Source: an uncultured Alphaproteobacteria bacterium (GTDB lineage: Bacteria; Pseudomonadota; Alphaproteobacteria; HIMB59). Taken from it: a stretch of DNA of 64,000 nucleotides. Of this stretch, positions 1-64,000 are shown piece by piece. The stretch is from the NCBI GenBank assembly GCA_902524245.1, contig CABZCN010000001.1, forward strand, positions 186,001 through 250,000. The letters are read 5' to 3'. Within the stretch, counting starts at the first letter, position 1; every line of letters starts with the position of its first letter. The notes under the pieces were generated by a model, which ran no database searches, was not told the origin of the DNA, and was given only the letters and a program-made list of their open reading frames with translations. A program made the position numbers and the translations under genes.

Positions 1-101
1 CCGCACCCTTCCCCATTATCGGCTCACCGCGGTTTTTTTGGGAGTAAGCCTTTTTCTAAGACAAATACCTTTCTAAAATCAAAACAAATTGATATGGTTG
101 A
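1..101. other. Left-edge noncoding segment, possible RNA 3' end
   Basis: The first about 40 bases are clearly richer in G+C than the rest of the window and end in CCGCGG followed by seven T. CCGC at the very edge can pair with GCGG just before the T-run. This fits the 3' end and intrinsic terminator of a structured RNA or gene lying to the left, cut by the window edge. I do not recognise the RNA. The rest, up to the PsiE-like gene, is AT-rich leader. Confidence 0.3.
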
Positions 102-524
102 ATGGTAATGAAGACTAATGTTGAAAATCTCGTAGGGTTTATTGAAAAAGCAGTTATTGCAATAATATTAATAGCTACTATTACAGCCATTATGTTTGAG
201 ATAATGAGAATGATAGAAGTTCAGTATGTAGAGTTAGCTGATCTACTCCTCTTGTTTATTTATGTTGAGGTTATTGGAATGGTTCGAGTCTACTATGTTT
301 CCAATCGTGTTAGAATGACATATCCGTTATTTATTGCTATTACCGCTTTATCTCGTCTTATTATACTTCAAGGTAAAGACTCAAACCCAGAGCTTCTTCT
401 TTACGAAGCAGGAGCAATAGTCTTAGTTGCGATTGCAGTCATCATTCTTCGACTTAGGTATGTCCCAATACTTCGTCCTATTGAAGATGTTGATGAAATT
501 AAACCTAGAAGCACAAAAAAGTAA
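102..524 (+). CDS. PsiE-like small integral membrane protein
   Basis: A 140-aa protein with four hydrophobic segments (about residues 10-35, 42-62, 72-90 and 98-118) and a charged C-terminal tail. The stretch [20 protein letters not shown], then [10 protein letters not shown], resembles the phosphate-starvation-inducible PsiE family, which is four-helix and of similar length. PsiE function is poorly known, so no activity is claimed. ATG start; a second ATG lies two codons in. It ends 5 bases before the TTG-started oxidoreductase gene, so the two may be cotranscribed. Confidence 0.6.
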
Positions 525-529
525 TAAAA

Positions 530-1510
530 TTGAAAAAAATTGCAGTCATTGGAACTGGGCTTAGTGCGCTTTCTTTAGCATATCACTTGCCTGCACTTGA
601 TATTACATTTTTTGAGAAATCCTGGAGACCAGGTGGAAGAATAAGCACAAGAAAACATGAGCAATATGCTTTTGATCATGGAGCTCACTATTTGAAATTA
701 GATCATGGTGTTATTGGCTTAAATGAATTTTTAAAAAAAATTGATGCTATTAAAATTTTAAAAGGTCAATTTTGTTCAAATATCTCACAAAATTCTCCAA
801 TTGAAGATAAAGAGGTCATTGTTGGTAAAGATGGAAATGAATCAATTCCTATAAAGATACATAAATCACTGCACTACCCTACGCATTTTTCAAAACAGAT
901 AACTAACATTGAAAGCCATAATAATGAATATTTCTTAATCGCAGCAGATGAGAAATTTGGACCTTATGATTATGTTTTTTGTAGCATGCCCTATGAACAA
1001 TCAAAAAAATTGTTAGATCAATTTATAGATTATAGCGATATTCCTGAAATAGAGTTTGACTCCATTTGGACAGTCATGATTGCATTTAATAAAAGATTGG
1101 GAGCTCCGTTTCAATTTGGATATCACTTAACACCTGAAATTAGTTTCTTAATGAATCAAAATTTTAAACACGAATTTTTTAATGAAGAGTGCTGGGTTGT
1201 AAATATGAGAGCTGATTGGACAAAAGAGTATTACAACATAGAAAATTATGTTTTAGAGGACTATGTGGTAAATCAAATGAAAAAGTCTTTTCAATCAAAA
1301 GCTGATGCTGTTTTTAAGAAGTCACATAGATGGAGATACTCTTATACAAAGAAAAGTCTAAGAGATCAAAACTCTAAAAGATTCATTGAGTCCATAGATC
1401 AACGTCTATATGCTTTTGGAGATTGGTGTGAAGGTCCAAGTATGCAAGATGCTTGGTTATCTGGTAAGAAATTAGCTCAGCATTTCAGTGAAATGAGACT
1501 AAAAAATTAA
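530..1510 (+). CDS. Renalase-like FAD-dependent oxidoreductase
   Basis: A 326-aa soluble protein. The N-terminus has the Rossmann dinucleotide motif IGTGLSALSLA and then FEKSWRPGGRISTR, matching the GG-R-x-S-T-R segment of renalase/amine-oxidase-like NAD(P)/FAD proteins. The C-terminus (about residues 290-320) has FGDWCEGPSMQDAWLSGKKLA, the usual second FAD-contacting segment. Length suits this family. The start is TTG, five bases after the PsiE-like gene. The substrate cannot be read from sequence; oxidation of an amine or a dihydronicotinamide isomer is known for relatives. Confidence 0.75.
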   Translation: MKKIAVIGTGLSALSLAYHLPALDITFFEKSWRPGGRISTRKHEQYAFDHGAHYLKLDHGVIGLNEFLKKIDAIKILKGQFCSNISQNSPIEDKEVIVGKDGNESIPIKIHKSLHYPTHFSKQITNIESHNNEYFLIAADEKFGPYDYVFCSMPYEQSKKLLDQFIDYSDIPEIEFDSIWTVMIAFNKRLGAPFQFGYHLTPEISFLMNQNFKHEFFNEECWVVNMRADWTKEYYNIENYVLEDYVVNQMKKSFQSKADAVFKKSHRWRYSYTKKSLRDQNSKRFIESIDQRLYAFGDWCEGPSMQDAWLSGKKLAQHFSEMRLKN

Positions 1511-1545
1511 ATAAAGATTGTGAATAATAAAATTTAGGAAGTTCC

Positions 1546-1752
1546 TCAATGCGTTTTATTATAAATTTTTTTCCATTTTAAATAGTCTTGGTCATTTAAC
1601 ATAAATCTCATCAAGTTTTTTACATCATTTTTATTAATATTATATTGAGAATTTATTATTTGGTATGGTATCTCGTCGTTATGTGCCAAGAACTTAATAT
1701 GATCTAATTCATAGGGCGTTAAATATTTCATTAAACTATAAACATCCGACAT
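1546..1752 (-). CDS. Small hypothetical protein, weak DUF2805/TIGR03643 resemblance
   Basis: A 68-aa charged protein without signal or membrane segment. A helix-turn-helix-like middle (NDEIPYQIINSQYNINKNDV) followed by NLMRFML and a lysine-rich tail recalls the short DUF2805 (TIGR03643) proteins, in which an acidic, helical N-terminal half is followed by a basic half. The resemblance is from memory and weak. It is convergent with the FAD oxidoreductase. No Shine-Dalgarno is evident. Confidence 0.45.
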   Translation of the reverse strand: MSDVYSLMKYLTPYELDHIKFLAHNDEIPYQIINSQYNINKNDVKNLMRFMLNDQDYLKWKKIYNKTH

Positions 1753-1840
1753 ATAGAAAAACTATACAAAAAATAGTATTTAAGTCTAGTTCGTGAAAAT
1801 GTATTACCTAAAAATTAATAAAAGGTGATTTTTCTGTATT

Positions 1841-2233
1841 CTATTTCAAAGCAGCAAAAAAACTGTCTGATTTATTGCAATCGCCGTAATAAGTTTTTTT
1901 CAAATTTACACTATCAGGATAAAATATGTTTCTCTCATATCTAAGGATTTTTTTATATAGAATTAGGGTGTTAAAGGATAAGTCAGTTTCAATTCTAAAA
2001 TGATAACTTACGTCATCTTCTCCCATGTACTGATATTGTAAATCTTGAAATCTCTCCTTTAATACAAAGAGGTTTTGGTCAAATGAGTATTCAAATTCAT
2101 TTATATCCTCATTTTTAAATTCAATAATTTGTACTTTTGAGTAATCAATAAGAGATGTTTCTTGACAAGCTAATTTTATACTCTGAGCGAAAGATAAAGT
2201 TGGAATAAAAAATAATATAAAAAAAAACCTCAT
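1841..2233 (-). CDS. Secreted hypothetical protein
   Basis: A 130-aa protein starting with a clear signal peptide (MRFFFILFFIPTLSFAQS; cleavage probably after SFA). The mature part is beta-rich and has a Cys near each end (LACQET and GDCNKS), which may form a disulfide in the periplasm. I do not recognise a family. It is three bases downstream of another hypothetical gene, so the pair is likely cotranscribed. Confidence 0.6.
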   Translation of the reverse strand: MRFFFILFFIPTLSFAQSIKLACQETSLIDYSKVQIIEFKNEDINEFEYSFDQNLFVLKERFQDLQYQYMGEDDVSYHFRIETDLSFNTLILYKKILRYERNIFYPDSVNLKKTYYGDCNKSDSFFAALK

Positions 2234-2236
2234 AAT

Positions 2237-2611
2237 TTAATCCAGAATGCTTGCTTTAAACCCGTACTCTGAGATAGCTTTTTTTCGAAAAAAACCCTCA
2301 ATTCTTATCATCGTTACAAAATTGTTTGAACATTTAAGAAGAGCTTTAAAAGGTTTAGCAGATCCTTTACAACTTACATCTTTACCATTAGCATCATGTG
2401 TTTCACCACAGGCACATTCGTAATTAATAGAACCATATCCATTGAGTCTGAGTAAGTGGGCAGCTTGTAAGGGGTTATTTTTGAGTTTTTCTCTTACTTC
2501 CTCTTTTTTAGTTAATATTTCCATTAAGGAGTTAATTTTATTTAATCCCCCCTCATTATCCACATAAAAAAAGTAGCTAAAAGTATGAGCGAAATAGTTA
2601 AATCTACCCAA
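2237..2611 (-). CDS. Hypothetical protein with Cys-containing segment
   Basis: A 124-aa ORF; the annotated first residue appears to be a TTG start, and an internal Met at residue 30 (position 2524) is an alternative. Neither has a convincing ribosome-binding site. The middle has ECACGETHDANGKDVSCKG, with three Cys and a His that could bind metal. No family is recognised. The first 25 residues are aromatic-rich and may be untranslated. It is directly followed by the secreted protein gene. Confidence 0.5.
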   Translation of the reverse strand: MGRFNYFAHTFSYFFYVDNEGGLNKINSLMEILTKKEEVREKLKNNPLQAAHLLRLNGYGSINYECACGETHDANGKDVSCKGSAKPFKALLKCSNNFVTMIRIEGFFRKKAISEYGFKASILD

Positions 2612-2634
2612 AGAGTACCAGTGAACATATAATT

Positions 2635-2826
2635 TTAATTTTCACTTGGGATGGCGTTTTCTTCTCTCATCAGAATAGGTCGACCATCATGTGCTGTGTT
2701 TAAAGGTATAATTTTACCTTTATACCTGACACATAAAGTTGGGGCGTTTCTTACTTCTTTTCCCAAATTTACTTCTAAGTCCACAAGAATTAATTCTGCA
2801 TCGTCCAAAATTTTTAATATTTTCAT
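2635..2826 (-). CDS. Small hypothetical protein
   Basis: A 63-aa protein, MKILKILDDAELILVDLEVN at its start, with no signal or membrane helix. On the coding strand a GGAGAT ribosome-binding site lies a normal distance before the ATG, which argues that it is translated. The plus-strand ORF over the same bases lacks such a site. Function unknown. Confidence 0.5.
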   Translation of the reverse strand: MKILKILDDAELILVDLEVNLGKEVRNAPTLCVRYKGKIIPLNTAHDGRPILMREENAIPSEN

Positions 2827-2918
2827 TAATTATATCTCCGATACTTTTTTTTAGTCTAATAGTAATCTTTAGATCTTTACAAACTGATTAAAGGTTTAGT
2901 GTCAGCTAAAAGTGAGGA

Positions 2919-3104
2919 CTAATTTTCTGCGCAGATATCTTTAATAACTGGTGTATTTGTGCACTCAACACATTTTGTGATTTGAACTACACATCCATCA
3001 GCTAATTGAGATACCTCTACTTCTTTGTTACACTTAGAACAAATAGAAGAAACAGATAAGTCACACTTCGGACAAGATATTGTTTGTGCGTTTTCCATTG
3101 CCAT
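2919..3104 (-). CDS. Small zinc-ribbon-like protein
   Basis: A 61-aa protein carrying three CxxC pairs (CPKC, CSKC, CVEC) plus two single Cys, a pattern typical of small zinc-ribbon or rubredoxin-like metal-binding proteins. Two ATGs lie two codons apart at the start. It stands alone, with 92 bases downstream and 137 bases upstream free of genes. The partner or role cannot be inferred. Confidence 0.6.
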   Translation of the reverse strand: MAMENAQTISCPKCDLSVSSICSKCNKEVEVSQLADGCVVQITKCVECTNTPVIKDICAEN

Positions 3105-3241
3105 GTAGTACTATTAATATACCTTTTTAGATGAAGAATGGAATAGATTACGAAAAACAATTAATAATCAATAAATTCAGTATTTTTGCTTTATAAGTTT
3201 CTATTTTGATTGATGGAAATAAAAATGTAATTTTAGTTTGA

Positions 3242-3649
3242 ATGGATACAATTAAATCCCTTATAAAAAGCCATAAAATGATACCTCATCCTGAAGGCGG
3301 TCATTACGTCGAAGTTTACAAAAATAAGGATGTTAGCCATATATACTATTTATTAGAAAAAGGGCAATATTCACATTGGCATCGCATCAAAAAGAACGAA
3401 ACAATACACTTTTATACTGGTAGTCCTTTGAGAATATATACTTCGAAAAATGGGGAAGAATATGAAATAAATGAAATAGGATCTGAAAATAGATTTATTT
3501 ACAGCGTCGAAAGTAATATATGGTTTTCTTTGGAATCGACTGGATTATTTAGTTTAATTGGTTGTACAGTTGCTCCAGCTTTTGAATTTGAGGATTTAGA
3601 AATAGCTCCTAAAAATTGGAAACCTAGTAAATTTAGGGGTTATCTCTAA
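3242..3649 (+). CDS. DUF985 cupin-fold protein
   Basis: A 135-aa protein matching the DUF985 (Cupin_5) pattern: PHPEGGHYVEVYKN near the start, then IYYLLEKGQYSHWHRI, then ETIHFYTGSPLRIY, and finally GCTVAPAFEFEDLEIA near the C-terminus. The His residues in SHWHR and TIHFY are the likely metal-facing positions of the small beta barrel. Length is usual for the family. The biochemical role of the family is not settled. Single gene with free DNA on both sides. Confidence 0.85.
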   Translation: MDTIKSLIKSHKMIPHPEGGHYVEVYKNKDVSHIYYLLEKGQYSHWHRIKKNETIHFYTGSPLRIYTSKNGEEYEINEIGSENRFIYSVESNIWFSLESTGLFSLIGCTVAPAFEFEDLEIAPKNWKPSKFRGYL

Positions 3650-3956
3650 AAAATTAAATATTTAATAGTAAATTTAGGTATTTTTAAAGCTTTGTAATTT
3701 ACACACACAATTAATAGAATTTAGTGTATGAAAATTTTAATAATCACAGAAAAATCTTTAAAATGGGAACCAAAGTTAAAAAAAAATTAATCATGGTTTT
3801 TTTTAAATTTAACTTAAATTTGAAACTTTTACTAATTTTTCTATTTTATTTTAAAATTGTTGATTTTATTGATAATTTTTTTATTTTTTTCATAAATTAC
3901 ACATAGATTATTAAATAGTTTGTGTATAAATTAAAAATAATATAAGGTCAAAATAA
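3650..3956 (+). other. AT-rich gene-free interval
   Basis: About 307 bases of very AT-rich DNA, including a long T-rich tract at about 3795-3895. The ORF track offers a 60-aa frame here, but it is Phe/Leu/Ile/Lys low-complexity and lacks a ribosome-binding site, so I treat it as noncoding. TTACACA and TTTGTGTA motifs recur around 3700 and 3895-3925 and could be promoter or operator elements for the gene at 3957. No clear hairpin with T-run was seen. Confidence 0.4.
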
Positions 3957-4610
3957 GTGCAAGATATAAAAATAAAACCTTGGGAAGAATTAAAACAAAT
4001 TCATAAGGAAAAATTTAAAAATGAGTCAGATTACTTATCTTTTTTTCGGGATGTAGTTTTACATGACACTTCAACAAGAGAAAAGTACACCTCTCAAACT
4101 AAAGATAGGGTAATTGAGGGAGTAACTTGGGCTAAAGAATTCTCAAAGTTTCATCAAAGATATAAAGACGGCTACTCTTACAAGTTTTCTGAAAATAATA
4201 CAATTTTGAATATAGGGCACCATACTACATATTTAATTAAACCACAATTTGCAGCTTATCATGCGGTTAGAAAAATAATGAGAAATTGGTTAATAAAGAG
4301 ACTCAAAGATGAGTATGTCAAAAAAAAGCCAGTGATCTACAATCCTCCTAAAAGTCTCAACCAGGGCGAAAGTAACTTTATTACAAGGCGGACAAAAGTT
4401 GCTTATTTAGTATATATGGGTGACTTAGCTGTTAGAGATAATTTACTTTACTCTATTAGAGATAATAAAACTCTAGTACCCAAACCAGCTTCGCTATCTT
4501 GGTGTGTGTCACAATTTGATGATAAATATATATCTGATGGTATACTAACCTACCCTAAAAATTTAGGCCCCTTGAATGAAAACTTATTGTCAGAGTCATT
4601 GTCTTTTTAA
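3957..4610 (+). CDS. Hypothetical soluble protein
   Basis: A 217-aa protein with a GTG start preceded by AAGGTC. It is rich in Lys, Tyr and aromatic residues, has no signal peptide, and has no motif that I recognise. The central part has IGHHTTYLIKPQFAAYHAVRK. It is followed with zero spacing by a small membrane protein and then two more small genes, so 3957-5356 looks like a four-gene operon of unknown function. Confidence 0.55.
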   Translation: MQDIKIKPWEELKQIHKEKFKNESDYLSFFRDVVLHDTSTREKYTSQTKDRVIEGVTWAKEFSKFHQRYKDGYSYKFSENNTILNIGHHTTYLIKPQFAAYHAVRKIMRNWLIKRLKDEYVKKKPVIYNPPKSLNQGESNFITRRTKVAYLVYMGDLAVRDNLLYSIRDNKTLVPKPASLSWCVSQFDDKYISDGILTYPKNLGPLNENLLSESLSF

Positions 4611-4820
4611 ATGTCAGAAGTAATTAAAGTATTATTATCATCATACGGATTTGCAATTTTACTATGGGTAGCTTTTATCTATACTCAAAAAAGATTTGGT
4701 AAATTAACAAAAAATGTTAGTTCCAAAAGAATATATATTAAATATTTCATTATAATCGTTTTAGGGTACGGGACTTTCTCACTAGTTTTAATTAGTGTTT
4801 ATAGCGATTGGTTTAAATAA
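4611..4820 (+). CDS. Small two-helix membrane protein
   Basis: A 69-aa protein with two hydrophobic helices (about residues 6-24 and 45-64) joined by a basic loop (TQKRFGKLTKNVSSKRIY). It starts directly after the stop codon of the preceding gene, which supports translation by coupling. No family recognised. Confidence 0.5.
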   Translation: MSEVIKVLLSSYGFAILLWVAFIYTQKRFGKLTKNVSSKRIYIKYFIIIVLGYGTFSLVLISVYSDWFK

Positions 4821-4829
4821 TCAAAACTT

Positions 4830-5171
4830 ATGAATAGTGATGATGTTGAAACTCAAGATTATATATTCATGAAGTGTCTCCAGGAAAAAATATGTAAAAG
4901 ACATGTCACATTAAAAACAACAGGTAAAAAGATAAACGATGAGTCTTTAATTTCGAAAAATGTGATTAATGCTTTTGACTTGGATGAAATTTCATTTTTG
5001 ACAGGATTAAATTTCAATATTGTGAGTGATACAGGGGCAAAACTTATAAGAATGAATCTAGCAAATAAAATTATGTGGGAAGATGATCAAAATAATGAAA
5101 AGCGATATCTTTGGTATTTGTCTGAGAATGGTGAACAATATTTAGAGAGAAATTCATACAAGAGCACATGA
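4830..5171 (+). CDS. Hypothetical protein, possible winged-helix-like C-terminus
   Basis: A 113-aa soluble protein. The C-terminal half (LIRMNLANKIMWEDDQ to YLWYLSENGEQYLERN) resembles the recognition helix and wing of small winged-helix proteins, with the typical LTENGxxYL-like ending. This is only a pattern impression. The last codon overlaps the next ATG (ATGA), so it is coupled to the following small membrane protein. Confidence 0.45.
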   Translation: MNSDDVETQDYIFMKCLQEKICKRHVTLKTTGKKINDESLISKNVINAFDLDEISFLTGLNFNIVSDTGAKLIRMNLANKIMWEDDQNNEKRYLWYLSENGEQYLERNSYKST

Positions 5172-5356
5172 AAATAGAATTAGTGGTAAATACATTTTGG
5201 TTTTTTTCGATTTTTACAGCAGCTATTTACATTATTAAAAAGAGGTATGTTGGTAAAAAGGAATATTCTATTATAGATAAAACCTTCAAATTGGGTTTAT
5301 CTGTATCAATAATTTTAATATTTTTAAGCTTATATTTCTTACTTACACAATCTTAG
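5168..5356 (+). CDS. Small two-helix membrane protein
   Basis: A 62-aa protein with two hydrophobic helices (about residues 5-23 and 42-60) and a Lys-rich middle. It overlaps the upstream gene by four bases (ATGA) and its stop codon overlaps the convergent gene's stop (TTAG). It has the same size and layout as the protein at 4611, but the sequences do not look homologous. Function unknown. Confidence 0.45.
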   Translation: MKIELVVNTFWFFSIFTAAIYIIKKRYVGKKEYSIIDKTFKLGLSVSIILIFLSLYFLLTQS

Positions 5357-5628
5357 TTTCCGCCCTCAAGTAAAATAAATTTTTGTGTGTCTAGATCAAC
5401 ACCGGCTTCTGTTCTAAGTTTTATCATTTCAGGAAGTTTTAACATTTCTTGCATTTTATCCATCGACTCTACTTCTATAACCGTATAAATTTCTTCATTG
5501 TTATCTTTTGGATGTCCATAGGCTAATACATTAAGACCATATTCCTGTCTCAGATTTTCATTTTCTTCAAACATTTGTTTCCAATGTTCATAACCTTTGG
5601 TGATTTTTGCATTTGTAATAATTTTCAT
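5353..5628 (-). CDS. Small ferredoxin-fold-like protein (DUF3764/ABM-like)
   Basis: A 91-aa soluble protein. The order KITKGYEHWKQMFEEN, GLNVLAYGHPKDN, EIYTVIEVESMDKMQEML and then a terminal strand resembles the small dimeric alpha+beta barrel proteins (DUF3764, antibiotic-biosynthesis-monooxygenase-like). No catalytic residue can be assigned. It is divergent from a second small protein of similar size at 5740, and the shared intergenic region has a 10-bp inverted repeat. Confidence 0.55.
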   Translation of the reverse strand: MKIITNAKITKGYEHWKQMFEENENLRQEYGLNVLAYGHPKDNNEEIYTVIEVESMDKMQEMLKLPEMIKLRTEAGVDLDTQKFILLEGGN

Positions 5629-5641
5629 AGCTATCCTTTCT

Positions 5642-5677
5642 ATGAATTATTATAAAATTTATTTAAAAATAATTCAT
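5642..5677. promoter_or_regulatory. Inverted repeat in divergent promoter region
   Basis: Perfect 10-base arms ATGAATTATT and AATAATTCAT separated by 16 AT-rich bases, between two divergent small genes. The position just upstream of the minus gene's ribosome-binding site suggests an operator or 5' UTR hairpin. A TTGATC...TATACT pair with a 19-base spacer further right could be the rightward promoter. This is inference from sequence only; the arms are AT-rich. Confidence 0.35.
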
Positions 5678-5739
5678 TCAAAAGATATTGATCTCTTAAA
5701 TTGGGCTATTGGTATACTCCTATATAGGAGGAAGTGATT

Positions 5740-5994
5740 ATGAACTTATGTGTTGTATCTAAATATAATGGTACAAAAGAAGACTACTTAAAGTTGTATG
5801 AGTCTTTTAAAGATGACATTGCAAAATACACTGATGGATTTGTTTTGGGATTTGTCAGAGATGGAAAAGTGAGAATTGTAGCAAATGTCACCGATGAGGA
5901 AAAATTTTATGCTTTGTTTGAAGATCCAAGATCAAAGGAATTTGATGCTAAATTTAATAATGTAGATGACGTATATAAATTGGAAAAAATGTAG
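5740..5994 (+). CDS. Small ferredoxin-fold-like protein
   Basis: An 84-aa protein. The ATG at 5740 is chosen over the upstream GTG at 5734 because the strong AGGAGG site then has an 8-base spacer. The sequence (MNLCVVSKYNG, an acidic helix, VLGFVRDGKVRIVANVTDE, an EEKFYALFEDP helix) suggests a beta-alpha-beta ferredoxin-like fold related in style to its divergent neighbour at 5353. No known family was recognised with certainty. Confidence 0.55.
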   Translation: MNLCVVSKYNGTKEDYLKLYESFKDDIAKYTDGFVLGFVRDGKVRIVANVTDEEKFYALFEDPRSKEFDAKFNNVDDVYKLEKM

Positions 5995-6009
5995 TAATAC
6001 CCAAATTGA

Positions 6010-6333
6010 TCAACGGATATTTTCACGACAATTTTTTAAAATTGGTGGTAAAAAATCAAAATTAGCAGTCCATGCATAATGAATTTCAAGAATATAAAAT
6101 TCTATATCCTCCTTAGGAAAGTGACCCTCATCGTATTTATCCAATAGAGCTTGTTTTCTTTTATTCATTTCTTCAGAAGTGTTAGGGTCTTTCATTTGTA
6201 AAAAAAAATCTTCGGCTAGCTCATAGGTTGCAATACAGATTATTTCCTTTTCATCATAAATTATATCTTTTTCATGATTGCTATGAGAAGAAATAGAAAT
6301 TAATGAGAATATAAATATCAGAACGAGTCTCAT
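6010..6333 (-). CDS. Secreted hypothetical protein
   Basis: A 107-aa protein with a signal peptide (MRLVLIFIFSLISISSHS). The mature part is acidic and helical, with Cys at EIICIATYEL and at KNCRENIR that may pair as a disulfide. No family recognised. It stands alone between the small protein at 5740 and the tRNA gene. Confidence 0.55.
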   Translation of the reverse strand: MRLVLIFIFSLISISSHSNHEKDIIYDEKEIICIATYELAEDFFLQMKDPNTSEEMNKRKQALLDKYDEGHFPKEDIEFYILEIHYAWTANFDFLPPILKNCRENIR

Positions 6334-6445
6334 AATTTTAACTTATCAAATAGTTCCCTTTTTTGTATTTATTCTCGGTTTTTTCTCGTTTATATGATTT
6401 GAACTAACTACCGAATACTCTATTATGCTTATTCTACGCATGATT

Positions 6446-6521
6446 GGGGCCATAGCTCAGCTGGGAGAGCGCTACGCTGGCAGCGTAGAGGTCAGGGGTT
6501 CGATCCCCCTTGGCTCCACCA
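6446..6521 (+). tRNA. tRNA-Ala (anticodon GGC)
   Basis: A complete 76-base cloverleaf with encoded CCA end. The acceptor stem pairs GGGGCCA with TGGCTCC (one G-T). The D arm is GCTCAGCTGGGAGAGC, the anticodon arm is CTACG-CTGGCAG-CGTAG with GGC in the loop, and the T arm is GGGGTTCGATCCCCC (with flanks). All stems are intact. It is the only tRNA I found in the window. Confidence 0.97.
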
Positions 6522-6536
6522 AGATGAAATTAAAAA

Positions 6537-6743
6537 ATGGAACAAAACTTAGATAAACTTTTTTCAATTAACTTTTTAGGAACATGGCTTGTTACTCTAG
6601 CAGTAATAGCATTAGTAATTTTTGCTAGTTATAAAATATTTAATATTCTGTTTAAGTCAGAGATATACTTTAAAAAATCAGCAATCAGCTATTTTTTAAT
6701 TTTTATATTTATTTTCGGCTTCTTAATATACTTCTATAGTTAA
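6537..6743 (+). CDS. Small two-helix membrane protein next to tRNA-Ala
   Basis: A 68-aa protein with hydrophobic helices at about residues 14-37 and 48-66. It starts only 15 bases after the tRNA, so it may be read from the tRNA transcript. No Shine-Dalgarno is obvious and no family is recognised. It may be a real small membrane protein, or a chance AT-rich frame. Confidence 0.4.
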   Translation: MEQNLDKLFSINFLGTWLVTLAVIALVIFASYKIFNILFKSEIYFKKSAISYFLIFIFIFGFLIYFYS

Positions 6744-6886
6744 TTAGCTAACAAAAATTATTTTATCTTTTGATATGCAAAATAGTCAGGTCAATTAGTC
6801 TATAAAATATTTAATTTAATTGTTAATAGAGTGTACTGTTAATTAATAAACTAAACTATTTAGGTAACAATGAAGGAGGGTAATAA

Positions 6887-7174
6887 ATGAGCATAGCAAG
6901 AGTAACAACAGTAAAAATGGACTCAAAGGAGGCAGCTGACGAACAAACACAAGGGTACGTACAAAGTGCGCCATCAGAATTTCCACAAGCAAGTCAGTTA
7001 ATTGGCATTAGAATTGATGATGTTACATTGATGGCGGTTACAATTTATCCTGATGCTGAAACTATGAAAGCAGCAGATGCAGCACGAGAAAAAAGATTAA
7101 ATACTAATATAGAAAATAGGGTCTCAGTCGAGACAGTAGTTGGCGAAGTTACATTAGATCATAATAATCACTAA
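6887..7174 (+). CDS. Small hypothetical protein, ferredoxin-fold-like
   Basis: A 95-aa soluble protein with a strong GGAGGG ribosome-binding site before the ATG. It starts with a beta strand (SIARVTTVKMDS), then an acidic helix, then LIGIRIDDVTLMAVTIYPDAE and a further helix AADAAREKRLN. The layout suggests a beta-alpha-beta-beta-alpha fold as in antibiotic-biosynthesis-monooxygenase-like proteins. Ala and Gln content and codon use are less AT-biased than its neighbours. It is followed by a strong terminator hairpin. Confidence 0.6.
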   Translation: MSIARVTTVKMDSKEAADEQTQGYVQSAPSEFPQASQLIGIRIDDVTLMAVTIYPDAETMKAADAAREKRLNTNIENRVSVETVVGEVTLDHNNH

Positions 7175-7197
7175 TTATGAGGGTAATCAGACGAATA

Positions 7198-7227
7198 TAA
7201 AGCCTTTAGATCAGTCTAAAGGCTTTA
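7198..7227. terminator. Bidirectional terminator hairpin
   Basis: A perfect 13-base inverted repeat, TAAAGCCTTTAGA / TCTAAAGGCTTTA, with a TCAG loop, lying between the convergent small gene (ends 7174) and dhaK (ends 7234). T-rich DNA follows on the right side (TGATTTTTAG). It can serve both directions. Confidence 0.85.
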
Positions 7228-7233
7228 TGATTT

Positions 7234-8226
7234 TTAGACACCCCATCTCATAGCTGCTGTGTGAACAGATGAGTCCCAATGCTTTAAAAGCTCTTCATCA
7301 AGCTTTGTAAGAGTAATAGAGGCACCCTGCATCTCAAGAGAAGTACAATAATTTCCAACAAGTGACCTTGATATCTTTATATTTTTTTTGTCTAACATAT
7401 TTTTAGCGTTATCAAAAATTAGGTATAGCTCTGTTAAAGGAGTACCTCCCATACCATTGACGAATAAAAGAATTTCTTCGTTTGTCTCAGGCTTTAAATC
7501 CTCATTAATTGCCTCTAATAACTCGTTTGTAATCTCTTGTGCAGATTTCATTTTATCTCTTCTTCTTCCAGGTTCACCATGAATTCCAACACCAAATTCC
7601 ATTTCATCATCGCCTATATCAAAATTTGGTTTTCCTGCAGCCGGGACAGTGCAACTTGAAAATGCAACTCCCATAGAACCTGAATTTTTATTTACCTTAT
7701 CCCCTAAGGCTTTACATTCTTGCAAGCTACCTCCGTGCTCAGCTAAAGAACCAACTATTTTTTCAACAACAACAGTAGCGGCAACACCTCTTCTACCAGT
7801 TGTAAATGAAGAGTCTTCCACAGCAACATCATCATTTGTCAATACAGACTCATTTGGGCCTTGCATCATCTCAGCTGCCATTTGGAAATTCATTACATCT
7901 CCAGAATAGTTTTTAACGATAAATAAAACTCCTGCTCCACTGTCTACTTTTTCAGCAGCAGCTAACATTTGATCAGGTGTGGGTGATGAAAAAACAAATC
8001 CAGGGCAGGCTGCATCCAGCATGCCGTAGCCGACTAAGCCACCATGCATGGGTTCATGTCCACTCCCCCCTCCACTGATGAGAGCTACTTTTCCCTCTTT
8101 TGTGGGAGTGGCTCTGGTGATGAAGTTGGGGTCGTAGTGGCAGTTAACAATATCTTGATGCGCAGCACCAAAACCTTGCAGACTCTCCTTTAGAAAATCA
8201 TCCGCTGAATTCATAAATTTTTTCAT
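7234..8226 (-). CDS. dhaK: Dihydroxyacetone kinase, DhaK subunit
   Basis: A 330-aa substrate-binding subunit of dihydroxyacetone (or related ketose) kinase. SGGGSGHEPMHGG (residues 51-63) includes the conserved His57. NYSGDVMNF carries Asp110, and VGIHGEPGRRR carries His216, the residue that in the family forms a hemiaminal bond with the ketone carbonyl. The start has a clear AGGAGG site. It is the last gene of an ABC importer operon, nine bases after dhaL. No dhaM or PTS gene is nearby, so the phosphate donor is uncertain; ATP is the likely one. Relatives also phosphorylate erythrulose, so the substrate may not be dihydroxyacetone itself. Confidence 0.93.
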   Translation of the reverse strand: MKKFMNSADDFLKESLQGFGAAHQDIVNCHYDPNFITRATPTKEGKVALISGGGSGHEPMHGGLVGYGMLDAACPGFVFSSPTPDQMLAAAEKVDSGAGVLFIVKNYSGDVMNFQMAAEMMQGPNESVLTNDDVAVEDSSFTTGRRGVAATVVVEKIVGSLAEHGGSLQECKALGDKVNKNSGSMGVAFSSCTVPAAGKPNFDIGDDEMEFGVGIHGEPGRRRDKMKSAQEITNELLEAINEDLKPETNEEILLFVNGMGGTPLTELYLIFDNAKNMLDKKNIKISRSLVGNYCTSLEMQGASITLTKLDEELLKHWDSSVHTAAMRWGV

Positions 8227-8235
8227 AGTATCCTC

Positions 8236-8865
8236 CTAACTATTTAACACTGACTCACAGACAGTTTTTATCATTAATTGTGAAGACCTGGCTCCAGGAT
8301 CGATATGACCTTTCGCTCGCTCTCCTAAAAAAGAAGCTCTCCCTTTTGTAGCTAAAAGATCTTTTGTTGAAAACATCCCTTTTTCCGCGACTTCTATAGC
8401 TTCTTTAAGTATCTCTTTAACATCTTTGTTATCATCGACACCTTTTTTAAGGCAGTTAGATACAGGTATGAGAACATCCATCATTGTTTTTTCACCTACG
8501 TCTGCTTTACCTCTTTGTTTTACAGCTTCCACGCCATCTGCAAAAATTTCAATTGCCTTTTTATAATCAACACCATTATCAATATCGTTTCCTTTGGCCA
8601 TAGTCATAAACAATGTGCCAAACAAGGCTCCAGATGAGCCACCTATACCAGAAAGAACTTTCATTGCTATTTGGTTTAGAGCTTTAGACATTGGCAAATC
8701 TTTAATAACAGCTTCTAATTCTATGACAAGCTTGATCCCTCTTTGGACATTAAAAATATGATCCCCATCTCCTATTTCTTGGTCCAATTTTTCTATTTCA
8801 CTTGCATTTGCATCAATTACAGCTTGAATTTCTTTTGCTCTATGGATTAAAAAATTAACACTCAT
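8236..8865 (-). CDS. dhaL: Dihydroxyacetone kinase, DhaL subunit
   Basis: A 209-aa nucleotide-binding subunit. LDQEIGDGDHIFN (residues 27-39) carries the three Asp residues (28, 33, 35) that bind Mg-nucleotide in DhaL, and GGSSGALFGTLFM is the glycine-rich segment. The C-terminal RASFLGERAKGHIDPGARSS is the usual DhaL ending. It overlaps the upstream ATPase gene by four bases and precedes dhaK. In PTS-linked systems ADP stays bound and DhaM recharges it; here no DhaM is seen, so exchangeable ATP is inferred. Confidence 0.93.
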   Translation of the reverse strand: MSVNFLIHRAKEIQAVIDANASEIEKLDQEIGDGDHIFNVQRGIKLVIELEAVIKDLPMSKALNQIAMKVLSGIGGSSGALFGTLFMTMAKGNDIDNGVDYKKAIEIFADGVEAVKQRGKADVGEKTMMDVLIPVSNCLKKGVDDNKDVKEILKEAIEVAEKGMFSTKDLLATKGRASFLGERAKGHIDPGARSSQLMIKTVCESVLNS

Positions 8866-9872
8866 TGCACGCTCATTCCTTTTTCGTCAAAAAATAAAAT
8901 TTTATTTTGGTCTATTGCAAAATTTACTTTGTCTCCTTTTTGTCCTTGGAAAGCTCCTTGATATAAGGATAAAATTTCTGCTCCATTAAAATCTAACTCT
9001 ACAACCGTTTCTGCACCGAGAGACTCAACAGTTTTAATTGAGCCAGAAAATTCACCTTCTCCTATCTTAATGTGCTCAGGTCTTAAACCAAGTTGACTTG
9101 CTTTATCTGGTGATGAGGTATTTAAAGTAGTTCTGTTGAGAATATTAATTTTTGGTGAGCCTAATCTATTTGCAACATAAATAGAATTTGGGTTATTATA
9201 TATATCTTCTGGTTTATCAATCTGAGCGATCTTACCATTTTCTAATACTCCGATGCGATCTGCCATAGTTGTAGCTTCAGCTTGATCATGTGTTACATAG
9301 AGAATTGTGGAGCCTAAATTTAATTGGATTTTTTTCAGTTCGACTCTCAAACTTTCCCTTAATTTTGCATCAAGGGATGAAAGGGGTTCATCCATTAAAT
9401 ATATACTTGGGTCTCTGACTAGAGCACGACCTATCGCAACTCTTTGCATTTCTCCCCCTGATAATTCAGTAGCTTTGTTGTCTAATTTAGCTGAAATCTT
9501 CAACATTTCCGCTATTTTTGTGACTTTTTCTCTAATCTTATCTTCTGGGATTTTTCTAAGAGGGGATCGAAGAGGAAAAGCTAAATTGTCGAAAACCTTA
9601 TAATGAGGGTATAAAGAGTATTGTTGAAATACAAAAGCTGTGTCTCTAGCTGCAGGCTGAGCCTCTGAAAAATCTTCATCATCAAAAAGGATCTTTCCTT
9701 TATCAATTTTTTCTAAACCTGCTATTGATCTTAATGTTGTAGTTTTACCTGCACCAGTTGGACCTAATAATACAAAAAACTCACCATCGTTTACTGTAAA
9801 GCTAATATCATCTAAAGCCTTAATAGTTTTATCATATATTTTTGTAATATTTTGTAGTTCTACTTTAGACAT
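8862..9872 (-). CDS. ABC transporter ATPase, MalK/UgpC type (second copy)
   Basis: A 336-aa cytoplasmic ATPase of a CUT1 importer. Walker A is GPTGAGKTT (about residues 38-46), the signature is LSGGEMQRVAIGRAL, and Walker B is IYLMDEPLSSLD with the switch His in YVTHDQAEA. A C-terminal OB-like regulatory part follows (LGLRPEHIKIGEG). It is one of two non-identical ATPases in this operon, overlapping the other by one base and dhaL by four. The pair may act as a heterodimer, as in the glycerol importer GlpST. Confidence 0.93.
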   Translation of the reverse strand: MSKVELQNITKIYDKTIKALDDISFTVNDGEFFVLLGPTGAGKTTTLRSIAGLEKIDKGKILFDDEDFSEAQPAARDTAFVFQQYSLYPHYKVFDNLAFPLRSPLRKIPEDKIREKVTKIAEMLKISAKLDNKATELSGGEMQRVAIGRALVRDPSIYLMDEPLSSLDAKLRESLRVELKKIQLNLGSTILYVTHDQAEATTMADRIGVLENGKIAQIDKPEDIYNNPNSIYVANRLGSPKINILNRTTLNTSSPDKASQLGLRPEHIKIGEGEFSGSIKTVESLGAETVVELDFNGAEILSLYQGAFQGQKGDKVNFAIDQNKILFFDEKGMSVQ

Positions 9873-10954
9873 TAACTCATAAACTCACTTTGAAGTGCCT
9901 TATCATTTGAACCATCAAAAATTATTTGGTTATTATTAAGAGTATCAAATTGAATTTGCTCATTAATATTAACTTGTGTGTCACTATCAACTCTAATTTT
10001 TATATTTCCAAGTTGTGTTTCAATTGTAAGAATTTTTCTTGAACCTAAATATTCAACACCAAAGACATTGCCTTTTACGCCATTTTCAGAAACTAATTTT
10101 AAATTCTCTGGCCTTACACCTAAAAAATTTTCATTTGAGTCTGTTCCTTCTTTTTGTTCAGGTATATTTAACGATGAGTCTAATAATTTAATACTTGATT
10201 GACTCGGAGAAATTTTTTCATTTATTGGTATGAAGTTCATTCCTGGGGATCCAATAAAATTGGCAACAAACTTTGTTTTAGGTTTATTATAAATAACTTT
10301 TGGTGAGTCTGCCTGCAACACCACTCCCTCATTCATTACTGCTATTCGATCAGCCATCGACATTGCCTCTTGTTGATCGTGTGTTACATAAACTGTAGTT
10401 GCATCAATATCATCGTGAAGTTTTCTTAATTCCAAACACATCAATTCTCTAAATTCTGCATCAAGTGTTCCCAAAGGTTCATCCATTAAAAATGCTTTAG
10501 GTCTTCTAACTAGTGCTCTTCCGAGTGCAACACGTTGGCGATCACCTCCCGCTAAAGAGGATACTTTTGATTTTAATAAGTGATCAATTCTGAGAAGCTT
10601 TGCAGCTTCCAGAACTTTAGCATCTACTTCGCTTCGTGAGAGCTTTTGCATTTTCAGTGGGAAAGCCAGATTATTTCTTACATTCATGTGCGGATAGAGT
10701 GCAAAAAGCTGAAAAACAAAGGCTATATCTCGCTGAGAGGCCCTTAGATAGCCCACATCTTCCTTATCCAAATATATATTTCCAGAAGTTGGTAGCTCTA
10801 AACCAGCAATCATTCTTAAAGTTGTAGTTTTTCCACAACCTGAAGGACCGAGTAAAACGAAGAATTCTTTATTTTCAATAATAAGATTGGAGTTTTTCAC
10901 TGCTACGAAATCTCCAAAAGATTTATGTAAATTTTTAATTTCTATTTCTGCCAT
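9872..10954 (-). CDS. ABC transporter ATPase, MalK/UgpC type (first copy)
   Basis: A 360-aa ATPase. The ORF track starts too early; ATG at 10954 (MAEIEIKNLHKSFGDF) is the natural start and lies directly after the small membrane protein gene. Walker A is GPSGCGKTT, Walker B is AFLMDEPLGTLD, and the His loop is YVTHDQQEA. The signature motif reads LAGGDRQRVALGRAL, a departure from LSGGQ. If this protein pairs with the second ATPase, one of the two nucleotide sites may be weaker. A C-terminal regulatory domain follows (LGVRPENLKLVSE). Confidence 0.92.
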   Translation of the reverse strand: MAEIEIKNLHKSFGDFVAVKNSNLIIENKEFFVLLGPSGCGKTTTLRMIAGLELPTSGNIYLDKEDVGYLRASQRDIAFVFQLFALYPHMNVRNNLAFPLKMQKLSRSEVDAKVLEAAKLLRIDHLLKSKVSSLAGGDRQRVALGRALVRRPKAFLMDEPLGTLDAEFRELMCLELRKLHDDIDATTVYVTHDQQEAMSMADRIAVMNEGVVLQADSPKVIYNKPKTKFVANFIGSPGMNFIPINEKISPSQSSIKLLDSSLNIPEQKEGTDSNENFLGVRPENLKLVSENGVKGNVFGVEYLGSRKILTIETQLGNIKIRVDSDTQVNINEQIQFDTLNNNQIIFDGSNDKALQSEFMS

Positions 10955-10956
10955 GG

Positions 10957-11148
10957 CTAATCTGGGAAATGACTTGTGATCACAAATCCGATAGTTCCCA
11001 CCAAAATAACGATAAAGGAATATGTATACATCCACATAGCAAAAGGCTGCATCAGCATAAATACACCCAATAAAATTAAAACAGTTGATGCGTTTTCCCA
11101 AATGGATCTCCTGAAAATTCTTCTCAATAAACTTTTTTTCTCAGCCAT
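10957..11148 (-). CDS. Small membrane protein of the ABC importer operon
   Basis: A 63-aa protein (the track ORF begins too far upstream; the ATG at 11148 overlaps the permease stop as TAATG). A basic N-terminus (MAEKKSLLRRIFRRS) is followed by two hydrophobic helices at about residues 19-36 and 40-57. Glycerol-type importers (GlpSTPQV) carry a small membrane protein of DUF2160 at a similar operon place. This one is shorter and I cannot confirm membership. Its location between permease and ATPase genes points to a role in the transporter. Confidence 0.7.
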   Translation of the reverse strand: MAEKKSLLRRIFRRSIWENASTVLILLGVFMLMQPFAMWMYTYSFIVILVGTIGFVITSHFPD

Positions 11149-12092
11149 TATTTTCTTACCGCTCCAAATGTTATTCCCCTTAGAAGATGCTTTCTCAATA
11201 CAACTGTAAATATCATCACTGGGATTAAAAATAATGTTGTCCCTGCTCCAATAGCAGGCCAATCAAGACCACCCTCTCCTATAATTGTTGGGATAAATGG
11301 TGGTGCAGTTTGCGCATTAAATTGTGTTAGTAAAACAGCAAATGCATATTCATTCCACGAAAATATCATGCAAAAAATTGCTGTTGCTGCAATACCTGTA
11401 GTTGCTTGCGGAAGAACTACTTTAAAAAATGCTTGCATTCTAGAGTAACCATCTATCATCGCAGCCTCCTCATACTCTCTCGGTATCTCATCCATAAACC
11501 CTTTTAACAGCCAAACTGATAAACTTAAATTTACAACCGTGTACAGAATAATCATGCCAACGTGAGTATCACCGAGACCAAGTTTTCTGTACATGATAAA
11601 TATAGGTACCGCCACTGCTATTGGTGGGAACATTCTCGTAGATAAAATAAAAAATAATAAATCATCTTTCAGTGGGACTTTAAATCTTGAAAGAGCGTAG
11701 GCAGCTAAGGAGCCTAAAAATACTGAAAAGAACGTTGCACCAAATCCAATAATCAAAGAATTGGAATACCTCGGTAAAAATTTTGATGGTCCTGTTATGA
11801 CCATTTCTCTACTGCGAACTAACTCCTCGTACCATGTATCTGGTGGTGGAAGAGAGTCCAAATAATCCTTTGGTTGTCTTGATCGATTTGTAAATAAATT
11901 CACATAGCCCTCTAAAGATGGTTCAAAAAAGACCTCTGGTGGATAAGAGATAGCGCTATCAACACTTTTAAAGCTTGTAGCAACCATCCATGTGATCGGT
12001 ATAAGGGTTACGACCATGTAAACGATGATGATAGTGGCAGCTAATTTCCTTGAAAATCCTGTTGCTTCTAGTGGTGATCTTGAAGTGTCCAT
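11148..12092 (-). CDS. CUT1 ABC importer permease, MalG type
   Basis: A 314-aa inner-membrane permease with six predicted helices. The cytoplasmic EAA loop reads EYEEAAMIDGYSRMQAFFKVVLP, which contacts the ATPases. The periplasmic segment after the first helix (about residues 45-100, with PPDTWYEELVRSRE) is longer than in MalG. It overlaps the MalF-type gene by one base and is followed by the small membrane protein. Confidence 0.93.
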   Translation of the reverse strand: MDTSRSPLEATGFSRKLAATIIIVYMVVTLIPITWMVATSFKSVDSAISYPPEVFFEPSLEGYVNLFTNRSRQPKDYLDSLPPPDTWYEELVRSREMVITGPSKFLPRYSNSLIIGFGATFFSVFLGSLAAYALSRFKVPLKDDLLFFILSTRMFPPIAVAVPIFIMYRKLGLGDTHVGMIILYTVVNLSLSVWLLKGFMDEIPREYEEAAMIDGYSRMQAFFKVVLPQATTGIAATAIFCMIFSWNEYAFAVLLTQFNAQTAPPFIPTIIGEGGLDWPAIGAGTTLFLIPVMIFTVVLRKHLLRGITFGAVRK

Positions 12093-12994
12093 TATCGCTC
12101 TTTAATTTTGTTCATAACTTTTACATACACATTTCCAAAGCCGAATATGGTGACAAATAATATTACAGCAAAAGCAGAGCTGTAACCTGTTTTCCATTTT
12201 TCAAATGCTTCACGTTTTAAATTAATTGATGCTAATTCAGTCGCCGATCCTGGACCCCCTGAAGTAAGCTCAGCTACAAGATCAAACATTTTGAAATTCT
12301 CGATCCCTCTAAATAATAATGCTAGAAGTAGAAAAGGAAGGACAGATGGCAATGTTATATGGATAAATTGCTGCCACTTACTAGCCCTGTCAACTTCTGC
12401 AGCCTCGTACAAATAATTTGGGATTGATCTTAATCCTGCTAAACAAATTAACATGGTAAAAGGTGTCCACATCCATGTATCGACAATCACAATTGACCAA
12501 GGGGCTAAAGTGCTTGAACCAATCATATCAAAAATACCAAAGTCATAGAAAAAATTAACTACGTAATTAAATAAACCTACTTGAGGATTATATAAGTAAG
12601 TCCAAAATACACCTACGACTGCAGGGGAAAGCATCATTGGTAAAACTATTAAAGTAGTGAGTAGTTCATTGCCTTTAAATTTTTTATTTAAAAGAAGAGC
12701 AAGACCCAATCCAATTAATGCTTGTAAGACTAATGTCCAACAAACGAAGTGGGCAGTTATTTGCATCTTTTCCCATATCTCTTCTTTTCCTAAAATCTTT
12801 TTATAGTTTTTTAAACCCACAAATTTTACTTCTCTACCTATTTTATTGGCATAAAAATTGGTGAATGACATTCTTATGGCATAGATGAGAGGATAAATAT
12901 TTATAGCAAGTAATAGAATTAAAGTTGGTGCTATGAAAATCCAGGCTATTGCTTTATCAGATAAGCCTTTGAACTTTTTAACAGCACTTTTCAT
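12092..12994 (-). CDS. CUT1 ABC importer permease, MalF type
   Basis: A 300-aa inner-membrane permease with six predicted helices. The EAA loop is YLYEAAEVDRASKWQQFIHITLP, and the C-terminus is basic. It partners with the MalG-type permease at 11148. A GC-rich hairpin lies in the 55-base gap between it and the binding-protein gene upstream, which probably lowers permease expression relative to the binding protein. Confidence 0.93.
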   Translation of the reverse strand: MKSAVKKFKGLSDKAIAWIFIAPTLILLLAINIYPLIYAIRMSFTNFYANKIGREVKFVGLKNYKKILGKEEIWEKMQITAHFVCWTLVLQALIGLGLALLLNKKFKGNELLTTLIVLPMMLSPAVVGVFWTYLYNPQVGLFNYVVNFFYDFGIFDMIGSSTLAPWSIVIVDTWMWTPFTMLICLAGLRSIPNYLYEAAEVDRASKWQQFIHITLPSVLPFLLLALLFRGIENFKMFDLVAELTSGGPGSATELASINLKREAFEKWKTGYSSAFAVILFVTIFGFGNVYVKVMNKIKER

Positions 12995-13009
12995 TTATGT
13001 TTTAGATTG

Positions 13010-13033
13010 AAGGGCGGGATTAATCCCACCCTT
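13010..13033 (-). promoter_or_regulatory. Intercistronic hairpin after binding-protein gene
   Basis: AAGGGCGGGAT and ATCCCACCCTT form an 11-base stem interrupted by one C-A mismatch, between the binding-protein gene and the first permease gene. No T-run follows on the transcribed (minus) side. It is more likely a 3' stabilising or attenuating hairpin, like those after malE, than a full terminator. Confidence 0.6.
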
Positions 13034-13049
13034 TATGTTAATTTAGTGA

Positions 13050-14360
13050 TTAAATTTTACCGTCGTCTTCGAAGACTTCAGTCCAATCATCAATGATTTT
13101 GTCTAATGCGTCTTTTGCAGAACCTTTTCCATTCACAACGTAGTCATGAATTCTCTCCTGCATTGGAAGCATTAATTCAACAAATGTAGGCTCTTGCCAA
13201 AAGTCTTTGACGATGCCCATTGAGTCAAGGAAGCCTTGTGCGTAAACAGCTGAGTCAACGAAATCAGGTGATCCAAGAACATCCATATGACATGAATATC
13301 CTCCTAAATCCCACCATTTTTGTTGAATATCTGGCTTTGCAAACCACTTCATGTATTCAAGAGCCAAGTCTTGTTTATCAGAGTAACTCACAACTGAGAT
13401 ACCTTGACCACCAAGAGTAGCTGCACATACGTTTTGACATGGGTTAGCAAAGAAACCAGAAACTCTTCCGTCACTGTCTTCTTTAGAAACACCAGGCCAG
13501 AAAGCATACCAGTTCATTTGAAATGCAACCTGTCCTGATTTATATGCATCAAGATTTGCGACCATATAAGCATCTGAATGCCCTGGAGGTGCACAATCTT
13601 CATACATTTTTCTATAAAATTCAACAGCTTCTACAGAAGCATCTGAGTTAAAATAACCGTCCATCTCGTATGGGTTATCAGGATTTTCGTATTCCATACC
13701 CCATGCGTACATGGCTGCTGTTACACCCATGGTAATACCTTCAGATCCACGCTCTGTATTGATAGCTGCACCGTATCTTACTTGTCCATCAATTTCTCTT
13801 CCTTGGAAGAAAGTACACATGTCATATAACTCATCCCAAGTTTTTGGAACACCTAGATCATATCCATGCTTACTTTTAAATTCAGCTTGAAGCTCTGGTC
13901 TATCAAACCAGTCTTTTCGATAAGCCCATGCTAAAGCATCACCCATTGCTGGAAGAGCGTAATAGTTAGGTGATCCTTTTGGCCATGTTGAATATGCGTA
14001 AACAGTTGCTGGGTTAAAATCATCCATTGAAATTCCGTTAGCATCAAAGAAATCATTTAACTTAACATAGTGACCATATTCAGCACCTTGTCCAATCCAC
14101 TGTGAGTCACCAATTAACAAGTCAAAAGTTTTACCTTGGTTATTTAACTCGTTAAGCATTCTCTCAGCAAAATTTGGCCATGGCACAAATTCGAAGTTCA
14201 TTTCAACGCCTGTTTCAGCTGTAAATTCTTTACTTAATTCTTGTAATGCATTAGCAGGATCCCAAGCGGCCCAGCCCAAAGTCAAAGACTCAGATTTAGC
14301 ATTCAAAGAAAAAAGTAAGGCAAAAACAGGAACTAGAAATACAGATAGTATTTTTCTCAT
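13050..14360 (-). CDS. ABC importer substrate-binding protein (sugar/polyol)
   Basis: A 436-aa periplasmic protein. ATG at 14360 is chosen because GGAGGAATAATAAC lies just before it. The signal peptide is MRKILSVFLVPVFALLFSLNAKS. The mature part begins LTLGWAAWDPANALQELSKEF, as in extracellular solute-binding family 1 proteins. Many Trp and Tyr residues are spread across the pocket regions, and Cys pairs (ANPCQNVCAA) may form disulfides. As first gene of the operon it delivers substrate to the permeases at 12092 and 11148; the dhaKL genes suggest a short ketose or polyol. Confidence 0.9.
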   Translation of the reverse strand: MRKILSVFLVPVFALLFSLNAKSESLTLGWAAWDPANALQELSKEFTAETGVEMNFEFVPWPNFAERMLNELNNQGKTFDLLIGDSQWIGQGAEYGHYVKLNDFFDANGISMDDFNPATVYAYSTWPKGSPNYYALPAMGDALAWAYRKDWFDRPELQAEFKSKHGYDLGVPKTWDELYDMCTFFQGREIDGQVRYGAAINTERGSEGITMGVTAAMYAWGMEYENPDNPYEMDGYFNSDASVEAVEFYRKMYEDCAPPGHSDAYMVANLDAYKSGQVAFQMNWYAFWPGVSKEDSDGRVSGFFANPCQNVCAATLGGQGISVVSYSDKQDLALEYMKWFAKPDIQQKWWDLGGYSCHMDVLGSPDFVDSAVYAQGFLDSMGIVKDFWQEPTFVELMLPMQERIHDYVVNGKGSAKDALDKIIDDWTEVFEDDGKI

Positions 14361-14387
14361 GTTATTATTCCTCCTCTTTAATAACAA

Positions 14388-14508
14388 AACAGGCTGATTA
14401 TACAGTCTTTTTACATATTTATAAATGCAGATTATTCATAGTTTTAAAAACATTTTAAATAGCAGTTAACTGTAATATTATAGTTTGTCGCAGGAGGGGG
14501 GTTAAGCG
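14388..14508. promoter_or_regulatory. Divergent control region with small palindrome
   Basis: A 121-base spacer between the divergent ABC operon and the isomerase/dehydrogenase pair. It contains the palindrome CAGTTAACTG (14463-14472) and AT-rich -10-like tracts. The rightward gene has a strong GGAGGGGGG ribosome-binding site. No repressor gene is near, so the regulator is unknown. The shared region suggests that both sides respond to the same substrate. Confidence 0.4.
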
Positions 14509-15561
14509 ATGTCTATTAAAGGTCCAGCTATATTTTTAGCTCAATTTGCAGGTGATGATGCTCCGTTTAACAATTTAGGGAATATCTCAAAATGGGCTAG
14601 TGATTTGGGATACTTAGGTGTTCAGATACCTAGTTGGGATGAAAGGTTAATTAATTTAAAACAGGCATCTGAAAGCAAAGATTACTGTGACGAAATAAAA
14701 GGGACTCTTAAAAGTTTTAATTTAAATCTAACTGAGCTATCGACGCATCTCCAAGGTCAGCTTGTAGCTGTTCATCCTGCATATGACTCAGTATTTGATG
14801 GTTTTGCAGCCTCAGAGGTTAGAGGGAATCCATCTGCAAGGCAGCAATGGGCAGTCGATCAATTAATGATGGCTGCTAAAGCTTCAAAAAATTTTGGATT
14901 GACTGAACATGTTACTTTTTCAGGAGCATTGGCTTGGCCATATGTTTATCCATGGCCTCAAAGACCAGAAGGGTTAGTTGAAACTGCATTTGACGAACTA
15001 GCTAAAAGGTGGAAACCAATTCTTAATGAATTTGATGAGTGTGGGGTGAATTTGTGTTATGAAATTCATCCAGGCGAGGATCTTTTTGATGGAATAACTT
15101 TTGAAATGTTTCTAGATAAAGTAGGTAATCATGAGCGCTGCAACATGTTATATGATCCAAGCCACTTTGTTTTGCAACATTTAGATTATTTGCAGCATAT
15201 TGATATTTATCACGAGAAAATAAAAATGTTTCATGTCAAAGATGCAGAACTCAATCCCACTGGTAAACAAGGGGTCTATAGTGGATTTCAATCTTGGAAG
15301 AACAGAGCAGGTCGATTTAGGTCTTTAGGAGATGGGCAAGTAGATTTCAAGTCAATTTTCTCCAAACTTACTACTTACGGCTTTGATGGATGGGCTGTTT
15401 TAGAATGGGAGTGTGCTTTGAAACACCCTGAAGACGGAGCTAAAGAGGGTTCTGTATTTATTAAAGATCATCTAATTAGAGTGACCGAGAATGCTTTCGA
15501 TGATTTTGCCGATGCTGGCACTGATCAAGATGCGAACAAAAAAATGCTTGGAATTAAATGA
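14509..15561 (+). CDS. TIM-barrel sugar isomerase/epimerase (xylose-isomerase-like)
   Basis: A 350-aa protein of the AP-endonuclease-2/sugar phosphate isomerase superfamily. Expected metal ligands are visible in CYEIHPGED (Glu), MLYDPSHF (Asp and His), MFHVKDAE (His, Asp) and VLEWECA (Glu) near the C-terminus. The family interconverts ketoses or keto-inositols. It lies four bases before a Gfo/Idh/MocA gene, a pairing common in sugar and inositol catabolism, and is divergent from a polyol-type ABC importer, whose substrate it may process. Confidence 0.85.
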   Translation: MSIKGPAIFLAQFAGDDAPFNNLGNISKWASDLGYLGVQIPSWDERLINLKQASESKDYCDEIKGTLKSFNLNLTELSTHLQGQLVAVHPAYDSVFDGFAASEVRGNPSARQQWAVDQLMMAAKASKNFGLTEHVTFSGALAWPYVYPWPQRPEGLVETAFDELAKRWKPILNEFDECGVNLCYEIHPGEDLFDGITFEMFLDKVGNHERCNMLYDPSHFVLQHLDYLQHIDIYHEKIKMFHVKDAELNPTGKQGVYSGFQSWKNRAGRFRSLGDGQVDFKSIFSKLTTYGFDGWAVLEWECALKHPEDGAKEGSVFIKDHLIRVTENAFDDFADAGTDQDANKKMLGIK

Positions 15562-15565
15562 TAAT

Positions 15566-16723
15566 ATGACTAAAAAATTAAAATTAGGAATGGTTGGTGG
15601 CGGGTCAGGAGCATTTATTGGAGAGGTTCACCGTATTGCATCTAGAATTGATGACCGCTTTGAACTGGTCGCTGGTGCCTTTTCATCTAATCCTGAAAAA
15701 GCTCAAGCCTCTGGAAGAGATATTGGAATAGCAGATGAAAGGAATTATAAGGACTACCTTGAAATGGTCGAAAAAGAATTGATCAGAGAGGATAAAATAG
15801 ATGCTGTAGCCATAGTGACACCAAATCATATGCACCATCCGATCGCTAAAGCTTTCATGGAGAAAGGCTTTAACATAATTTGTGACAAACCCCTCGCCAT
15901 GAATGTTAATCAATGTGAGGAACTAATAAAATGTAAAAAAGACAATAATGTTCTTTTTGCTTTAACTCATAACTACACTGGTTATCCCATGATTAGAAAT
16001 GCCAGAGCTCTTTGTAAGAGAGGTGACTTAGGTGAAATAAGAGTAATTCAAGCAGAGTATGCTCAAGATTGGCTGACCGAAGATTTAGAAAATAGAATTA
16101 ATGATGGGGGAAACAAACAGGCCTCTTGGAGAACTGATCCTAATCAATCAGGTGCTGGTGGATGTATTGGTGACATTGGAACTCATGCTTACAATCTTAT
16201 TAGGTTTATAACTGATCTCAATACAGAGGAGATATCTGCAGAGTTAACATCTTTTGTACCTGGGAGAAAATTAGATGATAATGCTCAAATATCGATACGA
16301 TTTAAAGGAGGAGCAAAAGGTACTATTTGGTCTTCTCAAGTAGCCCCAGGAAATGAAAATCATTTACAAATAAGAATTTACGGCAACAAGGCCGGACTTG
16401 AATGGTGCCAAGAAGATCCAAATTACCTTTACTTTACAAAATTTGGAGAACCCAAACAAAAAATTACAAGGGGTGGATCAGGTGCTCTGAGCGATGCAGG
16501 AGATGTTACTAGAATTCCTGCTGGACACCCCGAGGGATATTTAGAGGGCTTTGCAAATATATATACAGATGTAGCTAATGCATTAATTGATCAGAAAAAT
16601 GGCAAATTTAATGAGGAAAACCACCATTTTCCAAGTGTAGAAGATGGACTTGAAGGTATTAAATTTATCGAAAGGTCAATCGCCTCTAGCTCATCAAATT
16701 CAAGCTGGGTAAGTTTCAATTAA
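15566..16723 (+). CDS. Gfo/Idh/MocA-family NAD(P)-dependent dehydrogenase
   Basis: A 385-aa enzyme. The track start at 15491 lies inside the previous gene; ATG at 15566 (MTKKLKLGMVGGGSGAFIG) is the natural start. The Rossmann motif is GMVGGGSGAFIGEVH, the catalytic-lysine motif is ICDKPLAMN, and the C-terminal beta domain has the sugar-binding DIGTHAYNLI. It oxidises or reduces a sugar or inositol at a hydroxyl/keto carbon. It is coupled to the isomerase upstream. Its stop overlaps the convergent aldo/keto reductase gene by four bases. Confidence 0.88.
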   Translation: MTKKLKLGMVGGGSGAFIGEVHRIASRIDDRFELVAGAFSSNPEKAQASGRDIGIADERNYKDYLEMVEKELIREDKIDAVAIVTPNHMHHPIAKAFMEKGFNIICDKPLAMNVNQCEELIKCKKDNNVLFALTHNYTGYPMIRNARALCKRGDLGEIRVIQAEYAQDWLTEDLENRINDGGNKQASWRTDPNQSGAGGCIGDIGTHAYNLIRFITDLNTEEISAELTSFVPGRKLDDNAQISIRFKGGAKGTIWSSQVAPGNENHLQIRIYGNKAGLEWCQEDPNYLYFTKFGEPKQKITRGGSGALSDAGDVTRIPAGHPEGYLEGFANIYTDVANALIDQKNGKFNEENHHFPSVEDGLEGIKFIERSIASSSSNSSWVSFN

Positions 16724-17673
16724 TTCCAACTTAGTTTTTTACGTGTTTCCCAATAATCTTGAGTGGACAGGCTAAAAGACTCAAGAGAGGGCAATTCGGT
16801 ATCTATTTTTTCAAGACAACTTAAATTTTCATCCAACTGTTTGATTGTTGATGCTCCTGTTAGACAAATTTTAACAAACGGTAGTCGATAAACCCAGAGA
16901 TAAGACAATTGCTCCAAAGTTAAATCCATAGATGAGGCAACTGAATTTAATTCTTTAATTTTGTTTTGATGAAATTCTTTATTTAAATTAGTTAGTCTTC
17001 CATTTGAGAAAATCTCTTTTGCAATTACATTGATCTTTTTTTCAGATACTTCTTTTAAAATGGAAATACAAGATTGGTCAAAGATATTAATGGTCGTTTG
17101 TAAATAAGAAAATAGATTAAGTTTTTCATTCTTAATTAAAAGGTCATTAATAGTTTTCTCTTGATCTGGGCCACTTGTTGAGATTCCTATTTCTATTCCA
17201 TTTTTTTTTATTGTCTCAAGCTCCTTTAGAACATTAATATCATCTAAGACTTTACTTTCTGAATTGACAGAATGAATGTGGTAAAGATCAATACTTTTTC
17301 CTAAATTAAGTCTTGTCTCCACCCATTGTTGTTTTAAAAATTCAACTGAGTGATCTTTTCTTTCGTGTTGATCTGCCTGAACTTCCCAATTTGCTAAATA
17401 TTCATAGCCCCACTTAGACCCCACAAAACCATCAAATTGTTTTTGAGCTCTAATCCAACTAGATAAAAACTCCTCAGCATCTCCATATACCCTTGCCGCA
17501 TCGAAATATCGAATACCTCTCTTGTAAGCATGACTAAGTACTTCGTGACAATGAGATCTCATAGAATTTTTTGATATGTCGCTGCCTAAATCTGAACTAT
17601 GACCAATGTTTATATATCCGGGCCTCCCAAGAGATGCCAATCCTAGGCCTATTTTATTGTCTAATTTAAACAA
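16720..17673 (-). CDS. Aldo/keto reductase family protein
   Basis: A 317-aa (beta/alpha)8 protein. IRYFDAARVYGDAEEFLSSW has the catalytic Asp and Tyr, KWGYEY the Lys, and YHIHSVN the His of the AKR tetrad. The C-terminal KICLTGASTIKQLDENL is the usual cofactor-binding segment. It likely reduces a sugar aldehyde or ketone with NADPH. It overlaps the HAD gene upstream by eight bases and follows xylA, so a pentose context is plausible. Confidence 0.87.
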   Translation of the reverse strand: MFKLDNKIGLGLASLGRPGYINIGHSSDLGSDISKNSMRSHCHEVLSHAYKRGIRYFDAARVYGDAEEFLSSWIRAQKQFDGFVGSKWGYEYLANWEVQADQHERKDHSVEFLKQQWVETRLNLGKSIDLYHIHSVNSESKVLDDINVLKELETIKKNGIEIGISTSGPDQEKTINDLLIKNEKLNLFSYLQTTINIFDQSCISILKEVSEKKINVIAKEIFSNGRLTNLNKEFHQNKIKELNSVASSMDLTLEQLSYLWVYRLPFVKICLTGASTIKQLDENLSCLEKIDTELPSLESFSLSTQDYWETRKKLSWN

Positions 17674-18271
17674 TTATATGATTTGCTATTTGACTTTTTA
17701 TTGTCAGTGGGTCAGTTAAATGAATAGTTTGAAAGCCAAGTGATTGCGCCGCCTCAATATTTTCAATACGATCATCAATGAAAAGAGTTTGTTCAGGTGT
17801 TAAATTAAATCTTGAAATCGCTAATTTATAAATTTCAGCGTCTGGTTTTACTAAAAACTCTCTACCAGAGATAATTTTATCATCAAATTCTTTCAGGAAT
17901 GGGTGTTGATCTTCCATACCCTCATAAGTCTCATCTGACCAGTTTGACAAGACATAGCAGGGGTAACCACTTGATTTTATTTTTCGAAAAATATCAACTG
18001 TATCTTGATAAACCCCGTTAACCATATTCCTGTGATTTGGATAATATTGCTTTATTTCATTCTCATAATTAGGGAAATTTTTTATTGCATCTTTAACTGC
18101 GTCATCAATTTTTACTCCAGCATCGCATCTCATATCTAAATGAGGGAACGCGATTGTATTTATAAAATATTCTCTTTTAGTTTGATCAGGAATGATATTT
18201 TTAAATACATAATGTGGATCCCAATCAAAAAAAACATTACCTAAATCAAATAGAAATTTTGTAATTTTCAT
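17666..18271 (-). CDS. HAD-superfamily phosphatase (YihX-like)
   Basis: A protein of about 201 aa starting at MKITKFLFDLGNVFFDWDP; the track's upstream Met (18286) would overlap xylA by 11 bases and is the alternative start. Motif I is FDLGNVFFDWD, motif II is YVLSNWSDE, the motif III lysine is FLVKPDAEIY, and motif IV is LFIDDRIENIEAA. This matches HAD-IA enzymes such as the sugar-phosphate phosphatase YihX. It lies between xylA and the aldo/keto reductase. Confidence 0.85.
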   Translation of the reverse strand: MKITKFLFDLGNVFFDWDPHYVFKNIIPDQTKREYFINTIAFPHLDMRCDAGVKIDDAVKDAIKNFPNYENEIKQYYPNHRNMVNGVYQDTVDIFRKIKSSGYPCYVLSNWSDETYEGMEDQHPFLKEFDDKIISGREFLVKPDAEIYKLAISRFNLTPEQTLFIDDRIENIEAAQSLGFQTIHLTDPLTIKSQIANHIIV

Positions 18272-18275
18272 CGAC

Positions 18276-19583
18276 TCAATCGACAAAAGAATTAATTAGA
18301 TTTTCAAGATATTCTTGGCGACCAGACTTTGGTTGAGGGTTTATATTTTTAGCAATGACATTTTTATGAATATCTTCAAGAGACATTGAAGTCATAAGTT
18401 GTTTTTCAGAGGCCCACTGTTCATATCTTAGTTTTAAAAAATTTTCATAACTTCCATCATTAATCATTTTTTCAACAGCAATAAGAGTTCTAGCACAAGT
18501 ATCCATAGAGCCAATGTGCGCATAGAATAGATCCTCAGGATCTATTGATTGTCTTCTAATCTTAGCATCCATGTTAAGACCTCCTGAGGAAAAACCACCA
18601 TTTTTAAAAATGTAGTAAAAAGGCAAAACTAATTCTTCTACATTGTTTGGGAATTGGTCTGTGTCCCATCCTACTAAATAGTCTCCTCTGTTAATATCAA
18701 TACTCCCAAAGATGTCATTGGAAAGTGCATATGCAATCTCGTGCTCGAATGAATGTTTTGCTAAAATAGCGTGATTTTGTTCGATATTTAGCTTGAATTC
18801 TCTTTCTAAACCATATTTTTGAAGAAATGCAAAAACATTAGCAGAGTCAAAATCATATTGATGTTTCGTTGGCTCATGGGGTTTCGGCTCAATCAGAAGT
18901 AAACCCTTGAAACCAATTTTGTGCTTATGCTCAGCTACCATGTTCAAAAATCTACCAAGCTGATCATATTCTTGTTTCATATTAGTATTTAAAATTGTTT
19001 CGTAACCCTCTCTGCCTCCCCATAAAACATAATTTTGTCCACCTAAAAACATTGTATTTTCCATACACATCTTCACTTGAGCAGCTGCATATTGAAAAAC
19101 ATCAGGATCAGGATTAGTAGCAGCACCAGACATGTACCTGCGGTGGCTAAATAAATTTGCTGTTCCCCAAAGAAGTTTTACTTTACTTGTTTCAAGTTTT
19201 TTTGAAATTTCATCGATAATGGTTTTTTGAATTTTTTCTGTATCCGAAAAACTTTTACCCTCTGGAGCAATATCTACATCATGAAAACAGAAATATGGTA
19301 TTCCTAATTTTTCAAAAAAATCGAATGCATTATTGAGCTTATCTTTTGCTTGTTCTATTTTATCTCCTGCTTCCATCCATGGTCTTAAAAATGTCTGTCC
19401 TCCAAAAGGGTCACCCCCTGGCCAATTAAAAGTGTGCCAGTAACATACTGCCATTCTCAGATGTTCCTCTAATGTTTTTCCTAGAATTTTTTTATTAGCA
19501 TCATAAAATTTAAATGAAAGTGGATTAGTAGAGTCTCTACCTTCATATTTAATTGTAGGTATATCTTTGAAATAATCAGACAT
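18276..19583 (-). CDS. xylA: Xylose isomerase
   Basis: A 435-aa enzyme that converts D-xylose to D-xylulose (and often glucose to fructose). [12 protein letters not shown] holds catalytic His101 and Asp104, and [19 protein letters not shown] is the second family signature with metal-binding Glu. The length equals the class II enzymes of enteric type. No xylulokinase or xylose importer is in the window, so the product may be used by another route. It sits three bases after the MBL-fold gene. Confidence 0.95.
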
Positions 19584-19586
19584 AAA

Positions 19587-20540
19587 TTAGTCGTAATAAA
19601 ACATTGGGGCCTTTTTAAATTCTTCCCAAGCATGCGGGTCGTGCCCTGTGACTACTGTAGCATTTTTGTCTTTTGCAATTTTTTTGAGTTTTTTTACAGA
19701 GTCAACAACGTCAACAGCAGAGCAAACAAGACCTGGTAGTGTTAAATTGTTCCAATGATCCATTGTGTAAGCTGCATCTATAGTAAGCAATACATAACCT
19801 GAATTTGGTAAATTAACTAAAAAAGACTGATGGCCCGGTGCATGCCCCGGAGTAAAAATTACAATTATTGATCCGTCGCCATATAAGTCATAAAAATCAT
19901 CATTTTTATCTCTTAAAAATTTCCAATTAATTCCAGGTTTATCAAAGTCTTTTCTAATATATGCAGGCTTTGAAAACCAATCAGGATTAAAAGCATAATC
20001 ATATTCCTTTTGTTGAACTAGGTGTGTTGCATTAGGAAACCTTCCAACACCACCTGAGTGATCGAGGTGAAGATGAGAATGTAAGACATATCTTATACCT
20101 GCTGGATTAACCCCAATAGAGTTAAGTTGATCAATACAATTTTCAGTTTTTCCCATAATTGGATCATAAGCCGCAACAACAGAACCCCAATGAGCATGTT
20201 TATCTTCACTGACCTCTTTTGCATTGCCTCCGTCAATGACCACATCCCCTTTTGGGTGTCTTATCAAAAACCATGGAACAGGTATCTCAAAGTCCTCATT
20301 AGATTGATTCATTTTAATATATTTCATTTTCGTTTTTAGAGTTCCGGTCTGGAACATGTAGAGCCTCATGTCAGTAGAAACTTGTGAGTTCGTTAAGTGA
20401 CTATATTCTTTTTTTGACTCTTCGATTGCTTCTTTTATGGAATATTCTTTTACTTTTTGATCTGTTTGTTTATTTGTAATAATTTTGTCAAATTGATCTA
20501 AATCAGATTTTTTGTAACTAACGCTTAATTTTTTTTCCAT
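19587..20540 (-). CDS. MBL-fold hydrolase, N-acyl-homoserine-lactonase-like
   Basis: A 317-aa metallo-beta-lactamase-fold protein. HSHLHLDHSGG (residues 154-164) is the zinc motif HxHxDH. VIFTPGHAPGHQSF gives the third His, TIDAAYTMD the bridging Asp, and VTGHDPHAWE the last His. The pattern resembles AttM/AiiA-type lactonases. The first about 55 residues are an extra Lys-rich helix. It abuts the cupin gene upstream and ends before xylA. A lactone-opening role in sugar catabolism is as likely as quorum quenching. Confidence 0.85.
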   Translation of the reverse strand: MEKKLSVSYKKSDLDQFDKIITNKQTDQKVKEYSIKEAIEESKKEYSHLTNSQVSTDMRLYMFQTGTLKTKMKYIKMNQSNEDFEIPVPWFLIRHPKGDVVIDGGNAKEVSEDKHAHWGSVVAAYDPIMGKTENCIDQLNSIGVNPAGIRYVLHSHLHLDHSGGVGRFPNATHLVQQKEYDYAFNPDWFSKPAYIRKDFDKPGINWKFLRDKNDDFYDLYGDGSIIVIFTPGHAPGHQSFLVNLPNSGYVLLTIDAAYTMDHWNNLTLPGLVCSAVDVVDSVKKLKKIAKDKNATVVTGHDPHAWEEFKKAPMFYYD

Positions 20541-20816
20541 CTACTTAAATTCTATCTCAATAAATTTATAAATAAAATCATTGTTATTAAATACATTGTG
20601 GTTAACTCCCTTTTCTCTAAAGTAGGATCCACCTTTTGCTAGTTTTGAAATTGTCTCCTCACCATCATGATTAACAATTTTTAGCTCCCCATCTAATAAG
20701 GGCACTACCACATAATCGTATTCATGAATATGCTGGCCAGTTGAGTCCCCAACTTCAAAAGACCACTCTGTAACTCTAGTTTTTTGATTATCAATCATGA
20801 CATTGGCTTTAGCCAT
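20541..20816 (-). CDS. Small cupin-fold protein
   Basis: A 91-aa protein. The track ORF is too long; ATG at 20816 (MAKANVMIDNQKTRVTEWSF) lies four bases after the stop of the gene upstream. The cupin motif 1 reads GDSTGQHIHEYDYVVVPLLDGEL, with two His and a Glu-like acidic partner, and motif 2 is YFREKGVNHNVFN. It is a single-domain beta barrel that may bind a metal. It sits between an unknown gene tied to the DMFase and the MBL-fold enzyme. Confidence 0.8.
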   Translation of the reverse strand: MAKANVMIDNQKTRVTEWSFEVGDSTGQHIHEYDYVVVPLLDGELKIVNHDGEETISKLAKGGSYFREKGVNHNVFNNNDFIYKFIEIEFK

Positions 20817-20820
20817 GTCG

Positions 20821-21180
20821 TTAGATATTTCTACAGGGTACGCTCTCAGCTTTTTCAGCCTTAAGAGCTTCGGCAGCTTTTGTTGCTTTTTCAACTGAGT
20901 CGAAAACAAGTTCAGGAAAAAGAACAAAAGGTTTTGCTCTATCAGCACTGAGCTGTCCAACACACCAGGTTTTACCGGGTTCAACACACATGACCATATA
21001 TGTCCCAGGAATAGGACCATAATGTCTATTATTCAAAGCAAAAAGGCACTCTGCCATATCGTTTAATTTATCGATGTCTAGATTTTGAAGTGCTTTTTTT
21101 TCTAATTCATTTAACGGAGTATCCAGAGCGCCAAGTGTCTCTTTCCCCCATGGAATCTCCTGCATATTTTGTTTTTTCAT
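20821..21180 (-). CDS. Hypothetical protein of the DMFase locus
   Basis: A 119-aa soluble protein that starts three bases after the DMFase large subunit stop. An N-terminal helical part (residues 1-45) is followed by HYGPIPGTYMVMCVEPGKTWCVGQLSAD, a beta-rich stretch with two Cys, and a C-terminal Ala/Lys-rich helix ending in SVPCRN. I recognise no family. Its tight coupling to the amidohydrolase points to a role with that enzyme. Confidence 0.6.
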   Translation of the reverse strand: MKKQNMQEIPWGKETLGALDTPLNELEKKALQNLDIDKLNDMAECLFALNNRHYGPIPGTYMVMCVEPGKTWCVGQLSADRAKPFVLFPELVFDSVEKATKAAEALKAEKAESVPCRNI

Positions 21181-21183
21181 AGT

Positions 21184-23538
21184 TTAAGGTAAAGGCCCGT
21201 CCTTTAAGAAACCTTTAAGCGTATTTTCCATTATTCTAGAGACATTATTATTGTAATTATTATGTGAAAGACTACCGCACCAAGCCAAAGACCCTGGTGC
21301 AAACATTGCTCCATTGTTAGGTGTTTTATAGTAAATCATATCAGCTCTGACCATTGGATTTTCATGACCACCACCATAGTAACCTCGAACAGCAAAGTGT
21401 ATTTCCTCGTTAACTTGCAACATCATATTAGAGTGATCCTGCGAGCGAGCCAAATAATAAGCATTATGTGGGGTTCCAAATTCTAAGTCGTATCTGTCTA
21501 ACTCTAAACCGGCAGCTCCTCCACCAACTAAACCAAAATCACCAATAACCTCATCTGCTCCAATCCCTTCAAAGATCCATGAACATTCAGGTTTAAAACT
21601 ATCTTCTTCTCTTTTGTAGTATGAAGAAACGTCAAATCCATATGATGTAAAAGTTAAACCACAAACTTTAGAAGGTATTCTTCCTCGAGCTCTCCACATA
21701 CCTCCATATTTACCATCAAAAGCATTATTGTATTCACCTGGATTAGATGTCCATGCTCTAGTTCCGGCCTCACCTTTTCGTACTTCAGTAATATTGGAGT
21801 TGTCTGGATGATATTCACTAATCCAGTAAAATCCATCCGAACCTAAATAAAAACATCTACCACCTTGCATTTGATAGGACTCTAAGGCATCCATATATTT
21901 CTCAGATGAATACTCAGGGTGACTTCCAGTCATCACAACTTTATAACGATTTAATAAATTTATACCTTCATGTTCCAAATCTTCATCTGTAAGAACATCA
22001 AACTCAAAGCCCTTTTCCTCAAGCCAGTCTGTTAAATGTAAGTCAGCATTTAGTTGCCATAATGATGGAGAAAGCCAGTGTCTGTATTTAGGTCTCATAT
22101 TAAGGATTGGTCTAAGTCTTGATGAAATAGATACACCATGTCCATCAGAGTGAAGTGAGTAAGTTGATAAACCGTATTCTCTGTGTTCATTTAAATATAA
22201 ATCTGCAGGTTCTAGCACAGGAACTTTACCTGCGAGTAATTGAGCTACGACAGAATTAGTTCCAAGATTATCATTGGAGTAAGCCATATAACTGTTTGTG
22301 GGTAAGAGAAATAAAATTTTAGCTGTGGCTGTCCCTTTTGGAGGTTTTACACAAAAAGGAATATAATCTTCATTTTCTGACTCTTCTCTTCCATCAACTC
22401 TAAGTCGAGCAGCATACACACCACTTTTCAGACCCTCTGGGATTTTTAATTTAAAATCAACATCCCATCTTGCATCATCAATATCATCATCATGGAAATG
22501 GATAGCACCGTACTCTTCAGGTTTGTGATGGAAAACCATTTCATCCGCTGTCCAGTTATGTCCTGTCATACCTCTGTTTGGCATGTTAATAATAAATCCG
22601 TGGTGATTATTTGGAGAAGTATCAACAATCTTTGTTGAAGCAATGTTTTTGCCAATATTTGCATGAAAGTCCCAAGCGCCTACGACTGTTGACCTCACAG
22701 TGGTATTACACTCATCATAGCTTGATGCAAGTGTTTCGATCTCAGCCTTAGATAAAGCAATATTAGATAATCTAGGTCTATCTATCTTGCCATTAAAAGT
22801 CTTGGTTTGCTCAGGTAATTCAATGGGATGAGGTACCTCTTTAAAATGACCTCCGGAAATGTGCCTACCAGATCTATTATTTAATGTAGTAGCTGCAATT
22901 AACAATGGAGCATCATTAGCGGCAGGTAAAACTGAACTAGTGGTCTCAATAATAGCTGAGGTTTCTTCAATTGGATTCAAAATAGCCATACCTAAACCAC
23001 CATTTGTGGATGTAACCCTGGGTTCTTGGTGAAGGGTAAGCCTTCTTGATTGTGCATCAAAAGTTGCAATTACCAGATACCAGACTTTTCTTAAAAGTTT
23101 TTTTTCTGAGGAGACAGTTACAACCTGAGATCCATCTCCTATTTCTACAGATAAACATCCCTCATCATTAATAAAGAGACCATAGCCTTTTTTTTCTTCT
23201 TCATTAAATTTAGTGAAAATTCCTTGTCTACCTTTATCTGGCGTTGTAGGAAAAATATAAGCTTGCATAGTAAAGCTCTCTAAATTTAAATTATCATGCT
23301 GAGGCATGATGATGTACGATCCACCATGTATTCTCTGGTTTTTCCCTTGATAAGTTCCATTACAACTGGCATCTATTTCAGCTTCTTTATACCCAGGGCC
23401 TTCAGGATTTGTATCACCGTGTATAAGACGGACTAATTGAACTTCATAACTATCATTGTATTCAGCATTAATATAAAATTTAACCTCTTCACCTGGATGA
23501 GCTGAGTACTTATCACTATAACCTGTTATTTTTAACAT
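21184..23538 (-). CDS. N,N-dimethylformamidase-type amidohydrolase, large subunit
   Basis: A 784-aa protein, close to the 762 aa of the Paracoccus DMFase large subunit. An N-terminal beta part is followed by a LamG-like domain (about residues 85-260, ESFTMQAYIFPTTPDKGRQG) and the C-terminal catalytic domain (about 400-784). DMFase uses a mononuclear iron held by two Tyr and one Glu. From remembered numbering (399, 440, 521), the spacing matches Tyr420 in NSYMAYSND, Tyr460 in LSTYSLHSDG and Glu542 in SHPEYSSE. Known reaction: dimethylformamide to dimethylamine plus formate; the natural substrate here may be another amide. It overlaps the small-subunit gene by one base. Confidence 0.85.
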   Translation of the reverse strand: MLKITGYSDKYSAHPGEEVKFYINAEYNDSYEVQLVRLIHGDTNPEGPGYKEAEIDASCNGTYQGKNQRIHGGSYIIMPQHDNLNLESFTMQAYIFPTTPDKGRQGIFTKFNEEEKKGYGLFINDEGCLSVEIGDGSQVVTVSSEKKLLRKVWYLVIATFDAQSRRLTLHQEPRVTSTNGGLGMAILNPIEETSAIIETTSSVLPAANDAPLLIAATTLNNRSGRHISGGHFKEVPHPIELPEQTKTFNGKIDRPRLSNIALSKAEIETLASSYDECNTTVRSTVVGAWDFHANIGKNIASTKIVDTSPNNHHGFIINMPNRGMTGHNWTADEMVFHHKPEEYGAIHFHDDDIDDARWDVDFKLKIPEGLKSGVYAARLRVDGREESENEDYIPFCVKPPKGTATAKILFLLPTNSYMAYSNDNLGTNSVVAQLLAGKVPVLEPADLYLNEHREYGLSTYSLHSDGHGVSISSRLRPILNMRPKYRHWLSPSLWQLNADLHLTDWLEEKGFEFDVLTDEDLEHEGINLLNRYKVVMTGSHPEYSSEKYMDALESYQMQGGRCFYLGSDGFYWISEYHPDNSNITEVRKGEAGTRAWTSNPGEYNNAFDGKYGGMWRARGRIPSKVCGLTFTSYGFDVSSYYKREEDSFKPECSWIFEGIGADEVIGDFGLVGGGAAGLELDRYDLEFGTPHNAYYLARSQDHSNMMLQVNEEIHFAVRGYYGGGHENPMVRADMIYYKTPNNGAMFAPGSLAWCGSLSHNNYNNNVSRIMENTLKGFLKDGPLP

Positions 23539-23966
23539 TACTCTTCCTCACTATACTCCTCAAGAAGTCTGTTAATTCTTTTTAAAAATATTGCATGTTC
23601 ACATGCCTCTTCAGATGAATAAGAGTCTTCAGTTATTTCAACTGGCTCACCTCTAACTCCTGTTGTTATTCCAACTCTATAATCTTCATGTCTTCTTAAA
23701 CAAACAGTTACAAAACCATTTTCTTTACTTCCTCTTCTTAACTTATCTAATAATGTTTGAAGGTCTTGGCTGTGCTGAATGACGCCATGGTCTCGAGTAG
23801 CAGCCCTTCCAACTGGGGTTGCTCTGTGTTCTTCAATTAAAGATTTTAATTTTTGAGGATCTCTCAACATTTTTAAAATGTATTTTTTAGTAATAAAATC
23901 ATCCGTGTGTTTATGTCCTTTATTTAACTGAACGTTAGAGGGATGCTTGTAGCTGTAATCAGACAT
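23538..23966 (-). CDS. N,N-dimethylformamidase-type amidohydrolase, small subunit
   Basis: A 142-aa helical, charged protein upstream of and overlapping the large-subunit gene (ATG/TAA overlap of one base). DMFase small subunits are about 130 aa and pair one-to-one with the large subunit. Visible segments are ATPVGRAATRDHGVIQHSQDLQ, RRHEDYRVGITTGVRGEPVE and an acidic C-terminal helix. The assignment rests on operon position, size and overall likeness; no catalytic residues are expected here. The 105-base gap upstream probably holds a promoter. Confidence 0.8.
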   Translation of the reverse strand: MSDYSYKHPSNVQLNKGHKHTDDFITKKYILKMLRDPQKLKSLIEEHRATPVGRAATRDHGVIQHSQDLQTLLDKLRRGSKENGFVTVCLRRHEDYRVGITTGVRGEPVEITEDSYSSEEACEHAIFLKRINRLLEEYSEEE

Positions 23967-24071
23967 AATTCTATTTTAGATATAGTTAACCTTTCGCACA
24001 GTTTTTTGTTCCAAATAATGAAACACAATACGAAAAATTCTTATTCCTCCTCAGTTTTAAGTACTTTATCA

Positions 24072-26126
24072 TCATAATGCATAAACGGAAAGTATTACAG
24101 TTGCCACAGCCATACCTATTAATATAAGTGGCCAACCATACCCTCCTCCCATTCTATCAATATAGTTTCCTTGCTCCTCAACATCGTCAGGTGCCAAATG
24201 TTCATCACCATTTAGTATGGGTTTTTTTGGCAAAGTCGATAAGTCCATCTTATTGGCTAAAAACCAAATTAGAAATATACCCGCTACCCACCAAATTATT
24301 TGGTAAGCCCATAGTGAAGGGACTCCCATCACCCAATTATCATAACTTTGATCCGCACTACCAAATATTAAGTTTCCGAAAATTAAACCCGGGCCGATAG
24401 AGAAGAATGCCCAAATTAAAAAGAAGACATAAGCAAGAGATTTTATTTTTTTTCTTGATGGGTGAATACCCATATGTTCATTTAAAAAATTATGAAATGA
24501 CGCTCGATGTTCTTTATCTGTATCATTACTTGCAAATATAGAGGATAAAAAACAAACAATCACATTAAAGAATAAACCCCATAACCCAGAGTAGATTGTT
24601 AGTGGCCATCGCCCCCAAGGAAGAGAATTTCCTGTTAGCTTATGACCAAAAGTTTCAGCTAAAGTTACAAAACCTAATCCGGTGATGAGTCCAAGAATTG
24701 CCCCACCTCTTGTGATCCATTTAAACCAAAGCATTCCAAGTAAAACAGGAAACAATTGGAAACCAAAAGCGATTGCTAATCCACCAAGTAGTATTAGAGA
24801 AGTTTCAAAAAAAGTTGCAAGATACAGTGCCGCTAAGCTTAATAACAACATCGCTAACCTAGCAACTAATAACTCCCTTTTCCATGTAGGGTTACTATCG
24901 ATATATGGTCTATAGAGATCTCTTGCCACCATGCTGCCTGAGGTCATTAAAAAAGCAGATAATGTAGATTGAAGAGCAGCAATTATGGATATTGCTAAAA
25001 ATCCAACAATGATTGGTGAGAGATTACTGAAACTTTCAACAAACACATAAATTAAAGATGATATATTTTGTAGACTTAGCTCAGGGAATATTTGGTTAAT
25101 GGCAAAACCATTTGAATTAACAATACTATTAGCTCCAAGAAGATGTGCTCCTACACCTAATAAAGGGGCGAATATAAATAAAAATATTCCAACAACAGCA
25201 CCTGAACCCCAAACTTGATAAAAATAAAATGACCTCGGTGATTTTACTGAATAGCTCCACATCGAAAATGTAGGAGAAAGCACAATACCCATATAAGAGA
25301 GAGTAAAGGATAAAATCATAACTGCTGTCCAAGGTCCTCCTAATGGGTTGTTTTTTCCAATACCTGCAACCCACTGAATTACACCAGGAACGTTGAAATA
25401 TCCTGAAATATCACCGCCTCCGTAACCTCCAGTAGTTCCCCAAGCTCCGAAAGATATAAAGCTATTCGCCATAGATAGGTCTTCAAAAAAACTTAAACCT
25501 CCTAAGTAATTAAATACACCAACACCAAGTGCTAAGAAAAAAACAAAAAATAACCATGATTGAACAACGCTTACACTCACCATGGGTTTAAATCCACCAG
25601 ATACAATATAAAATAAGACAACAGCAGTTAGTGCCCACATTGCAGAGTCTCTAGTTATTTCACCTCCGCTAATAAACTCTACAACATTACCTGTTGATCC
25701 AATAATTATACCAAGAAATGGAACAGCAAAAAATAATCCGATTATTAGTACTACAATTCTAAGAGTATTACTTTGATAATATTTATAATACATCTCTCCT
25801 GGAGTGATAAAATTAAATTTTCTACTTAGCATCCACTGCCTTTTAAAAAATAGTATACTTCCGAGAGGAATTGTTATTACAATTGCAGCAGTAGCTAGAA
25901 AAGAGTATCCATCTGCATAAATTAATGATGGAAAAGAAATGATAGTTATGCCTGCAAATGTAGTTACTGTTGCAGAGAAAAAGAATACCCAAGGAGATAC
26001 ACTTCTATCTGCTAAATAGTAAGCCTCAGGGGTTTTATTTTTTCTGAGAGTTCTAGCTCCCCAAAAAAGACAAAAGCTTATATATAGGACAAGAAAGAAA
26101 AAAAACCAATAAAGATTAGCGACCAT
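24072..26126 (-). CDS. Large sodium:solute symporter (SSS family)
   Basis: A 684-aa membrane protein with about 14 predicted helices, longer than the usual 500-550 aa of the SSS family. The N-terminus has the family pattern EAYYLADRSVSPWVFFFSATVTTFAGITI, and the core has SALQSTLSAFLMTSGSMVARD like the Na+-site helix of SSS proteins. A cytoplasmic insertion (about residues 545-580) and an acidic C-terminal segment (LNGDEHLAPDDVEEQGN) before a final helix are extra. It likely imports an organic solute with Na+. It lies 14 bases after an alpha/beta hydrolase gene and upstream of DMFase, so an amide or its precursor is a candidate substrate. Confidence 0.88.
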   Translation of the reverse strand: MVANLYWFFFFLVLYISFCLFWGARTLRKNKTPEAYYLADRSVSPWVFFFSATVTTFAGITIISFPSLIYADGYSFLATAAIVITIPLGSILFFKRQWMLSRKFNFITPGEMYYKYYQSNTLRIVVLIIGLFFAVPFLGIIIGSTGNVVEFISGGEITRDSAMWALTAVVLFYIVSGGFKPMVSVSVVQSWLFFVFFLALGVGVFNYLGGLSFFEDLSMANSFISFGAWGTTGGYGGGDISGYFNVPGVIQWVAGIGKNNPLGGPWTAVMILSFTLSYMGIVLSPTFSMWSYSVKSPRSFYFYQVWGSGAVVGIFLFIFAPLLGVGAHLLGANSIVNSNGFAINQIFPELSLQNISSLIYVFVESFSNLSPIIVGFLAISIIAALQSTLSAFLMTSGSMVARDLYRPYIDSNPTWKRELLVARLAMLLLSLAALYLATFFETSLILLGGLAIAFGFQLFPVLLGMLWFKWITRGGAILGLITGLGFVTLAETFGHKLTGNSLPWGRWPLTIYSGLWGLFFNVIVCFLSSIFASNDTDKEHRASFHNFLNEHMGIHPSRKKIKSLAYVFFLIWAFFSIGPGLIFGNLIFGSADQSYDNWVMGVPSLWAYQIIWWVAGIFLIWFLANKMDLSTLPKKPILNGDEHLAPDDVEEQGNYIDRMGGGYGWPLILIGMAVATVILSVYAL

Positions 26127-26140
26127 AACTCAAACTTGAA

Positions 26141-27004
26141 TTAAGAGTTGTAATCAGTCTTTTCCTTAATAATTCTGAGTGCCTCTAATAAATATACTCT
26201 AAAGACTTCATGGTTTTCACTCATCGGGAAATGACCAATATCTCTCATTTCAATATAAACTCCTCCTTTTATTTGTCTGGCAGTATCTTCTGTTGCTTCG
26301 GGAGGGGTTAGGTAGTCATAAGTACCAGTCAGCATGATAACAGGGCACTTGTGACCATCGATATTTTGAAGCTCATCTCTTAAATCATGATCAACTGAAT
26401 AAAAATGAAGGTCTCCTTTAAAAGCCTCTGATCCTTGAGTGTAATAATGCCAAGTTAACCATCTATCCATATCTGGAGATTGTGGGGCCATTAAATCCCA
26501 AACACCACTACCACACACTTGAGCTGCATTGGCATGAGGATGCCTCCACCAATCAATATAAAAGCCAGGGGAATAATGCGCAGCCTCTACAGGAATGACA
26601 GCTTTAAATTTATTAGGATACTTCAGAGCTAATTGAAGAGCCACGTTTCCTCCAAAAGAAGAACCCATAAATATAGGGTTTTCAAGGTCTAAGGCCTTAC
26701 AAAGTTCTACAATAAAATTACAGTAATGCTCTGCTGTTAATTTGTACTCCTCTTTCCACCATTCTGTATTATGAGGTGGATCTGATTTACCATGTCTTGG
26801 AAGGTCGTAAGCGATAACTTGATAGTTTTGAGTAATTTCTTCATCTTCCAGTAATCCTCTCCACTGATGATTGTGGCATCCAGCAGTATGCTGACATACT
26901 AATGGAGTGCCTTTTCCATTTGAAAGATAAAAGACTTTATACTGTTGACCATCTACCTCGATGGTAACGTATCTACCTATTGGGTCATGATGTTTTACTG
27001 CCAT
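26141..27004 (-). CDS. Alpha/beta hydrolase
   Basis: A 287-aa soluble hydrolase. The oxyanion segment is VCQHTAGCHNHQW, the nucleophile elbow is MGSSFGGN with Ser116, and the acid and base are in TGTYDYLTPP (Asp) and RDIGHFPMSE (His). The cap (about residues 140-205) is Trp- and His-rich (YIDWWRHPHANAAQ). A good GGAAA ribosome-binding site precedes ATG. Substrate unknown; it sits between the SCP2-like gene and the symporter and may cleave an imported ester or amide. Confidence 0.88.
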   Translation of the reverse strand: MAVKHHDPIGRYVTIEVDGQQYKVFYLSNGKGTPLVCQHTAGCHNHQWRGLLEDEEITQNYQVIAYDLPRHGKSDPPHNTEWWKEEYKLTAEHYCNFIVELCKALDLENPIFMGSSFGGNVALQLALKYPNKFKAVIPVEAAHYSPGFYIDWWRHPHANAAQVCGSGVWDLMAPQSPDMDRWLTWHYYTQGSEAFKGDLHFYSVDHDLRDELQNIDGHKCPVIMLTGTYDYLTPPEATEDTARQIKGGVYIEMRDIGHFPMSENHEVFRVYLLEALRIIKEKTDYNS

Positions 27005-27029
27005 AAATTTTTCCTTTCAATTCTCTTGA

Positions 27030-27419
27030 TCATACTGGGACTCCTGATTGTCTTAGCAATTCAAATTGAACAGTAAAGTTTCTAAGATTTTGCATTAAGA
27101 CTAAATGATTGCCCTCGATTTTAAGGTCTTCTCTAAATGAGGCTGCATAGATACCATGAAACATAGGTTTTGGAACAGGCTTTGCAAACTCTCTCCATGT
27201 TTGCTCTGATGCCCTTAATGCAAAGTCATATGGATCTAAACCTCCAGGGTTGGTATTAATATTTTTTACCTTTCCATCATGCATCTCGATAATTACTTTC
27301 ACACTACCCATGTCGAAAAGAAATGAACAAGTATAATATTTAGCCATCGCTTTTATGGTTTCATCTTTTTCAGTAAGCTCTTTATATTTTTTTGCCCAGG
27401 ATTTTACATCTATACTCAT
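27030..27419 (-). CDS. SCP2-like small protein
   Basis: A 129-aa soluble protein. The central strands VKVIIEMHDGKVKNINTNP, the segment LRASEQTWREFAKPVPKPMFHG and the C-terminal LKIEGNHLVLMQNLRN resemble SCP2 sterol-carrier-like domains, which bind lipids or hydrophobic ligands. The pattern is suggestive, not certain. It is ten bases downstream of the flotillin-like gene and 25 bases upstream of the alpha/beta hydrolase gene. Confidence 0.6.
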   Translation of the reverse strand: MSIDVKSWAKKYKELTEKDETIKAMAKYYTCSFLFDMGSVKVIIEMHDGKVKNINTNPGGLDPYDFALRASEQTWREFAKPVPKPMFHGIYAASFREDLKIEGNHLVLMQNLRNFTVQFELLRQSGVPV

Positions 27420-27428
27420 GTTTTATAC

Positions 27429-29417
27429 CTATTTCTTTTTCCTGGGTGTCTTTGTGGCTTGTTCATCAAATCTCATATGCTTGTCCTTCTTAGGATCATC
27501 GTAGTCACCTAAAATATTCCTGATATTACTTGCCTCACCGGGCGACATACCAATTTCTTTTAAAAGACTATCTAAGAACGGCTGTTGTGCTCTATATCGA
27601 AGAGCAGAATTCACAACATTATCTGCTAAAGATCCTTTTTTGGAATATCCACCTGAGGACGCAGAGGGGTTATCAGCGTTGCCGCTTCCTTCAGCACCTC
27701 CTCCTTGACTAAATCCAGGTAATCCATTTACATCGACAACTTTAATTGAGTCAATGTTTTGCATTGGTCTAACCCATTCTCTAATAATACCCTCAATTTT
27801 TTCAGCGAGTTTTTGTCTAAGTGCACTTCTTCTACTTGCATCACTTCTAGCATTTTCTGCTTCATTAAGGGCTTTTTTGCCAGCTGCTTCAATTTCATAT
27901 CTAATTTTTGCAGCCATCGATGCTAACTTTTCTCTCTCAGCATTTTTACTAGCGTCTATTACTCCAAGAGCTTTTGTCTTCTCAGCTTGTTCAACATCTC
28001 TAATGGTGTTTACTTTTTCCTCAGCTTCTACAGCCTTAGCGCGAGCATTTTCTTCTTCCATTTTAGTTTTTAAGACTGACTTAGATTTTTCTAGAACTTC
28101 CATTTGTTTTTGCTTTTCTTCAATTTCTATTCTTTTTGCCTTTTCAATATCTAAGACTCTTGTCTCTTGCTCAGCAGCAATTTTGAACGCATCAACATTT
28201 TTCTGTTGAGCAGTTTTTGCATTTTTAATTTGCTCCTCAGCCATAATATAAGCCTCTTCAGACTCATACCTTTTTCTAGCTTCTTCTTTTGCTGTTTGAG
28301 CTTTTTCCTCAGCAAGTTTGATATCAACTGATCTTTGTTTTTCTAGACGACTGAATTCAACATCTCTTTCTAATTCAAGAATAGTTTTTTCTGTCTCAAT
28401 ATCTTTTTGTTTAATCTCGATAGAAGTTTGTTGTTTAAACTCATTTTGTTCTTTTCTTCTTTTCTCAATTTCTTGGATAAGTTTAGTTTCTTGTAAACTT
28501 TTTTCCATCTCAACAAAGTCTTTCTTGCTAATCTTTGCAATCTCAATATCTTTTTCTGAAGAGATTTCAGCCAGCTCAGACTCTTTGTCTTTCTCAGCTT
28601 TTGTTTTTACTGTCTCAGTATTTTCAATAGCTCTTTGTTGTTCGATTTCACGTTTTTGTTGATACTTTGAAAATTCTTCCTCTTTTTCAATTTCAAGAGT
28701 TTGCTTGATAGACTGGAGGTTTTTATTTCGAATACTTACCTCTGTATCTTTCTCAATATCATTTCTTTTCTTTTTACGTGACTGAGTAAATTCTGTTATT
28801 TGAGTTAAACCCTCAGCATCAAATGTATTTGAAGGGTCGAATACACCCACGGGTGCTTGGTTAAGAGATGTCAATGAAACAGTCTCTAACTCCAAACCAG
28901 TGTGCTTAATAGCTTCTTCAACATGAGCTGCAACATTTTTAATGTACTCAGATCTATTCTCTTGAATTTCATCAAGGCTCATTTTTGCGGCTACAACACC
29001 TAGTCCATCAACAAATCGACCTTGAACAAGCTCCTTTAAATGATCAGGCTCTAATGTTCTATTTCCCAATGTTTGCGCGGCTATTGAGACTGCTTCAGTT
29101 GTAGGAGCTACTCTTACATAGAATTCAGCCGTTACTTCTGCCCTCATTCTATTTTTTGTAATAAAAGATTTACTGCCGTTTCGTTGAACCTCTATACAAA
29201 GAGTTTTCATACCCACTGAGGTAATGTTATGAATAATAGGTAAAACGAAGGCACCTCCGCTGATCACAACTTGTTCACCACCCATACCAGTTCTAACAAA
29301 CGCTATTTCCTTTGAGGAACGCCTGTACAGCCAATGTAGCAAGTAAACTATAATTGCTATTGCTAACGCTATTAAGATTATTATTGCAATAATATCTGCA
29401 CCACTAGTAATGTTCAT
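27429..29417 (-). CDS. Flotillin-like SPFH membrane protein
   Basis: A 662-aa protein. One N-terminal membrane helix (about residues 8-30) is followed by an SPFH/band-7 domain (about 35-205, with AEVTAEFYVRVAPTTEAV), a very long Lys/Glu coiled coil (about 210-530) and a Gly/Ser-rich tail (GGGAEGSGNADNPSASSGG). This is the YqiK/flotillin layout; such proteins scaffold membrane microdomains. The start is firm: AGGAGGTGAT, nearly a perfect anti-16S match, precedes ATG. It directly follows the rhodopsin gene (27 bases), which makes a scaffold for that membrane protein and the nearby symporter an attractive but untested idea. Confidence 0.9.
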   Translation of the reverse strand: MNITSGADIIAIIILIALAIAIIVYLLHWLYRRSSKEIAFVRTGMGGEQVVISGGAFVLPIIHNITSVGMKTLCIEVQRNGSKSFITKNRMRAEVTAEFYVRVAPTTEAVSIAAQTLGNRTLEPDHLKELVQGRFVDGLGVVAAKMSLDEIQENRSEYIKNVAAHVEEAIKHTGLELETVSLTSLNQAPVGVFDPSNTFDAEGLTQITEFTQSRKKKRNDIEKDTEVSIRNKNLQSIKQTLEIEKEEEFSKYQQKREIEQQRAIENTETVKTKAEKDKESELAEISSEKDIEIAKISKKDFVEMEKSLQETKLIQEIEKRRKEQNEFKQQTSIEIKQKDIETEKTILELERDVEFSRLEKQRSVDIKLAEEKAQTAKEEARKRYESEEAYIMAEEQIKNAKTAQQKNVDAFKIAAEQETRVLDIEKAKRIEIEEKQKQMEVLEKSKSVLKTKMEEENARAKAVEAEEKVNTIRDVEQAEKTKALGVIDASKNAEREKLASMAAKIRYEIEAAGKKALNEAENARSDASRRSALRQKLAEKIEGIIREWVRPMQNIDSIKVVDVNGLPGFSQGGGAEGSGNADNPSASSGGYSKKGSLADNVVNSALRYRAQQPFLDSLLKEIGMSPGEASNIRNILGDYDDPKKDKHMRFDEQATKTPRKKK

Positions 29418-29444
29418 ACCTATTTATCACCTCCTAAGTTGATG

Positions 29445-30146
29445 TTACTGTCCATTAACTCTCATGTCTTGTATTGCTGCTTTGTAAATTATTAAACCAA
29501 AAACTATTTTATTTAAAAAGTCTGCTAAATTATAAATCACATTAACACTGTTGGGATCAATACCCCCACCCAAATGCTCTATGAAATATCCCATTGGATA
29601 TATAGCCCATCCAATTGTTATAATAAGTCTGTTCGAGAAGAAAACCATTTGTACATTTTCGTTTCCGCATCTAGCATTTGCTCTTCCAGCCTCTCCAACA
29701 TATAGCTCACCAAGGATGTACAACCATCCAGCCAACCAAACAATGAAACCTAATGTCTTGCTCATATAACCCGCTGCACCTAAGAAACCTGCTACAACAA
29801 AAACTAAAGTTCCAACCAATAATCTCCAGAACATGCCTTGTTTAACTTTGACAACTGACATAAGCATTGCATAAAAAATAAGTACAAGCATTGGAAAGTT
29901 AAGAAACCAATCTATATATCTTAATAAAGTTGGGGCGGTGCCGCTGACTACCCAGAGATTTTTTACGAAGAAATAATGTATAGAGGACATCAAACATACA
30001 ACAGCTATCATTGTCATCGGTGTATGAAATCTCGAGCTTACTTTGCTGCGCTCAAAAAAGAAAAATAGGGTGGCACCAATCATGCCAACAGAAATTAACC
30101 AGAAAGACCCCCCTACAATGTCGTAAGGGAGAAGCATTTTATTCAT
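29445..30146 (-). CDS. Proteorhodopsin-family microbial rhodopsin with D-N-I motif
   Basis: A 233-aa seven-helix protein. The retinal lysine is Lys213 in NLADFLNKIVFG, with Asp209 as second counterion. Asp79 in RYIDWF is the primary acceptor and His57 matches PR His75. Position 105 (tuning) is Leu87, which predicts green absorption. Unusual: the PR Thr101 and Glu108 positions are Asn83 and Ile90, so the motif is D-N-I instead of D-T-E. The cytoplasmic proton donor is absent, which suggests a slow pump, a sensor, or other transport. No signal peptide; no retinal synthesis gene nearby. Heads a block with flotillin-like, SCP2-like, hydrolase and symporter genes. Confidence 0.93.
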   Translation of the reverse strand: MNKMLLPYDIVGGSFWLISVGMIGATLFFFFERSKVSSRFHTPMTMIAVVCLMSSIHYFFVKNLWVVSGTAPTLLRYIDWFLNFPMLVLIFYAMLMSVVKVKQGMFWRLLVGTLVFVVAGFLGAAGYMSKTLGFIVWLAGWLYILGELYVGEAGRANARCGNENVQMVFFSNRLIITIGWAIYPMGYFIEHLGGGIDPNSVNVIYNLADFLNKIVFGLIIYKAAIQDMRVNGQ

Positions 30147-30270
30147 TAAAACTTATTCCTCTTAAGTACATATTAACCGTCCTCTTTAATTAATAATAAT
30201 TTTTGTTTCATATTTTGAAATAAATATTCATTGTAAAAGCGACAAAATCTGTTGATTAAACTCATTATTT
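30147..30270 (-). promoter_or_regulatory. Likely promoter region of the rhodopsin gene
   Basis: A 124-base AT-rich gap between the upstream permease gene and the rhodopsin gene, far longer than most spacers here. The coding strand carries AT-rich -10-like tracts (TTAATATG and TTATTAATTAA regions) and an AGAGGA site 12 bases before the ATG. No strong terminator hairpin was seen, so read-through from the permease genes is possible. Confidence 0.4.
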
Positions 30271-31662
30271 TTATATTTGCTCCCTTATATGGGGTGCTCT
30301 TGAATAAAGAGCAACAAGAGGCAGAATAAGAAGACCAAATATAAATTGTTGCCCCTCAAAACTTAAACCTAGTCCAGCCAAAAATGTACTAATGACTTGA
30401 AGTGCAAGAACACCGATTACTGTAAATCCGTATCCTCCATATCCACCTAATAAGGAAGTTCCTCCTACAGCCACAGCTGCCACTGTTAAAAATAAATATT
30501 GATCACCTACACCAATGAACCCTCCACCACTCCAACCCAGTAACATTGCTCCAGTTGCTGCAGAAGTAAACCCACTAATGACATAAACTCCAACCCAATA
30601 TGCTCTCTCAGAAATTGATAATCTATCAGCAGATAACCTTTTTCCACCAACAGCATATAAGTTTCTTCCCCACTTAGTGTGTCTTAGTCCAACAATTAAC
30701 AAAATTGAAATCAATATCCAAATTAAGATAACTGGAGGTATTGGAAGACCAAAAAATTTTCCATTTAATGACGCTAAGTTCTTTAACCAGTCTGGAACTA
30801 CACCAAACACAGTTCCACCTGTAACTGTAGGTAGTGACACCAATATCTGTACTCCGCCTACTACCATAAACCCAACTCCAAGCGTGACTATTAATGATTG
30901 TCCTTGGAGATTAAAACTTATCAAACCATTGAAAAGCCCGACAATCGTACCAAAAGCAAGAATAACTATAAACGCAAGCCAAGGAGGGACTCCAAGTGAA
31001 ATAAGTGACATTAATCCTAAATTAGTTGCGCCAATTAAAAATGGTATTGATAAATCTAGGCCGCCTAACATCACAACTAATGTTTGTCCAATAGTTGCAA
31101 GCCCTAAGAAAGAGGCAAAAACCAACATAGATTTAATATTCTGCAATGATAAGAAGCCATCAATAGAAACTGATCCAATTATAAAAAGACCAACTAACAC
31201 GGCGACTCCTATTATCACGCTCTTATTAATATTTAAAAATTTGTATGCAAGAAATGCTAAGATTAAGAAACCTAATAGTATGATTGCTGATACGACTGTT
31301 CTACCTGAGAAGAACCCGGGTACCAAAAAACACAGTAGTATAAAAAGACCTAAAAGAAGTAAAAATCCCGTAACAGCTATCCAGTTCTTTGCAATAAGGT
31401 CCCAAAAAAGGCTTCTTTTACTTGTGGTTTCAGTAGTTTCAGGAGGTTGAGATCCATCCTCCTTTACTAAAGATCGATAAGACCATCTAACTAAGAAAAA
31501 ATGCCATCCCCAAAGAATAATGGCAACAACAGCTACAGAGTAAAATGCAACCTGTATCCAATCAGTTCTATCTACGTAACCAAGAACTGCGGTACCTATC
31601 CCAGCAGCAACAGCAAAAAGAATTCCAAGTCCTTTTAAAAAATTATGAGTTCTTTTCTCCAT
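30271..31662 (-). CDS. RbsC-type ABC importer permease with N-terminal extension
   Basis: A 463-aa inner-membrane permease. The C-terminal about 300 residues are the BPD_transp_2 core (LVVMLGGLDLSIPFLIGATN, GTIVGLFNGLISFNLQGQSLIVTLG, YAVGGKRLSADRLSI). The N-terminal about 160 residues add four extra hydrophobic helices and a polar loop (KEDGSQPPETTETTSKR). Usual family members have about 320-350 aa. It pairs with the 757-aa permease upstream and with the divergent binding protein and double ATPase at 36.4-39.3 kb. Confidence 0.88.
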   Translation of the reverse strand: MEKRTHNFLKGLGILFAVAAGIGTAVLGYVDRTDWIQVAFYSVAVVAIILWGWHFFLVRWSYRSLVKEDGSQPPETTETTSKRSLFWDLIAKNWIAVTGFLLLLGLFILLCFLVPGFFSGRTVVSAIILLGFLILAFLAYKFLNINKSVIIGVAVLVGLFIIGSVSIDGFLSLQNIKSMLVFASFLGLATIGQTLVVMLGGLDLSIPFLIGATNLGLMSLISLGVPPWLAFIVILAFGTIVGLFNGLISFNLQGQSLIVTLGVGFMVVGGVQILVSLPTVTGGTVFGVVPDWLKNLASLNGKFFGLPIPPVILIWILISILLIVGLRHTKWGRNLYAVGGKRLSADRLSISERAYWVGVYVISGFTSAATGAMLLGWSGGGFIGVGDQYLFLTVAAVAVGGTSLLGGYGGYGFTVIGVLALQVISTFLAGLGLSFEGQQFIFGLLILPLVALYSRAPHIREQI

Positions 31663-31665
31663 TTA

Positions 31666-33939
31666 CTAAACTTTTCTATCTTCTGATAGACCTCCCCATT
31701 TTTCAAGTCCTTCTTGAGATTTTAATTTTATTTTATAAACACCAAACGCTTGCCATATCAGAGGCGAAATAGCTATTCCAATTGCAGTAATTAAAATCAT
31801 TTTCCAATAAGGATAACCAATTGCGAAGAACATCGCTGACCATGTTAATGCAGCTATACTTAAAATAGCAATGTAAGGTCTGAATCTAGCAAATGATATT
31901 TTTGCTCCCATTGTTAAATATGTAAAAAATTGAAATACAAATATTGCAAATATAATTAGAGCTGCTTCTTTAAGCCAAGTAATATCACTTGTGATAAGTT
32001 CTCCTCGTATAGGTCTTGTATAGTTAATTGATGATGTATCGCCAACAATTAATTCTGTAATAATTGGAGAGTAAAACTTACTTCCATCATCAGTAATAAT
32101 TGTTCCAGAAGGTGAAGCTAAAAAGTAAACAGCGAGTATTGCTAATACACCAAGGAAAATAATGAAAACATTATTCAAATTGATATTCGAGAAAAGAGTT
32201 GGTGCCGTGAGTAAAAAAAGTAAAAATAAAATTAGTATTACAGCGTATCCATCTATTCCAAAGAAACTCTGTCTATTTGACTCAATTCCGTAATAAGATA
32301 TTGCAGCAAATACAATAAATGAAATTGCTATTGCAAATAATACCAATGTTTGTGTTTTGATTTCTTTTCTAAATCTTGGCATAGCAATTATTACTATCGC
32401 AGATGTAAAGAAAACTATTCCTCCTAAAGTTGCTACAGCGTAAGCGAGGCCAACCAAAGCACTCGAGGAAGATGAAAAATCAGGTAATCCTGCACCAACT
32501 CTTAGATATTCAGATGTAAAATACTGAGGAGCATAATTTAAAATATATTGTAAGTTTGTGCCCAAATCAGCGTTAACGAAATAAGCCTCTCTCGTGCCAC
32601 TCCATACACAACCGAAGAAAATAACAATTGCTGCAATAATAAAAGACACTGTTGGCCCGTCTCTATGTTTTACAAGTAAATAAACAAGATAAATCAGGGA
32701 TGCTATTCCAATAGCAATAAACATCCACACTGTAGAATTTCCACCCTCAGCACATGCTTTACCTGTGATTAGACAATCACTTCCAGATTCAAGAGCTTTT
32801 TCAAAAATCTCAGCATCTTTAGATTTACCTCCAAAACCTCCCACAGTCCCTCTAGTGACTTGATCAAATTTCATATGAATTTGAACAGCAGCAGCACTTA
32901 ATGTTCCAATAATAAAAAATACAAAAACTGATAAATTTTTAAATGCTTTTTGAATATAGGGAAGTGCAATAAGTATTAAAAGAGAAGCCACCAATACCGC
33001 ACCGTATGATAAGTCTGTAACGAAACTTTGAAATCTTTCAAACCTGAAAGTTGATAGAATAAAATTTATCAAATAAATGTTAACTGAACCTAGAATAGCT
33101 CCAAACGCACCACCTCTTCCACCAATTAAACTTGACCCGCCTAATACAAGTGCTGTGACTGCCATCAATGTATAAGTAGTACCTTGAGTTGGGTCTCCGG
33201 AACCAATTAAACCTGTAAATGCAATAGCTGCGAGTGCAGCGTATACTCCGCCAATAATATGAGCGCCAATTCTTACAACGTAAATTCTCACTCCACTTGT
33301 GTAAGCAGACTTTTCATCTGAACCCATTAATTTTAAATGTTGCCAGTAAGCAGTATGAGTTAGTGCGTACCAAATAAGTGTCGAGAAAATTAAAAGTATT
33401 AGTGTGGGTTGTACTACCTCTGTTCCAGCACTCCATGATAACATCCAATCAGGTGCTCTTCCTCCTGGTCTTGGTAAAATAACTAAATTTATACCAGAAA
33501 AAGCAAGAAACATACTTAAGGCAACTATTATTGGTTGAACTCTTATAAAAATTACGATTAAGGCATAAAGAAATTGGTAAATTACTCCTATTGCAAGAGC
33601 ACATATGAAATATGCAACTGGCGATTGAATATAGCCTGCAGCATAAAGTTGTATTGTCGTTACATTTATAAACCCAATAAGCGGTCCTATTGATAAATCG
33701 ACTGTCACTCTGCCGGCTAAAGCCAACGCGGTAAGAGCATAAGTAGCAAGAATAAGGGGTGTTGAAACCATAATTGCAGTTCCAATACCCGAGCCTGAAA
33801 TTATTTGTGGTCCTCTAATCATTGCAAAAATCATTAGGGCAAAAAATATAAATATTGGAACGATTAAGTATTTTGTTGACTGAGGATCAGAACCCGGAAT
33901 TTGAGAGGGTTTTATTGCTGCTACAAGTTGATTAACCAT
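31666..33939 (-). CDS. Oversized RbsC-type ABC importer permease (757 aa)
   Basis: Residues 1-335 form a normal BPD_transp_2 permease (LAGRVTVDLSIGPLIGFINV, RVQPIIVALSMFLAFSGINL, LVLGGSSLIGGRGGAFGAILG). Then come about 420 more residues with some nine additional hydrophobic segments, unlike any standard permease of this class. A loop at about 355-402 has Cys389 and Cys396 (SGSDCLITGKACAEGG), and another polar loop lies at about 640-665. The extension might be a second membrane domain or ligand gate. No frameshift or internal start separates the parts. It lies three bases before the 463-aa permease. Confidence 0.85.
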   Translation of the reverse strand: MVNQLVAAIKPSQIPGSDPQSTKYLIVPIFIFFALMIFAMIRGPQIISGSGIGTAIMVSTPLILATYALTALALAGRVTVDLSIGPLIGFINVTTIQLYAAGYIQSPVAYFICALAIGVIYQFLYALIVIFIRVQPIIVALSMFLAFSGINLVILPRPGGRAPDWMLSWSAGTEVVQPTLILLIFSTLIWYALTHTAYWQHLKLMGSDEKSAYTSGVRIYVVRIGAHIIGGVYAALAAIAFTGLIGSGDPTQGTTYTLMAVTALVLGGSSLIGGRGGAFGAILGSVNIYLINFILSTFRFERFQSFVTDLSYGAVLVASLLILIALPYIQKAFKNLSVFVFFIIGTLSAAAVQIHMKFDQVTRGTVGGFGGKSKDAEIFEKALESGSDCLITGKACAEGGNSTVWMFIAIGIASLIYLVYLLVKHRDGPTVSFIIAAIVIFFGCVWSGTREAYFVNADLGTNLQYILNYAPQYFTSEYLRVGAGLPDFSSSSSALVGLAYAVATLGGIVFFTSAIVIIAMPRFRKEIKTQTLVLFAIAISFIVFAAISYYGIESNRQSFFGIDGYAVILILFLLFLLTAPTLFSNINLNNVFIIFLGVLAILAVYFLASPSGTIITDDGSKFYSPIITELIVGDTSSINYTRPIRGELITSDITWLKEAALIIFAIFVFQFFTYLTMGAKISFARFRPYIAILSIAALTWSAMFFAIGYPYWKMILITAIGIAISPLIWQAFGVYKIKLKSQEGLEKWGGLSEDRKV

Positions 33940-33944
33940 TATAA

Positions 33945-35447
33945 TTAGTCAAAATAGACGACTTTGATACCCCCTCTGTCAGACTGCGATCTTCCATGAC
34001 CCACTTTAAGCTTGTCTGTTTCAACAATTTTAATTCTCTTTGAGTCCAAATCAATATTTTTAGCAAAACCATTTTTAAAAGATGTCTTACTAATAAGAGT
34101 GTTTAAATTGTTTTCGATATATTTAGTATTGTGTTTACCTTCTATGAAGTTTTTGTCTTTGAGAAGACAAATTAAAAAGGGAATGTTTGTCTTAATGCCC
34201 TCAATCTGGGTGCCTTCTAAAAACTTTATTAATTTGGATATAGCATCATCTCGAATTAAGTCGTGAGATATAATTTTTCCTATCATCGGATCATAATAGA
34301 AACTTACTTCATCTCTTTCATCGTATCCCCAATCTAATCTAATGCCATTTGGTATTTTAGGAAATTTTAATTTGGTTATTTTCCCTGGAGATGGTAAGAA
34401 ATTTTGAGAAGGGTCCTCTGCGTAGACTCTGCATTCAATTGAATGTCCATAAGTTTTAATTTTATTTTGATTTAAAAATTTATTTTTTCTATTAAAAGCA
34501 AAATTTATTTGCATGGAAATTAAATCATTATTTGTCACTAACTCTGTAACAGGATGTTCAACTTGAATTCTTGTATTCATCTCAAGAAAATAATATTTCA
34601 TTTCTTGGACATCATATATAAACTCTACAGTACCTGCTCCTTCGTATTTTACATCAGAAGATAATTTTACAGCGGCTTGAGCCATATTGTTAATTAATTC
34701 CCTATCTACTTCTGGTGCCGGAGACTCCTCAATTATCTTTTGATATCTTCTTTGCATAGAGCAATCTCTTTCGAACAGATGGACAGATCCTTTTGCACCA
34801 AATCCAAAAACTTGTATTTCAATATGTCGGGCGTTGGTGATAAATTTCTCAATAAAAATATCTCCATTACCAAAAGATTTTGCAGCAAGATTACTAGTTT
34901 TTTCAATTGCACTAGCTAAGTCTTTAAAATTTTGGACGACGCTCATGCCTATCCCCCCACCACCAGCACTTGATTTTACAAGTAAAGGGTAACCTATTGC
35001 TTCACATTTTGTCTTAAGTTGTTCATCACTTAATTTATGAACATTATTTATACCTGGACATATAGGTATATTGGAATTTAGGGCTAATTCACGAGCAATA
35101 TCCTTATTTCCCATTGATTTTATTGATTTTGGTTTAGGGCCAATCCATGTGATACCTCTGTTTATGACCTCTTGAGCAAAAGTGTCGTTTTCTGATAAAA
35201 AACCAAAACCAGGATGAATAGCATCCACATTTGATTTTGTAGCTATTTCTAAAATCTTATTGTAAGAAAGATAACTTTCCTGAGCTTTACTAGGTCCAAT
35301 ATAATAAGACTCGTCAGATAATCTTACATGCTTTGAATTCTTATCTGCATCTGAATAAACAGCTACAGATTTGTGACCTAATATTTTACAACTTTTTATA
35401 ATTCTATTTGCTATTTCACCGCGATTAGCAATTAAAATTTTTTTCAT
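33945..35447 (-). CDS. Biotin carboxylase subunit (ATP-grasp)
   Basis: A 500-aa ATP-grasp enzyme that carboxylates biotin with bicarbonate and ATP. The N-terminus is KKILIANRGEIANRIIKSC, the glycine-rich ATP loop is VKSSAGGGGIGMSVV, and the signature EMNTRIQVEHPVTE is intact, as is CRVYAEDP in the C-terminal domain. It is about 50 residues longer than AccC. Carboxyltransferase-like halves and a biotin carrier lie in the divergent operon at 39.3-41.8 kb, so this is probably part of a dedicated carboxylase rather than acetyl-CoA carboxylase. Overlaps PxpA by four bases. Confidence 0.9.
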   Translation of the reverse strand: MKKILIANRGEIANRIIKSCKILGHKSVAVYSDADKNSKHVRLSDESYYIGPSKAQESYLSYNKILEIATKSNVDAIHPGFGFLSENDTFAQEVINRGITWIGPKPKSIKSMGNKDIARELALNSNIPICPGINNVHKLSDEQLKTKCEAIGYPLLVKSSAGGGGIGMSVVQNFKDLASAIEKTSNLAAKSFGNGDIFIEKFITNARHIEIQVFGFGAKGSVHLFERDCSMQRRYQKIIEESPAPEVDRELINNMAQAAVKLSSDVKYEGAGTVEFIYDVQEMKYYFLEMNTRIQVEHPVTELVTNNDLISMQINFAFNRKNKFLNQNKIKTYGHSIECRVYAEDPSQNFLPSPGKITKLKFPKIPNGIRLDWGYDERDEVSFYYDPMIGKIISHDLIRDDAISKLIKFLEGTQIEGIKTNIPFLICLLKDKNFIEGKHNTKYIENNLNTLISKTSFKNGFAKNIDLDSKRIKIVETDKLKVGHGRSQSDRGGIKVVYFD

Positions 35448-36229
35448 TTCTTATCAACGATATAAGGCATTTTGGTATGATTGCCGTTTGAAGTTTTTTG
35501 TGGAATTTTTTTATCAGAGGAAATTTTTTCTCTCAGAGCCTTTAAGATTTCTACAGCATTAGGAGTGTCAGAGTGGACACAAATTGTTTCACATCCTACA
35601 ACTACATCGTTTCCTTGAACAGTTTTAACTTTATTTTCATTCATTGCTCTTAAACAACGCTCCACAGCTCTATCAGTTGGATAATATTTATTTCGACCCT
35701 TGGCTATAACCAAATAACCTGTTTCATCATATTCCAAGTCAGAGTAAAATTCTCCGTAAAATTTTACCCCTCTTTCTTTGTATACTTTTTCGTGAAAGGT
35801 ATTAACCATTCCAAAAATACCAACATTAAAAATCTCAGCTGCGTCAGCAATTCCATGAGCCACATCTTCCTCTTTCGCGGAGACACCATATAAAGATCCA
35901 TGAGGTTTGATATGGTTTAATGGCATTCCATACTCATCTAGAAAGGCTTTGATGGCACCAGTTTGATACATTACAAGATTTTTGATTTCATCACGTTTCA
36001 TTTTCATCGGCCTTCTTCCAAATCCTACTAAGTCAGGATAGGCAGGGTGCGATCCAACTTTCACATCATATTTTTTTGCAAGCTCTACAGTTTTCCTCAT
36101 TGTGTTTGGGTCTGAGGCGTGAAACCCACAGGCTACATTAGCAGCATCTATATAAGGCATTATTTCTTCGTCATCTGCGAAGGAGTAAATACCAAAACCC
36201 TCACCCATATCGCAATTCAAATCGACCAT
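35444..36229 (-). CDS. pxpA: LamB/YcsF family protein (5-oxoprolinase subunit A-like)
   Basis: A 261-aa protein with the LamB/YcsF signature at its N-terminus: VDLNCDMGEGFGIYSF, then IDAANVACGFHASDP and VGSHPAYPDLVGFGRRPM. In bacteria, PxpA with PxpB and PxpC opens 5-oxoproline with ATP. Here B and C homologues are present (39.3-41.6 kb) but the B homologue looks like a urea-carboxylase half, so the lactam or amide substrate is open. First gene of the leftward operon; it overlaps biotin carboxylase. Confidence 0.9.
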   Translation of the reverse strand: MVDLNCDMGEGFGIYSFADDEEIMPYIDAANVACGFHASDPNTMRKTVELAKKYDVKVGSHPAYPDLVGFGRRPMKMKRDEIKNLVMYQTGAIKAFLDEYGMPLNHIKPHGSLYGVSAKEEDVAHGIADAAEIFNVGIFGMVNTFHEKVYKERGVKFYGEFYSDLEYDETGYLVIAKGRNKYYPTDRAVERCLRAMNENKVKTVQGNDVVVGCETICVHSDTPNAVEILKALREKISSDKKIPQKTSNGNHTKMPYIVDKK

Positions 36230-36275
36230 GAATAATAAATTCCTCTCTTTTATAATTTACAGAAAATCAGGCTTT

Positions 36276-36296
36276 TATGTGAAAATCTTTTCCACA
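36276..36296. promoter_or_regulatory. Imperfect palindrome in divergent promoter region
   Basis: ATGTGAAAATCTTTTCCACAT, an imperfect inverted repeat with one inserted base, lies in the 147-base spacer between divergent pxpA and the binding-protein gene. The place and size suit a LacI- or GntR-type operator controlling both operons. No regulator gene is adjacent. Confidence 0.45.
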
Positions 36297-36376
36297 TGTT
36301 GGAACAATTTTGCTTATATTTTTCAGAATATAGGTATTATTATAGACACTTATATATAAGTAAGGAGGATAAAACT

Positions 36377-37537
36377 ATGACATTGCTTAAAAAGTTCATA
36401 GCTATTTTAGCTGTTAGTTTTGTCGGTGTCGCAGGTAACTTAAATGCTGACATTTTAGACGAAATTCCAGCTGATATTAGAGACTTCGTTTATAATCCTG
36501 ACTTTATGGATCCTAACCAACCGCTTGGTGAAAGTGTATACAGAAATTGGAAAAGTGATAGACCACTACCTTGGACTATCGGTTATGCAAGTTCTTACGC
36601 AGGAAATCTATGGAGAAAAGGTGTGATGGAGAGATTGTACGGTGACTATTTACCAAAAATGAAAGCAGCAGGTATTCTTAATGATATCGTTGTTACACAA
36701 TCTAACCTAAAAGACGCGGTTCAAATTCAACAAATGAGACAGTTAACTGATCAAGGAGTTGACGGATTAATAGTCTGTTGCTCAAATCCTGTTGCATTAA
36801 ATCCAACAATTGAGTATGCGTACGGAAAAGGTGTTCCTACTGCATCAATGACAGGATACTTAACTTCAGAATATGCTATCAGTACATCTGTTAACTATAA
36901 ATTAACCGGATATTATATTGCACAATGGTTAGCAGAAACTATTGGTGGTGAAGGTAATGTTGTTATCATGGAAGGAATTCCTGGAACATCTGCATCTGAC
37001 TCACAGCACCAAGGTATGCTAGATGGATTTGCAGAATATCCAGATATTACCGTTGTTGCTGAAATTGCACACATGTGGACACCACAAATTGCTCAAGCTG
37101 AACTTCAAAAATGGTTATCAGCCAATACAATTGAAGTTGACGGATTTGCTGTTCAGTCTTCAGGAGAGTCCGGAGCACTTAACGCTCTAGAATCATCTGG
37201 AAGACCAATGGTGCCTATGGCTTTGGGTGGAGAAATTGGTGCATTCTGCTATTGGAGAAATAACCCAGACTTTATCGACAGAGCGGTCTATGCTTGGCCT
37301 CCAGGAGATGATGCAGAGTTTGCAATGAACGTTCTTTTAAGAACTATGTATGGTCAGGGTCTTAAAATCCAGTCTATCTTAGTTCCTCCATATGAAGAAG
37401 ATGTTGAGACTATTCAGTCTTTTGTTCCTGAAGATTGTGACAGAAACTCAAGTGAGTTTAGAACTGTTGGAATTGAAAACTGGGCAAGTGATGAATACCT
37501 AAATAATTTCTTCGATCGTGGAGAAGCATTACTTTAA
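36377..37537 (+). CDS. ABC importer periplasmic binding protein (RbsB type)
   Basis: A 386-aa protein. ATG at 36377 is chosen because AAGGAGG precedes it and a signal peptide follows (MTLLKKFIAILAVSFVGVAGNLNA). The mature part has the type I binding-protein layout: WTIGYASSYAGNLWRKGVMERL, QMRQLTDQGVDGLIVCCSNP, GNVVIMEGIPGTSASDSQHQGM and AVQSSGESGALNALE. Members bind sugars, autoinducer-2, nucleosides or purines. It is the first gene of the rightward operon, with its ATPase next and its permeases in the leftward operon. Confidence 0.9.
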   Translation: MTLLKKFIAILAVSFVGVAGNLNADILDEIPADIRDFVYNPDFMDPNQPLGESVYRNWKSDRPLPWTIGYASSYAGNLWRKGVMERLYGDYLPKMKAAGILNDIVVTQSNLKDAVQIQQMRQLTDQGVDGLIVCCSNPVALNPTIEYAYGKGVPTASMTGYLTSEYAISTSVNYKLTGYYIAQWLAETIGGEGNVVIMEGIPGTSASDSQHQGMLDGFAEYPDITVVAEIAHMWTPQIAQAELQKWLSANTIEVDGFAVQSSGESGALNALESSGRPMVPMALGGEIGAFCYWRNNPDFIDRAVYAWPPGDDAEFAMNVLLRTMYGQGLKIQSILVPPYEEDVETIQSFVPEDCDRNSSEFRTVGIENWASDEYLNNFFDRGEALL

Positions 37538-37552
37538 TAATTTAAGTAATTA

Positions 37553-39334
37553 ATGAATGAAGAAAAAACTTTGGACAGTGCCCCAAACGGGAATGGGGCA
37601 CAGTCTAGCTCCTCTAAAGTCGGAGGGGATATCTATGTTCAAGATGCATCAAAATCCTTTGGTGTAACAAAAGCCCTAAACGGAGTTAATTTCAAAGCTA
37701 ACTTTGGTGAAATCCACGCCATTGTTGGTGGTAATGGATGTGGTAAAAGCACATTGGCAAAGGTTATCTCAGGAGTTTTACCTTTAGATAAAGGAAAGGT
37801 CTCTATTATGGGGCATTCACCCAATTCCCCAATTGAAGCTCAAAGAATTGGTATCGCAACAGTTTTTCAAGAAGTGATGATAGCTGAAGAGGCTACTGTT
37901 TATGAAAATTTATTTATTGGATATGACTCTTTTTTTGGGAAAAAATTAGCACATCGAGATAGGGTCGAAAAAGCTGCCTCTATAATGTTAGAGCTATCAG
38001 GTGAATTTGTCGATCCATATACAATAGCAAGTCAATTATCGCTTGGTATGAAAGCTTGGATAACTATTGGTAGAGCATTTTTAAGAAATCCTAAAGTACT
38101 AATTTTAGATGAGTCATCAGCTGCGCTTGATTTTGACTCTACAGAGAGACTTTTTGCAAAAATGAGAACATTAAGAGATCAAGGTGCAGCAATTTTTATA
38201 GTAACTCACAGAATTGCAGAGCTAGTTAGAATAAGTGATAGAGCAACGGTTATGAGAGATGGTGTTGATGTTGGAGTTTTAGCAGGAGATGAAATTACTG
38301 AAAAAAATCTTCTCGGACTAATGACGGGTGATAAAAAATTTTCTACAGCATCAGAAATAAAAGCTACACCTCCAAACTCAATCTCAGATGAAATAGTTTT
38401 ATCTGCTAAAGATTTAAAGGTTTGGGATAATGGAGATTTTATTAACTTTGACCTACCAAAAGGTGAGATACTTGGAGTTACAGGACTTGATGGACAAGGA
38501 CAAGATAATTTTGTTAAGGCTCTGGCAGGTATTGATCAACCACTTAGCGGAGAAGTAATTGTCAAACAGTCTGATGAGGAACGAGAAAGAACAAAGAAAG
38601 ATTACACAACTGTAAATAGCTTGTTAGATGCAAAGAAAAGTGGAGTTGGATACGTATCTGGGGATAGAAAAAAAGAGGGTATTTTTCCTAACATGAGCAT
38701 CTATGAAAATATGGTCATACCTTTATATAAAGGAAAACAAGCTAAAACATCAGGTGGATTTATTGGATTTATTAAATGGATGGAATTAAACGGTATTTTT
38801 GATTGGGAAGTAGAAAGGTTAAGTATTAAAACAGGTCCAAAGAATAATCTAATTACCTCATTGAGTGGGGGAAATCAGCAAAAAGTCATGATTGCCAGAG
38901 CTTTCACAACAACTCCAAAAATACTGATACTTAACGATCCAGCGAGAGGTATTGATGTTGGCGCAAAGCGAGACTTATATAAACACTTAAGAATTTTTGT
39001 AAATGAAGGTGGTACAGCGATATTTCTATCAAGTGAACTCGAGGAATTTATAGGACTATGTCATCGAGTTTTAGTTTTCAGGGATGGGAGTATATTTGAG
39101 ACATTTGAGAAAGAGGATATCAATCCAAATACTATCCTTGAAGGAATGTTTGGTCATACTCAAAAGAAATCTAATAATAATTTATCAACTGGGCAAAATT
39201 CCGATCACAAAGCTAATAATAATCCAATAATTCAAAATAAAATTATTAAACCGACAGTGCCTACAAATGTCAAAGTAGTAGATTTTACAGATAAACCTAA
39301 GAGCAATGAAAAAATTAAAGTTAAATATTTTTAA
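37553..39334 (+). CDS. Double-domain ABC ATPase (RbsA type) with disordered tail
   Basis: A 593-aa protein. The first ATPase domain has Walker A GGNGCGKST and Walker B VLILDESSAALD but its signature reads LSLGMKAW, not LSGGQ. The second has the degenerate Walker A (GLDGQGQDNF) usual for RbsA, the signature LSGGNQQKV, and ILILNDPARGIDVG. An N-terminal about 25-residue Ser/Gly-rich leader and a C-terminal about 60-residue Asn/Lys-rich tail (about 535-593) are extra. It powers the permeases at 30.3-33.9 kb. Confidence 0.9.
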   Translation: MNEEKTLDSAPNGNGAQSSSSKVGGDIYVQDASKSFGVTKALNGVNFKANFGEIHAIVGGNGCGKSTLAKVISGVLPLDKGKVSIMGHSPNSPIEAQRIGIATVFQEVMIAEEATVYENLFIGYDSFFGKKLAHRDRVEKAASIMLELSGEFVDPYTIASQLSLGMKAWITIGRAFLRNPKVLILDESSAALDFDSTERLFAKMRTLRDQGAAIFIVTHRIAELVRISDRATVMRDGVDVGVLAGDEITEKNLLGLMTGDKKFSTASEIKATPPNSISDEIVLSAKDLKVWDNGDFINFDLPKGEILGVTGLDGQGQDNFVKALAGIDQPLSGEVIVKQSDEERERTKKDYTTVNSLLDAKKSGVGYVSGDRKKEGIFPNMSIYENMVIPLYKGKQAKTSGGFIGFIKWMELNGIFDWEVERLSIKTGPKNNLITSLSGGNQQKVMIARAFTTTPKILILNDPARGIDVGAKRDLYKHLRIFVNEGGTAIFLSSELEEFIGLCHRVLVFRDGSIFETFEKEDINPNTILEGMFGHTQKKSNNNLSTGQNSDHKANNNPIIQNKIIKPTVPTNVKVVDFTDKPKSNEKIKVKYF

Positions 39335-39339
39335 ACTCA

Positions 39340-40602
39340 ATGGTTCAAGAATATAAAAATACAGATTTAGATTTATTTCAGAAAATAGATTTAACCAATC
39401 CTAAAGATGAGTTATTAAAAAAAAATAAGATAGGTTCATCGCAACAAGAAAACAATAACATCAAATTTAATTATTTAAATCACGAGATTTCAAAATTTGA
39501 AAATTTAGAGAGTCATTTATCTCAAGATAAATCAAAAAAACTTGATGATATTTTATTCTCTCAAATCGATGTTGATGATTATGCTAGTTTCAAAAATATG
39601 TATCCTCATAATATTTCTCAACCTAAATTAAATGTAAATAAGCTTTCTGTAAAAAAACATATAAACGAGGATGGCTCTTATCCCAATTTAGTTTCAAAGA
39701 ATACAAAAGATAAAACCTCAGAGATATTTCAGGGAATTTACCCTGAGCCAAAGTTTTTACCAGGTGGTGATAAGTATTTATTAATAGAATTTGGTAATGT
39801 GATGAATTTAGAATTGAACTTTAAAGCTCAGGGGCTATCAAACTTAATTAAGACAGCAAATATAAAGGGAGTTTACGAAACACTCCCATGTTTTGCCTCG
39901 ATGATAGTTCATTACAATCCAGATGATATCGGCTATCAAGATTTAATTAATGAATTGAAATCATTGCTTAAAGATATGAAAGATAATGATGATACTGTTG
40001 TAAATAGCAGACTTTTTCATTTCCCAACTGTCTATCTTGACAAATGGACTAAAGAAGCAATTGAAGACTATATAGCTAAAATCACAATTAAAAAGCCAGA
40101 TCCTGAGTTCATTACAGAATTAAATCAATTAGATGATGTAAATCATTTTGTTAGAGTTCACTCTGGAACTGAGTATTGGGTGGCTTCGCTTGGTTTTTGG
40201 CCTGGTTTACCATTTACAATGCCTCTTGACCCTAGGTGCAAATTAACCGCTCCAAAGTATAACCCACCTAGAACGTGGACACCAAAAGGAACCGTGGGCA
40301 TGGGAGGATCATCCACAGCTATTTATCCTGATAGGCTACCTGGAGGTTATCAAATTTTTGGCAGAACTCCTGTACCCATTTGGGATCCTGACAAGAATTT
40401 TGATGTTTTCAAAGATAGTATTTGTCTATTTAGGCCAGGAGATAGAATTAAATTTGTGCCTTGTGATTATGATGAGTTTGAAATGATTGAAAAAAAAGTC
40501 GAAGATAAATCATATCGATATGATTTAATTGAAGAGCATAAATTTTCTATCAAAAAATATAAAAACTGGTTGTCTAAACTAGATTATAATAAGAAGTTTT
40601 AG
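39340..40602 (+). CDS. KipI/AHS1-type carboxyltransferase half, urea-carboxylase-like
   Basis: A 420-aa protein; KipI/PxpB is normally about 230-290 aa. Residues 1-135 are Lys/Asn/Ser-rich and look disordered. The AHS1 domain begins at PGGDKYLLIEFGN (141). KYNPPRTWTPKGTVGMGG (306-323), LPGGYQIFGRTPVPIW (333-348) and the ending SYRYDLIEEHKFSIKKYKNWL match, from memory, the carboxyltransferase region of urea carboxylase better than PxpB. With biotin carboxylase, the AHS2 half and the carrier, it would form a split biotin-dependent carboxylase. The acceptor is unknown. Confidence 0.85.
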   Translation: MVQEYKNTDLDLFQKIDLTNPKDELLKKNKIGSSQQENNNIKFNYLNHEISKFENLESHLSQDKSKKLDDILFSQIDVDDYASFKNMYPHNISQPKLNVNKLSVKKHINEDGSYPNLVSKNTKDKTSEIFQGIYPEPKFLPGGDKYLLIEFGNVMNLELNFKAQGLSNLIKTANIKGVYETLPCFASMIVHYNPDDIGYQDLINELKSLLKDMKDNDDTVVNSRLFHFPTVYLDKWTKEAIEDYIAKITIKKPDPEFITELNQLDDVNHFVRVHSGTEYWVASLGFWPGLPFTMPLDPRCKLTAPKYNPPRTWTPKGTVGMGGSSTAIYPDRLPGGYQIFGRTPVPIWDPDKNFDVFKDSICLFRPGDRIKFVPCDYDEFEMIEKKVEDKSYRYDLIEEHKFSIKKYKNWLSKLDYNKKF

Positions 40603-41571
40603 ATGTTTGAAGTTATTAAACAAGGACTAGAAACATCAGTACAAGATTATCCCGGGAGAGTTGGTTATCTTAACCAAGGGTTTCCTCCCTCAGGGCCAAT
40701 GGATAGTTGGTCTTTTCGACTTGCCAATTTACTTGTAGGTAATGAAGAGAGTTTTGCAGCACTTGAGTGTCAGTACACTGGTCCAACTTTAAAATTTGAA
40801 AAAGATCACGTTATTGCGGTCTGTGGAGCAGATATGCAGCCCAAAATAAATGGTAATTCTATTCCTATGTGGGAGAGTGTTTTAATAAAATCTGGACAAA
40901 CTCTTGAAATGGGTTTCACAGTATCTGGTGCAAGATCTTATGTGTCTTTTGCTGGGGGCATTGAGTCAGAAAAATGGCTTAACTCTCAATCAACTTTTCA
41001 CAAAGCTGGCGTTGGTGGCATTGATGGACATGCTTTGAAAGACGGTCAAAGAATTCCTTTAGGTCAAGCAAATGGGAAGATCGGCAGAAAAATAAGAACT
41101 GACTCAATTCCAGAGATTAGCAATAGTGGTATTTGGGAAATTGAGGTTGTACGTGGACCAAATGATGATTGGCTTGACGATGAAGGATATGACACTTTTC
41201 TTAAAGCAGAGTGGAAACTTCAAGCAAGAAGTGATCGTACTGGATTTAGGTTGGATGGGCCCACTTTAAGTTTTACCGAAAAAGCTACAAACAAATCTCC
41301 TGAACATGGCTATGAACCCTCAAATATAATAGATCAGGGCTACCCAATTGGTGGTATTAATTTGGCGGGTCAAACTCCAATAATACTTGTAAATGATGGA
41401 CCAAGCATGGGTGGATTTATTGTACCTTTTACTGTTCCATCAGCCTCTTTTTGGAAACTAGGACAAGCTAAACCAAATGAAAAATTTAAGTTTAAAGAAA
41501 TAACCGTTCAAGAGGCACAGGAAATGAGATCAGAACAAACCTCCATCTGCTCAATGGGAAGCATTATATAA
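40603..41571 (+). CDS. KipA/AHS2-type carboxyltransferase half (PxpC-like)
   Basis: A 322-aa protein of the AHS2/KipA family: TSVQDYPGRVGYLNQGFPPSGPMD at the N-terminus, ALECQYTGPTLKFEKDHVIAVCGAD, then AGARSYVSFAGGIE-like and the C-terminal NIIDQGYPIGGINLAGQTPIILVNDGPSMGGF. In 5-oxoprolinase it is subunit C; in urea carboxylase the same fold forms the other half of the carboxyltransferase. It starts directly after the AHS1 gene and ends one base before the biotin carrier gene. Confidence 0.92.
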   Translation: MFEVIKQGLETSVQDYPGRVGYLNQGFPPSGPMDSWSFRLANLLVGNEESFAALECQYTGPTLKFEKDHVIAVCGADMQPKINGNSIPMWESVLIKSGQTLEMGFTVSGARSYVSFAGGIESEKWLNSQSTFHKAGVGGIDGHALKDGQRIPLGQANGKIGRKIRTDSIPEISNSGIWEIEVVRGPNDDWLDDEGYDTFLKAEWKLQARSDRTGFRLDGPTLSFTEKATNKSPEHGYEPSNIIDQGYPIGGINLAGQTPIILVNDGPSMGGFIVPFTVPSASFWKLGQAKPNEKFKFKEITVQEAQEMRSEQTSICSMGSII

Positions 41572-41572
41572 T

Positions 41573-41791
41573 ATGTCTACAGAGGTTTTAACGTCAGTTC
41601 CAGGTAACATATGGAAAGTTTTAGTTGAAGTTGGTGATGAAGTAAGTGAGGGAGATATATTATTTATTATGGAAGTTATGAAATCAGAGGTCAATCATAA
41701 CGCTCCTGTTAGTGGAACGATAACTCAAGTTAATATTAGGAATGACCAAGAGGGTGTAAGCCCTGGCACTGTTGCTATTATCATAGATTAA
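41573..41791 (+). CDS. Small biotin carboxyl carrier protein
   Basis: A 72-aa single biotinyl domain. The modified lysine lies in IMEVMKSEVNH (EVMKS instead of the common EAMKM), about residue 37, with the paired glycine turn VGDEVSEGD before it and APVSGTI after it. It has no N-terminal linker and so is only the barrel. It would carry CO2 from the biotin carboxylase at 33.9 kb to the AHS1/AHS2 pair just upstream. Confidence 0.92.
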   Translation: MSTEVLTSVPGNIWKVLVEVGDEVSEGDILFIMEVMKSEVNHNAPVSGTITQVNIRNDQEGVSPGTVAIIID

Positions 41792-42406
41792 ATGACAGAT
41801 ATTCCACTTTTATATAATGGGCCTACTTCTCCTTTTGGAAGAAAATGTAAAGTATCTGCTCTTGTACTAGACGTTGCTCATAAAGAAGAAAAAATAAATA
41901 TTTATAAATCTAGATTTCTAGATGAATTTAATCCATTAAGACAAGTTCCTACTTTAATAGTTGGTGATAAAACGATTACAGACAGTGATAATATTTGTTT
42001 ATACTTTGATAGTATTTCAAAAAAAGACTCTATATATCCAAAAGATCGTTATTGGGAAAGTATGACAATGATAAGTGTTTCAAATGGAATTATGGAAAAT
42101 GCAGTTAATCGTTATATAGAAATGTCAGCTATACCAGAATTAGAGCAAAGACATAAATCTATAGAACGATATGAGAAAAAAATTTTAAGATCTATTGATT
42201 GGATTGAAAGAAAATATGATGAGTTCGTAACTGACAAGTTAACGATTGATCAAATTTCTGTTGCCTGTGCATTAGACTATACATCTTTTAGATTTACTAA
42301 TGCTTGGGGAGAAAATAATGTTAAATTAAAAAAATGGTTAGAAAATATTACCAAGAATGATTTTATGAAATCAACATTACCTGGAGAGAGTTTTAAGTAT
42401 GAATAA
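41792..42406 (+). CDS. Glutathione S-transferase family protein
   Basis: A 204-aa protein. The thioredoxin-like N-terminal half has LLYNGPTSPFGRKCKV, FNPLRQVPTLIVGD with the conserved cis-Pro, and ITDSDNICLYFD where Asp-Ser contacts glutathione. A helical C-terminal half follows. It starts directly after the biotin carrier stop codon, so it belongs to the same transcript. Its contribution to the pathway is unclear. Confidence 0.85.
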   Translation: MTDIPLLYNGPTSPFGRKCKVSALVLDVAHKEEKINIYKSRFLDEFNPLRQVPTLIVGDKTITDSDNICLYFDSISKKDSIYPKDRYWESMTMISVSNGIMENAVNRYIEMSAIPELEQRHKSIERYEKKILRSIDWIERKYDEFVTDKLTIDQISVACALDYTSFRFTNAWGENNVKLKKWLENITKNDFMKSTLPGESFKYE

Positions 42407-42947
42407 AAGATTTAGAAAATTTTTTCTACAAATGATACATTATAAGTTGATGAGATATATTTTTGTACTTCTTCTAAGTTTGCCATTATTATCGATGAAT
42501 TTGAATGCAGAGTATGAGATGCACATCCCAAATTGTACTCAAAAAGGTGTTGAAAATTGCGGTGGTTTTTTATTTGATAATGAAACTGGGGATGTCCTTT
42601 TTTGCGGTTCTGAGAGTTGTATCGATTTAAAACTTCCAAAATCTTGGAAGGCAAAACAGAAAGATAAACTATCAAAACAAGATCAAATATTAGAAATGCT
42701 CTCCAATATTCAAGTTGGATCTGTCAACACAGTTCAAAATGTTGAGCCTTCCTCAGATACAAAAATTGTAAATCAGGAAGTAAAATCAGAAGAAAAGAAA
42801 GAAGAAAAAGAGGTTGTCAAAAAAGAAGAGAAAAAAGAGAAGAAGATAGAAAAGTGTGACAAAGAAAAGAAAAGTTTGTGTAAAGGTTCTGGTGGCATGC
42901 AACTTGGAGGAACCGGAATGAAACTTAAGAAACCAACCAAAAAATAG
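42399..42947 (+). CDS. Secreted Lys/Glu-rich hypothetical protein
   Basis: A 182-aa protein overlapping the GST gene by eight bases; a GGAGAGAG site upstream supports this start, though ATGs at 42432 or 42450 would give a tidier signal peptide (MRYIFVLLLSLPLLSMNLNA). The mature part has four Cys in a small domain (NCTQKGVENCGGFLF, LFCGSESCIDL), then a highly charged Lys/Glu stretch (about residues 125-160), then two Cys and a Gly-rich end. No family recognised. Confidence 0.55.
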   Translation: MNKRFRKFFLQMIHYKLMRYIFVLLLSLPLLSMNLNAEYEMHIPNCTQKGVENCGGFLFDNETGDVLFCGSESCIDLKLPKSWKAKQKDKLSKQDQILEMLSNIQVGSVNTVQNVEPSSDTKIVNQEVKSEEKKEEKEVVKKEEKKEKKIEKCDKEKKSLCKGSGGMQLGGTGMKLKKPTKK

Positions 42948-42948
42948 T

Positions 42949-43176
42949 TTGAAAAAAAAACAAAAGAGATCAATAGCTTCTTTAATATTAATAAGAGAAA
43001 AACTTGCCCATGACCTATGTAATGAGATTTATATGAGTAAAGATGAAGCTTATGAAATTATAGATTTTTCTTTCCAGCTTAGTGATAAATTACCTGAAAC
43101 TTATGATCAGCTGAAATCAGAAATAAAGTCTTATATAATTATTAATATGTTATCTCTAGTTACTAAATTCCACTAG
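42949..43176 (+). CDS. Small hypothetical protein
   Basis: A 75-aa helical, basic-then-acidic protein with a TTG start one base after the preceding stop codon. It has no signal, membrane helix or known motif. Its last 14 bases overlap the 3' end of the convergent secreted-protein gene. It is plausible mostly because of its position and the normal amino-acid composition. Confidence 0.4.
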   Translation: MKKKQKRSIASLILIREKLAHDLCNEIYMSKDEAYEIIDFSFQLSDKLPETYDQLKSEIKSYIIINMLSLVTKFH

Positions 43177-43765
43177 TATCTATTTCTTCTTTTGAAATAT
43201 TTTCTTTATTTTCATCAAGTAAATTTTCATAATTCGAATTTTCATCACTTAAATAAGTACTATCGCTTAAAATTATATCCATTCTTCTATTATTAAAGCT
43301 ATAATCACAGGTAACTGAGAAAATTAACTCATTACTATTAGACTTATTGCTAAGATAAATTTCCCAGGTTGTTTTACTTTTAAGTTTATTTGGAAATTGT
43401 TTAACTTCAGTTTGAAATAATTCGGTGTTTTTCTTTTGAAATGAATTAATAAATCTATCTTGAATGTCAAGGCACTCTACAGGACTAAGTTGTAATTGAT
43501 TATTTGAGCCGTGAATCTCGTAAATATTTCCTGTTTTTGTTGATTTTAATGTGTACTCAGTAAGATACTTGTTTGCTATCAAGACGTTGTCCTCTTTAAT
43601 AGAGATGCTCTCAATATTACCTTTCTTCAATTTTATACTACCATCATTTTCATACCTAAGAATGTCCTCGTACAATTTATAACCAAAAAGCTCAATTGAT
43701 TGTGCATTCAAACAAAAAAACATGCTAACTGTGAATAATGTCTTAAACATAAGGAATTTTAACAT
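43163..43765 (-). CDS. Secreted hypothetical protein
   Basis: A 200-aa protein. ATG at 43765 gives a signal peptide (MLKFLMFKTLFTVSMFFCLNAQS) and sits four bases after the previous gene's stop; the track's longer start overlaps that gene. The mature part starts IELFGYKLYEDILRYE, has two Cys (VECLD, VTCDY), and ends in an acidic Asn/Glu-rich tail. No family recognised. Confidence 0.6.
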   Translation of the reverse strand: MLKFLMFKTLFTVSMFFCLNAQSIELFGYKLYEDILRYENDGSIKLKKGNIESISIKEDNVLIANKYLTEYTLKSTKTGNIYEIHGSNNQLQLSPVECLDIQDRFINSFQKKNTELFQTEVKQFPNKLKSKTTWEIYLSNKSNSNELIFSVTCDYSFNNRRMDIILSDSTYLSDENSNYENLLDENKENISKEEIDTSGI

Positions 43766-43769
43766 TGAT

Positions 43770-44219
43770 TTAGTTCTTTGAAATAGTGTTGAGCGGATAT
43801 GGAACATCTTTGATAGAAAATTTATGACAATATTCAACACCCTCTAAAAGTTTTGACCATAGTTCGTTTGCATCCTTTTCTAATTCTGGGATCGAATATG
43901 ATGCTAAGCTTAAAAACCATATCTTAAAAGAGTCCTTTGATAGTCTATCGACATTTGAATTAACTAATGTGGAAAAAGTATCTTTCCACTGTAGTAAGAG
44001 AACATCAGCTTCTTTTTTTGATAAATTCTGTGGTGATATAAAGTATTTTTTTTGAAGTGTTGATTTATCTTGTTCTAGAATAGATGTTTTAAATTGGAAT
44101 GCATTATCAAGAATTGATGCTTTTTCTTTACTATCATTTATTTCAATCCAATTAATAAAACCTTTCAATAATCTTGAGCATATGTCATGGAGTTGTTCAT
44201 TATCTATTTCTTCATTCAT
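43770..44219 (-). CDS. Hypothetical helical protein, possible partner of ParA
   Basis: A 149-aa all-helical, soluble protein without recognised family. It starts 15 bases after the parA-like gene and is translated in the same direction, so it is the natural candidate for a cargo or adaptor of that ATPase. Two Cys-containing ends (DICSRL, GVEYCHKF) are visible. The size and helical content recall phasin-like or storage-granule proteins, but nothing in the motif supports that strongly. Confidence 0.55.
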   Translation of the reverse strand: MNEEIDNEQLHDICSRLLKGFINWIEINDSKEKASILDNAFQFKTSILEQDKSTLQKKYFISPQNLSKKEADVLLLQWKDTFSTLVNSNVDRLSKDSFKIWFLSLASYSIPELEKDANELWSKLLEGVEYCHKFSIKDVPYPLNTISKN

Positions 44220-44234
44220 ATAATTTATTAAAAT

Positions 44235-44873
44235 TTAAAATTTCAAGAATGACTGTATCTCTTTTGCTAGAGCCAACATTTCTAAACACCCTTTTCCAGT
44301 TCTTTGTTTTTCTACTACTGTTAACCCTAATCCCATAGTTGATACAAATATTTGTCTATTACCCAAAATCGTCTTTGCTTTTTTAACATTCATTTTATTA
44401 ACAAATTTATGTGCTTCTTGAATAAGTTTAGATTTTGCATTTGCTCTATTAATGAGTATTAATATCTCTCTTTTTTCTCTTTTCGCTAATTCAATTATGG
44501 ACTCCGTGGCCCAAAAATCCACTTGAGAGGGGGATATCGGTATAATGACAAGGTCAGCTATTTCAATTGCTGGTCTTCCATCTGCGTCAATTTTGGGAGG
44601 AGTATCAATTATTACTAAATCAGATTTTTCTTTAAGCGTTTTAGCCTCATACTGTGCGCCCCAGAGGCTTGCTGTTTTAAACTGAATCATATTTTTATTT
44701 TTAAGTTTTTCATTTCTGGTGAGAAACCACTTACCTAAACTGCCTTGAGGGTCTGTGTCGAGTAATGTCGTGGATAAATTATTTTTTAAAGAATAAACAG
44801 CAGCTAAATTTGCAGCTATAGTGGTTTTTCCAGAGCCTCCTTTTTGTTGAGCGATGGTAATAACCTTAGACAC
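44235..44873 (-). CDS. Orphan ParA-family ATPase
   Basis: A 212-aa Walker-type cytoskeletal ATPase. The deviant Walker A is QQKGGSGKTTIAANLA with both lysines, Walker A' is LLDTDPQGSLGKW, and Walker B is DLVIIDTPPKID. It is short, without an N-terminal DNA-binding or HTH extension, as in orphan ParAs that place protein clusters. No parB or parS-like gene is near. It is likely cotranscribed with the helical protein at 43770 and divergent from the alcohol dehydrogenase gene. Confidence 0.9.
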   Translation of the reverse strand: MSKVITIAQQKGGSGKTTIAANLAAVYSLKNNLSTTLLDTDPQGSLGKWFLTRNEKLKNKNMIQFKTASLWGAQYEAKTLKEKSDLVIIDTPPKIDADGRPAIEIADLVIIPISPSQVDFWATESIIELAKREKREILILINRANAKSKLIQEAHKFVNKMNVKKAKTILGNRQIFVSTMGLGLTVVEKQRTGKGCLEMLALAKEIQSFLKF

Positions 44874-44899
44874 AATTCAAGTATAAAAGTAAAAAACTC

Positions 44900-44960
44900 T
44901 TAAGAAAGCCTTATTAAAAAAAAGTTGTGGGTTGATAGGTGCTTAAAATAGGTTTCTTAA
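44900..44960. promoter_or_regulatory. Spaced inverted repeat between parA-like and adh genes
   Basis: TTAAGAAA (44900-44907) and TTTCTTAA (44953-44960) are exact inverted copies in the 129-base divergent spacer. They may be paired half-sites, or two separate promoter-linked elements. Each arm is only eight AT-rich bases, so chance is possible. Confidence 0.3.
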
Positions 44961-45002
44961 AATTATATAGGAAATAAACCCCATATCATTTATATTGCTA
45001 TC

Positions 45003-46166
45003 GTGAAAGCGTTTCAATTCAATACTACTCCTGGAATAAGATTTGGAAGTGATTATTCAGTAAGCACAGCAGAGGAAGTCTCTAAAAAACTTGGTAACAA
45101 AATACTATTTGTAACTGATCCGGGTTTAGTAAAAATTGGATTACACGAAAAAACAATTATTGAGCTTCAAAAATACTCTGAAATTTTAATTTTTGATAAT
45201 GTTGAAGCTGACCCATCTATAAAAACACTTATGAATTGTGTTCAACAGGGAAGAGATTTTAATGCAACAGGTGTAATTGGATTTGGTGGTGGATCATCAA
45301 TGGACGTATCAAAATTAACTGCACTTTTGATTGGCTCAGACGAAAATATTCATGAAGCTTGGGGAGTGGCTAATGCTAAAGGGCCTAGGCTACCTCTTGC
45401 TCTTTACCCAACAACTTCTGGTACTGGTTCTGAAGTAACTCCAATTTCTATTATCACACAAGAAGATTTAGAAAAAAAAGGAGTTTCCTCTCCTATTATA
45501 CTTCCAGACCTTGCAATTCTTGATCCATTATTAACAATCGGTCTTCCCCCTCACATTACTGCTGCTACTGGTATTGATGCAATGGTCCACGCGATAGAGT
45601 CTTATGCTTCAAAAAGTGTGAACAATAATTTGATCTCCCAAACACTTGCAAAGGAAGCATTGAAGCTTTTAGGTAGTTCTATAAGACAAGCTGTCATTAA
45701 CGGAAAGGATATTGAAGCAAGATCAAATATGCTTGTTGGCTCTATGTTAGCAGGTGTCTCCTTTGGAAACTCTCCAGTTGCCGGCGTTCATGCTTTGGCA
45801 TATCCGATTGGAGGAACTTATCATGTCCCTCACGGTCTTTCCAACGCACTTGTCCTGCCATATGTGTTAAGATTTAATATATCTGATCAAAATGCATCAA
45901 AACTTTACAGTGAAATAGCCCCAATTGTTTTTCCAGATATTGATACAAGCACCAGCACTCAAGATATTTCTTCAAAATTCATTGAAAAGTTGTCAGATCT
46001 ATCAGGCGAATTAGGTTTAGAACAAAGATTAAGAGATCTCGACATCCCTGAAACTGCATGCGAAACAATGGCTAAAGATGCTATGAAACAAACCCGATTA
46101 CTAATCAATAATCCAAGAGAAATATCTGAAAAAGATGCTTTTGATATTTATAGGTCTGCATGGTAA
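45003..46166 (+). CDS. Iron-containing alcohol dehydrogenase
   Basis: A 387-aa group III dehydrogenase with GTG start. The NAD segment is GVIGFGGGSSMDVSKLTALL, the central PTTSGTGSEVTP is typical, and metal ligands are in GIDAMVHAIESY (Asp, His) and AGVHALAYPIGGTYHVPHGLSN (two His). It oxidises or reduces an alcohol/aldehyde; the substrate cannot be read. It stands alone, divergent from the ParA gene. Confidence 0.93.
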   Translation: MKAFQFNTTPGIRFGSDYSVSTAEEVSKKLGNKILFVTDPGLVKIGLHEKTIIELQKYSEILIFDNVEADPSIKTLMNCVQQGRDFNATGVIGFGGGSSMDVSKLTALLIGSDENIHEAWGVANAKGPRLPLALYPTTSGTGSEVTPISIITQEDLEKKGVSSPIILPDLAILDPLLTIGLPPHITAATGIDAMVHAIESYASKSVNNNLISQTLAKEALKLLGSSIRQAVINGKDIEARSNMLVGSMLAGVSFGNSPVAGVHALAYPIGGTYHVPHGLSNALVLPYVLRFNISDQNASKLYSEIAPIVFPDIDTSTSTQDISSKFIEKLSDLSGELGLEQRLRDLDIPETACETMAKDAMKQTRLLINNPREISEKDAFDIYRSAW

Positions 46167-46240
46167 AAACTTCATCTGATAAGAGATGGTAAATTTATCA
46201 TCTTGAATTATTAAGATTTTAAACTAAATAATATGAAAAA

Positions 46241-46942
46241 ATGTTAAGTGTAATAGATATTTCTAAAAATTTTGGCGATTTTACTGCCATTAATAAACTC
46301 TCTTTTGAGGTCAAAGTTGGTGATGTGATGGGGTTCCTTGGACCTAATGGTGCTGGCAAAACAACTTCTATGAGGGTAATAACAGGTTATCTGAAATCTG
46401 ACAGTGGAAACGTTATCATAAACAATAAGGACATTGAAATAGATCCCATTCACACAAAGTCAATGATTGGCTACTTACCTGAAGGTGTTCCCCTTTATTT
46501 GGACTTTTCTCCATATCTTTACCTAGACTACGTTTGCCAGGTAAGAAATATAAAAAATTCAAAAGCAGCAATCAAAAAAGTAATTAATGATCTACAACTA
46601 GAAGAAGTAAAAGATGTTCCCATTGAAACTTTATCAAAAGGTTTTAAAAGACGTGTTGGAATTGCTCAGGCTCTTATACATAATCCCAAATTACTGATCT
46701 TAGATGAACCAACTGATGGATTGGATCCCCTTCAAAAATTTGAAGTAAGAAAATTAATTAAAAAATTATCTAAAACAAAAGCAATTATAATTTCTACACA
46801 CATTCTTGATGAAGTCCCAGAGGTTTGTAATAAGTGTCTTATAATTAATGATGGACAAAAAGTTTTTGAGGGAACCCCAGCACAACTTAAGAAAAAAATT
46901 GGTAAATCCCTTGATGAAAAATTTAGAAAGTTGGTAAGCTGA
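46241..46942 (+). CDS. ABC transporter ATPase, GldA-like
   Basis: A 233-aa ATPase. Walker A is GPNGAGKTT, the signature LSKGFKRRVGIAQAL departs from LSGGQ as usual for this family, and Walker B is LLILDEPTDGLDP. It is followed with one-base overlap by an ABC-2 permease, then a GldG-like protein and a DUF4340 protein. That four-gene set is widespread outside gliding bacteria; its cargo is not known. Confidence 0.9.
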   Translation: MLSVIDISKNFGDFTAINKLSFEVKVGDVMGFLGPNGAGKTTSMRVITGYLKSDSGNVIINNKDIEIDPIHTKSMIGYLPEGVPLYLDFSPYLYLDYVCQVRNIKNSKAAIKKVINDLQLEEVKDVPIETLSKGFKRRVGIAQALIHNPKLLILDEPTDGLDPLQKFEVRKLIKKLSKTKAIIISTHILDEVPEVCNKCLIINDGQKVFEGTPAQLKKKIGKSLDEKFRKLVS

Positions 46943-47661
46943 TGTTGGCACTAATTAAAAGAGAACTTAAATTATATTTTATTACTCCTGTAGCCTATAT
47001 TTTTACTGCAATATTTATTTTGACCTCTATGTCCTTGACATTTTATTTTGGCTCATTTTTCTCCTCAGGAGTTGCAGACTTAACGGTTTTTTTTAGTTTT
47101 ATTCCGTGGGTTTTTATTTTCTTTGTCTCTGCAGTTACTATGAAGAGTTGGTCCGAGGAAAAAAGACTCGGCACTATTGAATTATTAATGACTTTGCCAA
47201 TTCCTTTGTGGAAGATAGTGTTGAGTAAATTTTTCGCAACTTGGGCTTTTGTTATATTCTCAGTTGTTTTGACCTTTCCTATTTGGATTACAGTAAATTA
47301 TCTTGGAAACCCTGATAACCTTGTAATTATTGGTCAATATCTTGGGGTTATTATCATGGCAGGTGCTTATGTCTCTCTAGGAATTTTCTTTTCATCATTA
47401 ACTAACAATCAAATAATTGCCTTTATTTTATCCATTTTAGTCTCATTTCTTTTCACCATAAGTGGATTTCCTCTTATGATTAATTTTATAACTGGGATTT
47501 TACCCATTGAAATAGTGGAACTCATTTCTAGTTTTAGCTTTTTGACTCACTTCTCAAGTATCCAAACGGGTTTCTTCTCAATTAAAGGATTGTTTTTCTT
47601 TTTGTCCTTTATTGCTCTTTGGAATTATTTAACAATTATAAAATTTTTAAATCGAGACTAA
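46942..47661 (+). CDS. ABC-2 type permease, GldF-like
   Basis: A 239-aa inner-membrane protein with six predicted helices. The N-terminus (LALIKRELKLYFITPVAYIF) and SWSEEKRLGTIELLMTLPI, the amphipathic coupling helix, are typical of ABC-2 permeases of the Gld/Nos type. It overlaps the ATPase gene by one base and the GldG-like gene by one base (TAATG). Confidence 0.9.
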   Translation: MLALIKRELKLYFITPVAYIFTAIFILTSMSLTFYFGSFFSSGVADLTVFFSFIPWVFIFFVSAVTMKSWSEEKRLGTIELLMTLPIPLWKIVLSKFFATWAFVIFSVVLTFPIWITVNYLGNPDNLVIIGQYLGVIIMAGAYVSLGIFFSSLTNNQIIAFILSILVSFLFTISGFPLMINFITGILPIEIVELISSFSFLTHFSSIQTGFFSIKGLFFFLSFIALWNYLTIIKFLNRD

Positions 47662-49496
47662 TGAATAAATTTTTACAAAAAAACTATCTTATAATATCTA
47701 TACTAAGCACTGTTATTTTATTTTTGTCCTTTAATTTTATAATCCAAAAAATCAATTTTAATTTAGGAGTTGATTTTACCTCTACCAAAACTTTTACTCT
47801 TTCAAGTGGTACTAAGAGAGTTATAGACGAAATAGAAGAGCCAATAAAAATTAATTTTGTATATAGCAGAGACTTGTCTAAAAATATTCCAATTATTCAA
47901 AATTACGCTAATCAAGTTCAAGGTCTATTAAATAGATATTCAGATCTAGCTTCAGGTAAAATTGAATTAAACTTTATTGAACCAGAGCCTTATTCAGATG
48001 ATGAAGATTATGTAAATAGATATGGTGTGCAAGGTTTTCCTATAGATCAAGAAGGGTCCAAAGTATATTTTGGATTAATTGCTTCAAATACAACAGATGA
48101 TATTGAAACTGTTCCCTTTTTTGATCCCTCAAAAGCTGGCACATTAGAAAAACAATTAACTGACATTGTATACAAACTTAATAGATCAAAAAAACCAATG
48201 ATTGGTTTTTTATCATGGGTGGACACTACACCACCAATGATGCCAAATAATCAACTTGGACAAGGAGAATACACAATACTTGAGGAACTTAGTTATTTTT
48301 ATGATTTTGAGTTTTTAGATACAGACGTAGAGAGTTTTGAGGGTATAGACTTATTAATAGTTTATCACCCCTCTGATATTAGTGACAAAACGGAATATGC
48401 AGTTGAACAATTCATCTTGAATGGGGGAAAATCAGTTATTTTTGTTGATCCATTTTTTGAGAAAAATGACCATTCAAATAAATCATCGAATTTAGAAAAT
48501 GTCTTAAAAACCCTCAATATCAACTATAATAGCAATGTTATTTTAGATGGCGCTCAAGCCACAAGACTGCAAACACAACAAAACATAACTGAAAATACAT
48601 CTCTGCAAACTATGTTGAAATTGAATTGGCCTGAAGTCAGAGGACAGTACATAAATCAAGCTGAAGAAATTGGAGATGGTTTATCTTTAATTAGACTTGT
48701 GTCTCCAGGAGGTCTCTCCCCATTAAACGACGAAAGTGAAATTTCTTACACACCAATTATGTCTTCTAGTGAGGTAACAATGGATCTACCCATGAAAGAG
48801 GTACATGATCCAATTAAGCTCATTAATAATTTTCAGCCAACAGGTATTAGCTATGACTTTGGAGTAAAGTTAAGTGGTATCGCAAAAAGTAATTTTAATG
48901 ATTTTGAATTGAAAAATGAAAACCATTTAGAAACATCCTCAAAAAATATAAATGTGGTAGTTTTCAGCGACGCTGATTTTATAAGAAATGCCTTTTGGGC
49001 AAGAATTCAAAAGTTTTTAGATACCAATGTAATAGAAGCAACATCTGATAATGGAAGTTTAGTTACAAATGTATTTGACTCAATGACAGGATATGACGAG
49101 TTTATTGATCTGAGAAACAAAGAGGCTCCATTTAGACCGTTTGTTGTAGTTCAAAAACTTCAAGCAGAAGCTGAGCAGATGTATCTAGGACAGGAACAGC
49201 AATTACAAGCTCAACTTGATAATACATTAAATCAAATTCAAAATTTATCAGGCGGTAGAGATGTAGAAAGTGTCAATTTATCTGACAAACAATTAATGGA
49301 ATTAGCAAATTTTCAATTACAAGTAGAAAATACTCGTAAACAACTAAGAGAAGTTAGAAGAAATTTAAGTAAAGACATAGATCGATTAGCAAATCAAATA
49401 AACATATTAAATACTTTTTTAATCCCTGTTCTTTTAATTCTACTAATGTTTTTTATTCCAAGACAACTCGGTATCAGAAAAAGAAAAAGCAGATAA
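47661..49496 (+). CDS. GldG-like ABC accessory protein
   Basis: A 611-aa protein (the ATG at 47661 is used; the track start lies inside the permease gene). It has one N-terminal and one C-terminal membrane helix and a large periplasmic part: an ABC_transp_aux domain (KTFTLSSGTKRVIDEIEEPI to about residue 420) and a coiled coil (about 505-575). The layout is that of GldG/YhjG-like proteins. The short basic cytoplasmic end is RQLGIRKRKSR. It is coupled to the permease and to the DUF4340 gene. Confidence 0.88.
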   Translation: MNKFLQKNYLIISILSTVILFLSFNFIIQKINFNLGVDFTSTKTFTLSSGTKRVIDEIEEPIKINFVYSRDLSKNIPIIQNYANQVQGLLNRYSDLASGKIELNFIEPEPYSDDEDYVNRYGVQGFPIDQEGSKVYFGLIASNTTDDIETVPFFDPSKAGTLEKQLTDIVYKLNRSKKPMIGFLSWVDTTPPMMPNNQLGQGEYTILEELSYFYDFEFLDTDVESFEGIDLLIVYHPSDISDKTEYAVEQFILNGGKSVIFVDPFFEKNDHSNKSSNLENVLKTLNINYNSNVILDGAQATRLQTQQNITENTSLQTMLKLNWPEVRGQYINQAEEIGDGLSLIRLVSPGGLSPLNDESEISYTPIMSSSEVTMDLPMKEVHDPIKLINNFQPTGISYDFGVKLSGIAKSNFNDFELKNENHLETSSKNINVVVFSDADFIRNAFWARIQKFLDTNVIEATSDNGSLVTNVFDSMTGYDEFIDLRNKEAPFRPFVVVQKLQAEAEQMYLGQEQQLQAQLDNTLNQIQNLSGGRDVESVNLSDKQLMELANFQLQVENTRKQLREVRRNLSKDIDRLANQINILNTFLIPVLLILLMFFIPRQLGIRKRKSR

Positions 49497-50501
49497 ATGT
49501 ATATTAAAAATTTAAAAATCTTGGTTTTAATATCGTTTGGATTTTTAATTATTGCTCTTGGTATGTATTTTGATGGCAAAAATATCTCTAACAAGTCATC
49601 ATCTGAAGTATTGTTTCCTAGTTTTGATGAAGTTTTACCAGAAATTGCATACATTGAATTTTCTAATCAAAATGGAAAATCAGTCATTGAAATCATTGAT
49701 AATCAATGGCTTATTTCAAGCTCAAATAATTTTCCAGCAAATACTGAGCTTTTAAGTCGGTTTTTTATTCAACTTCGTGAAGCAAATATTTTAGATGCTA
49801 AAACTAATCGCGAAGATCTTTTATACAAATTGGGTCTAGATGATGAAAATAAAATGCAATTAATTTTAAAATCAAAAGACGATGAGGTCTTATATTCACT
49901 AGATATTGGTATTTATAATTACAATATCCCAGGATCTTACATAAAAGCTACTGACTCCAATCAATCTTATTTAGTATCAACAAACTTAACTGCCGATGTA
50001 TCTGGTTTCTATTGGGTACCCACCGATTTAATAAATATTGGTAAATCTCAAATCAAATCAATTCAAATTTATAATCAGAATATGATTAATTTAAGTATGA
50101 AAGAAGGAGAGCTAGAACACACAAATTTAACCTCTCAATTTAATGAAATTGATAATGATAAAATTATTGATGCTCAAAATATATTAACTGATCTTCAACA
50201 TAATGGCTTTATACTTAAGTCAGAATTACCTAACTCTCCAGACTTAAAAACTAGGTTTACACTCAATAATGGAACTGTAATATTTGTAAATTTTTATGAT
50301 ATAGAGGGTAAAGGTGTTCATGCTACTTTTGATTGGAATTATGTCGATGACAAAGTTCAAATATCAAAATTTATAGATCCATTGTTAGATGGAAATCAAA
50401 TACAAGTTAGTTCGGTTGCTTTTTTAAATAATTTTGCTTTTAGCGTTCCTCAAATATTTTTTGATACATTGAATATAAAATTAAGAGAAAAAACCGAATA
50501 A
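49497..50501 (+). CDS. DUF4340 domain protein
   Basis: A 334-aa membrane-anchored protein: one N-terminal helix (about residues 5-24), then repeated beta units of the DUF4340 type (YIEFSNQNGKSVIEIIDNQWLI; FIQLREANILDAKT; YSLDIGIYNYNIPGSYIKA; VSGFYWVPTDLINI). It starts directly after the GldG-like stop. In known loci it ends the four-gene ABC set. Its stop codon abuts the convergent aldose epimerase gene with no terminator between. Confidence 0.85.
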   Translation: MYIKNLKILVLISFGFLIIALGMYFDGKNISNKSSSEVLFPSFDEVLPEIAYIEFSNQNGKSVIEIIDNQWLISSSNNFPANTELLSRFFIQLREANILDAKTNREDLLYKLGLDDENKMQLILKSKDDEVLYSLDIGIYNYNIPGSYIKATDSNQSYLVSTNLTADVSGFYWVPTDLINIGKSQIKSIQIYNQNMINLSMKEGELEHTNLTSQFNEIDNDKIIDAQNILTDLQHNGFILKSELPNSPDLKTRFTLNNGTVIFVNFYDIEGKGVHATFDWNYVDDKVQISKFIDPLLDGNQIQVSSVAFLNNFAFSVPQIFFDTLNIKLREKTE

Positions 50502-51455
50502 TTATTTAATTTCTCCAATTTCAAACTTCATTTGATGTTTATAAATTTGTGATGGGTTTAATTGCGTTGAAGGAAATTTTCGATTATTGGGTGCGTTTGG
50601 AAAACCCTGAGTTTCAAAACACATACCTTGATATTTTTTAATTTTAATACGATTACTGGAATATTTTAAATGCTGACCAGTATAAAATTGAACTCCAGGT
50701 TGATTTGAAAAAATTTTTAGGGATATATTGCTTTTTGATGATTGTATTTTAGCTACAAACTTAGAATTCTTTTTTATAATGAAATTTTCGTCAAATCCTT
50801 TGAATTTATTGGTAAACTTATCACGTATCCTAGTTGATTTTTTAAAATCAAAACGTGTTCCTTTTACACTCATTACCCTACCAGTTGGTATATTTTCTCT
50901 ATCATTTTCTAAGTAATGATTTGAATTGATTTGGACGTGGTGATCAAAAATATCTTTTTTAATTTTATCTAAATTCCAATAGGCATGATTTACCAAATTA
51001 ACGTGAGTAGTTTTTGATGTTTGTGCACTTATATTGATTTTGAGAGTCGAATTTGTAATTGAGTAATCACAACTGGAATATAATTCTCCTGGGAAACCCT
51101 GATCTTTATCTGGAGATATACAATAATAGCTAATATGAGATTTGGAGAAGCTCTTAACTTGCCAAATTTTTGAGTCAAACCCTTTTTTACCACCATGTAG
51201 TATATTTTTTCCCTCATTTCTAGTTAATTTGTATTTTACTCCTTTGATCTGAAATTGAGCTTTTTTTATTCTATTTGCATACCTGCCGCATGTTGCGCCT
51301 AAGTAATTTTTATTATTTTTATATGATGAGATATTTCCTAAATTTAGAATTAAATTGATTTTTTTCTTTTTATAAAATACTTCAAATAATGTTGCACCAA
51401 TATTGAGAGTCTTAACTCTTAAAAACTTATTTTCAATTGTTTGTGATTTAATCAT
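50502..51455 (-). CDS. galM: Aldose 1-epimerase
   Basis: A 317-aa beta-sandwich enzyme that interconverts sugar anomers. GATCGRYANRIKKAQF and NILHGGKKGFDSKIW hold the Asn/Arg and His of the active site, VNLVNHAYWNLD the catalytic His, and GVQFYTGQHL a substrate loop; the usual terminal catalytic Glu lies in MCFETQGFPNAPN. It is the last gene of the long leftward operon and is very Lys-rich. Confidence 0.92.
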   Translation of the reverse strand: MIKSQTIENKFLRVKTLNIGATLFEVFYKKKKINLILNLGNISSYKNNKNYLGATCGRYANRIKKAQFQIKGVKYKLTRNEGKNILHGGKKGFDSKIWQVKSFSKSHISYYCISPDKDQGFPGELYSSCDYSITNSTLKINISAQTSKTTHVNLVNHAYWNLDKIKKDIFDHHVQINSNHYLENDRENIPTGRVMSVKGTRFDFKKSTRIRDKFTNKFKGFDENFIIKKNSKFVAKIQSSKSNISLKIFSNQPGVQFYTGQHLKYSSNRIKIKKYQGMCFETQGFPNAPNNRKFPSTQLNPSQIYKHQMKFEIGEIK

Positions 51456-51461
51456 TAATGA

Positions 51462-52292
51462 TTAAATTTTTGAAATATTCTCTAAAACTTTTTTTGTTAC
51501 TTCTTTTAATCTTGGAATAGTTGAATTGATTAATTTAATACGGTCATAAGTATTTGGATCTTTTGCAATTTCCTCTCTTAAAGTATCGCCGAAAGTTTTT
51601 CTGAGTTCAGTGCCGATATTAAACTTACAAACATTCGTTGTATTTGCTATCGTTCTTTTTAGTATATCGTCGATACCGCTACTTCCATGAAGCACCAATG
51701 GTACTTCGGTTAAGGTTTCTATCTTCTTTATGACTTGCATATCAATAGAAGAGGATTTGTTTGTCTGTAAGTGTACGTTTCCTGCACTGATGGCCATTGC
51801 ATCACATTTGGTTAATTCAGCAAATGTCTTCGCTTCTTCTGGATCTGTGCTTTGTGACTTTGCACCATCATTGTAACCAACAAATCCAATTTCCCCCTCA
51901 ACGGAAATATTTTGTTTATGAGCCAATTCAACGATTTCACTTGTTTTATCAACGTTTTCATTAAGTGAAAGCTTGGATCCATCAAACATTACAGATGTGA
52001 ATCCGTTGTCAATTGCCTGTAAACACTCTTCTTTTGTATAGCCATGATCTAAATGACAAACTATTGGACTAGATGATTGCTCAGCCAAGTATCTAAACAT
52101 TTTACCTAAAACTGGCAAAGGTGTATTTGCTCTACAACCTGGTCCTGCTTGAAGAATCACAGGCACCTTGAGCTCTTCGGCTGTTTCTGCATAACATCTT
52201 GCATCTTCCCAACCTAGTACTACTAATCCTGCAACGGCATAATTATTTTTTTTTGCTTCTTGTAAAACTTCTGAGAGGCTAGCTATAGTCAT
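51462..52292 (-). CDS. Class II ketose-bisphosphate-type aldolase
   Basis: A 276-aa zinc aldolase. VCHLDHGYTKEE holds catalytic and metal residues (His80, Asp82, His83), SVEGEIGFVG a conserved Glu, and VPLVLHGSSGIDD the last zinc His. It is of the FbaA/GatY/IolJ type. With IolB- and IolC-like genes directly upstream it most likely cleaves the phosphorylated deoxyketo acid of inositol breakdown (IolJ role) into DHAP and malonate semialdehyde; fructose bisphosphate remains possible. Confidence 0.88.
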   Translation of the reverse strand: MTIASLSEVLQEAKKNNYAVAGLVVLGWEDARCYAETAEELKVPVILQAGPGCRANTPLPVLGKMFRYLAEQSSSPIVCHLDHGYTKEECLQAIDNGFTSVMFDGSKLSLNENVDKTSEIVELAHKQNISVEGEIGFVGYNDGAKSQSTDPEEAKTFAELTKCDAMAISAGNVHLQTNKSSSIDMQVIKKIETLTEVPLVLHGSSGIDDILKRTIANTTNVCKFNIGTELRKTFGDTLREEIAKDPNTYDRIKLINSTIPRLKEVTKKVLENISKI

Positions 52293-53131
52293 TTATATTT
52301 TGCTATCATATCCTTAATACCTGGGATTGTTTCTAATTGGTAAGCATGGGTTTTTTGGAAAGATTGAATAAGTGATCTTTGAGAAAGACCTACTAGGATT
52401 GTAAAATAATACATCTCATATCCAGGGGCAGCCACACATGGATGATATCCTTTATTAATTGCAATAGTAGAGCCATTAAAAAGTTGATAGCCGTGGCCCT
52501 CTTTTTCATCTTCTGATTGCATTATTTGAACACCAAAACCATGTCCTGGTTTAAATCGATAATTATAAACTTCATCATGACGTGTTTCTTGGGGAAGATC
52601 ATCTGTATCGTGTTTGTGAGGAGGGAAGCCTGACCATCCTCCAGCGCCAACAGTATATAATTCATTTACTAATAATCGACCAACTTGATCATGATGTTTC
52701 GCACCCAAGATATGTTTAATTTTTCTATGAGTTTTAGTATCGTCTGAGCCATATTGAACAACATCTAGTTCTTCTTTTAAAATGAGAAATGGCTCTAATT
52801 TTTTTTCATAAATTCCACCAGCTATAAAACACTCAGAGGAGTCAGATAAACAAGTAATTTTACACTTTGAATTTGTAGGAATATAACTACCCTCAGGTTC
52901 ACCATCCCATACGTCAGTTGTTCTTTTTCCAATCTGTCCTAACTTATTATCCTCCACGGTGATCTCGACGATACCTGTTGCTGGAACTACGCTACTCTCA
53001 TGTTTTGATAGTTGGTATTCATAGGACTCACCTTTTTTTAAATTGATAATATTAAAATAAACCAAAGGTACTGTTTTATTTGTTTCTCCAAATAAAGCTT
53101 GATTTTTATTATCTGAATAAGGTATGTGCAT
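52289..53131 (-). CDS. iolB: 5-Deoxy-glucuronate isomerase (IolB-like)
   Basis: A 280-aa bicupin of the KduI/IolB family. The second cupin carries GGWSGFPPHKHDTDDLPQETRHDEVYNYRF, where His, His, Glu and a later His (GYHPCVAAPG) bind zinc. It isomerises 5-deoxy-D-glucuronate to 2-deoxy-5-keto-gluconate in myo-inositol breakdown. It overlaps the aldolase gene by four bases and follows the IolC-like kinase with no gap, which supports the inositol reading. Confidence 0.88.
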   Translation of the reverse strand: MHIPYSDNKNQALFGETNKTVPLVYFNIINLKKGESYEYQLSKHESSVVPATGIVEITVEDNKLGQIGKRTTDVWDGEPEGSYIPTNSKCKITCLSDSSECFIAGGIYEKKLEPFLILKEELDVVQYGSDDTKTHRKIKHILGAKHHDQVGRLLVNELYTVGAGGWSGFPPHKHDTDDLPQETRHDEVYNYRFKPGHGFGVQIMQSEDEKEGHGYQLFNGSTIAINKGYHPCVAAPGYEMYYFTILVGLSQRSLIQSFQKTHAYQLETIPGIKDMIAKYK

Positions 53132-54094
53132 CTATAACTCCTTTTGATTTTGGTTAATAAATTTTTCTAATTCCTGATTATTGGGCATAGCTGAGGAACA
53201 TCCTACTCTTGTTACAACTATTGCAGCATTTGCGGAACCCCGAATTACTGCATCCTCTAAACTTAGGCCATTGTATAGGGAGCTTATAAAACCTCCATTG
53301 AATGCGTCGCCTGAACCTGTAGGTTTAATAGCTTCGACATTAAATGTCCCGTATTGGCTCTCATTTTCTTTAGTAAATACTTTAGATCCCTCTTCGCCCA
53401 TTTTATAGACAATCACTGATGGTTTTTTTTTAATATACACTTTTGCTAATTCAAGTCCATTTGTGGAATTGTCAGCCACATTAAATTCTAAATCGTTTCC
53501 AATGATAATATCCATTTCATTCATAATTTCCTTATAAACATCTGATTTGATTGTATCAGACTCCCAGTTGTAAGGCCGATAATCAAGATCGATTATTAAT
53601 GGTATCTTGAGGTCTGAAGTTAGTTTTGAGGCAACCAAAACAGCATTCCTTGAAGGTTCTCCTGAAAGCGCAGTACCAGAGATGAATACTGCAGAGTAAT
53701 TATTGAAATTAATTTTATTAATATCCTCCTTATTAAGTTGCAGATCACAAGGATTACTTCTGTAAAGAATAGATTGGTTATTATTTAAAATAGTTTCAAC
53801 AACAGCTATTTGTGTTTGAAATGATTTATTGACTTTTCTGCAGTGTGCTACACCAACTTTGAATTCATTTAGTTTGTTAATTATGTATTCTCCGATTGCA
53901 TCGTCAGATATACAAGTAAGTAAATCAGTGCTGACACCTAATTTCGATAGAGCAACACAAGTATTTGCCGCCGAGCCTCCTAAATGAGAAGAAAAGTTAT
54001 TTACATCAGAGATTTTTGTACCGGGTGGCTCTGGGTAAATATCTAATCCTGCTCTCCCTATTACAAGAATTTTTTTTGTATTATCAAATTTCAT
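53132..54094 (-). CDS. PfkB-family sugar kinase, IolC-like
   Basis: A 320-aa ribokinase-fold enzyme. The N-terminal VIGRAGLDIYPEPPGTKISD and HLGGSAANTCVALSKLG are the first PfkB signature region, and KPTGSGDAFNGGFIS is the second with the catalytic Asp. The IGRxxxDIY start resembles IolC (5-dehydro-2-deoxygluconokinase). With iolB and an aldolase next to it, phosphorylation of 2-deoxy-5-keto-gluconate is the likely role. Confidence 0.88.
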   Translation of the reverse strand: MKFDNTKKILVIGRAGLDIYPEPPGTKISDVNNFSSHLGGSAANTCVALSKLGVSTDLLTCISDDAIGEYIINKLNEFKVGVAHCRKVNKSFQTQIAVVETILNNNQSILYRSNPCDLQLNKEDINKINFNNYSAVFISGTALSGEPSRNAVLVASKLTSDLKIPLIIDLDYRPYNWESDTIKSDVYKEIMNEMDIIIGNDLEFNVADNSTNGLELAKVYIKKKPSVIVYKMGEEGSKVFTKENESQYGTFNVEAIKPTGSGDAFNGGFISSLYNGLSLEDAVIRGSANAAIVVTRVGCSSAMPNNQELEKFINQNQKEL

Positions 54095-54128
54095 TTAATG
54101 AAAATTAAGTCTAGAGGAATTATTGTAA

Positions 54129-55286
54129 TTACTTAAGAATTTTTTGTATTTCCTCTAGTGAAAAATAATCTGCCTTCTTAAAAGTAGTCTTTATCTCTTG
54201 GTGTGTTTTGGTGTCTGCTGCCTTCATTGTTGATTCAATTATATCCAAAACATGTAACGATAATTCTCCGCTACATCTGTGCTCAAGTTCATTATCAATA
54301 CAGTATGCCATTTCAGCTAATCCTACACCACGGTAGTTCGCATTAGTTGGCGACTCATTAGCCCTACCGCTATGAGATGTAATATTAATTTTACCAAGGG
54401 GCATATCATCAGTTTTGTGCTCTTGCCAAACACCACTATCATCAGTACTTGTGTATACTGAACCTCCAAACATATTTGGATCAGGCACAATCATAGAGCC
54501 TTTATCGCCGTAAAGCTCGATGTGATTACGTTGATGAGCTACAACATCAAACGATAAAGTTATTTGAATTAGAGCCCCATTATAAAATTCTAAATTAACT
54601 AAATAGCTAGTTTGACATTCAACATCAAACTCCTGATCTTTTTTTGGACCTATGCCTATCACTCTTTTATCAAAAACTTTGGTAGAAATACCATGAACAC
54701 TTTTAGCAGGGCCAAGTAAATTTACTAAAGCTGTTAAATAGTATGGTCCCATATCTATAACTGGGCCACCTACATTATTTGCAAACCACGGTTCAGGATT
54801 GGGATGATAAGATTGAACTCCTGGATAAGCAAAAATAGCATTTCCAAGCCGAACATTTCCAATTTTATTATCGTTTATTAATTCAATAGATTTTTGAATT
54901 CCACCACCTAAAAAAGTATCAGGCGCATTGCCAATGTATAAGTTTTTACTTTTAGATAATTTTAAGAGATTTTCACCATCTAAAAAATTTACGGCCATTG
55001 GTTTCTCACTATAAACATGTTTACCGCACTCCAGCGAATTTTTTGCTACCTCGTAATGAGCCTTTGGAATAGTTAAATTTAAAATAATATCGACTTCACT
55101 ATCATTTAATATTTCATCAACGGAACAAGAGTTTATGTTATAAGTATCAGCACATTTTTTAGAGTTTTCATGATTAATATCAGCACACTTAATTATGCGA
55201 AAATTATTAAAATAATCATGTCCTCTAAAATATGTTTCAGAAATATGACCACATCCTATTAAGCCAACATTAAAGACTTTGTTCAT
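54129..55286 (-). CDS. Gfo/Idh/MocA-family dehydrogenase
   Basis: A 385-aa NAD(P)-dependent enzyme. Rossmann motif GLIGCGHISETYFRG, catalytic-lysine motif YSEKPMAVN, and the C-terminal segment GGPVIDMGPYYLTALVNL. Sequence is not close enough to IolG to name it, but its operon suggests oxidation of an inositol or of a sugar. It sits between the GabD-like gene and the IolC-like gene and is not a near copy of the MocA-type gene at 15566. Confidence 0.87.
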   Translation of the reverse strand: MNKVFNVGLIGCGHISETYFRGHDYFNNFRIIKCADINHENSKKCADTYNINSCSVDEILNDSEVDIILNLTIPKAHYEVAKNSLECGKHVYSEKPMAVNFLDGENLLKLSKSKNLYIGNAPDTFLGGGIQKSIELINDNKIGNVRLGNAIFAYPGVQSYHPNPEPWFANNVGGPVIDMGPYYLTALVNLLGPAKSVHGISTKVFDKRVIGIGPKKDQEFDVECQTSYLVNLEFYNGALIQITLSFDVVAHQRNHIELYGDKGSMIVPDPNMFGGSVYTSTDDSGVWQEHKTDDMPLGKINITSHSGRANESPTNANYRGVGLAEMAYCIDNELEHRCSGELSLHVLDIIESTMKAADTKTHQEIKTTFKKADYFSLEEIQKILK

Positions 55287-55295
55287 AAATATGAA

Positions 55296-56753
55296 TTATT
55301 TATCTAGGCCACACATATTGATGTATTTTATTTCAATAAAATCGTCAATTCCATACTTTGAGCCTTCTCTGCCAAGACCAGACTCTTTTATTCCTCCAAA
55401 TGGTGCCTCTGCTTTTGAAGTTAATCCAGTATTGACTCCAACCATTCCGTATTCAAGTGCTTCAGCAACTCTCCATATTCTTCCGATATCTCTGGAATAA
55501 AAATAGGATGCAAGTCCGTATGGTGAGTTATTTGCAAGTTTAATTACCTCTTTTTCATCTTTAAATTTGTAAATTGGAGCCACTGGCCCAAATGTTTCTT
55601 CAGTTGTAATTTTCGCTTCTGGTGCGACTTCAGTTAAAATTGTAGGCTGATAAAAGTTCATTCCCAAAGAATGCTTAGATCCACCAATTGCAACTTTTGC
55701 ACCATATTGTAGTGCATCTTGGACATGCTCCTCAACTTTATTTAAAGAGTGTTCATCAATCATGGGTCCAGAGGCATTTTCCTCATTTAAACCATCTCCT
55801 ACTTTTATTTTAGAAACAGCATCAACAAATTTTGAACAGAAATCATCATGAACTTTTTCTTGGACATAAATTCTATTTGCACAAACACAAGTTTGTCCTG
55901 TATTTCTAAATTTGCTTTGGATTGCACCCGCAACTGCATCATCAATATTTGCATCATTAAATACAATGAAGGGTGCGTGACCACCAAGTTCCATTGAGAC
56001 TTTCTTTACAGTTCCAGAGCATTTCTGTAAAAGTATTTTTCCAATTTCTGTTGAACCTGTAAAAGATAATTTTCTGACTATTGGATTTGTGGCTAATTCC
56101 TCTCCGATTTCAGAGGCCTTTCCTGTAATTACATTTAAGGTACCTTTTGGGAAGCCTGCCTCCTCAGCCAAAACAGCTAGTGCGAGTGCAGAATAAGGAG
56201 TTTGACTTGCTGGTTTAATTACAACTGGGCACCCAACAGCTAAAGCTGGTGCACATTTTCTAGTAATCATAGCATTAGGAAAATTCCATGGGGTAATGGA
56301 TGCCACTACACCAACTGGTTGCTTCAAAACAACAATTCTTCGATCGGTCATGGGATCTGGAATTGTGTCTCCATAAACCCTCTTGGCTTCTTCTGAGAAC
56401 CATTCCACAAAAGAGGCTCCATAGCCTATTTCTCCACGTGACTCATTTATTGGTTTTCCTTGTTCAACTGTCATGATTTGAGCTAATTCCTCTTTATTTT
56501 CAATCATTAAATCAAACCATTTTCTGAGTATGTCTGATCTTTGACGTGCAGATTTTGCCCTCCATTCAGGCCAAGCATTATTTGCTGCTTCTATAGCATT
56601 TCTAGTTTCAGATGTTCCGCACTTAGGGACAGTGCCGATCTCTTTCAAGTTAGCTGGATTGTTAACAGATATTGTCTCACCTGAGTCAGCATTAACCCAT
56701 TCACCGTTAATATAGCACTTATCTCTATAAAATTTTGAGTCTTTAATTTCCAT
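55296..56753 (-). CDS. NAD(P)-dependent aldehyde dehydrogenase, GabD-like
   Basis: A 485-aa aldehyde dehydrogenase. SITPWNFPNAMITRKCAPALA, the catalytic Glu in SMELGGHAPFIVF, and the catalytic Cys in NTGQTCVCANRIYV are all present. The ending SGLGREGSKYGIDDFIEIKYI is typical of succinate-semialdehyde dehydrogenase (GabD). In this operon it may instead oxidise malonate semialdehyde or another acid semialdehyde. Confidence 0.9.
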   Translation of the reverse strand: MEIKDSKFYRDKCYINGEWVNADSGETISVNNPANLKEIGTVPKCGTSETRNAIEAANNAWPEWRAKSARQRSDILRKWFDLMIENKEELAQIMTVEQGKPINESRGEIGYGASFVEWFSEEAKRVYGDTIPDPMTDRRIVVLKQPVGVVASITPWNFPNAMITRKCAPALAVGCPVVIKPASQTPYSALALAVLAEEAGFPKGTLNVITGKASEIGEELATNPIVRKLSFTGSTEIGKILLQKCSGTVKKVSMELGGHAPFIVFNDANIDDAVAGAIQSKFRNTGQTCVCANRIYVQEKVHDDFCSKFVDAVSKIKVGDGLNEENASGPMIDEHSLNKVEEHVQDALQYGAKVAIGGSKHSLGMNFYQPTILTEVAPEAKITTEETFGPVAPIYKFKDEKEVIKLANNSPYGLASYFYSRDIGRIWRVAEALEYGMVGVNTGLTSKAEAPFGGIKESGLGREGSKYGIDDFIEIKYINMCGLDK

Positions 56754-56777
56754 AAATATTTATAACAGTTTTAATTA

Positions 56778-57005
56778 TTATTCTACAGTGGCAATTTTAC
56801 CACCTACAGGGATCGTATCACCCTCTTGTGCAATTATCTCTGTTAATTTTCCATTAACTGTTGAAGGTATCTCAGCAGCTGTCTTATCAGTCTCAACTTC
56901 GCAGAGGATATCTCCCTCTTTAATTTCATCTCCGACTTTTTTAAGCCACTTTACTACTTTTCCCTCGTCAACAGTTTCTCCAAGGGATGGCATTATTATT
57001 TCCAT
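56778..57005 (-). CDS. Free-standing lipoyl domain
   Basis: A 75-aa single lipoyl domain and nothing else. MPSLGETVDEGKVVKWLKKVGDEIKEGD and LCEVETDKTAAEIPS (lipoyl lysine about residue 43) are as in E2 subunits of 2-oxoacid and acetoin dehydrogenases. The E1-binding and acyltransferase domains of E2 are missing, and no such gene is near. It follows the E1 beta gene by two bases, so it must be meant to serve this E1. Confidence 0.92.
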   Translation of the reverse strand: MEIIMPSLGETVDEGKVVKWLKKVGDEIKEGDILCEVETDKTAAEIPSTVNGKLTEIIAQEGDTIPVGGKIATVE

Positions 57006-57007
57006 AA

Positions 57008-57991
57008 TTATTCTCCTTTTAGTTTTTTTATAACCTCATTTACAATTAGTTCCACTGAGGGAATTGTATTATCTTCGAGTATGTCGGCACTTGGTAAAGG
57101 TACATGTGGTGTAGTTACTCTAGTGACAGGGCCTTTTAAATTTTTAAAACAATGTTCTGAGATTAAAGATGATATTTCCGCTCCCCATCCACAAAGTCTT
57201 GGATTTTCTTCTACTGTCAAGACATGACCAGTCTCAATTACAGATTTTTTTATTGTTTGTAAATCTAATGGCACTAGAGATCTCAAATCGATTACCTTTG
57301 CATTAATATCGTGTTTGTCTTTCAAAATTAATGCAGCCTCTTTTGCTCTTTGTGCCATTAAAGCTAAACCAATAATAGTAATATCTTTTCCCTCGTGAAG
57401 CGTATTAGCCTCCCCGATAGGAATGGATATATCAGTTTGTTCAATTTCTTCTTTGAATGCATAAAGTGATTTATGCTCGTAAAATATAACTGGATCAGGG
57501 TCCTTTACAGCACTATCCATCAAACCTAACACGTCACTAGGGCAACTTGGTGCTACTACTTTTAAACCTGGTATCATCATAGACCAATTTTCTAAACTTT
57601 GAGAATGTTGTGCACCAAATTTTGACCCTCCACCATTTGCAGTCCTAATGACCAATGGAATGTTGATTTGTCCATCTGACATATATCTAGTTTTAGCAAT
57701 TTGATTTGCCACAATATCCCAACAAACAGCTAAAAAATCTGAAAACATTATTTCTGCTATTGGCCTTAAGCCTGTCATTGCTGCACCCATAGCTGCACCT
57801 AAAATGGCCTGTTCTGAAATTGGTGCATCCATGACTCTCTCTTTTCCAAACTCCTCTAAAAGACCAACCGTCGCTTTAAATACTCCACCCGCAGCACCTA
57901 CGTCTTCACCAATAAAAAAAACTTTTTGATCTTTTCTCATGGATTGAGCTATAGCGAGTGAAACACTTGCTCTGTATGTTAATTGTGCCAC
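57008..57991 (-). CDS. TPP-dependent dehydrogenase E1 beta subunit
   Basis: A 327-aa E1 beta of the pyruvate/acetoin dehydrogenase type. FIGEDVGAAGGVFKATVGL at the N-terminus carries the Glu that activates thiamine; ISEQAILGAAMGAAMTGLRPI, ANGGGSKFGAQHSQSLE and HVLTVEENPRLCGWGAEI are typical. It overlaps the alpha gene by 13 bases. The substrate of the E1 pair is not clear; acetoin-type diketone or hydroxyketone cleavage is one option. Confidence 0.92.
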   Translation of the reverse strand: MAQLTYRASVSLAIAQSMRKDQKVFFIGEDVGAAGGVFKATVGLLEEFGKERVMDAPISEQAILGAAMGAAMTGLRPIAEIMFSDFLAVCWDIVANQIAKTRYMSDGQINIPLVIRTANGGGSKFGAQHSQSLENWSMMIPGLKVVAPSCPSDVLGLMDSAVKDPDPVIFYEHKSLYAFKEEIEQTDISIPIGEANTLHEGKDITIIGLALMAQRAKEAALILKDKHDINAKVIDLRSLVPLDLQTIKKSVIETGHVLTVEENPRLCGWGAEISSLISEHCFKNLKGPVTRVTTPHVPLPSADILEDNTIPSVELIVNEVIKKLKGE

Positions 57992-58983
57992 TCTGAACCT
58001 CCATTAGCCCATACATCAGTATATATTTCTTTAATTTCTGGAATTGGAGAAGCCATGGAAATTTCAGTTGCTTTTTCAACTTGATCTTTAATTTTCTCCT
58101 CAATTTCAGAAATTATTTTTTCATTGATATTAAAATCTAATAACTTTGCTCTGTAATTTTTTATTGGGTCTTTGTTTTCCATCCAATCTTTTACTTCCTC
58201 ATCAGGTCTGTACTTACCTGGGTCAGCTCTTGAATGCCCACTATGTCGATAAGTCTTGGCTTCAATTAAACTTGGACCTTTGCCCTCTCTCGCTTTTGAA
58301 ATAGCTTTTTCTGCTGTTCTAAGCATTTCATCAGCATCATTTCCGTCCACAATAATTTTATCTAAATCGTATGCACCTGCTCTATCAGCAGCTGGGTGCT
58401 CAACAGCAGTAACTTCATTAATTGGTGTATATTCCATATATAAATTATTTTCACAAACAAACACTATGGGTAAATTCCATATTTTTGCCATGTTCAATGC
58501 CTCATGGAATGCTCCGATATTCGTAGTACCGTCTCCAAAAAAGCAAACGCTTACCTCATTTGTCTTATTATATTTTGATGCTAAAGCAGTTCCATTGGCA
58601 ATAGTTAAATGAGCACCTATAATAGCATATGAACCCATAACTCCTTTATCTACATCTGTAAGATGCATGGATCCTCCTTTACCTTTCATCAAGCCACACT
58701 GTCTACCCATTAATTCTCCTAAAACTCCTTCGATTGAGGATCCTCTTGCGAGTGTATGTGCGTGCCCACGGTATGTACAAAATGTATAATCGCCTTGTTT
58801 CAAGGCGACTCCAAAGGCACCTGCAATAGCTTCCTGACCTAGAGCTAAATGGCTAGTACCTTTGATAAGATTTTGAAGAAAAAGATCATATGCTTTTTTT
58901 TCGACTAACCTTAATTTCAGCATCATTTCCCATAATTGAAGTCTTTTCTCTTCTCCTATATCGTCATTTAATTTATCTACCAT
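57979..58983 (-). CDS. TPP-dependent dehydrogenase E1 alpha subunit
   Basis: A 334-aa E1 alpha. The TPP/Mg motif is VCFFGDGTTNIGAFHEALN; THLA-like LGQEAIAGAFGVAL, YRGHAHTLARG and KGKGGSMHLTD follow the PdhA/AcoA pattern, and YRHSGHSRADPGKYRP is the conserved phosphorylation-loop region. The length and motifs are close to AcoA (acetoin dehydrogenase). It follows the M24-fold gene with one-base overlap. Confidence 0.92.
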   Translation of the reverse strand: MVDKLNDDIGEEKRLQLWEMMLKLRLVEKKAYDLFLQNLIKGTSHLALGQEAIAGAFGVALKQGDYTFCTYRGHAHTLARGSSIEGVLGELMGRQCGLMKGKGGSMHLTDVDKGVMGSYAIIGAHLTIANGTALASKYNKTNEVSVCFFGDGTTNIGAFHEALNMAKIWNLPIVFVCENNLYMEYTPINEVTAVEHPAADRAGAYDLDKIIVDGNDADEMLRTAEKAISKAREGKGPSLIEAKTYRHSGHSRADPGKYRPDEEVKDWMENKDPIKNYRAKLLDFNINEKIISEIEEKIKDQVEKATEISMASPIPEIKEIYTDVWANGGSEWHN

Positions 58984-60272
58984 TAATATTTATTAGCAAT
59001 AGGTAGATCTTCAGCAGGGAACAAGGAAATTACTTGGCATCCTTTATCAGTAACAATCAATTCTTCTTCAATTCGCGCAGCAGAATAACCATCTTTTGCA
59101 GGACAATAGGTTTCAAGAGCAAAAACCATTCCTTCTTTAATTTCATCAGGTGAGTCCATTGAAACCAATCTACTGATTATTGGTCTTTCATGAATTGCCA
59201 AACCTAAACCATGTCCGAACTGTAATGCGAATGCTGACATTTCATTTGCAAAACCAAATTCCTCAGCCTTCGGCCATACTGATGCAATTTTATCCGTAGA
59301 TACTCCAGGTTTTACAAGTTCAATGGCTTTGTCTAGCCACTCTCGACACTGCTTGTAGGCATCATTTTGAGAGTCTGATGCCCGTCCAATATTGAAGGTT
59401 CTATAATAACAGGTCCTGTAGCCCATATAAGATTGAAGTATGTCAAAGAAAGCTTGATCACCAGGTCTAAAAATTCTATCTGTAAAATTATGTGGATGCG
59501 GATTACATCTTTCACCTGAAATGGCATTTATTGCCTCGACATCATCTGAACCAAGTTCGTATAAAAGCTTATTTGCATTAGCAACTATTTGAGCTTCACT
59601 AACGCCTGGCTTCATAGTCTCATAAATTTGATGATAAGTAGCATCAACCATCGATGCAGCCTGGTTTAATAACATTAGCTCATCTCTTGATTTTATTTCC
59701 CTGGCTTCAAGAAGAATTTGCTGTCCGTCAATTATCTCTAAACCCTCTGCTTGAAGAGCAAACATCATTGCTGGTTCAACAAGATCCACACCTACAGGTT
59801 CATTTGCTAGTCCCTTTTCATTTAACATTGATTTTATTTCTTTTGCGGCATTTTTCATTAATCCTGCATCAGGATGCACCGTACCCCTCAGGCCTACCAT
59901 TCCTGCCTTCCAATTTTCTTTTGGAAGCCAAGGCGAAAATAATTGGTGATGTTTAGCCGCTGAACCGAAATCCCACAGCACGGGATCATGGTCTTGAGCT
60001 AATAGAGAATATCTACATATTTTGTCTCTTGACCACTCTCCAATAACTGTGCTTGTGAGATATCGGATGTTGTTGTTATCAAAACAAAGGAGTGAACCGG
60101 CTTTTGAATTTTTTAGAGCCTCTCTGGCTCTTCCTAGTCGATATTTGTGAAGTCTAGGAAAATTAATTCTCTCTTCATAATCTACATTTGTCCTTCCATG
60201 AGAAGGTACCCTTCTATGCCAATCGTAATTTGGATTTATATCTTCAGGTTTTATGATTGAAGGTTCACTCAT
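58983..60272 (-). CDS. M24-fold hydrolase with altered metal site
   Basis: A 429-aa protein with a creatinase-like N-terminal domain and a C-terminal pita-bread fold of peptidase family M24. Of the five metal ligands, Asp277 (QAFFDILQSY), His354 (QFGHGLGL), Glu387 (FALETYCP) and Glu402/403 (ARIEEELIV) are kept. The second Asp, expected eleven residues after the first, is Cys288 (YRTCYYRTF). It is thus not a standard two-metal aminopeptidase and may act on a non-peptide amide, as creatinase and ectoine hydrolase do. It sits between SDR and E1 alpha genes with near-zero gaps. Confidence 0.82.
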   Translation of the reverse strand: MSEPSIIKPEDINPNYDWHRRVPSHGRTNVDYEERINFPRLHKYRLGRAREALKNSKAGSLLCFDNNNIRYLTSTVIGEWSRDKICRYSLLAQDHDPVLWDFGSAAKHHQLFSPWLPKENWKAGMVGLRGTVHPDAGLMKNAAKEIKSMLNEKGLANEPVGVDLVEPAMMFALQAEGLEIIDGQQILLEAREIKSRDELMLLNQAASMVDATYHQIYETMKPGVSEAQIVANANKLLYELGSDDVEAINAISGERCNPHPHNFTDRIFRPGDQAFFDILQSYMGYRTCYYRTFNIGRASDSQNDAYKQCREWLDKAIELVKPGVSTDKIASVWPKAEEFGFANEMSAFALQFGHGLGLAIHERPIISRLVSMDSPDEIKEGMVFALETYCPAKDGYSAARIEEELIVTDKGCQVISLFPAEDLPIANKY

Positions 60273-61076
60273 TTATTGAATTACCATTCCTCCATCAATC
60301 ATAAGTATTTGTCCTGTCATATAATCAGACTCACTAGACGCTAAAAATGATGCTGTGCCCACCACGTCTTCAGGATAGGAATACCTCTTCATCAAAATCA
60401 TATTCTCTGCAATTGAGTCCATTGACTCTCCGGGTTTATCAAATTTTCCAATTGCAACTAAATCTTTATCTAGTTGCTCCCATAGCTCTGTTCTTACTAC
60501 GCCAGGGCCATATCCGTTAACGGTAATGCCATGCTCAACTAAACTTTTTGCACCACCTTTTATTAGAGCAGCTATGGCATGTTTGCTCATTCCATAAACC
60601 ACAACATCATCAAAAGTTTCCCGAGATAAAATAGAAGCTACATGAATAATTTTATATGGTTCTTTTTGTTTACCTTGTTTAATCATTTGTCGAGCTTGTT
60701 CTTGCATGCCCAAAAGAGCACCTCGAACATTTATATCCATAATAAAATCGTAATTTTCCTCAGTTATATCCATGAAGAAAAGTGGTTTGTTTACTCCAGC
60801 ATTATTTATAGAAACATTTAGACTACCAAAATTTTCAACTGTTGCTTTTACTGCAGCTACGTGATCTTCACGATTTCTCACGTCTACTTTACATGAAATA
60901 GCCTCACCTCCAGCTGACCTAATTCTCTCTTCAACCTCTTTACAACCGTCAAGGTTTACATCTGTTAGACAAATTTTGGCTCCTTGGGCAGCAAAGTGCT
61001 CACCTACCGCAGCACCCATACCTTGTGCAGCGCCTGTAATAAGGACATTTTTACCTTTTAGTCTCTCTTTATCCAT
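60273..61076 (-). CDS. Short-chain dehydrogenase/reductase
   Basis: A 267-aa classical SDR. The cofactor motif is TGAAQGMGAAVG, then DVRN, NNAGVN, the catalytic Ser in HVASILSRE and YGMSK with Tyr and Lys. The Asp at the end of strand two (CLTDVNLDG) predicts NAD+ over NADP+. It likely oxidises a sugar alcohol, inositol or hydroxyketone imported by the ABC system upstream. It abuts the M24-fold gene. Confidence 0.92.
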   Translation of the reverse strand: MDKERLKGKNVLITGAAQGMGAAVGEHFAAQGAKICLTDVNLDGCKEVEERIRSAGGEAISCKVDVRNREDHVAAVKATVENFGSLNVSINNAGVNKPLFFMDITEENYDFIMDINVRGALLGMQEQARQMIKQGKQKEPYKIIHVASILSRETFDDVVVYGMSKHAIAALIKGGAKSLVEHGITVNGYGPGVVRTELWEQLDKDLVAIGKFDKPGESMDSIAENMILMKRYSYPEDVVGTASFLASSESDYMTGQILMIDGGMVIQ

Positions 61077-61145
61077 AAATTTCCTCCATTTCTATTATAT
61101 AATATGTATTTAAATTACTGACTTCAAATATATTCAAAATGAATA

Positions 61146-62180
61146 TTATCTACCTAAAGCTGATCTCTTTTTTTCCAATAAAGATGTTTTTCGTTCATCA
61201 ATTGTGGCAAGCAGACTCTTTCTAGCTTGCCGCGAGTCAAATACCCTGGACATAGTTTGAAAAACTATAACGATAACCAAAAGCACTGATGTAAATAATT
61301 GAACAAAATGAACCTGAAGTGCATAAAATACGAGACCAGTATTTAAAAAATTGACTGTTAAAGCTCCGATAGCAGCTCCTAAAACACCACCCTTTCCTCC
61401 TAATATACTCACACCTCCAACAAAAGCTGCAACAGTTCCTGCTAAAAGAAGGTATTGCAGTCCTAAACCTTGAGCCGTTCCTGATTTCAAACCAATTACA
61501 GTTCCAGCAAAACCAGCACAAAAACCTGACAGCGCAAAGGCTATAATCATTGGGCGTCTTAAAGGTATACCTGCAGTGAGTGCTTCTTTTCTTGCTCCAC
61601 CGATCGCATATATTTCTCTTCCATATTTTGTGTAACGCATAAAAATTCCTACACAAATGAATATGAGGATAACCGTTAGGCTAGCAGGTGAAAAATACAT
61701 TAAAACTTTAGTAGTAATAAAATCAGGAACTCTAAAATCAGTTAACATAACTGTTTTTTCTTCAGCTATTAGTAAAGCCACACCTCTAAGCAACATAAGT
61801 GTACCAACTGTAATCACAATCGCTCTTATTCTTATGAAAGCTATAACAAAACCTTGTGTTGCACCAATTAGAGTTGAAACTGAAAGTCCTATAATCATCG
61901 CTAATGGGGCGCCTAAGGGGTCTGTTAATTTTACAACTATCACAGCGCACAGGGCCGCGTTAGACCCAATTGATAAATCAATTTCTCCAGCAATTATACA
62001 AATAGTTAATGCTAAACCTACAAGGCCCAAGACTGCAAACCTTTCAAGAATAGCGAAACTGATATTGTGACTAAAGAAAACCTCTATATTAATTGCAAAG
62101 AATACATAAACACAAAATGATAATAAGATTGCAAAAGAGAGATCCACATCTTTTGTAATCTTTTTTAAAAAATTATCCAT
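61146..62180 (-). CDS. RbsC-type ABC importer permease
   Basis: A 344-aa inner-membrane permease of BPD_transp_2 type, with about ten hydrophobic segments. CIIAGEIDLSIGSNAALCAVIV, IRIRAIVITVGTLMLLRGVALL, YAIGGARKEALTAGIPLRRP and GGVSILGGKGGVLGAAIGALT are the usual conserved loops. It pairs with the permease at 62180 (one-base overlap). Normal length, unlike the oversized permeases at 30-34 kb. Confidence 0.93.
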   Translation of the reverse strand: MDNFLKKITKDVDLSFAILLSFCVYVFFAINIEVFFSHNISFAILERFAVLGLVGLALTICIIAGEIDLSIGSNAALCAVIVVKLTDPLGAPLAMIIGLSVSTLIGATQGFVIAFIRIRAIVITVGTLMLLRGVALLIAEEKTVMLTDFRVPDFITTKVLMYFSPASLTVILIFICVGIFMRYTKYGREIYAIGGARKEALTAGIPLRRPMIIAFALSGFCAGFAGTVIGLKSGTAQGLGLQYLLLAGTVAAFVGGVSILGGKGGVLGAAIGALTVNFLNTGLVFYALQVHFVQLFTSVLLVIVIVFQTMSRVFDSRQARKSLLATIDERKTSLLEKKRSALGR

Positions 62181-63220
62181 TATTCCTGAGCCCTACTTCC
62201 TTTAGCAAATAAACCAAAAACTATGATGCTAAACACGATCATTAAGCCCACACCAACTATTCTAGGTCCACTATTAAATCCTTGTAAAACCATCATATTA
62301 TCAACCATAGCAATAAAAATTGCTCCCAAACTAGTCCTTAAAGTAGATCCATAACCACCCATTATTGAATTTCCACCAACCATGACAGTTGCTATAACGA
62401 GTATTGTCATATCACCTGATGATCCAAATTCTGCAGAAAAATAATTAGATTGAGCACTATCCATTTGAGCAACAAAAGCTACTGCAACAAATGCACAACA
62501 AACAGAACAGATTGTGAAAACAATTATCGCCATGGAAAAATTTTCATGGCCAGTGGCTTTTCCAGCAGCTTTGTTTGCTCCAACTAAATAAACTTTCCTT
62601 CCAAAATTTGTATGTCTTAAAACTATCTCAGCTGCAATGGCAATTAAAATAAAAGACCATGTGATACTTGGAAGACCCAAAAAAGAACCAGTTCCTAACC
62701 ATTCTGCATCATGAGGTCTTGTAAAGTTTATTACAAGGTTATCACTCCACCATGCACCAATACCATATAGGATGCCTGCTCCACCTAATGTTACAACAAT
62801 TGGGTTGCCTCCCATTCCAACAAAATATCCTTGTATTACTCCACTTACGACACCTACTGCTAAAGCAGCTAATAGTGAAACTAAAAAGTTTCCTGCAAGA
62901 TCCGGTGATCCAAAACCAGTAGCCATACCCATAGCAAAAGTAACACCACAAATTGATGCTGTTTCTTTTAATGACAATAAAAAAAAATTTCCTGATAAAG
63001 TTACAAATGTAAGTCCTATAGCCATAATGCCATATAGTGCTGCATCTCTGATAATTGCTTTAAAATTGGTTATTGTTAAATAATTTTCTGTAAAAAAAAT
63101 TCCATATATAAACATCACAGCAAAAAGTGACAATAAAATAGCAAGAAGTGTGCGATCCTTATAGAATTGCAAGAACTTTGCAGAAAAAGGTAATTGATTA
63201 TTTTCGATGATAGCGCTCAT
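62180..63220 (-). CDS. RbsC-type ABC importer permease
   Basis: A 346-aa inner-membrane permease. Conserved loops are LTFVTLSGNFFLLSLKETAS (in place of the more usual GG-DLS), GVIQGYFVGMGGNPIVVTLG, YLVGANKAAGKATGHE and MVGGNSIMGGYGSTLRTSLG. It differs from its partner, so the channel is heterodimeric. It overlaps the ATPase gene by four bases. Confidence 0.93.
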   Translation of the reverse strand: MSAIIENNQLPFSAKFLQFYKDRTLLAILLSLFAVMFIYGIFFTENYLTITNFKAIIRDAALYGIMAIGLTFVTLSGNFFLLSLKETASICGVTFAMGMATGFGSPDLAGNFLVSLLAALAVGVVSGVIQGYFVGMGGNPIVVTLGGAGILYGIGAWWSDNLVINFTRPHDAEWLGTGSFLGLPSITWSFILIAIAAEIVLRHTNFGRKVYLVGANKAAGKATGHENFSMAIIVFTICSVCCAFVAVAFVAQMDSAQSNYFSAEFGSSGDMTILVIATVMVGGNSIMGGYGSTLRTSLGAIFIAMVDNMMVLQGFNSGPRIVGVGLMIVFSIIVFGLFAKGSRAQE

Positions 63221-64000
63221 AGGTTTGTCTCGTTAAATGGATCAGTAATCTCTTTGAGAATAACAGGTGTTTTAATTTTTTCTAATCGGTGTTCATCAAT
63301 CATCATTCCTCTATAAAATGTAATCACTCTGTCAGGGAGATATGTGATTTCTTGGATATCAGTAGAGGCAAAAATAATTGTAATTCCTCTTGCTGCTAAT
63401 TCTCTCATTCTTTGATATATCTCTGATTTAGCACCAACATCAACACCTCTTGTCGGCTCATTCACAAGCAATACATCGGGCTTGATTGAAAGCCATTTTC
63501 CTAATGCTACTTTTTGTTGATTTCCGCCACTTAAAAGACCTGACTCATCGTGCATTCTTTTGACATCAATTAAGAACTCTTTTGCTAAATTTCTGGAATA
63601 ATTATCCTCAGAACTGCCAAAGTTAAAACCATATTTTGATATCGCACCAAGTGCTGGGGAGGTTAAATTCTCAAATATTGGACGTCCAAGAAAAAGACCA
63701 TCTTTTTTTCTATCGGAGGAGCAATATGCAATTTTTTTCTTTATAGCATGACTTGGTGATTTAGGTAAAAAGGTTTCACCGTTCAAAGTGAGTGAACCTG
63801 ATCTAGATTGAAGTGCACCTGCTATGGAGGCTAATACTTCACCTGCTCCACTACCAAGTTGCCCAGAGAGCCCAAGTATCTCTCCCTTGAAGGCTGAAAA
63901 ACTAACCGGCTCTAGAACGCCATCAGGCCAAAGTTCTTTTACTTCTAATTTTGGATCATCACTTATATGGTCAGCTTTTGATGGGAACATATTTGCCAAT
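63217..64000 (-). CDS. RbsA-type ABC ATPase, C-terminal half (truncated by window edge)
   Basis: A reading frame open to the right edge; the 260 residues visible are the second nucleotide-binding domain of a double ATPase. Degenerate Walker A is GLSGQLGSGAGEV, then YCSSDRKKDGLF, signature LLSGGNQQKVALGKWL and Walker B VLLVNEPTRGVDVG. The Met that the track uses is internal. The first half and the binding-protein gene are presumably just outside the window. It serves the permeases at 61.1-63.2 kb. Confidence 0.9.
   Translation of the reverse strand, partial: LANMFPSKADHISDDPKLEVKELWPDGVLEPVSFSAFKGEILGLSGQLGSGAGEVLASIAGALQSRSGSLTLNGETFLPKSPSHAIKKKIAYCSSDRKKDGLFLGRPIFENLTSPALGAISKYGFNFGSSEDNYSRNLAKEFLIDVKRMHDESGLLSGGNQQKVALGKWLSIKPDVLLVNEPTRGVDVGAKSEIYQRMRELAARGITIIFASTDIQEITYLPDRVITFYRGMMIDEHRLEKIKTPVILKEITDPFNETNL

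Follow-up and report, generated by a model that had tools for sequence, protein, structure and literature searches.

Flotillin-associated rhodopsins (FArhodopsins, or FARs) were named by Haro-Moreno et al. in 2023, and the available text of that paper (PMC10308929) gives them the motifs DTT, DTL or DNI, the last being the motif of the HIMB59 members, and reports their flotillin neighbor, their DTE paralogue and the content of the surrounding gene cluster. According to the same text, the DTE paralogue is always found in HIMB59, Pelagibacter and Pseudothioglobus SAGs, retinal is predicted to clash with conserved residues, and FArhodopsins are suggested to be retinal-less. Their nearest characterised relatives, which lie in the FAR clade of that paper, are DTT-type rhodopsins that neither bind retinal nor pump in E. 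coli (PMC5864233). Work on their role has stalled because the known carriers, some of them among the most abundant bacteria of the ocean, are uncultured or streamlined.

Here, we analyze a member of this group encoded in the window, by which we mean the whole 64,000-nucleotide stretch under analysis, from genome G000 (1.37 Mb, 94.6% complete). The 233-codon open reading frame (30146..29445) matches Pfam Bac_rhodopsin at 5.4e-32 and is followed on the same strand by a flotillin gene, the neighbor that the original prediction had noted, with AGGAGG in the spacer between them. The gene, its landmark residues (bR, bacteriorhodopsin) and the flotillin are placed as follows:

29445..30146, minus strand: FArhodopsin gene, 233 aa, D79-N83-I90 motif, K213 kept
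29895..29900, minus strand: codons of Asn83 (bR T89) and Phe84 (bR T90; H84 in PsFAR)
29877..29879, minus strand: codon of Ile90, at the proton-donor site (bR D96, GPR E108)
29508..29510, minus strand: codon of Lys213, the Schiff-base lysine
27429..29417, minus strand: 662-aa flotillin (Band_7 + Flot); a 27-nt spacer separates it from the rhodopsin upstream

Alignment with more than 60 rhodopsins, including bacteriorhodopsin and proteorhodopsins, gives the window protein His57, Arg76, Asp79, Asn83, Ile90, Asp209 and Lys213. Together with the translation, it bears out each residue that the original prediction had named as a landmark (Lys213, Asp209, Asp79, His57), and likewise its pairing of Asn83 with GPR T101 (bR T89) and of Ile90 with the donor E108. 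Helix C aligns without gaps, so the donor site is truly Ile and no gap shift brings Glu or Asp into it. Rhodopsins 97-100% identical occur in about 30 further genomes of the same genus, and the triplet is kept by all unique window-clade sequences as well as by the basal HIMB59 relatives, one of which has DNV; thus, the DNI rhodopsin reflects neither error nor chance. The further claim that no described group carries this triplet fails, since DNI is the HIMB59 motif in the available text of PMC10308929, the sole paper returned by a literature search for 'DNI motif'.

In a tree with reference rhodopsins, a check the prediction had proposed, the window protein falls within a monophyletic FAR clade (support 100/99) that also holds PsFAR and the Pelagibacter, Lys-less and large-genome members. 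Its best sequence matches are PDB entries 9r21 and 9r23 (flotillin-associated rhodopsin, PsFAR; E 1e-91 to 1e-92), and a fold search with an AlphaFold model built from 71 sequences (pLDDT 90.4) ranks the same entries first, at TM 0.92; an input of 15 FARs alone gave an unusable model (pLDDT 49.5). The source genome encodes a second rhodopsin at G000:C1:447312, with a DTE motif and Gln at the tuning site, close to the gene for Blh. This paralogue starts about 25 residues before the FAR start, and FAR lacks the N-terminal segment. By clade, adjacent flotillin, DNI motif, DTE paralogue, missing N-terminus, retained Lys213 and a pocket that is reduced as judged from residue volumes, the window rhodopsin is a DNI-type FArhodopsin of the HIMB59/AEGEAN-169 clade, a group already known. 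Unlike proton-pumping proteorhodopsins, it has Ile90 instead of a carboxylate at the helix C donor site, and Trp137 at bR 141, a position that in the pumps, like bR 122, is small and leaves room for the β-ionone ring. Neither the rhodopsin nor the flotillin nor the small neighboring proteins orf129 and orf142 match an NCBIfam family, a scan of viral contigs returned no relative, and our literature search returned no paper for PsFAR and none linking FAR to butyrolactone.

Judged from its residues, the main anomaly of this protein is not the lost donor but the filled β-ionone end of the retinal pocket, at which three codons stand out:

29736..29738, minus strand: codon of Trp137 (bR S141, GPR G155), proposed plug of the β-ionone site
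29787..29789, minus strand: codon of Gly120 (bR G122), Glu in basal HIMB59 FARs and PsFAR (E120), Gln in Pelagibacter
29799..29801, minus strand: codon of Phe116 (bR M118, GPR M134), an enlarged pocket residue

At bR 118/122/141, all 62 Lys-bearing non-FAR rhodopsins sampled have Met-Gly-(Gly/Ser/Ala). The window clade has Phe-Gly-Trp, basal HIMB59 FARs Phe-Glu-Gly, PsFAR and two gammaproteobacterial genomes Met-Glu-Gly, and Pelagibacter FARs Trp-Gln-Gly; in these last, bR W182 is also replaced by Phe and bR P186 by His. The summed volume of ring-end residues is 1559 Å3 in the window clade, the largest of all, versus 1300 +/- 46 Å3 in non-FAR rhodopsins and 1318 Å3 in the genome's own DTE paralogue. 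Since the window clade is nested within HIMB59 FARs (100/99), the simplest history, as read from tree topology, would be that Glu120 was lost and Trp137 gained on one branch, exchanging one pocket plug (Glu120/Gly137) for another (Gly120/Trp137). The solved PsFAR mutant H84V/E120G alters exactly two pocket sites and removes the corresponding plug residues of PsFAR. That different clades carry different plugs suggests that blindness itself is kept by selection. Filling is confined to the ring half of the pocket, the Schiff-base half being close to intact, and marine FARs retain Lys213, Asp79, Asp209, Arg76, Trp80 and Tyr183. A further signature is Gly146 (bR 150), present in 16/16 FAR representatives examined, Lys-less ones included, versus 2% of the 62 other rhodopsins.

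Around the rhodopsin and flotillin, the window encodes a transporter and a set of enzymes:

19587..20540, minus strand: AttM family lactonase, scoring 426.9 bits against a curated cut-off of 390 and bearing an additional tail at its N-terminus
21184..23538, minus strand: N,N-dimethylformamidase (DMFase) beta-subunit-like protein
23538..23966, minus strand: orf142, small protein encoded beside the DMFase-like protein, of which it may be the small subunit
24072..26126, minus strand: SSF sodium:solute symporter
26141..27004, minus strand: alpha/beta hydrolase, a conserved enzyme of the cluster; identity to the copies of most large-genome and plasmid relatives is 76-86%
27030..27419, minus strand: orf129, conserved small protein of the cluster; identity to the copies of most large-genome and plasmid relatives is 63-81%
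30271..31662, minus strand: ABC permease, the immediate upstream neighbor of the rhodopsin in HIMB59, gammaproteobacterial and Rhizobiales clusters
31666..33939, minus strand: second ABC permease
33945..35447, minus strand: biotin carboxylase, tag-like C-terminal end IKVVYFD
35444..36229, minus strand: LamB/YcsF (PxpA, 5-oxoprolinase subunit A)
36296..37537, plus strand: ABC substrate-binding protein (SBP), sugar-type family
37553..39334, plus strand: ABC ATPase, tag-like C-terminal tail VKVVDFT...IKVKYF
39340..40602, plus strand: carboxyltransferase C/D domain protein (CT_CD, PxpB-like), N-terminal Y..SDL..F-like motif
40603..41571, plus strand: carboxyltransferase A/B domain protein (PxpC-like)
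45003..46166, plus strand: iron-containing alcohol dehydrogenase, sharing 53-55% identity with its counterpart in the clusters of Hoeflea, Martelella, Pararhizobium and G751

The HIMB59 order is SBP/ATPase (divergent) - PxpA - biotin carboxylase - permease - permease - FAR - flotillin - orf129 - hydrolase - SSF - orf142 - DMFase-like. The core permease-FAR-flotillin order recurs in gammaproteobacteria (G1302, G1161; 4.1 and 5.4 Mb) and alphaproteobacteria (G1489/G1575; 4.1-4.5 Mb), where orf129 and the hydrolase come next wherever the contig extends that far, and the G1161 and G1575 clusters also encode an AttM-like protein 31-32% identical to that of the window. A Lys-less FAR sits in the same operon in G751 (3.8 Mb, 100% complete) and in three cultured bacteria that carry it on plasmids, Hoeflea sp. 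IMCC20628, Martelella sp. AD-3 and Pararhizobium gei; in these four FARs, Arg replaces the lysine, Gly replaces Asp85, and plug site 122 is occupied by Arg; the FAR on a Shinella sp. PSBB067 plasmid has Leu for the lysine and forms a long branch. All large-genome and Lys-less plasmid FARs join the FAR clade at 100/99. The Lys-less homologues on the four plasmid loci (L229, L230, L231 and L232, from Hoeflea, Martelella, Pararhizobium and Shinella) are mostly annotated 'bacteriorhodopsin'. In the five draft genomes G1489, G1575, G751, G1302 and G1161 (92-100% complete), we found no rhodopsin besides FAR and no Blh, in a search that had its positive control in G000 only and covered Blh alone among retinal-forming enzymes; a pump partner and the carrier's own Blh-based retinal synthesis thus seem unneeded. 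The G1489/G1575 FARs have an open pocket (Val90, Ala122, Ser/Ala141, Gly145), with the donor site still Val/Ile. Open-pocket (Ala122, Gly145), donor-less FARs lie at L221:6118-6807 and L222:6147-6836, in alphaproteobacteria where neither another rhodopsin nor Blh was found.

In Pelagibacter clusters, FAR and flotillin are accompanied by neither the ABC transporter nor the terminal peptides described below. Two loci from another family of the window's own order (L104 and L105, in G052 and G055) carry a Pelagibacter-type FAR cluster, with FARs 85-88% identical to a Pelagibacter FAR versus 67-69% to that of the window, which suggests, from these identities, that the cluster may have been transferred between orders. 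One genome (G008) seemingly has both FAR types; since it is a MAG of 150 contigs with 4% contamination, we place no weight on it. A rhodopsin on a Polymorphobacter plasmid adjoins Blh, has no flotillin and is not a FAR. On a Rhodococcus plasmid, the hydrolase is preceded by a small hypothetical gene, orf129-like in position and size, with neither rhodopsin nor flotillin, so the hydrolase is not FAR-dependent.

The enzymes of the operon point to a class of substrate. Plasmid clusters combine AttM with an iron-dependent alcohol dehydrogenase, and Martelella adds a succinate-semialdehyde dehydrogenase, which makes up the set of the γ-butyrolactone pathway in Agrobacterium. The G1161 operon encodes caprolactamase CapA and CapB, both above curated cut-offs, and genes for PxpABC-like proteins and a biotin carboxylase lie in the window. 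On these gene families, the substrate would be of lactone or lactam type. The annotated AttM starts on three plasmids seem too short (L229:5992-6157, L230:6079-6247, L231:6135-6300), an upstream in-frame start giving an N-terminus, MKI(V/I)EFD, that is conserved in several genomes.

That sequence is one form of a short peptide that recurs at protein ends. The pattern [IVM]K[IV][IVKRM].F has 20 occurrences among the 165 open reading frames from eight loci, all of them lying no more than 30 residues from an end and none internal, and marks 15 protein ends versus a mean of 0.31 and a maximum of 3 in 2000 end shuffles, figures that overstate significance because the pattern was picked post hoc and several carriers are orthologous. 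The stronger point is its spread over five unrelated protein types: ABC ATPase, biotin carboxylase, CapB, AttM (at the N-terminus) and small proteins that repeat it up to five times. In the window, IKIVEFD-like motifs lie at 33948-33968 (minus strand), 39269-39289 (plus) and 39314-39331 (plus), and small, dedicated proteins that repeat the motif several times lie at L104:3256-3879, L196:1183-1515, L221:1691-2026 and L222:1889-2221. A second motif, Y..SDL..F..I/L, is found in the N-terminal tails of the window's AttM (20481-20516, minus strand) and CT_CD (39352-39387, plus strand), and in small proteins of L104 (3256-3879), L196 (1183-1515) and L197 (829-1440). The IKIVEFD-like peptide is possibly a docking tag.

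We propose, with somewhat more confidence than doubt, that FAR is the retinal-free seven-helix part of a flotillin-scaffolded platform for lactone/lactam uptake and catabolism. Bulky Phe84, Phe116 and Trp137 would fill the place of the β-ionone ring, such that FAR no longer holds retinal; the colorless protein would work with the flotillin encoded by the adjacent gene, and the two would form a membrane platform for an operon comprising the ABC transporter, AttM lactonase, 5-oxoprolinase/carboxylase-like enzymes, hydrolase and dehydrogenase. The main point that this reading leaves unexplained is that Lys213, Asp79, Asp209, Arg76, Trp80 and Tyr183 are kept, as a blind protein would not need them; in addition, the open-pocket FARs of G1489/G1575 could, on their residues, hold retinal or a larger ligand, and the Pelagibacter clusters, with neither transporter nor peptides, count against a platform. 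A more specific version is a peptide-tagged metabolon, in which tagged enzymes and the ABC ATPase would dock on flotillin and a retinal-free rhodopsin with clade-specific plugs and a structural or ligand-sensing role; we offer this only tentatively.

It is improbable that FAR binds retinal and acts as a slow proton pump or as a light sensor signaling to the flotillin scaffold, as the original prediction had considered. The intact Lys213, Asp79, Asp209, Arg76 and His57 would fit such a protein, as would a genome that makes retinal through Blh, and donor loss is typical of sensory rhodopsins. Against this, the ring end of the pocket is filled, Lys-less members occupy the same operon, and no transducer or kinase gene occurs among the annotated cluster genes, which leaves room for signaling to flotillin itself. 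The failure of DTT-type relatives to bind retinal or pump in E. coli (PMC5864233) also disfavors it. Less probable still is the 2023 hypothesis, found in the available text of PMC10308929, that FAR forms a heterocomplex with the DTE proteorhodopsin to tune or boost pumping in dim light. The constant presence of the DTE paralogue in the SAGs of that study, and again in G000, agrees with it, but in the five draft genomes FAR is the only rhodopsin found, Blh was not found, and operon and flotillin are conserved nonetheless. The Schiff-base end kept in marine FARs leaves room for a smaller ligand, and Lys213 might form a Schiff base with a small aldehyde or a short apocarotenoid of a size to suit the shortened pocket, FAR being its receptor, for example for a semialdehyde of the adjacent pathway; the nearly intact Schiff-base half, the operon's lactonase and Fe-dependent dehydrogenase and the Martelella semialdehyde dehydrogenase would suit this idea, which the Lys-less members of the same operon make just as doubtful. 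Finally, that FAR is a decaying relic of gene duplication, for which the lost donor and pocket might speak, is rejected as next to impossible, because dN/dS in comparisons of the window gene with congeneric species is 0-0.09 where dS is estimable, mostly 0.007-0.05 and no higher than in the DTE paralogue, with one amino-acid change versus L013 at dS 0.51, and the gene is intact in nearly all relatives carrying it. Such strong purifying selection implies a functional protein.

Compared with the texts on FArhodopsins covered here, in the parts available, four observations are new: the permease-FAR-flotillin order in alpha- and gammaproteobacteria of 3.8-5.4 Mb, in which our search yielded no second rhodopsin and no Blh; a Lys-less FAR within this operon in cultured bacteria, where it is plasmid-borne (Hoeflea, Martelella and Pararhizobium); the lactone/lactam enzymes that the operon encodes, AttM and, in a gammaproteobacterial relative, caprolactamase CapAB; and an IKIVEFD-like terminal peptide common to unrelated enzymes and the ABC ATPase. 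What remains of interest in this locus thus lies in these pump-less and cultured carriers, the operon, the peptides and the plug exchange. With the operon in cultured, plasmid-bearing Rhizobiales and in genomes where no other rhodopsin was found, beside a lactonase/lactamase pathway, the role of FAR becomes testable by ordinary genetics, and the common peptide offers a handle on how enzymes might gather at a bacterial flotillin domain.

Set beside the known systems, the window protein shares with the HIMB59/AEGEAN-169 FArhodopsins, in the available text of PMC10308929, the DNI motif, co-directional adjacent flotillin, DTE paralogue, missing N-terminal segment and separate clade, along with a cluster of carboxylases, PxpA, DMFase-like protein, symporter and hydrolase; no difference places it outside that group, and the split between Trp137/Gly120 and Glu120/Gly137 within HIMB59 is absent from that text, figures aside. 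Proteorhodopsin pumps (GPR, Med12 4jq6, PsPR 9r22 and the genome's own DTE paralogue) have the same fold, Lys, counter-ion Asp pair, Arg and His, whereas the window protein lacks the donor carboxylate and the N-terminal signal segment, has Asn for Thr and has its ring pocket filled. Lys-less rhodopsins (Rh-noK, freshwater FARs) likewise keep a retinal-independent rhodopsin fold in genomes, and the Lys-less FARs that we found lie in this very operon, the window protein differing in keeping the lysine. PsFAR (9r21; mutant H84V/E120G, 9r23) aligns without gaps over residues 1-229, with equal numbering, and has D-T-M, His84 and Glu120 where the window protein has D-N-I, Phe84 and Gly120, with Trp137.
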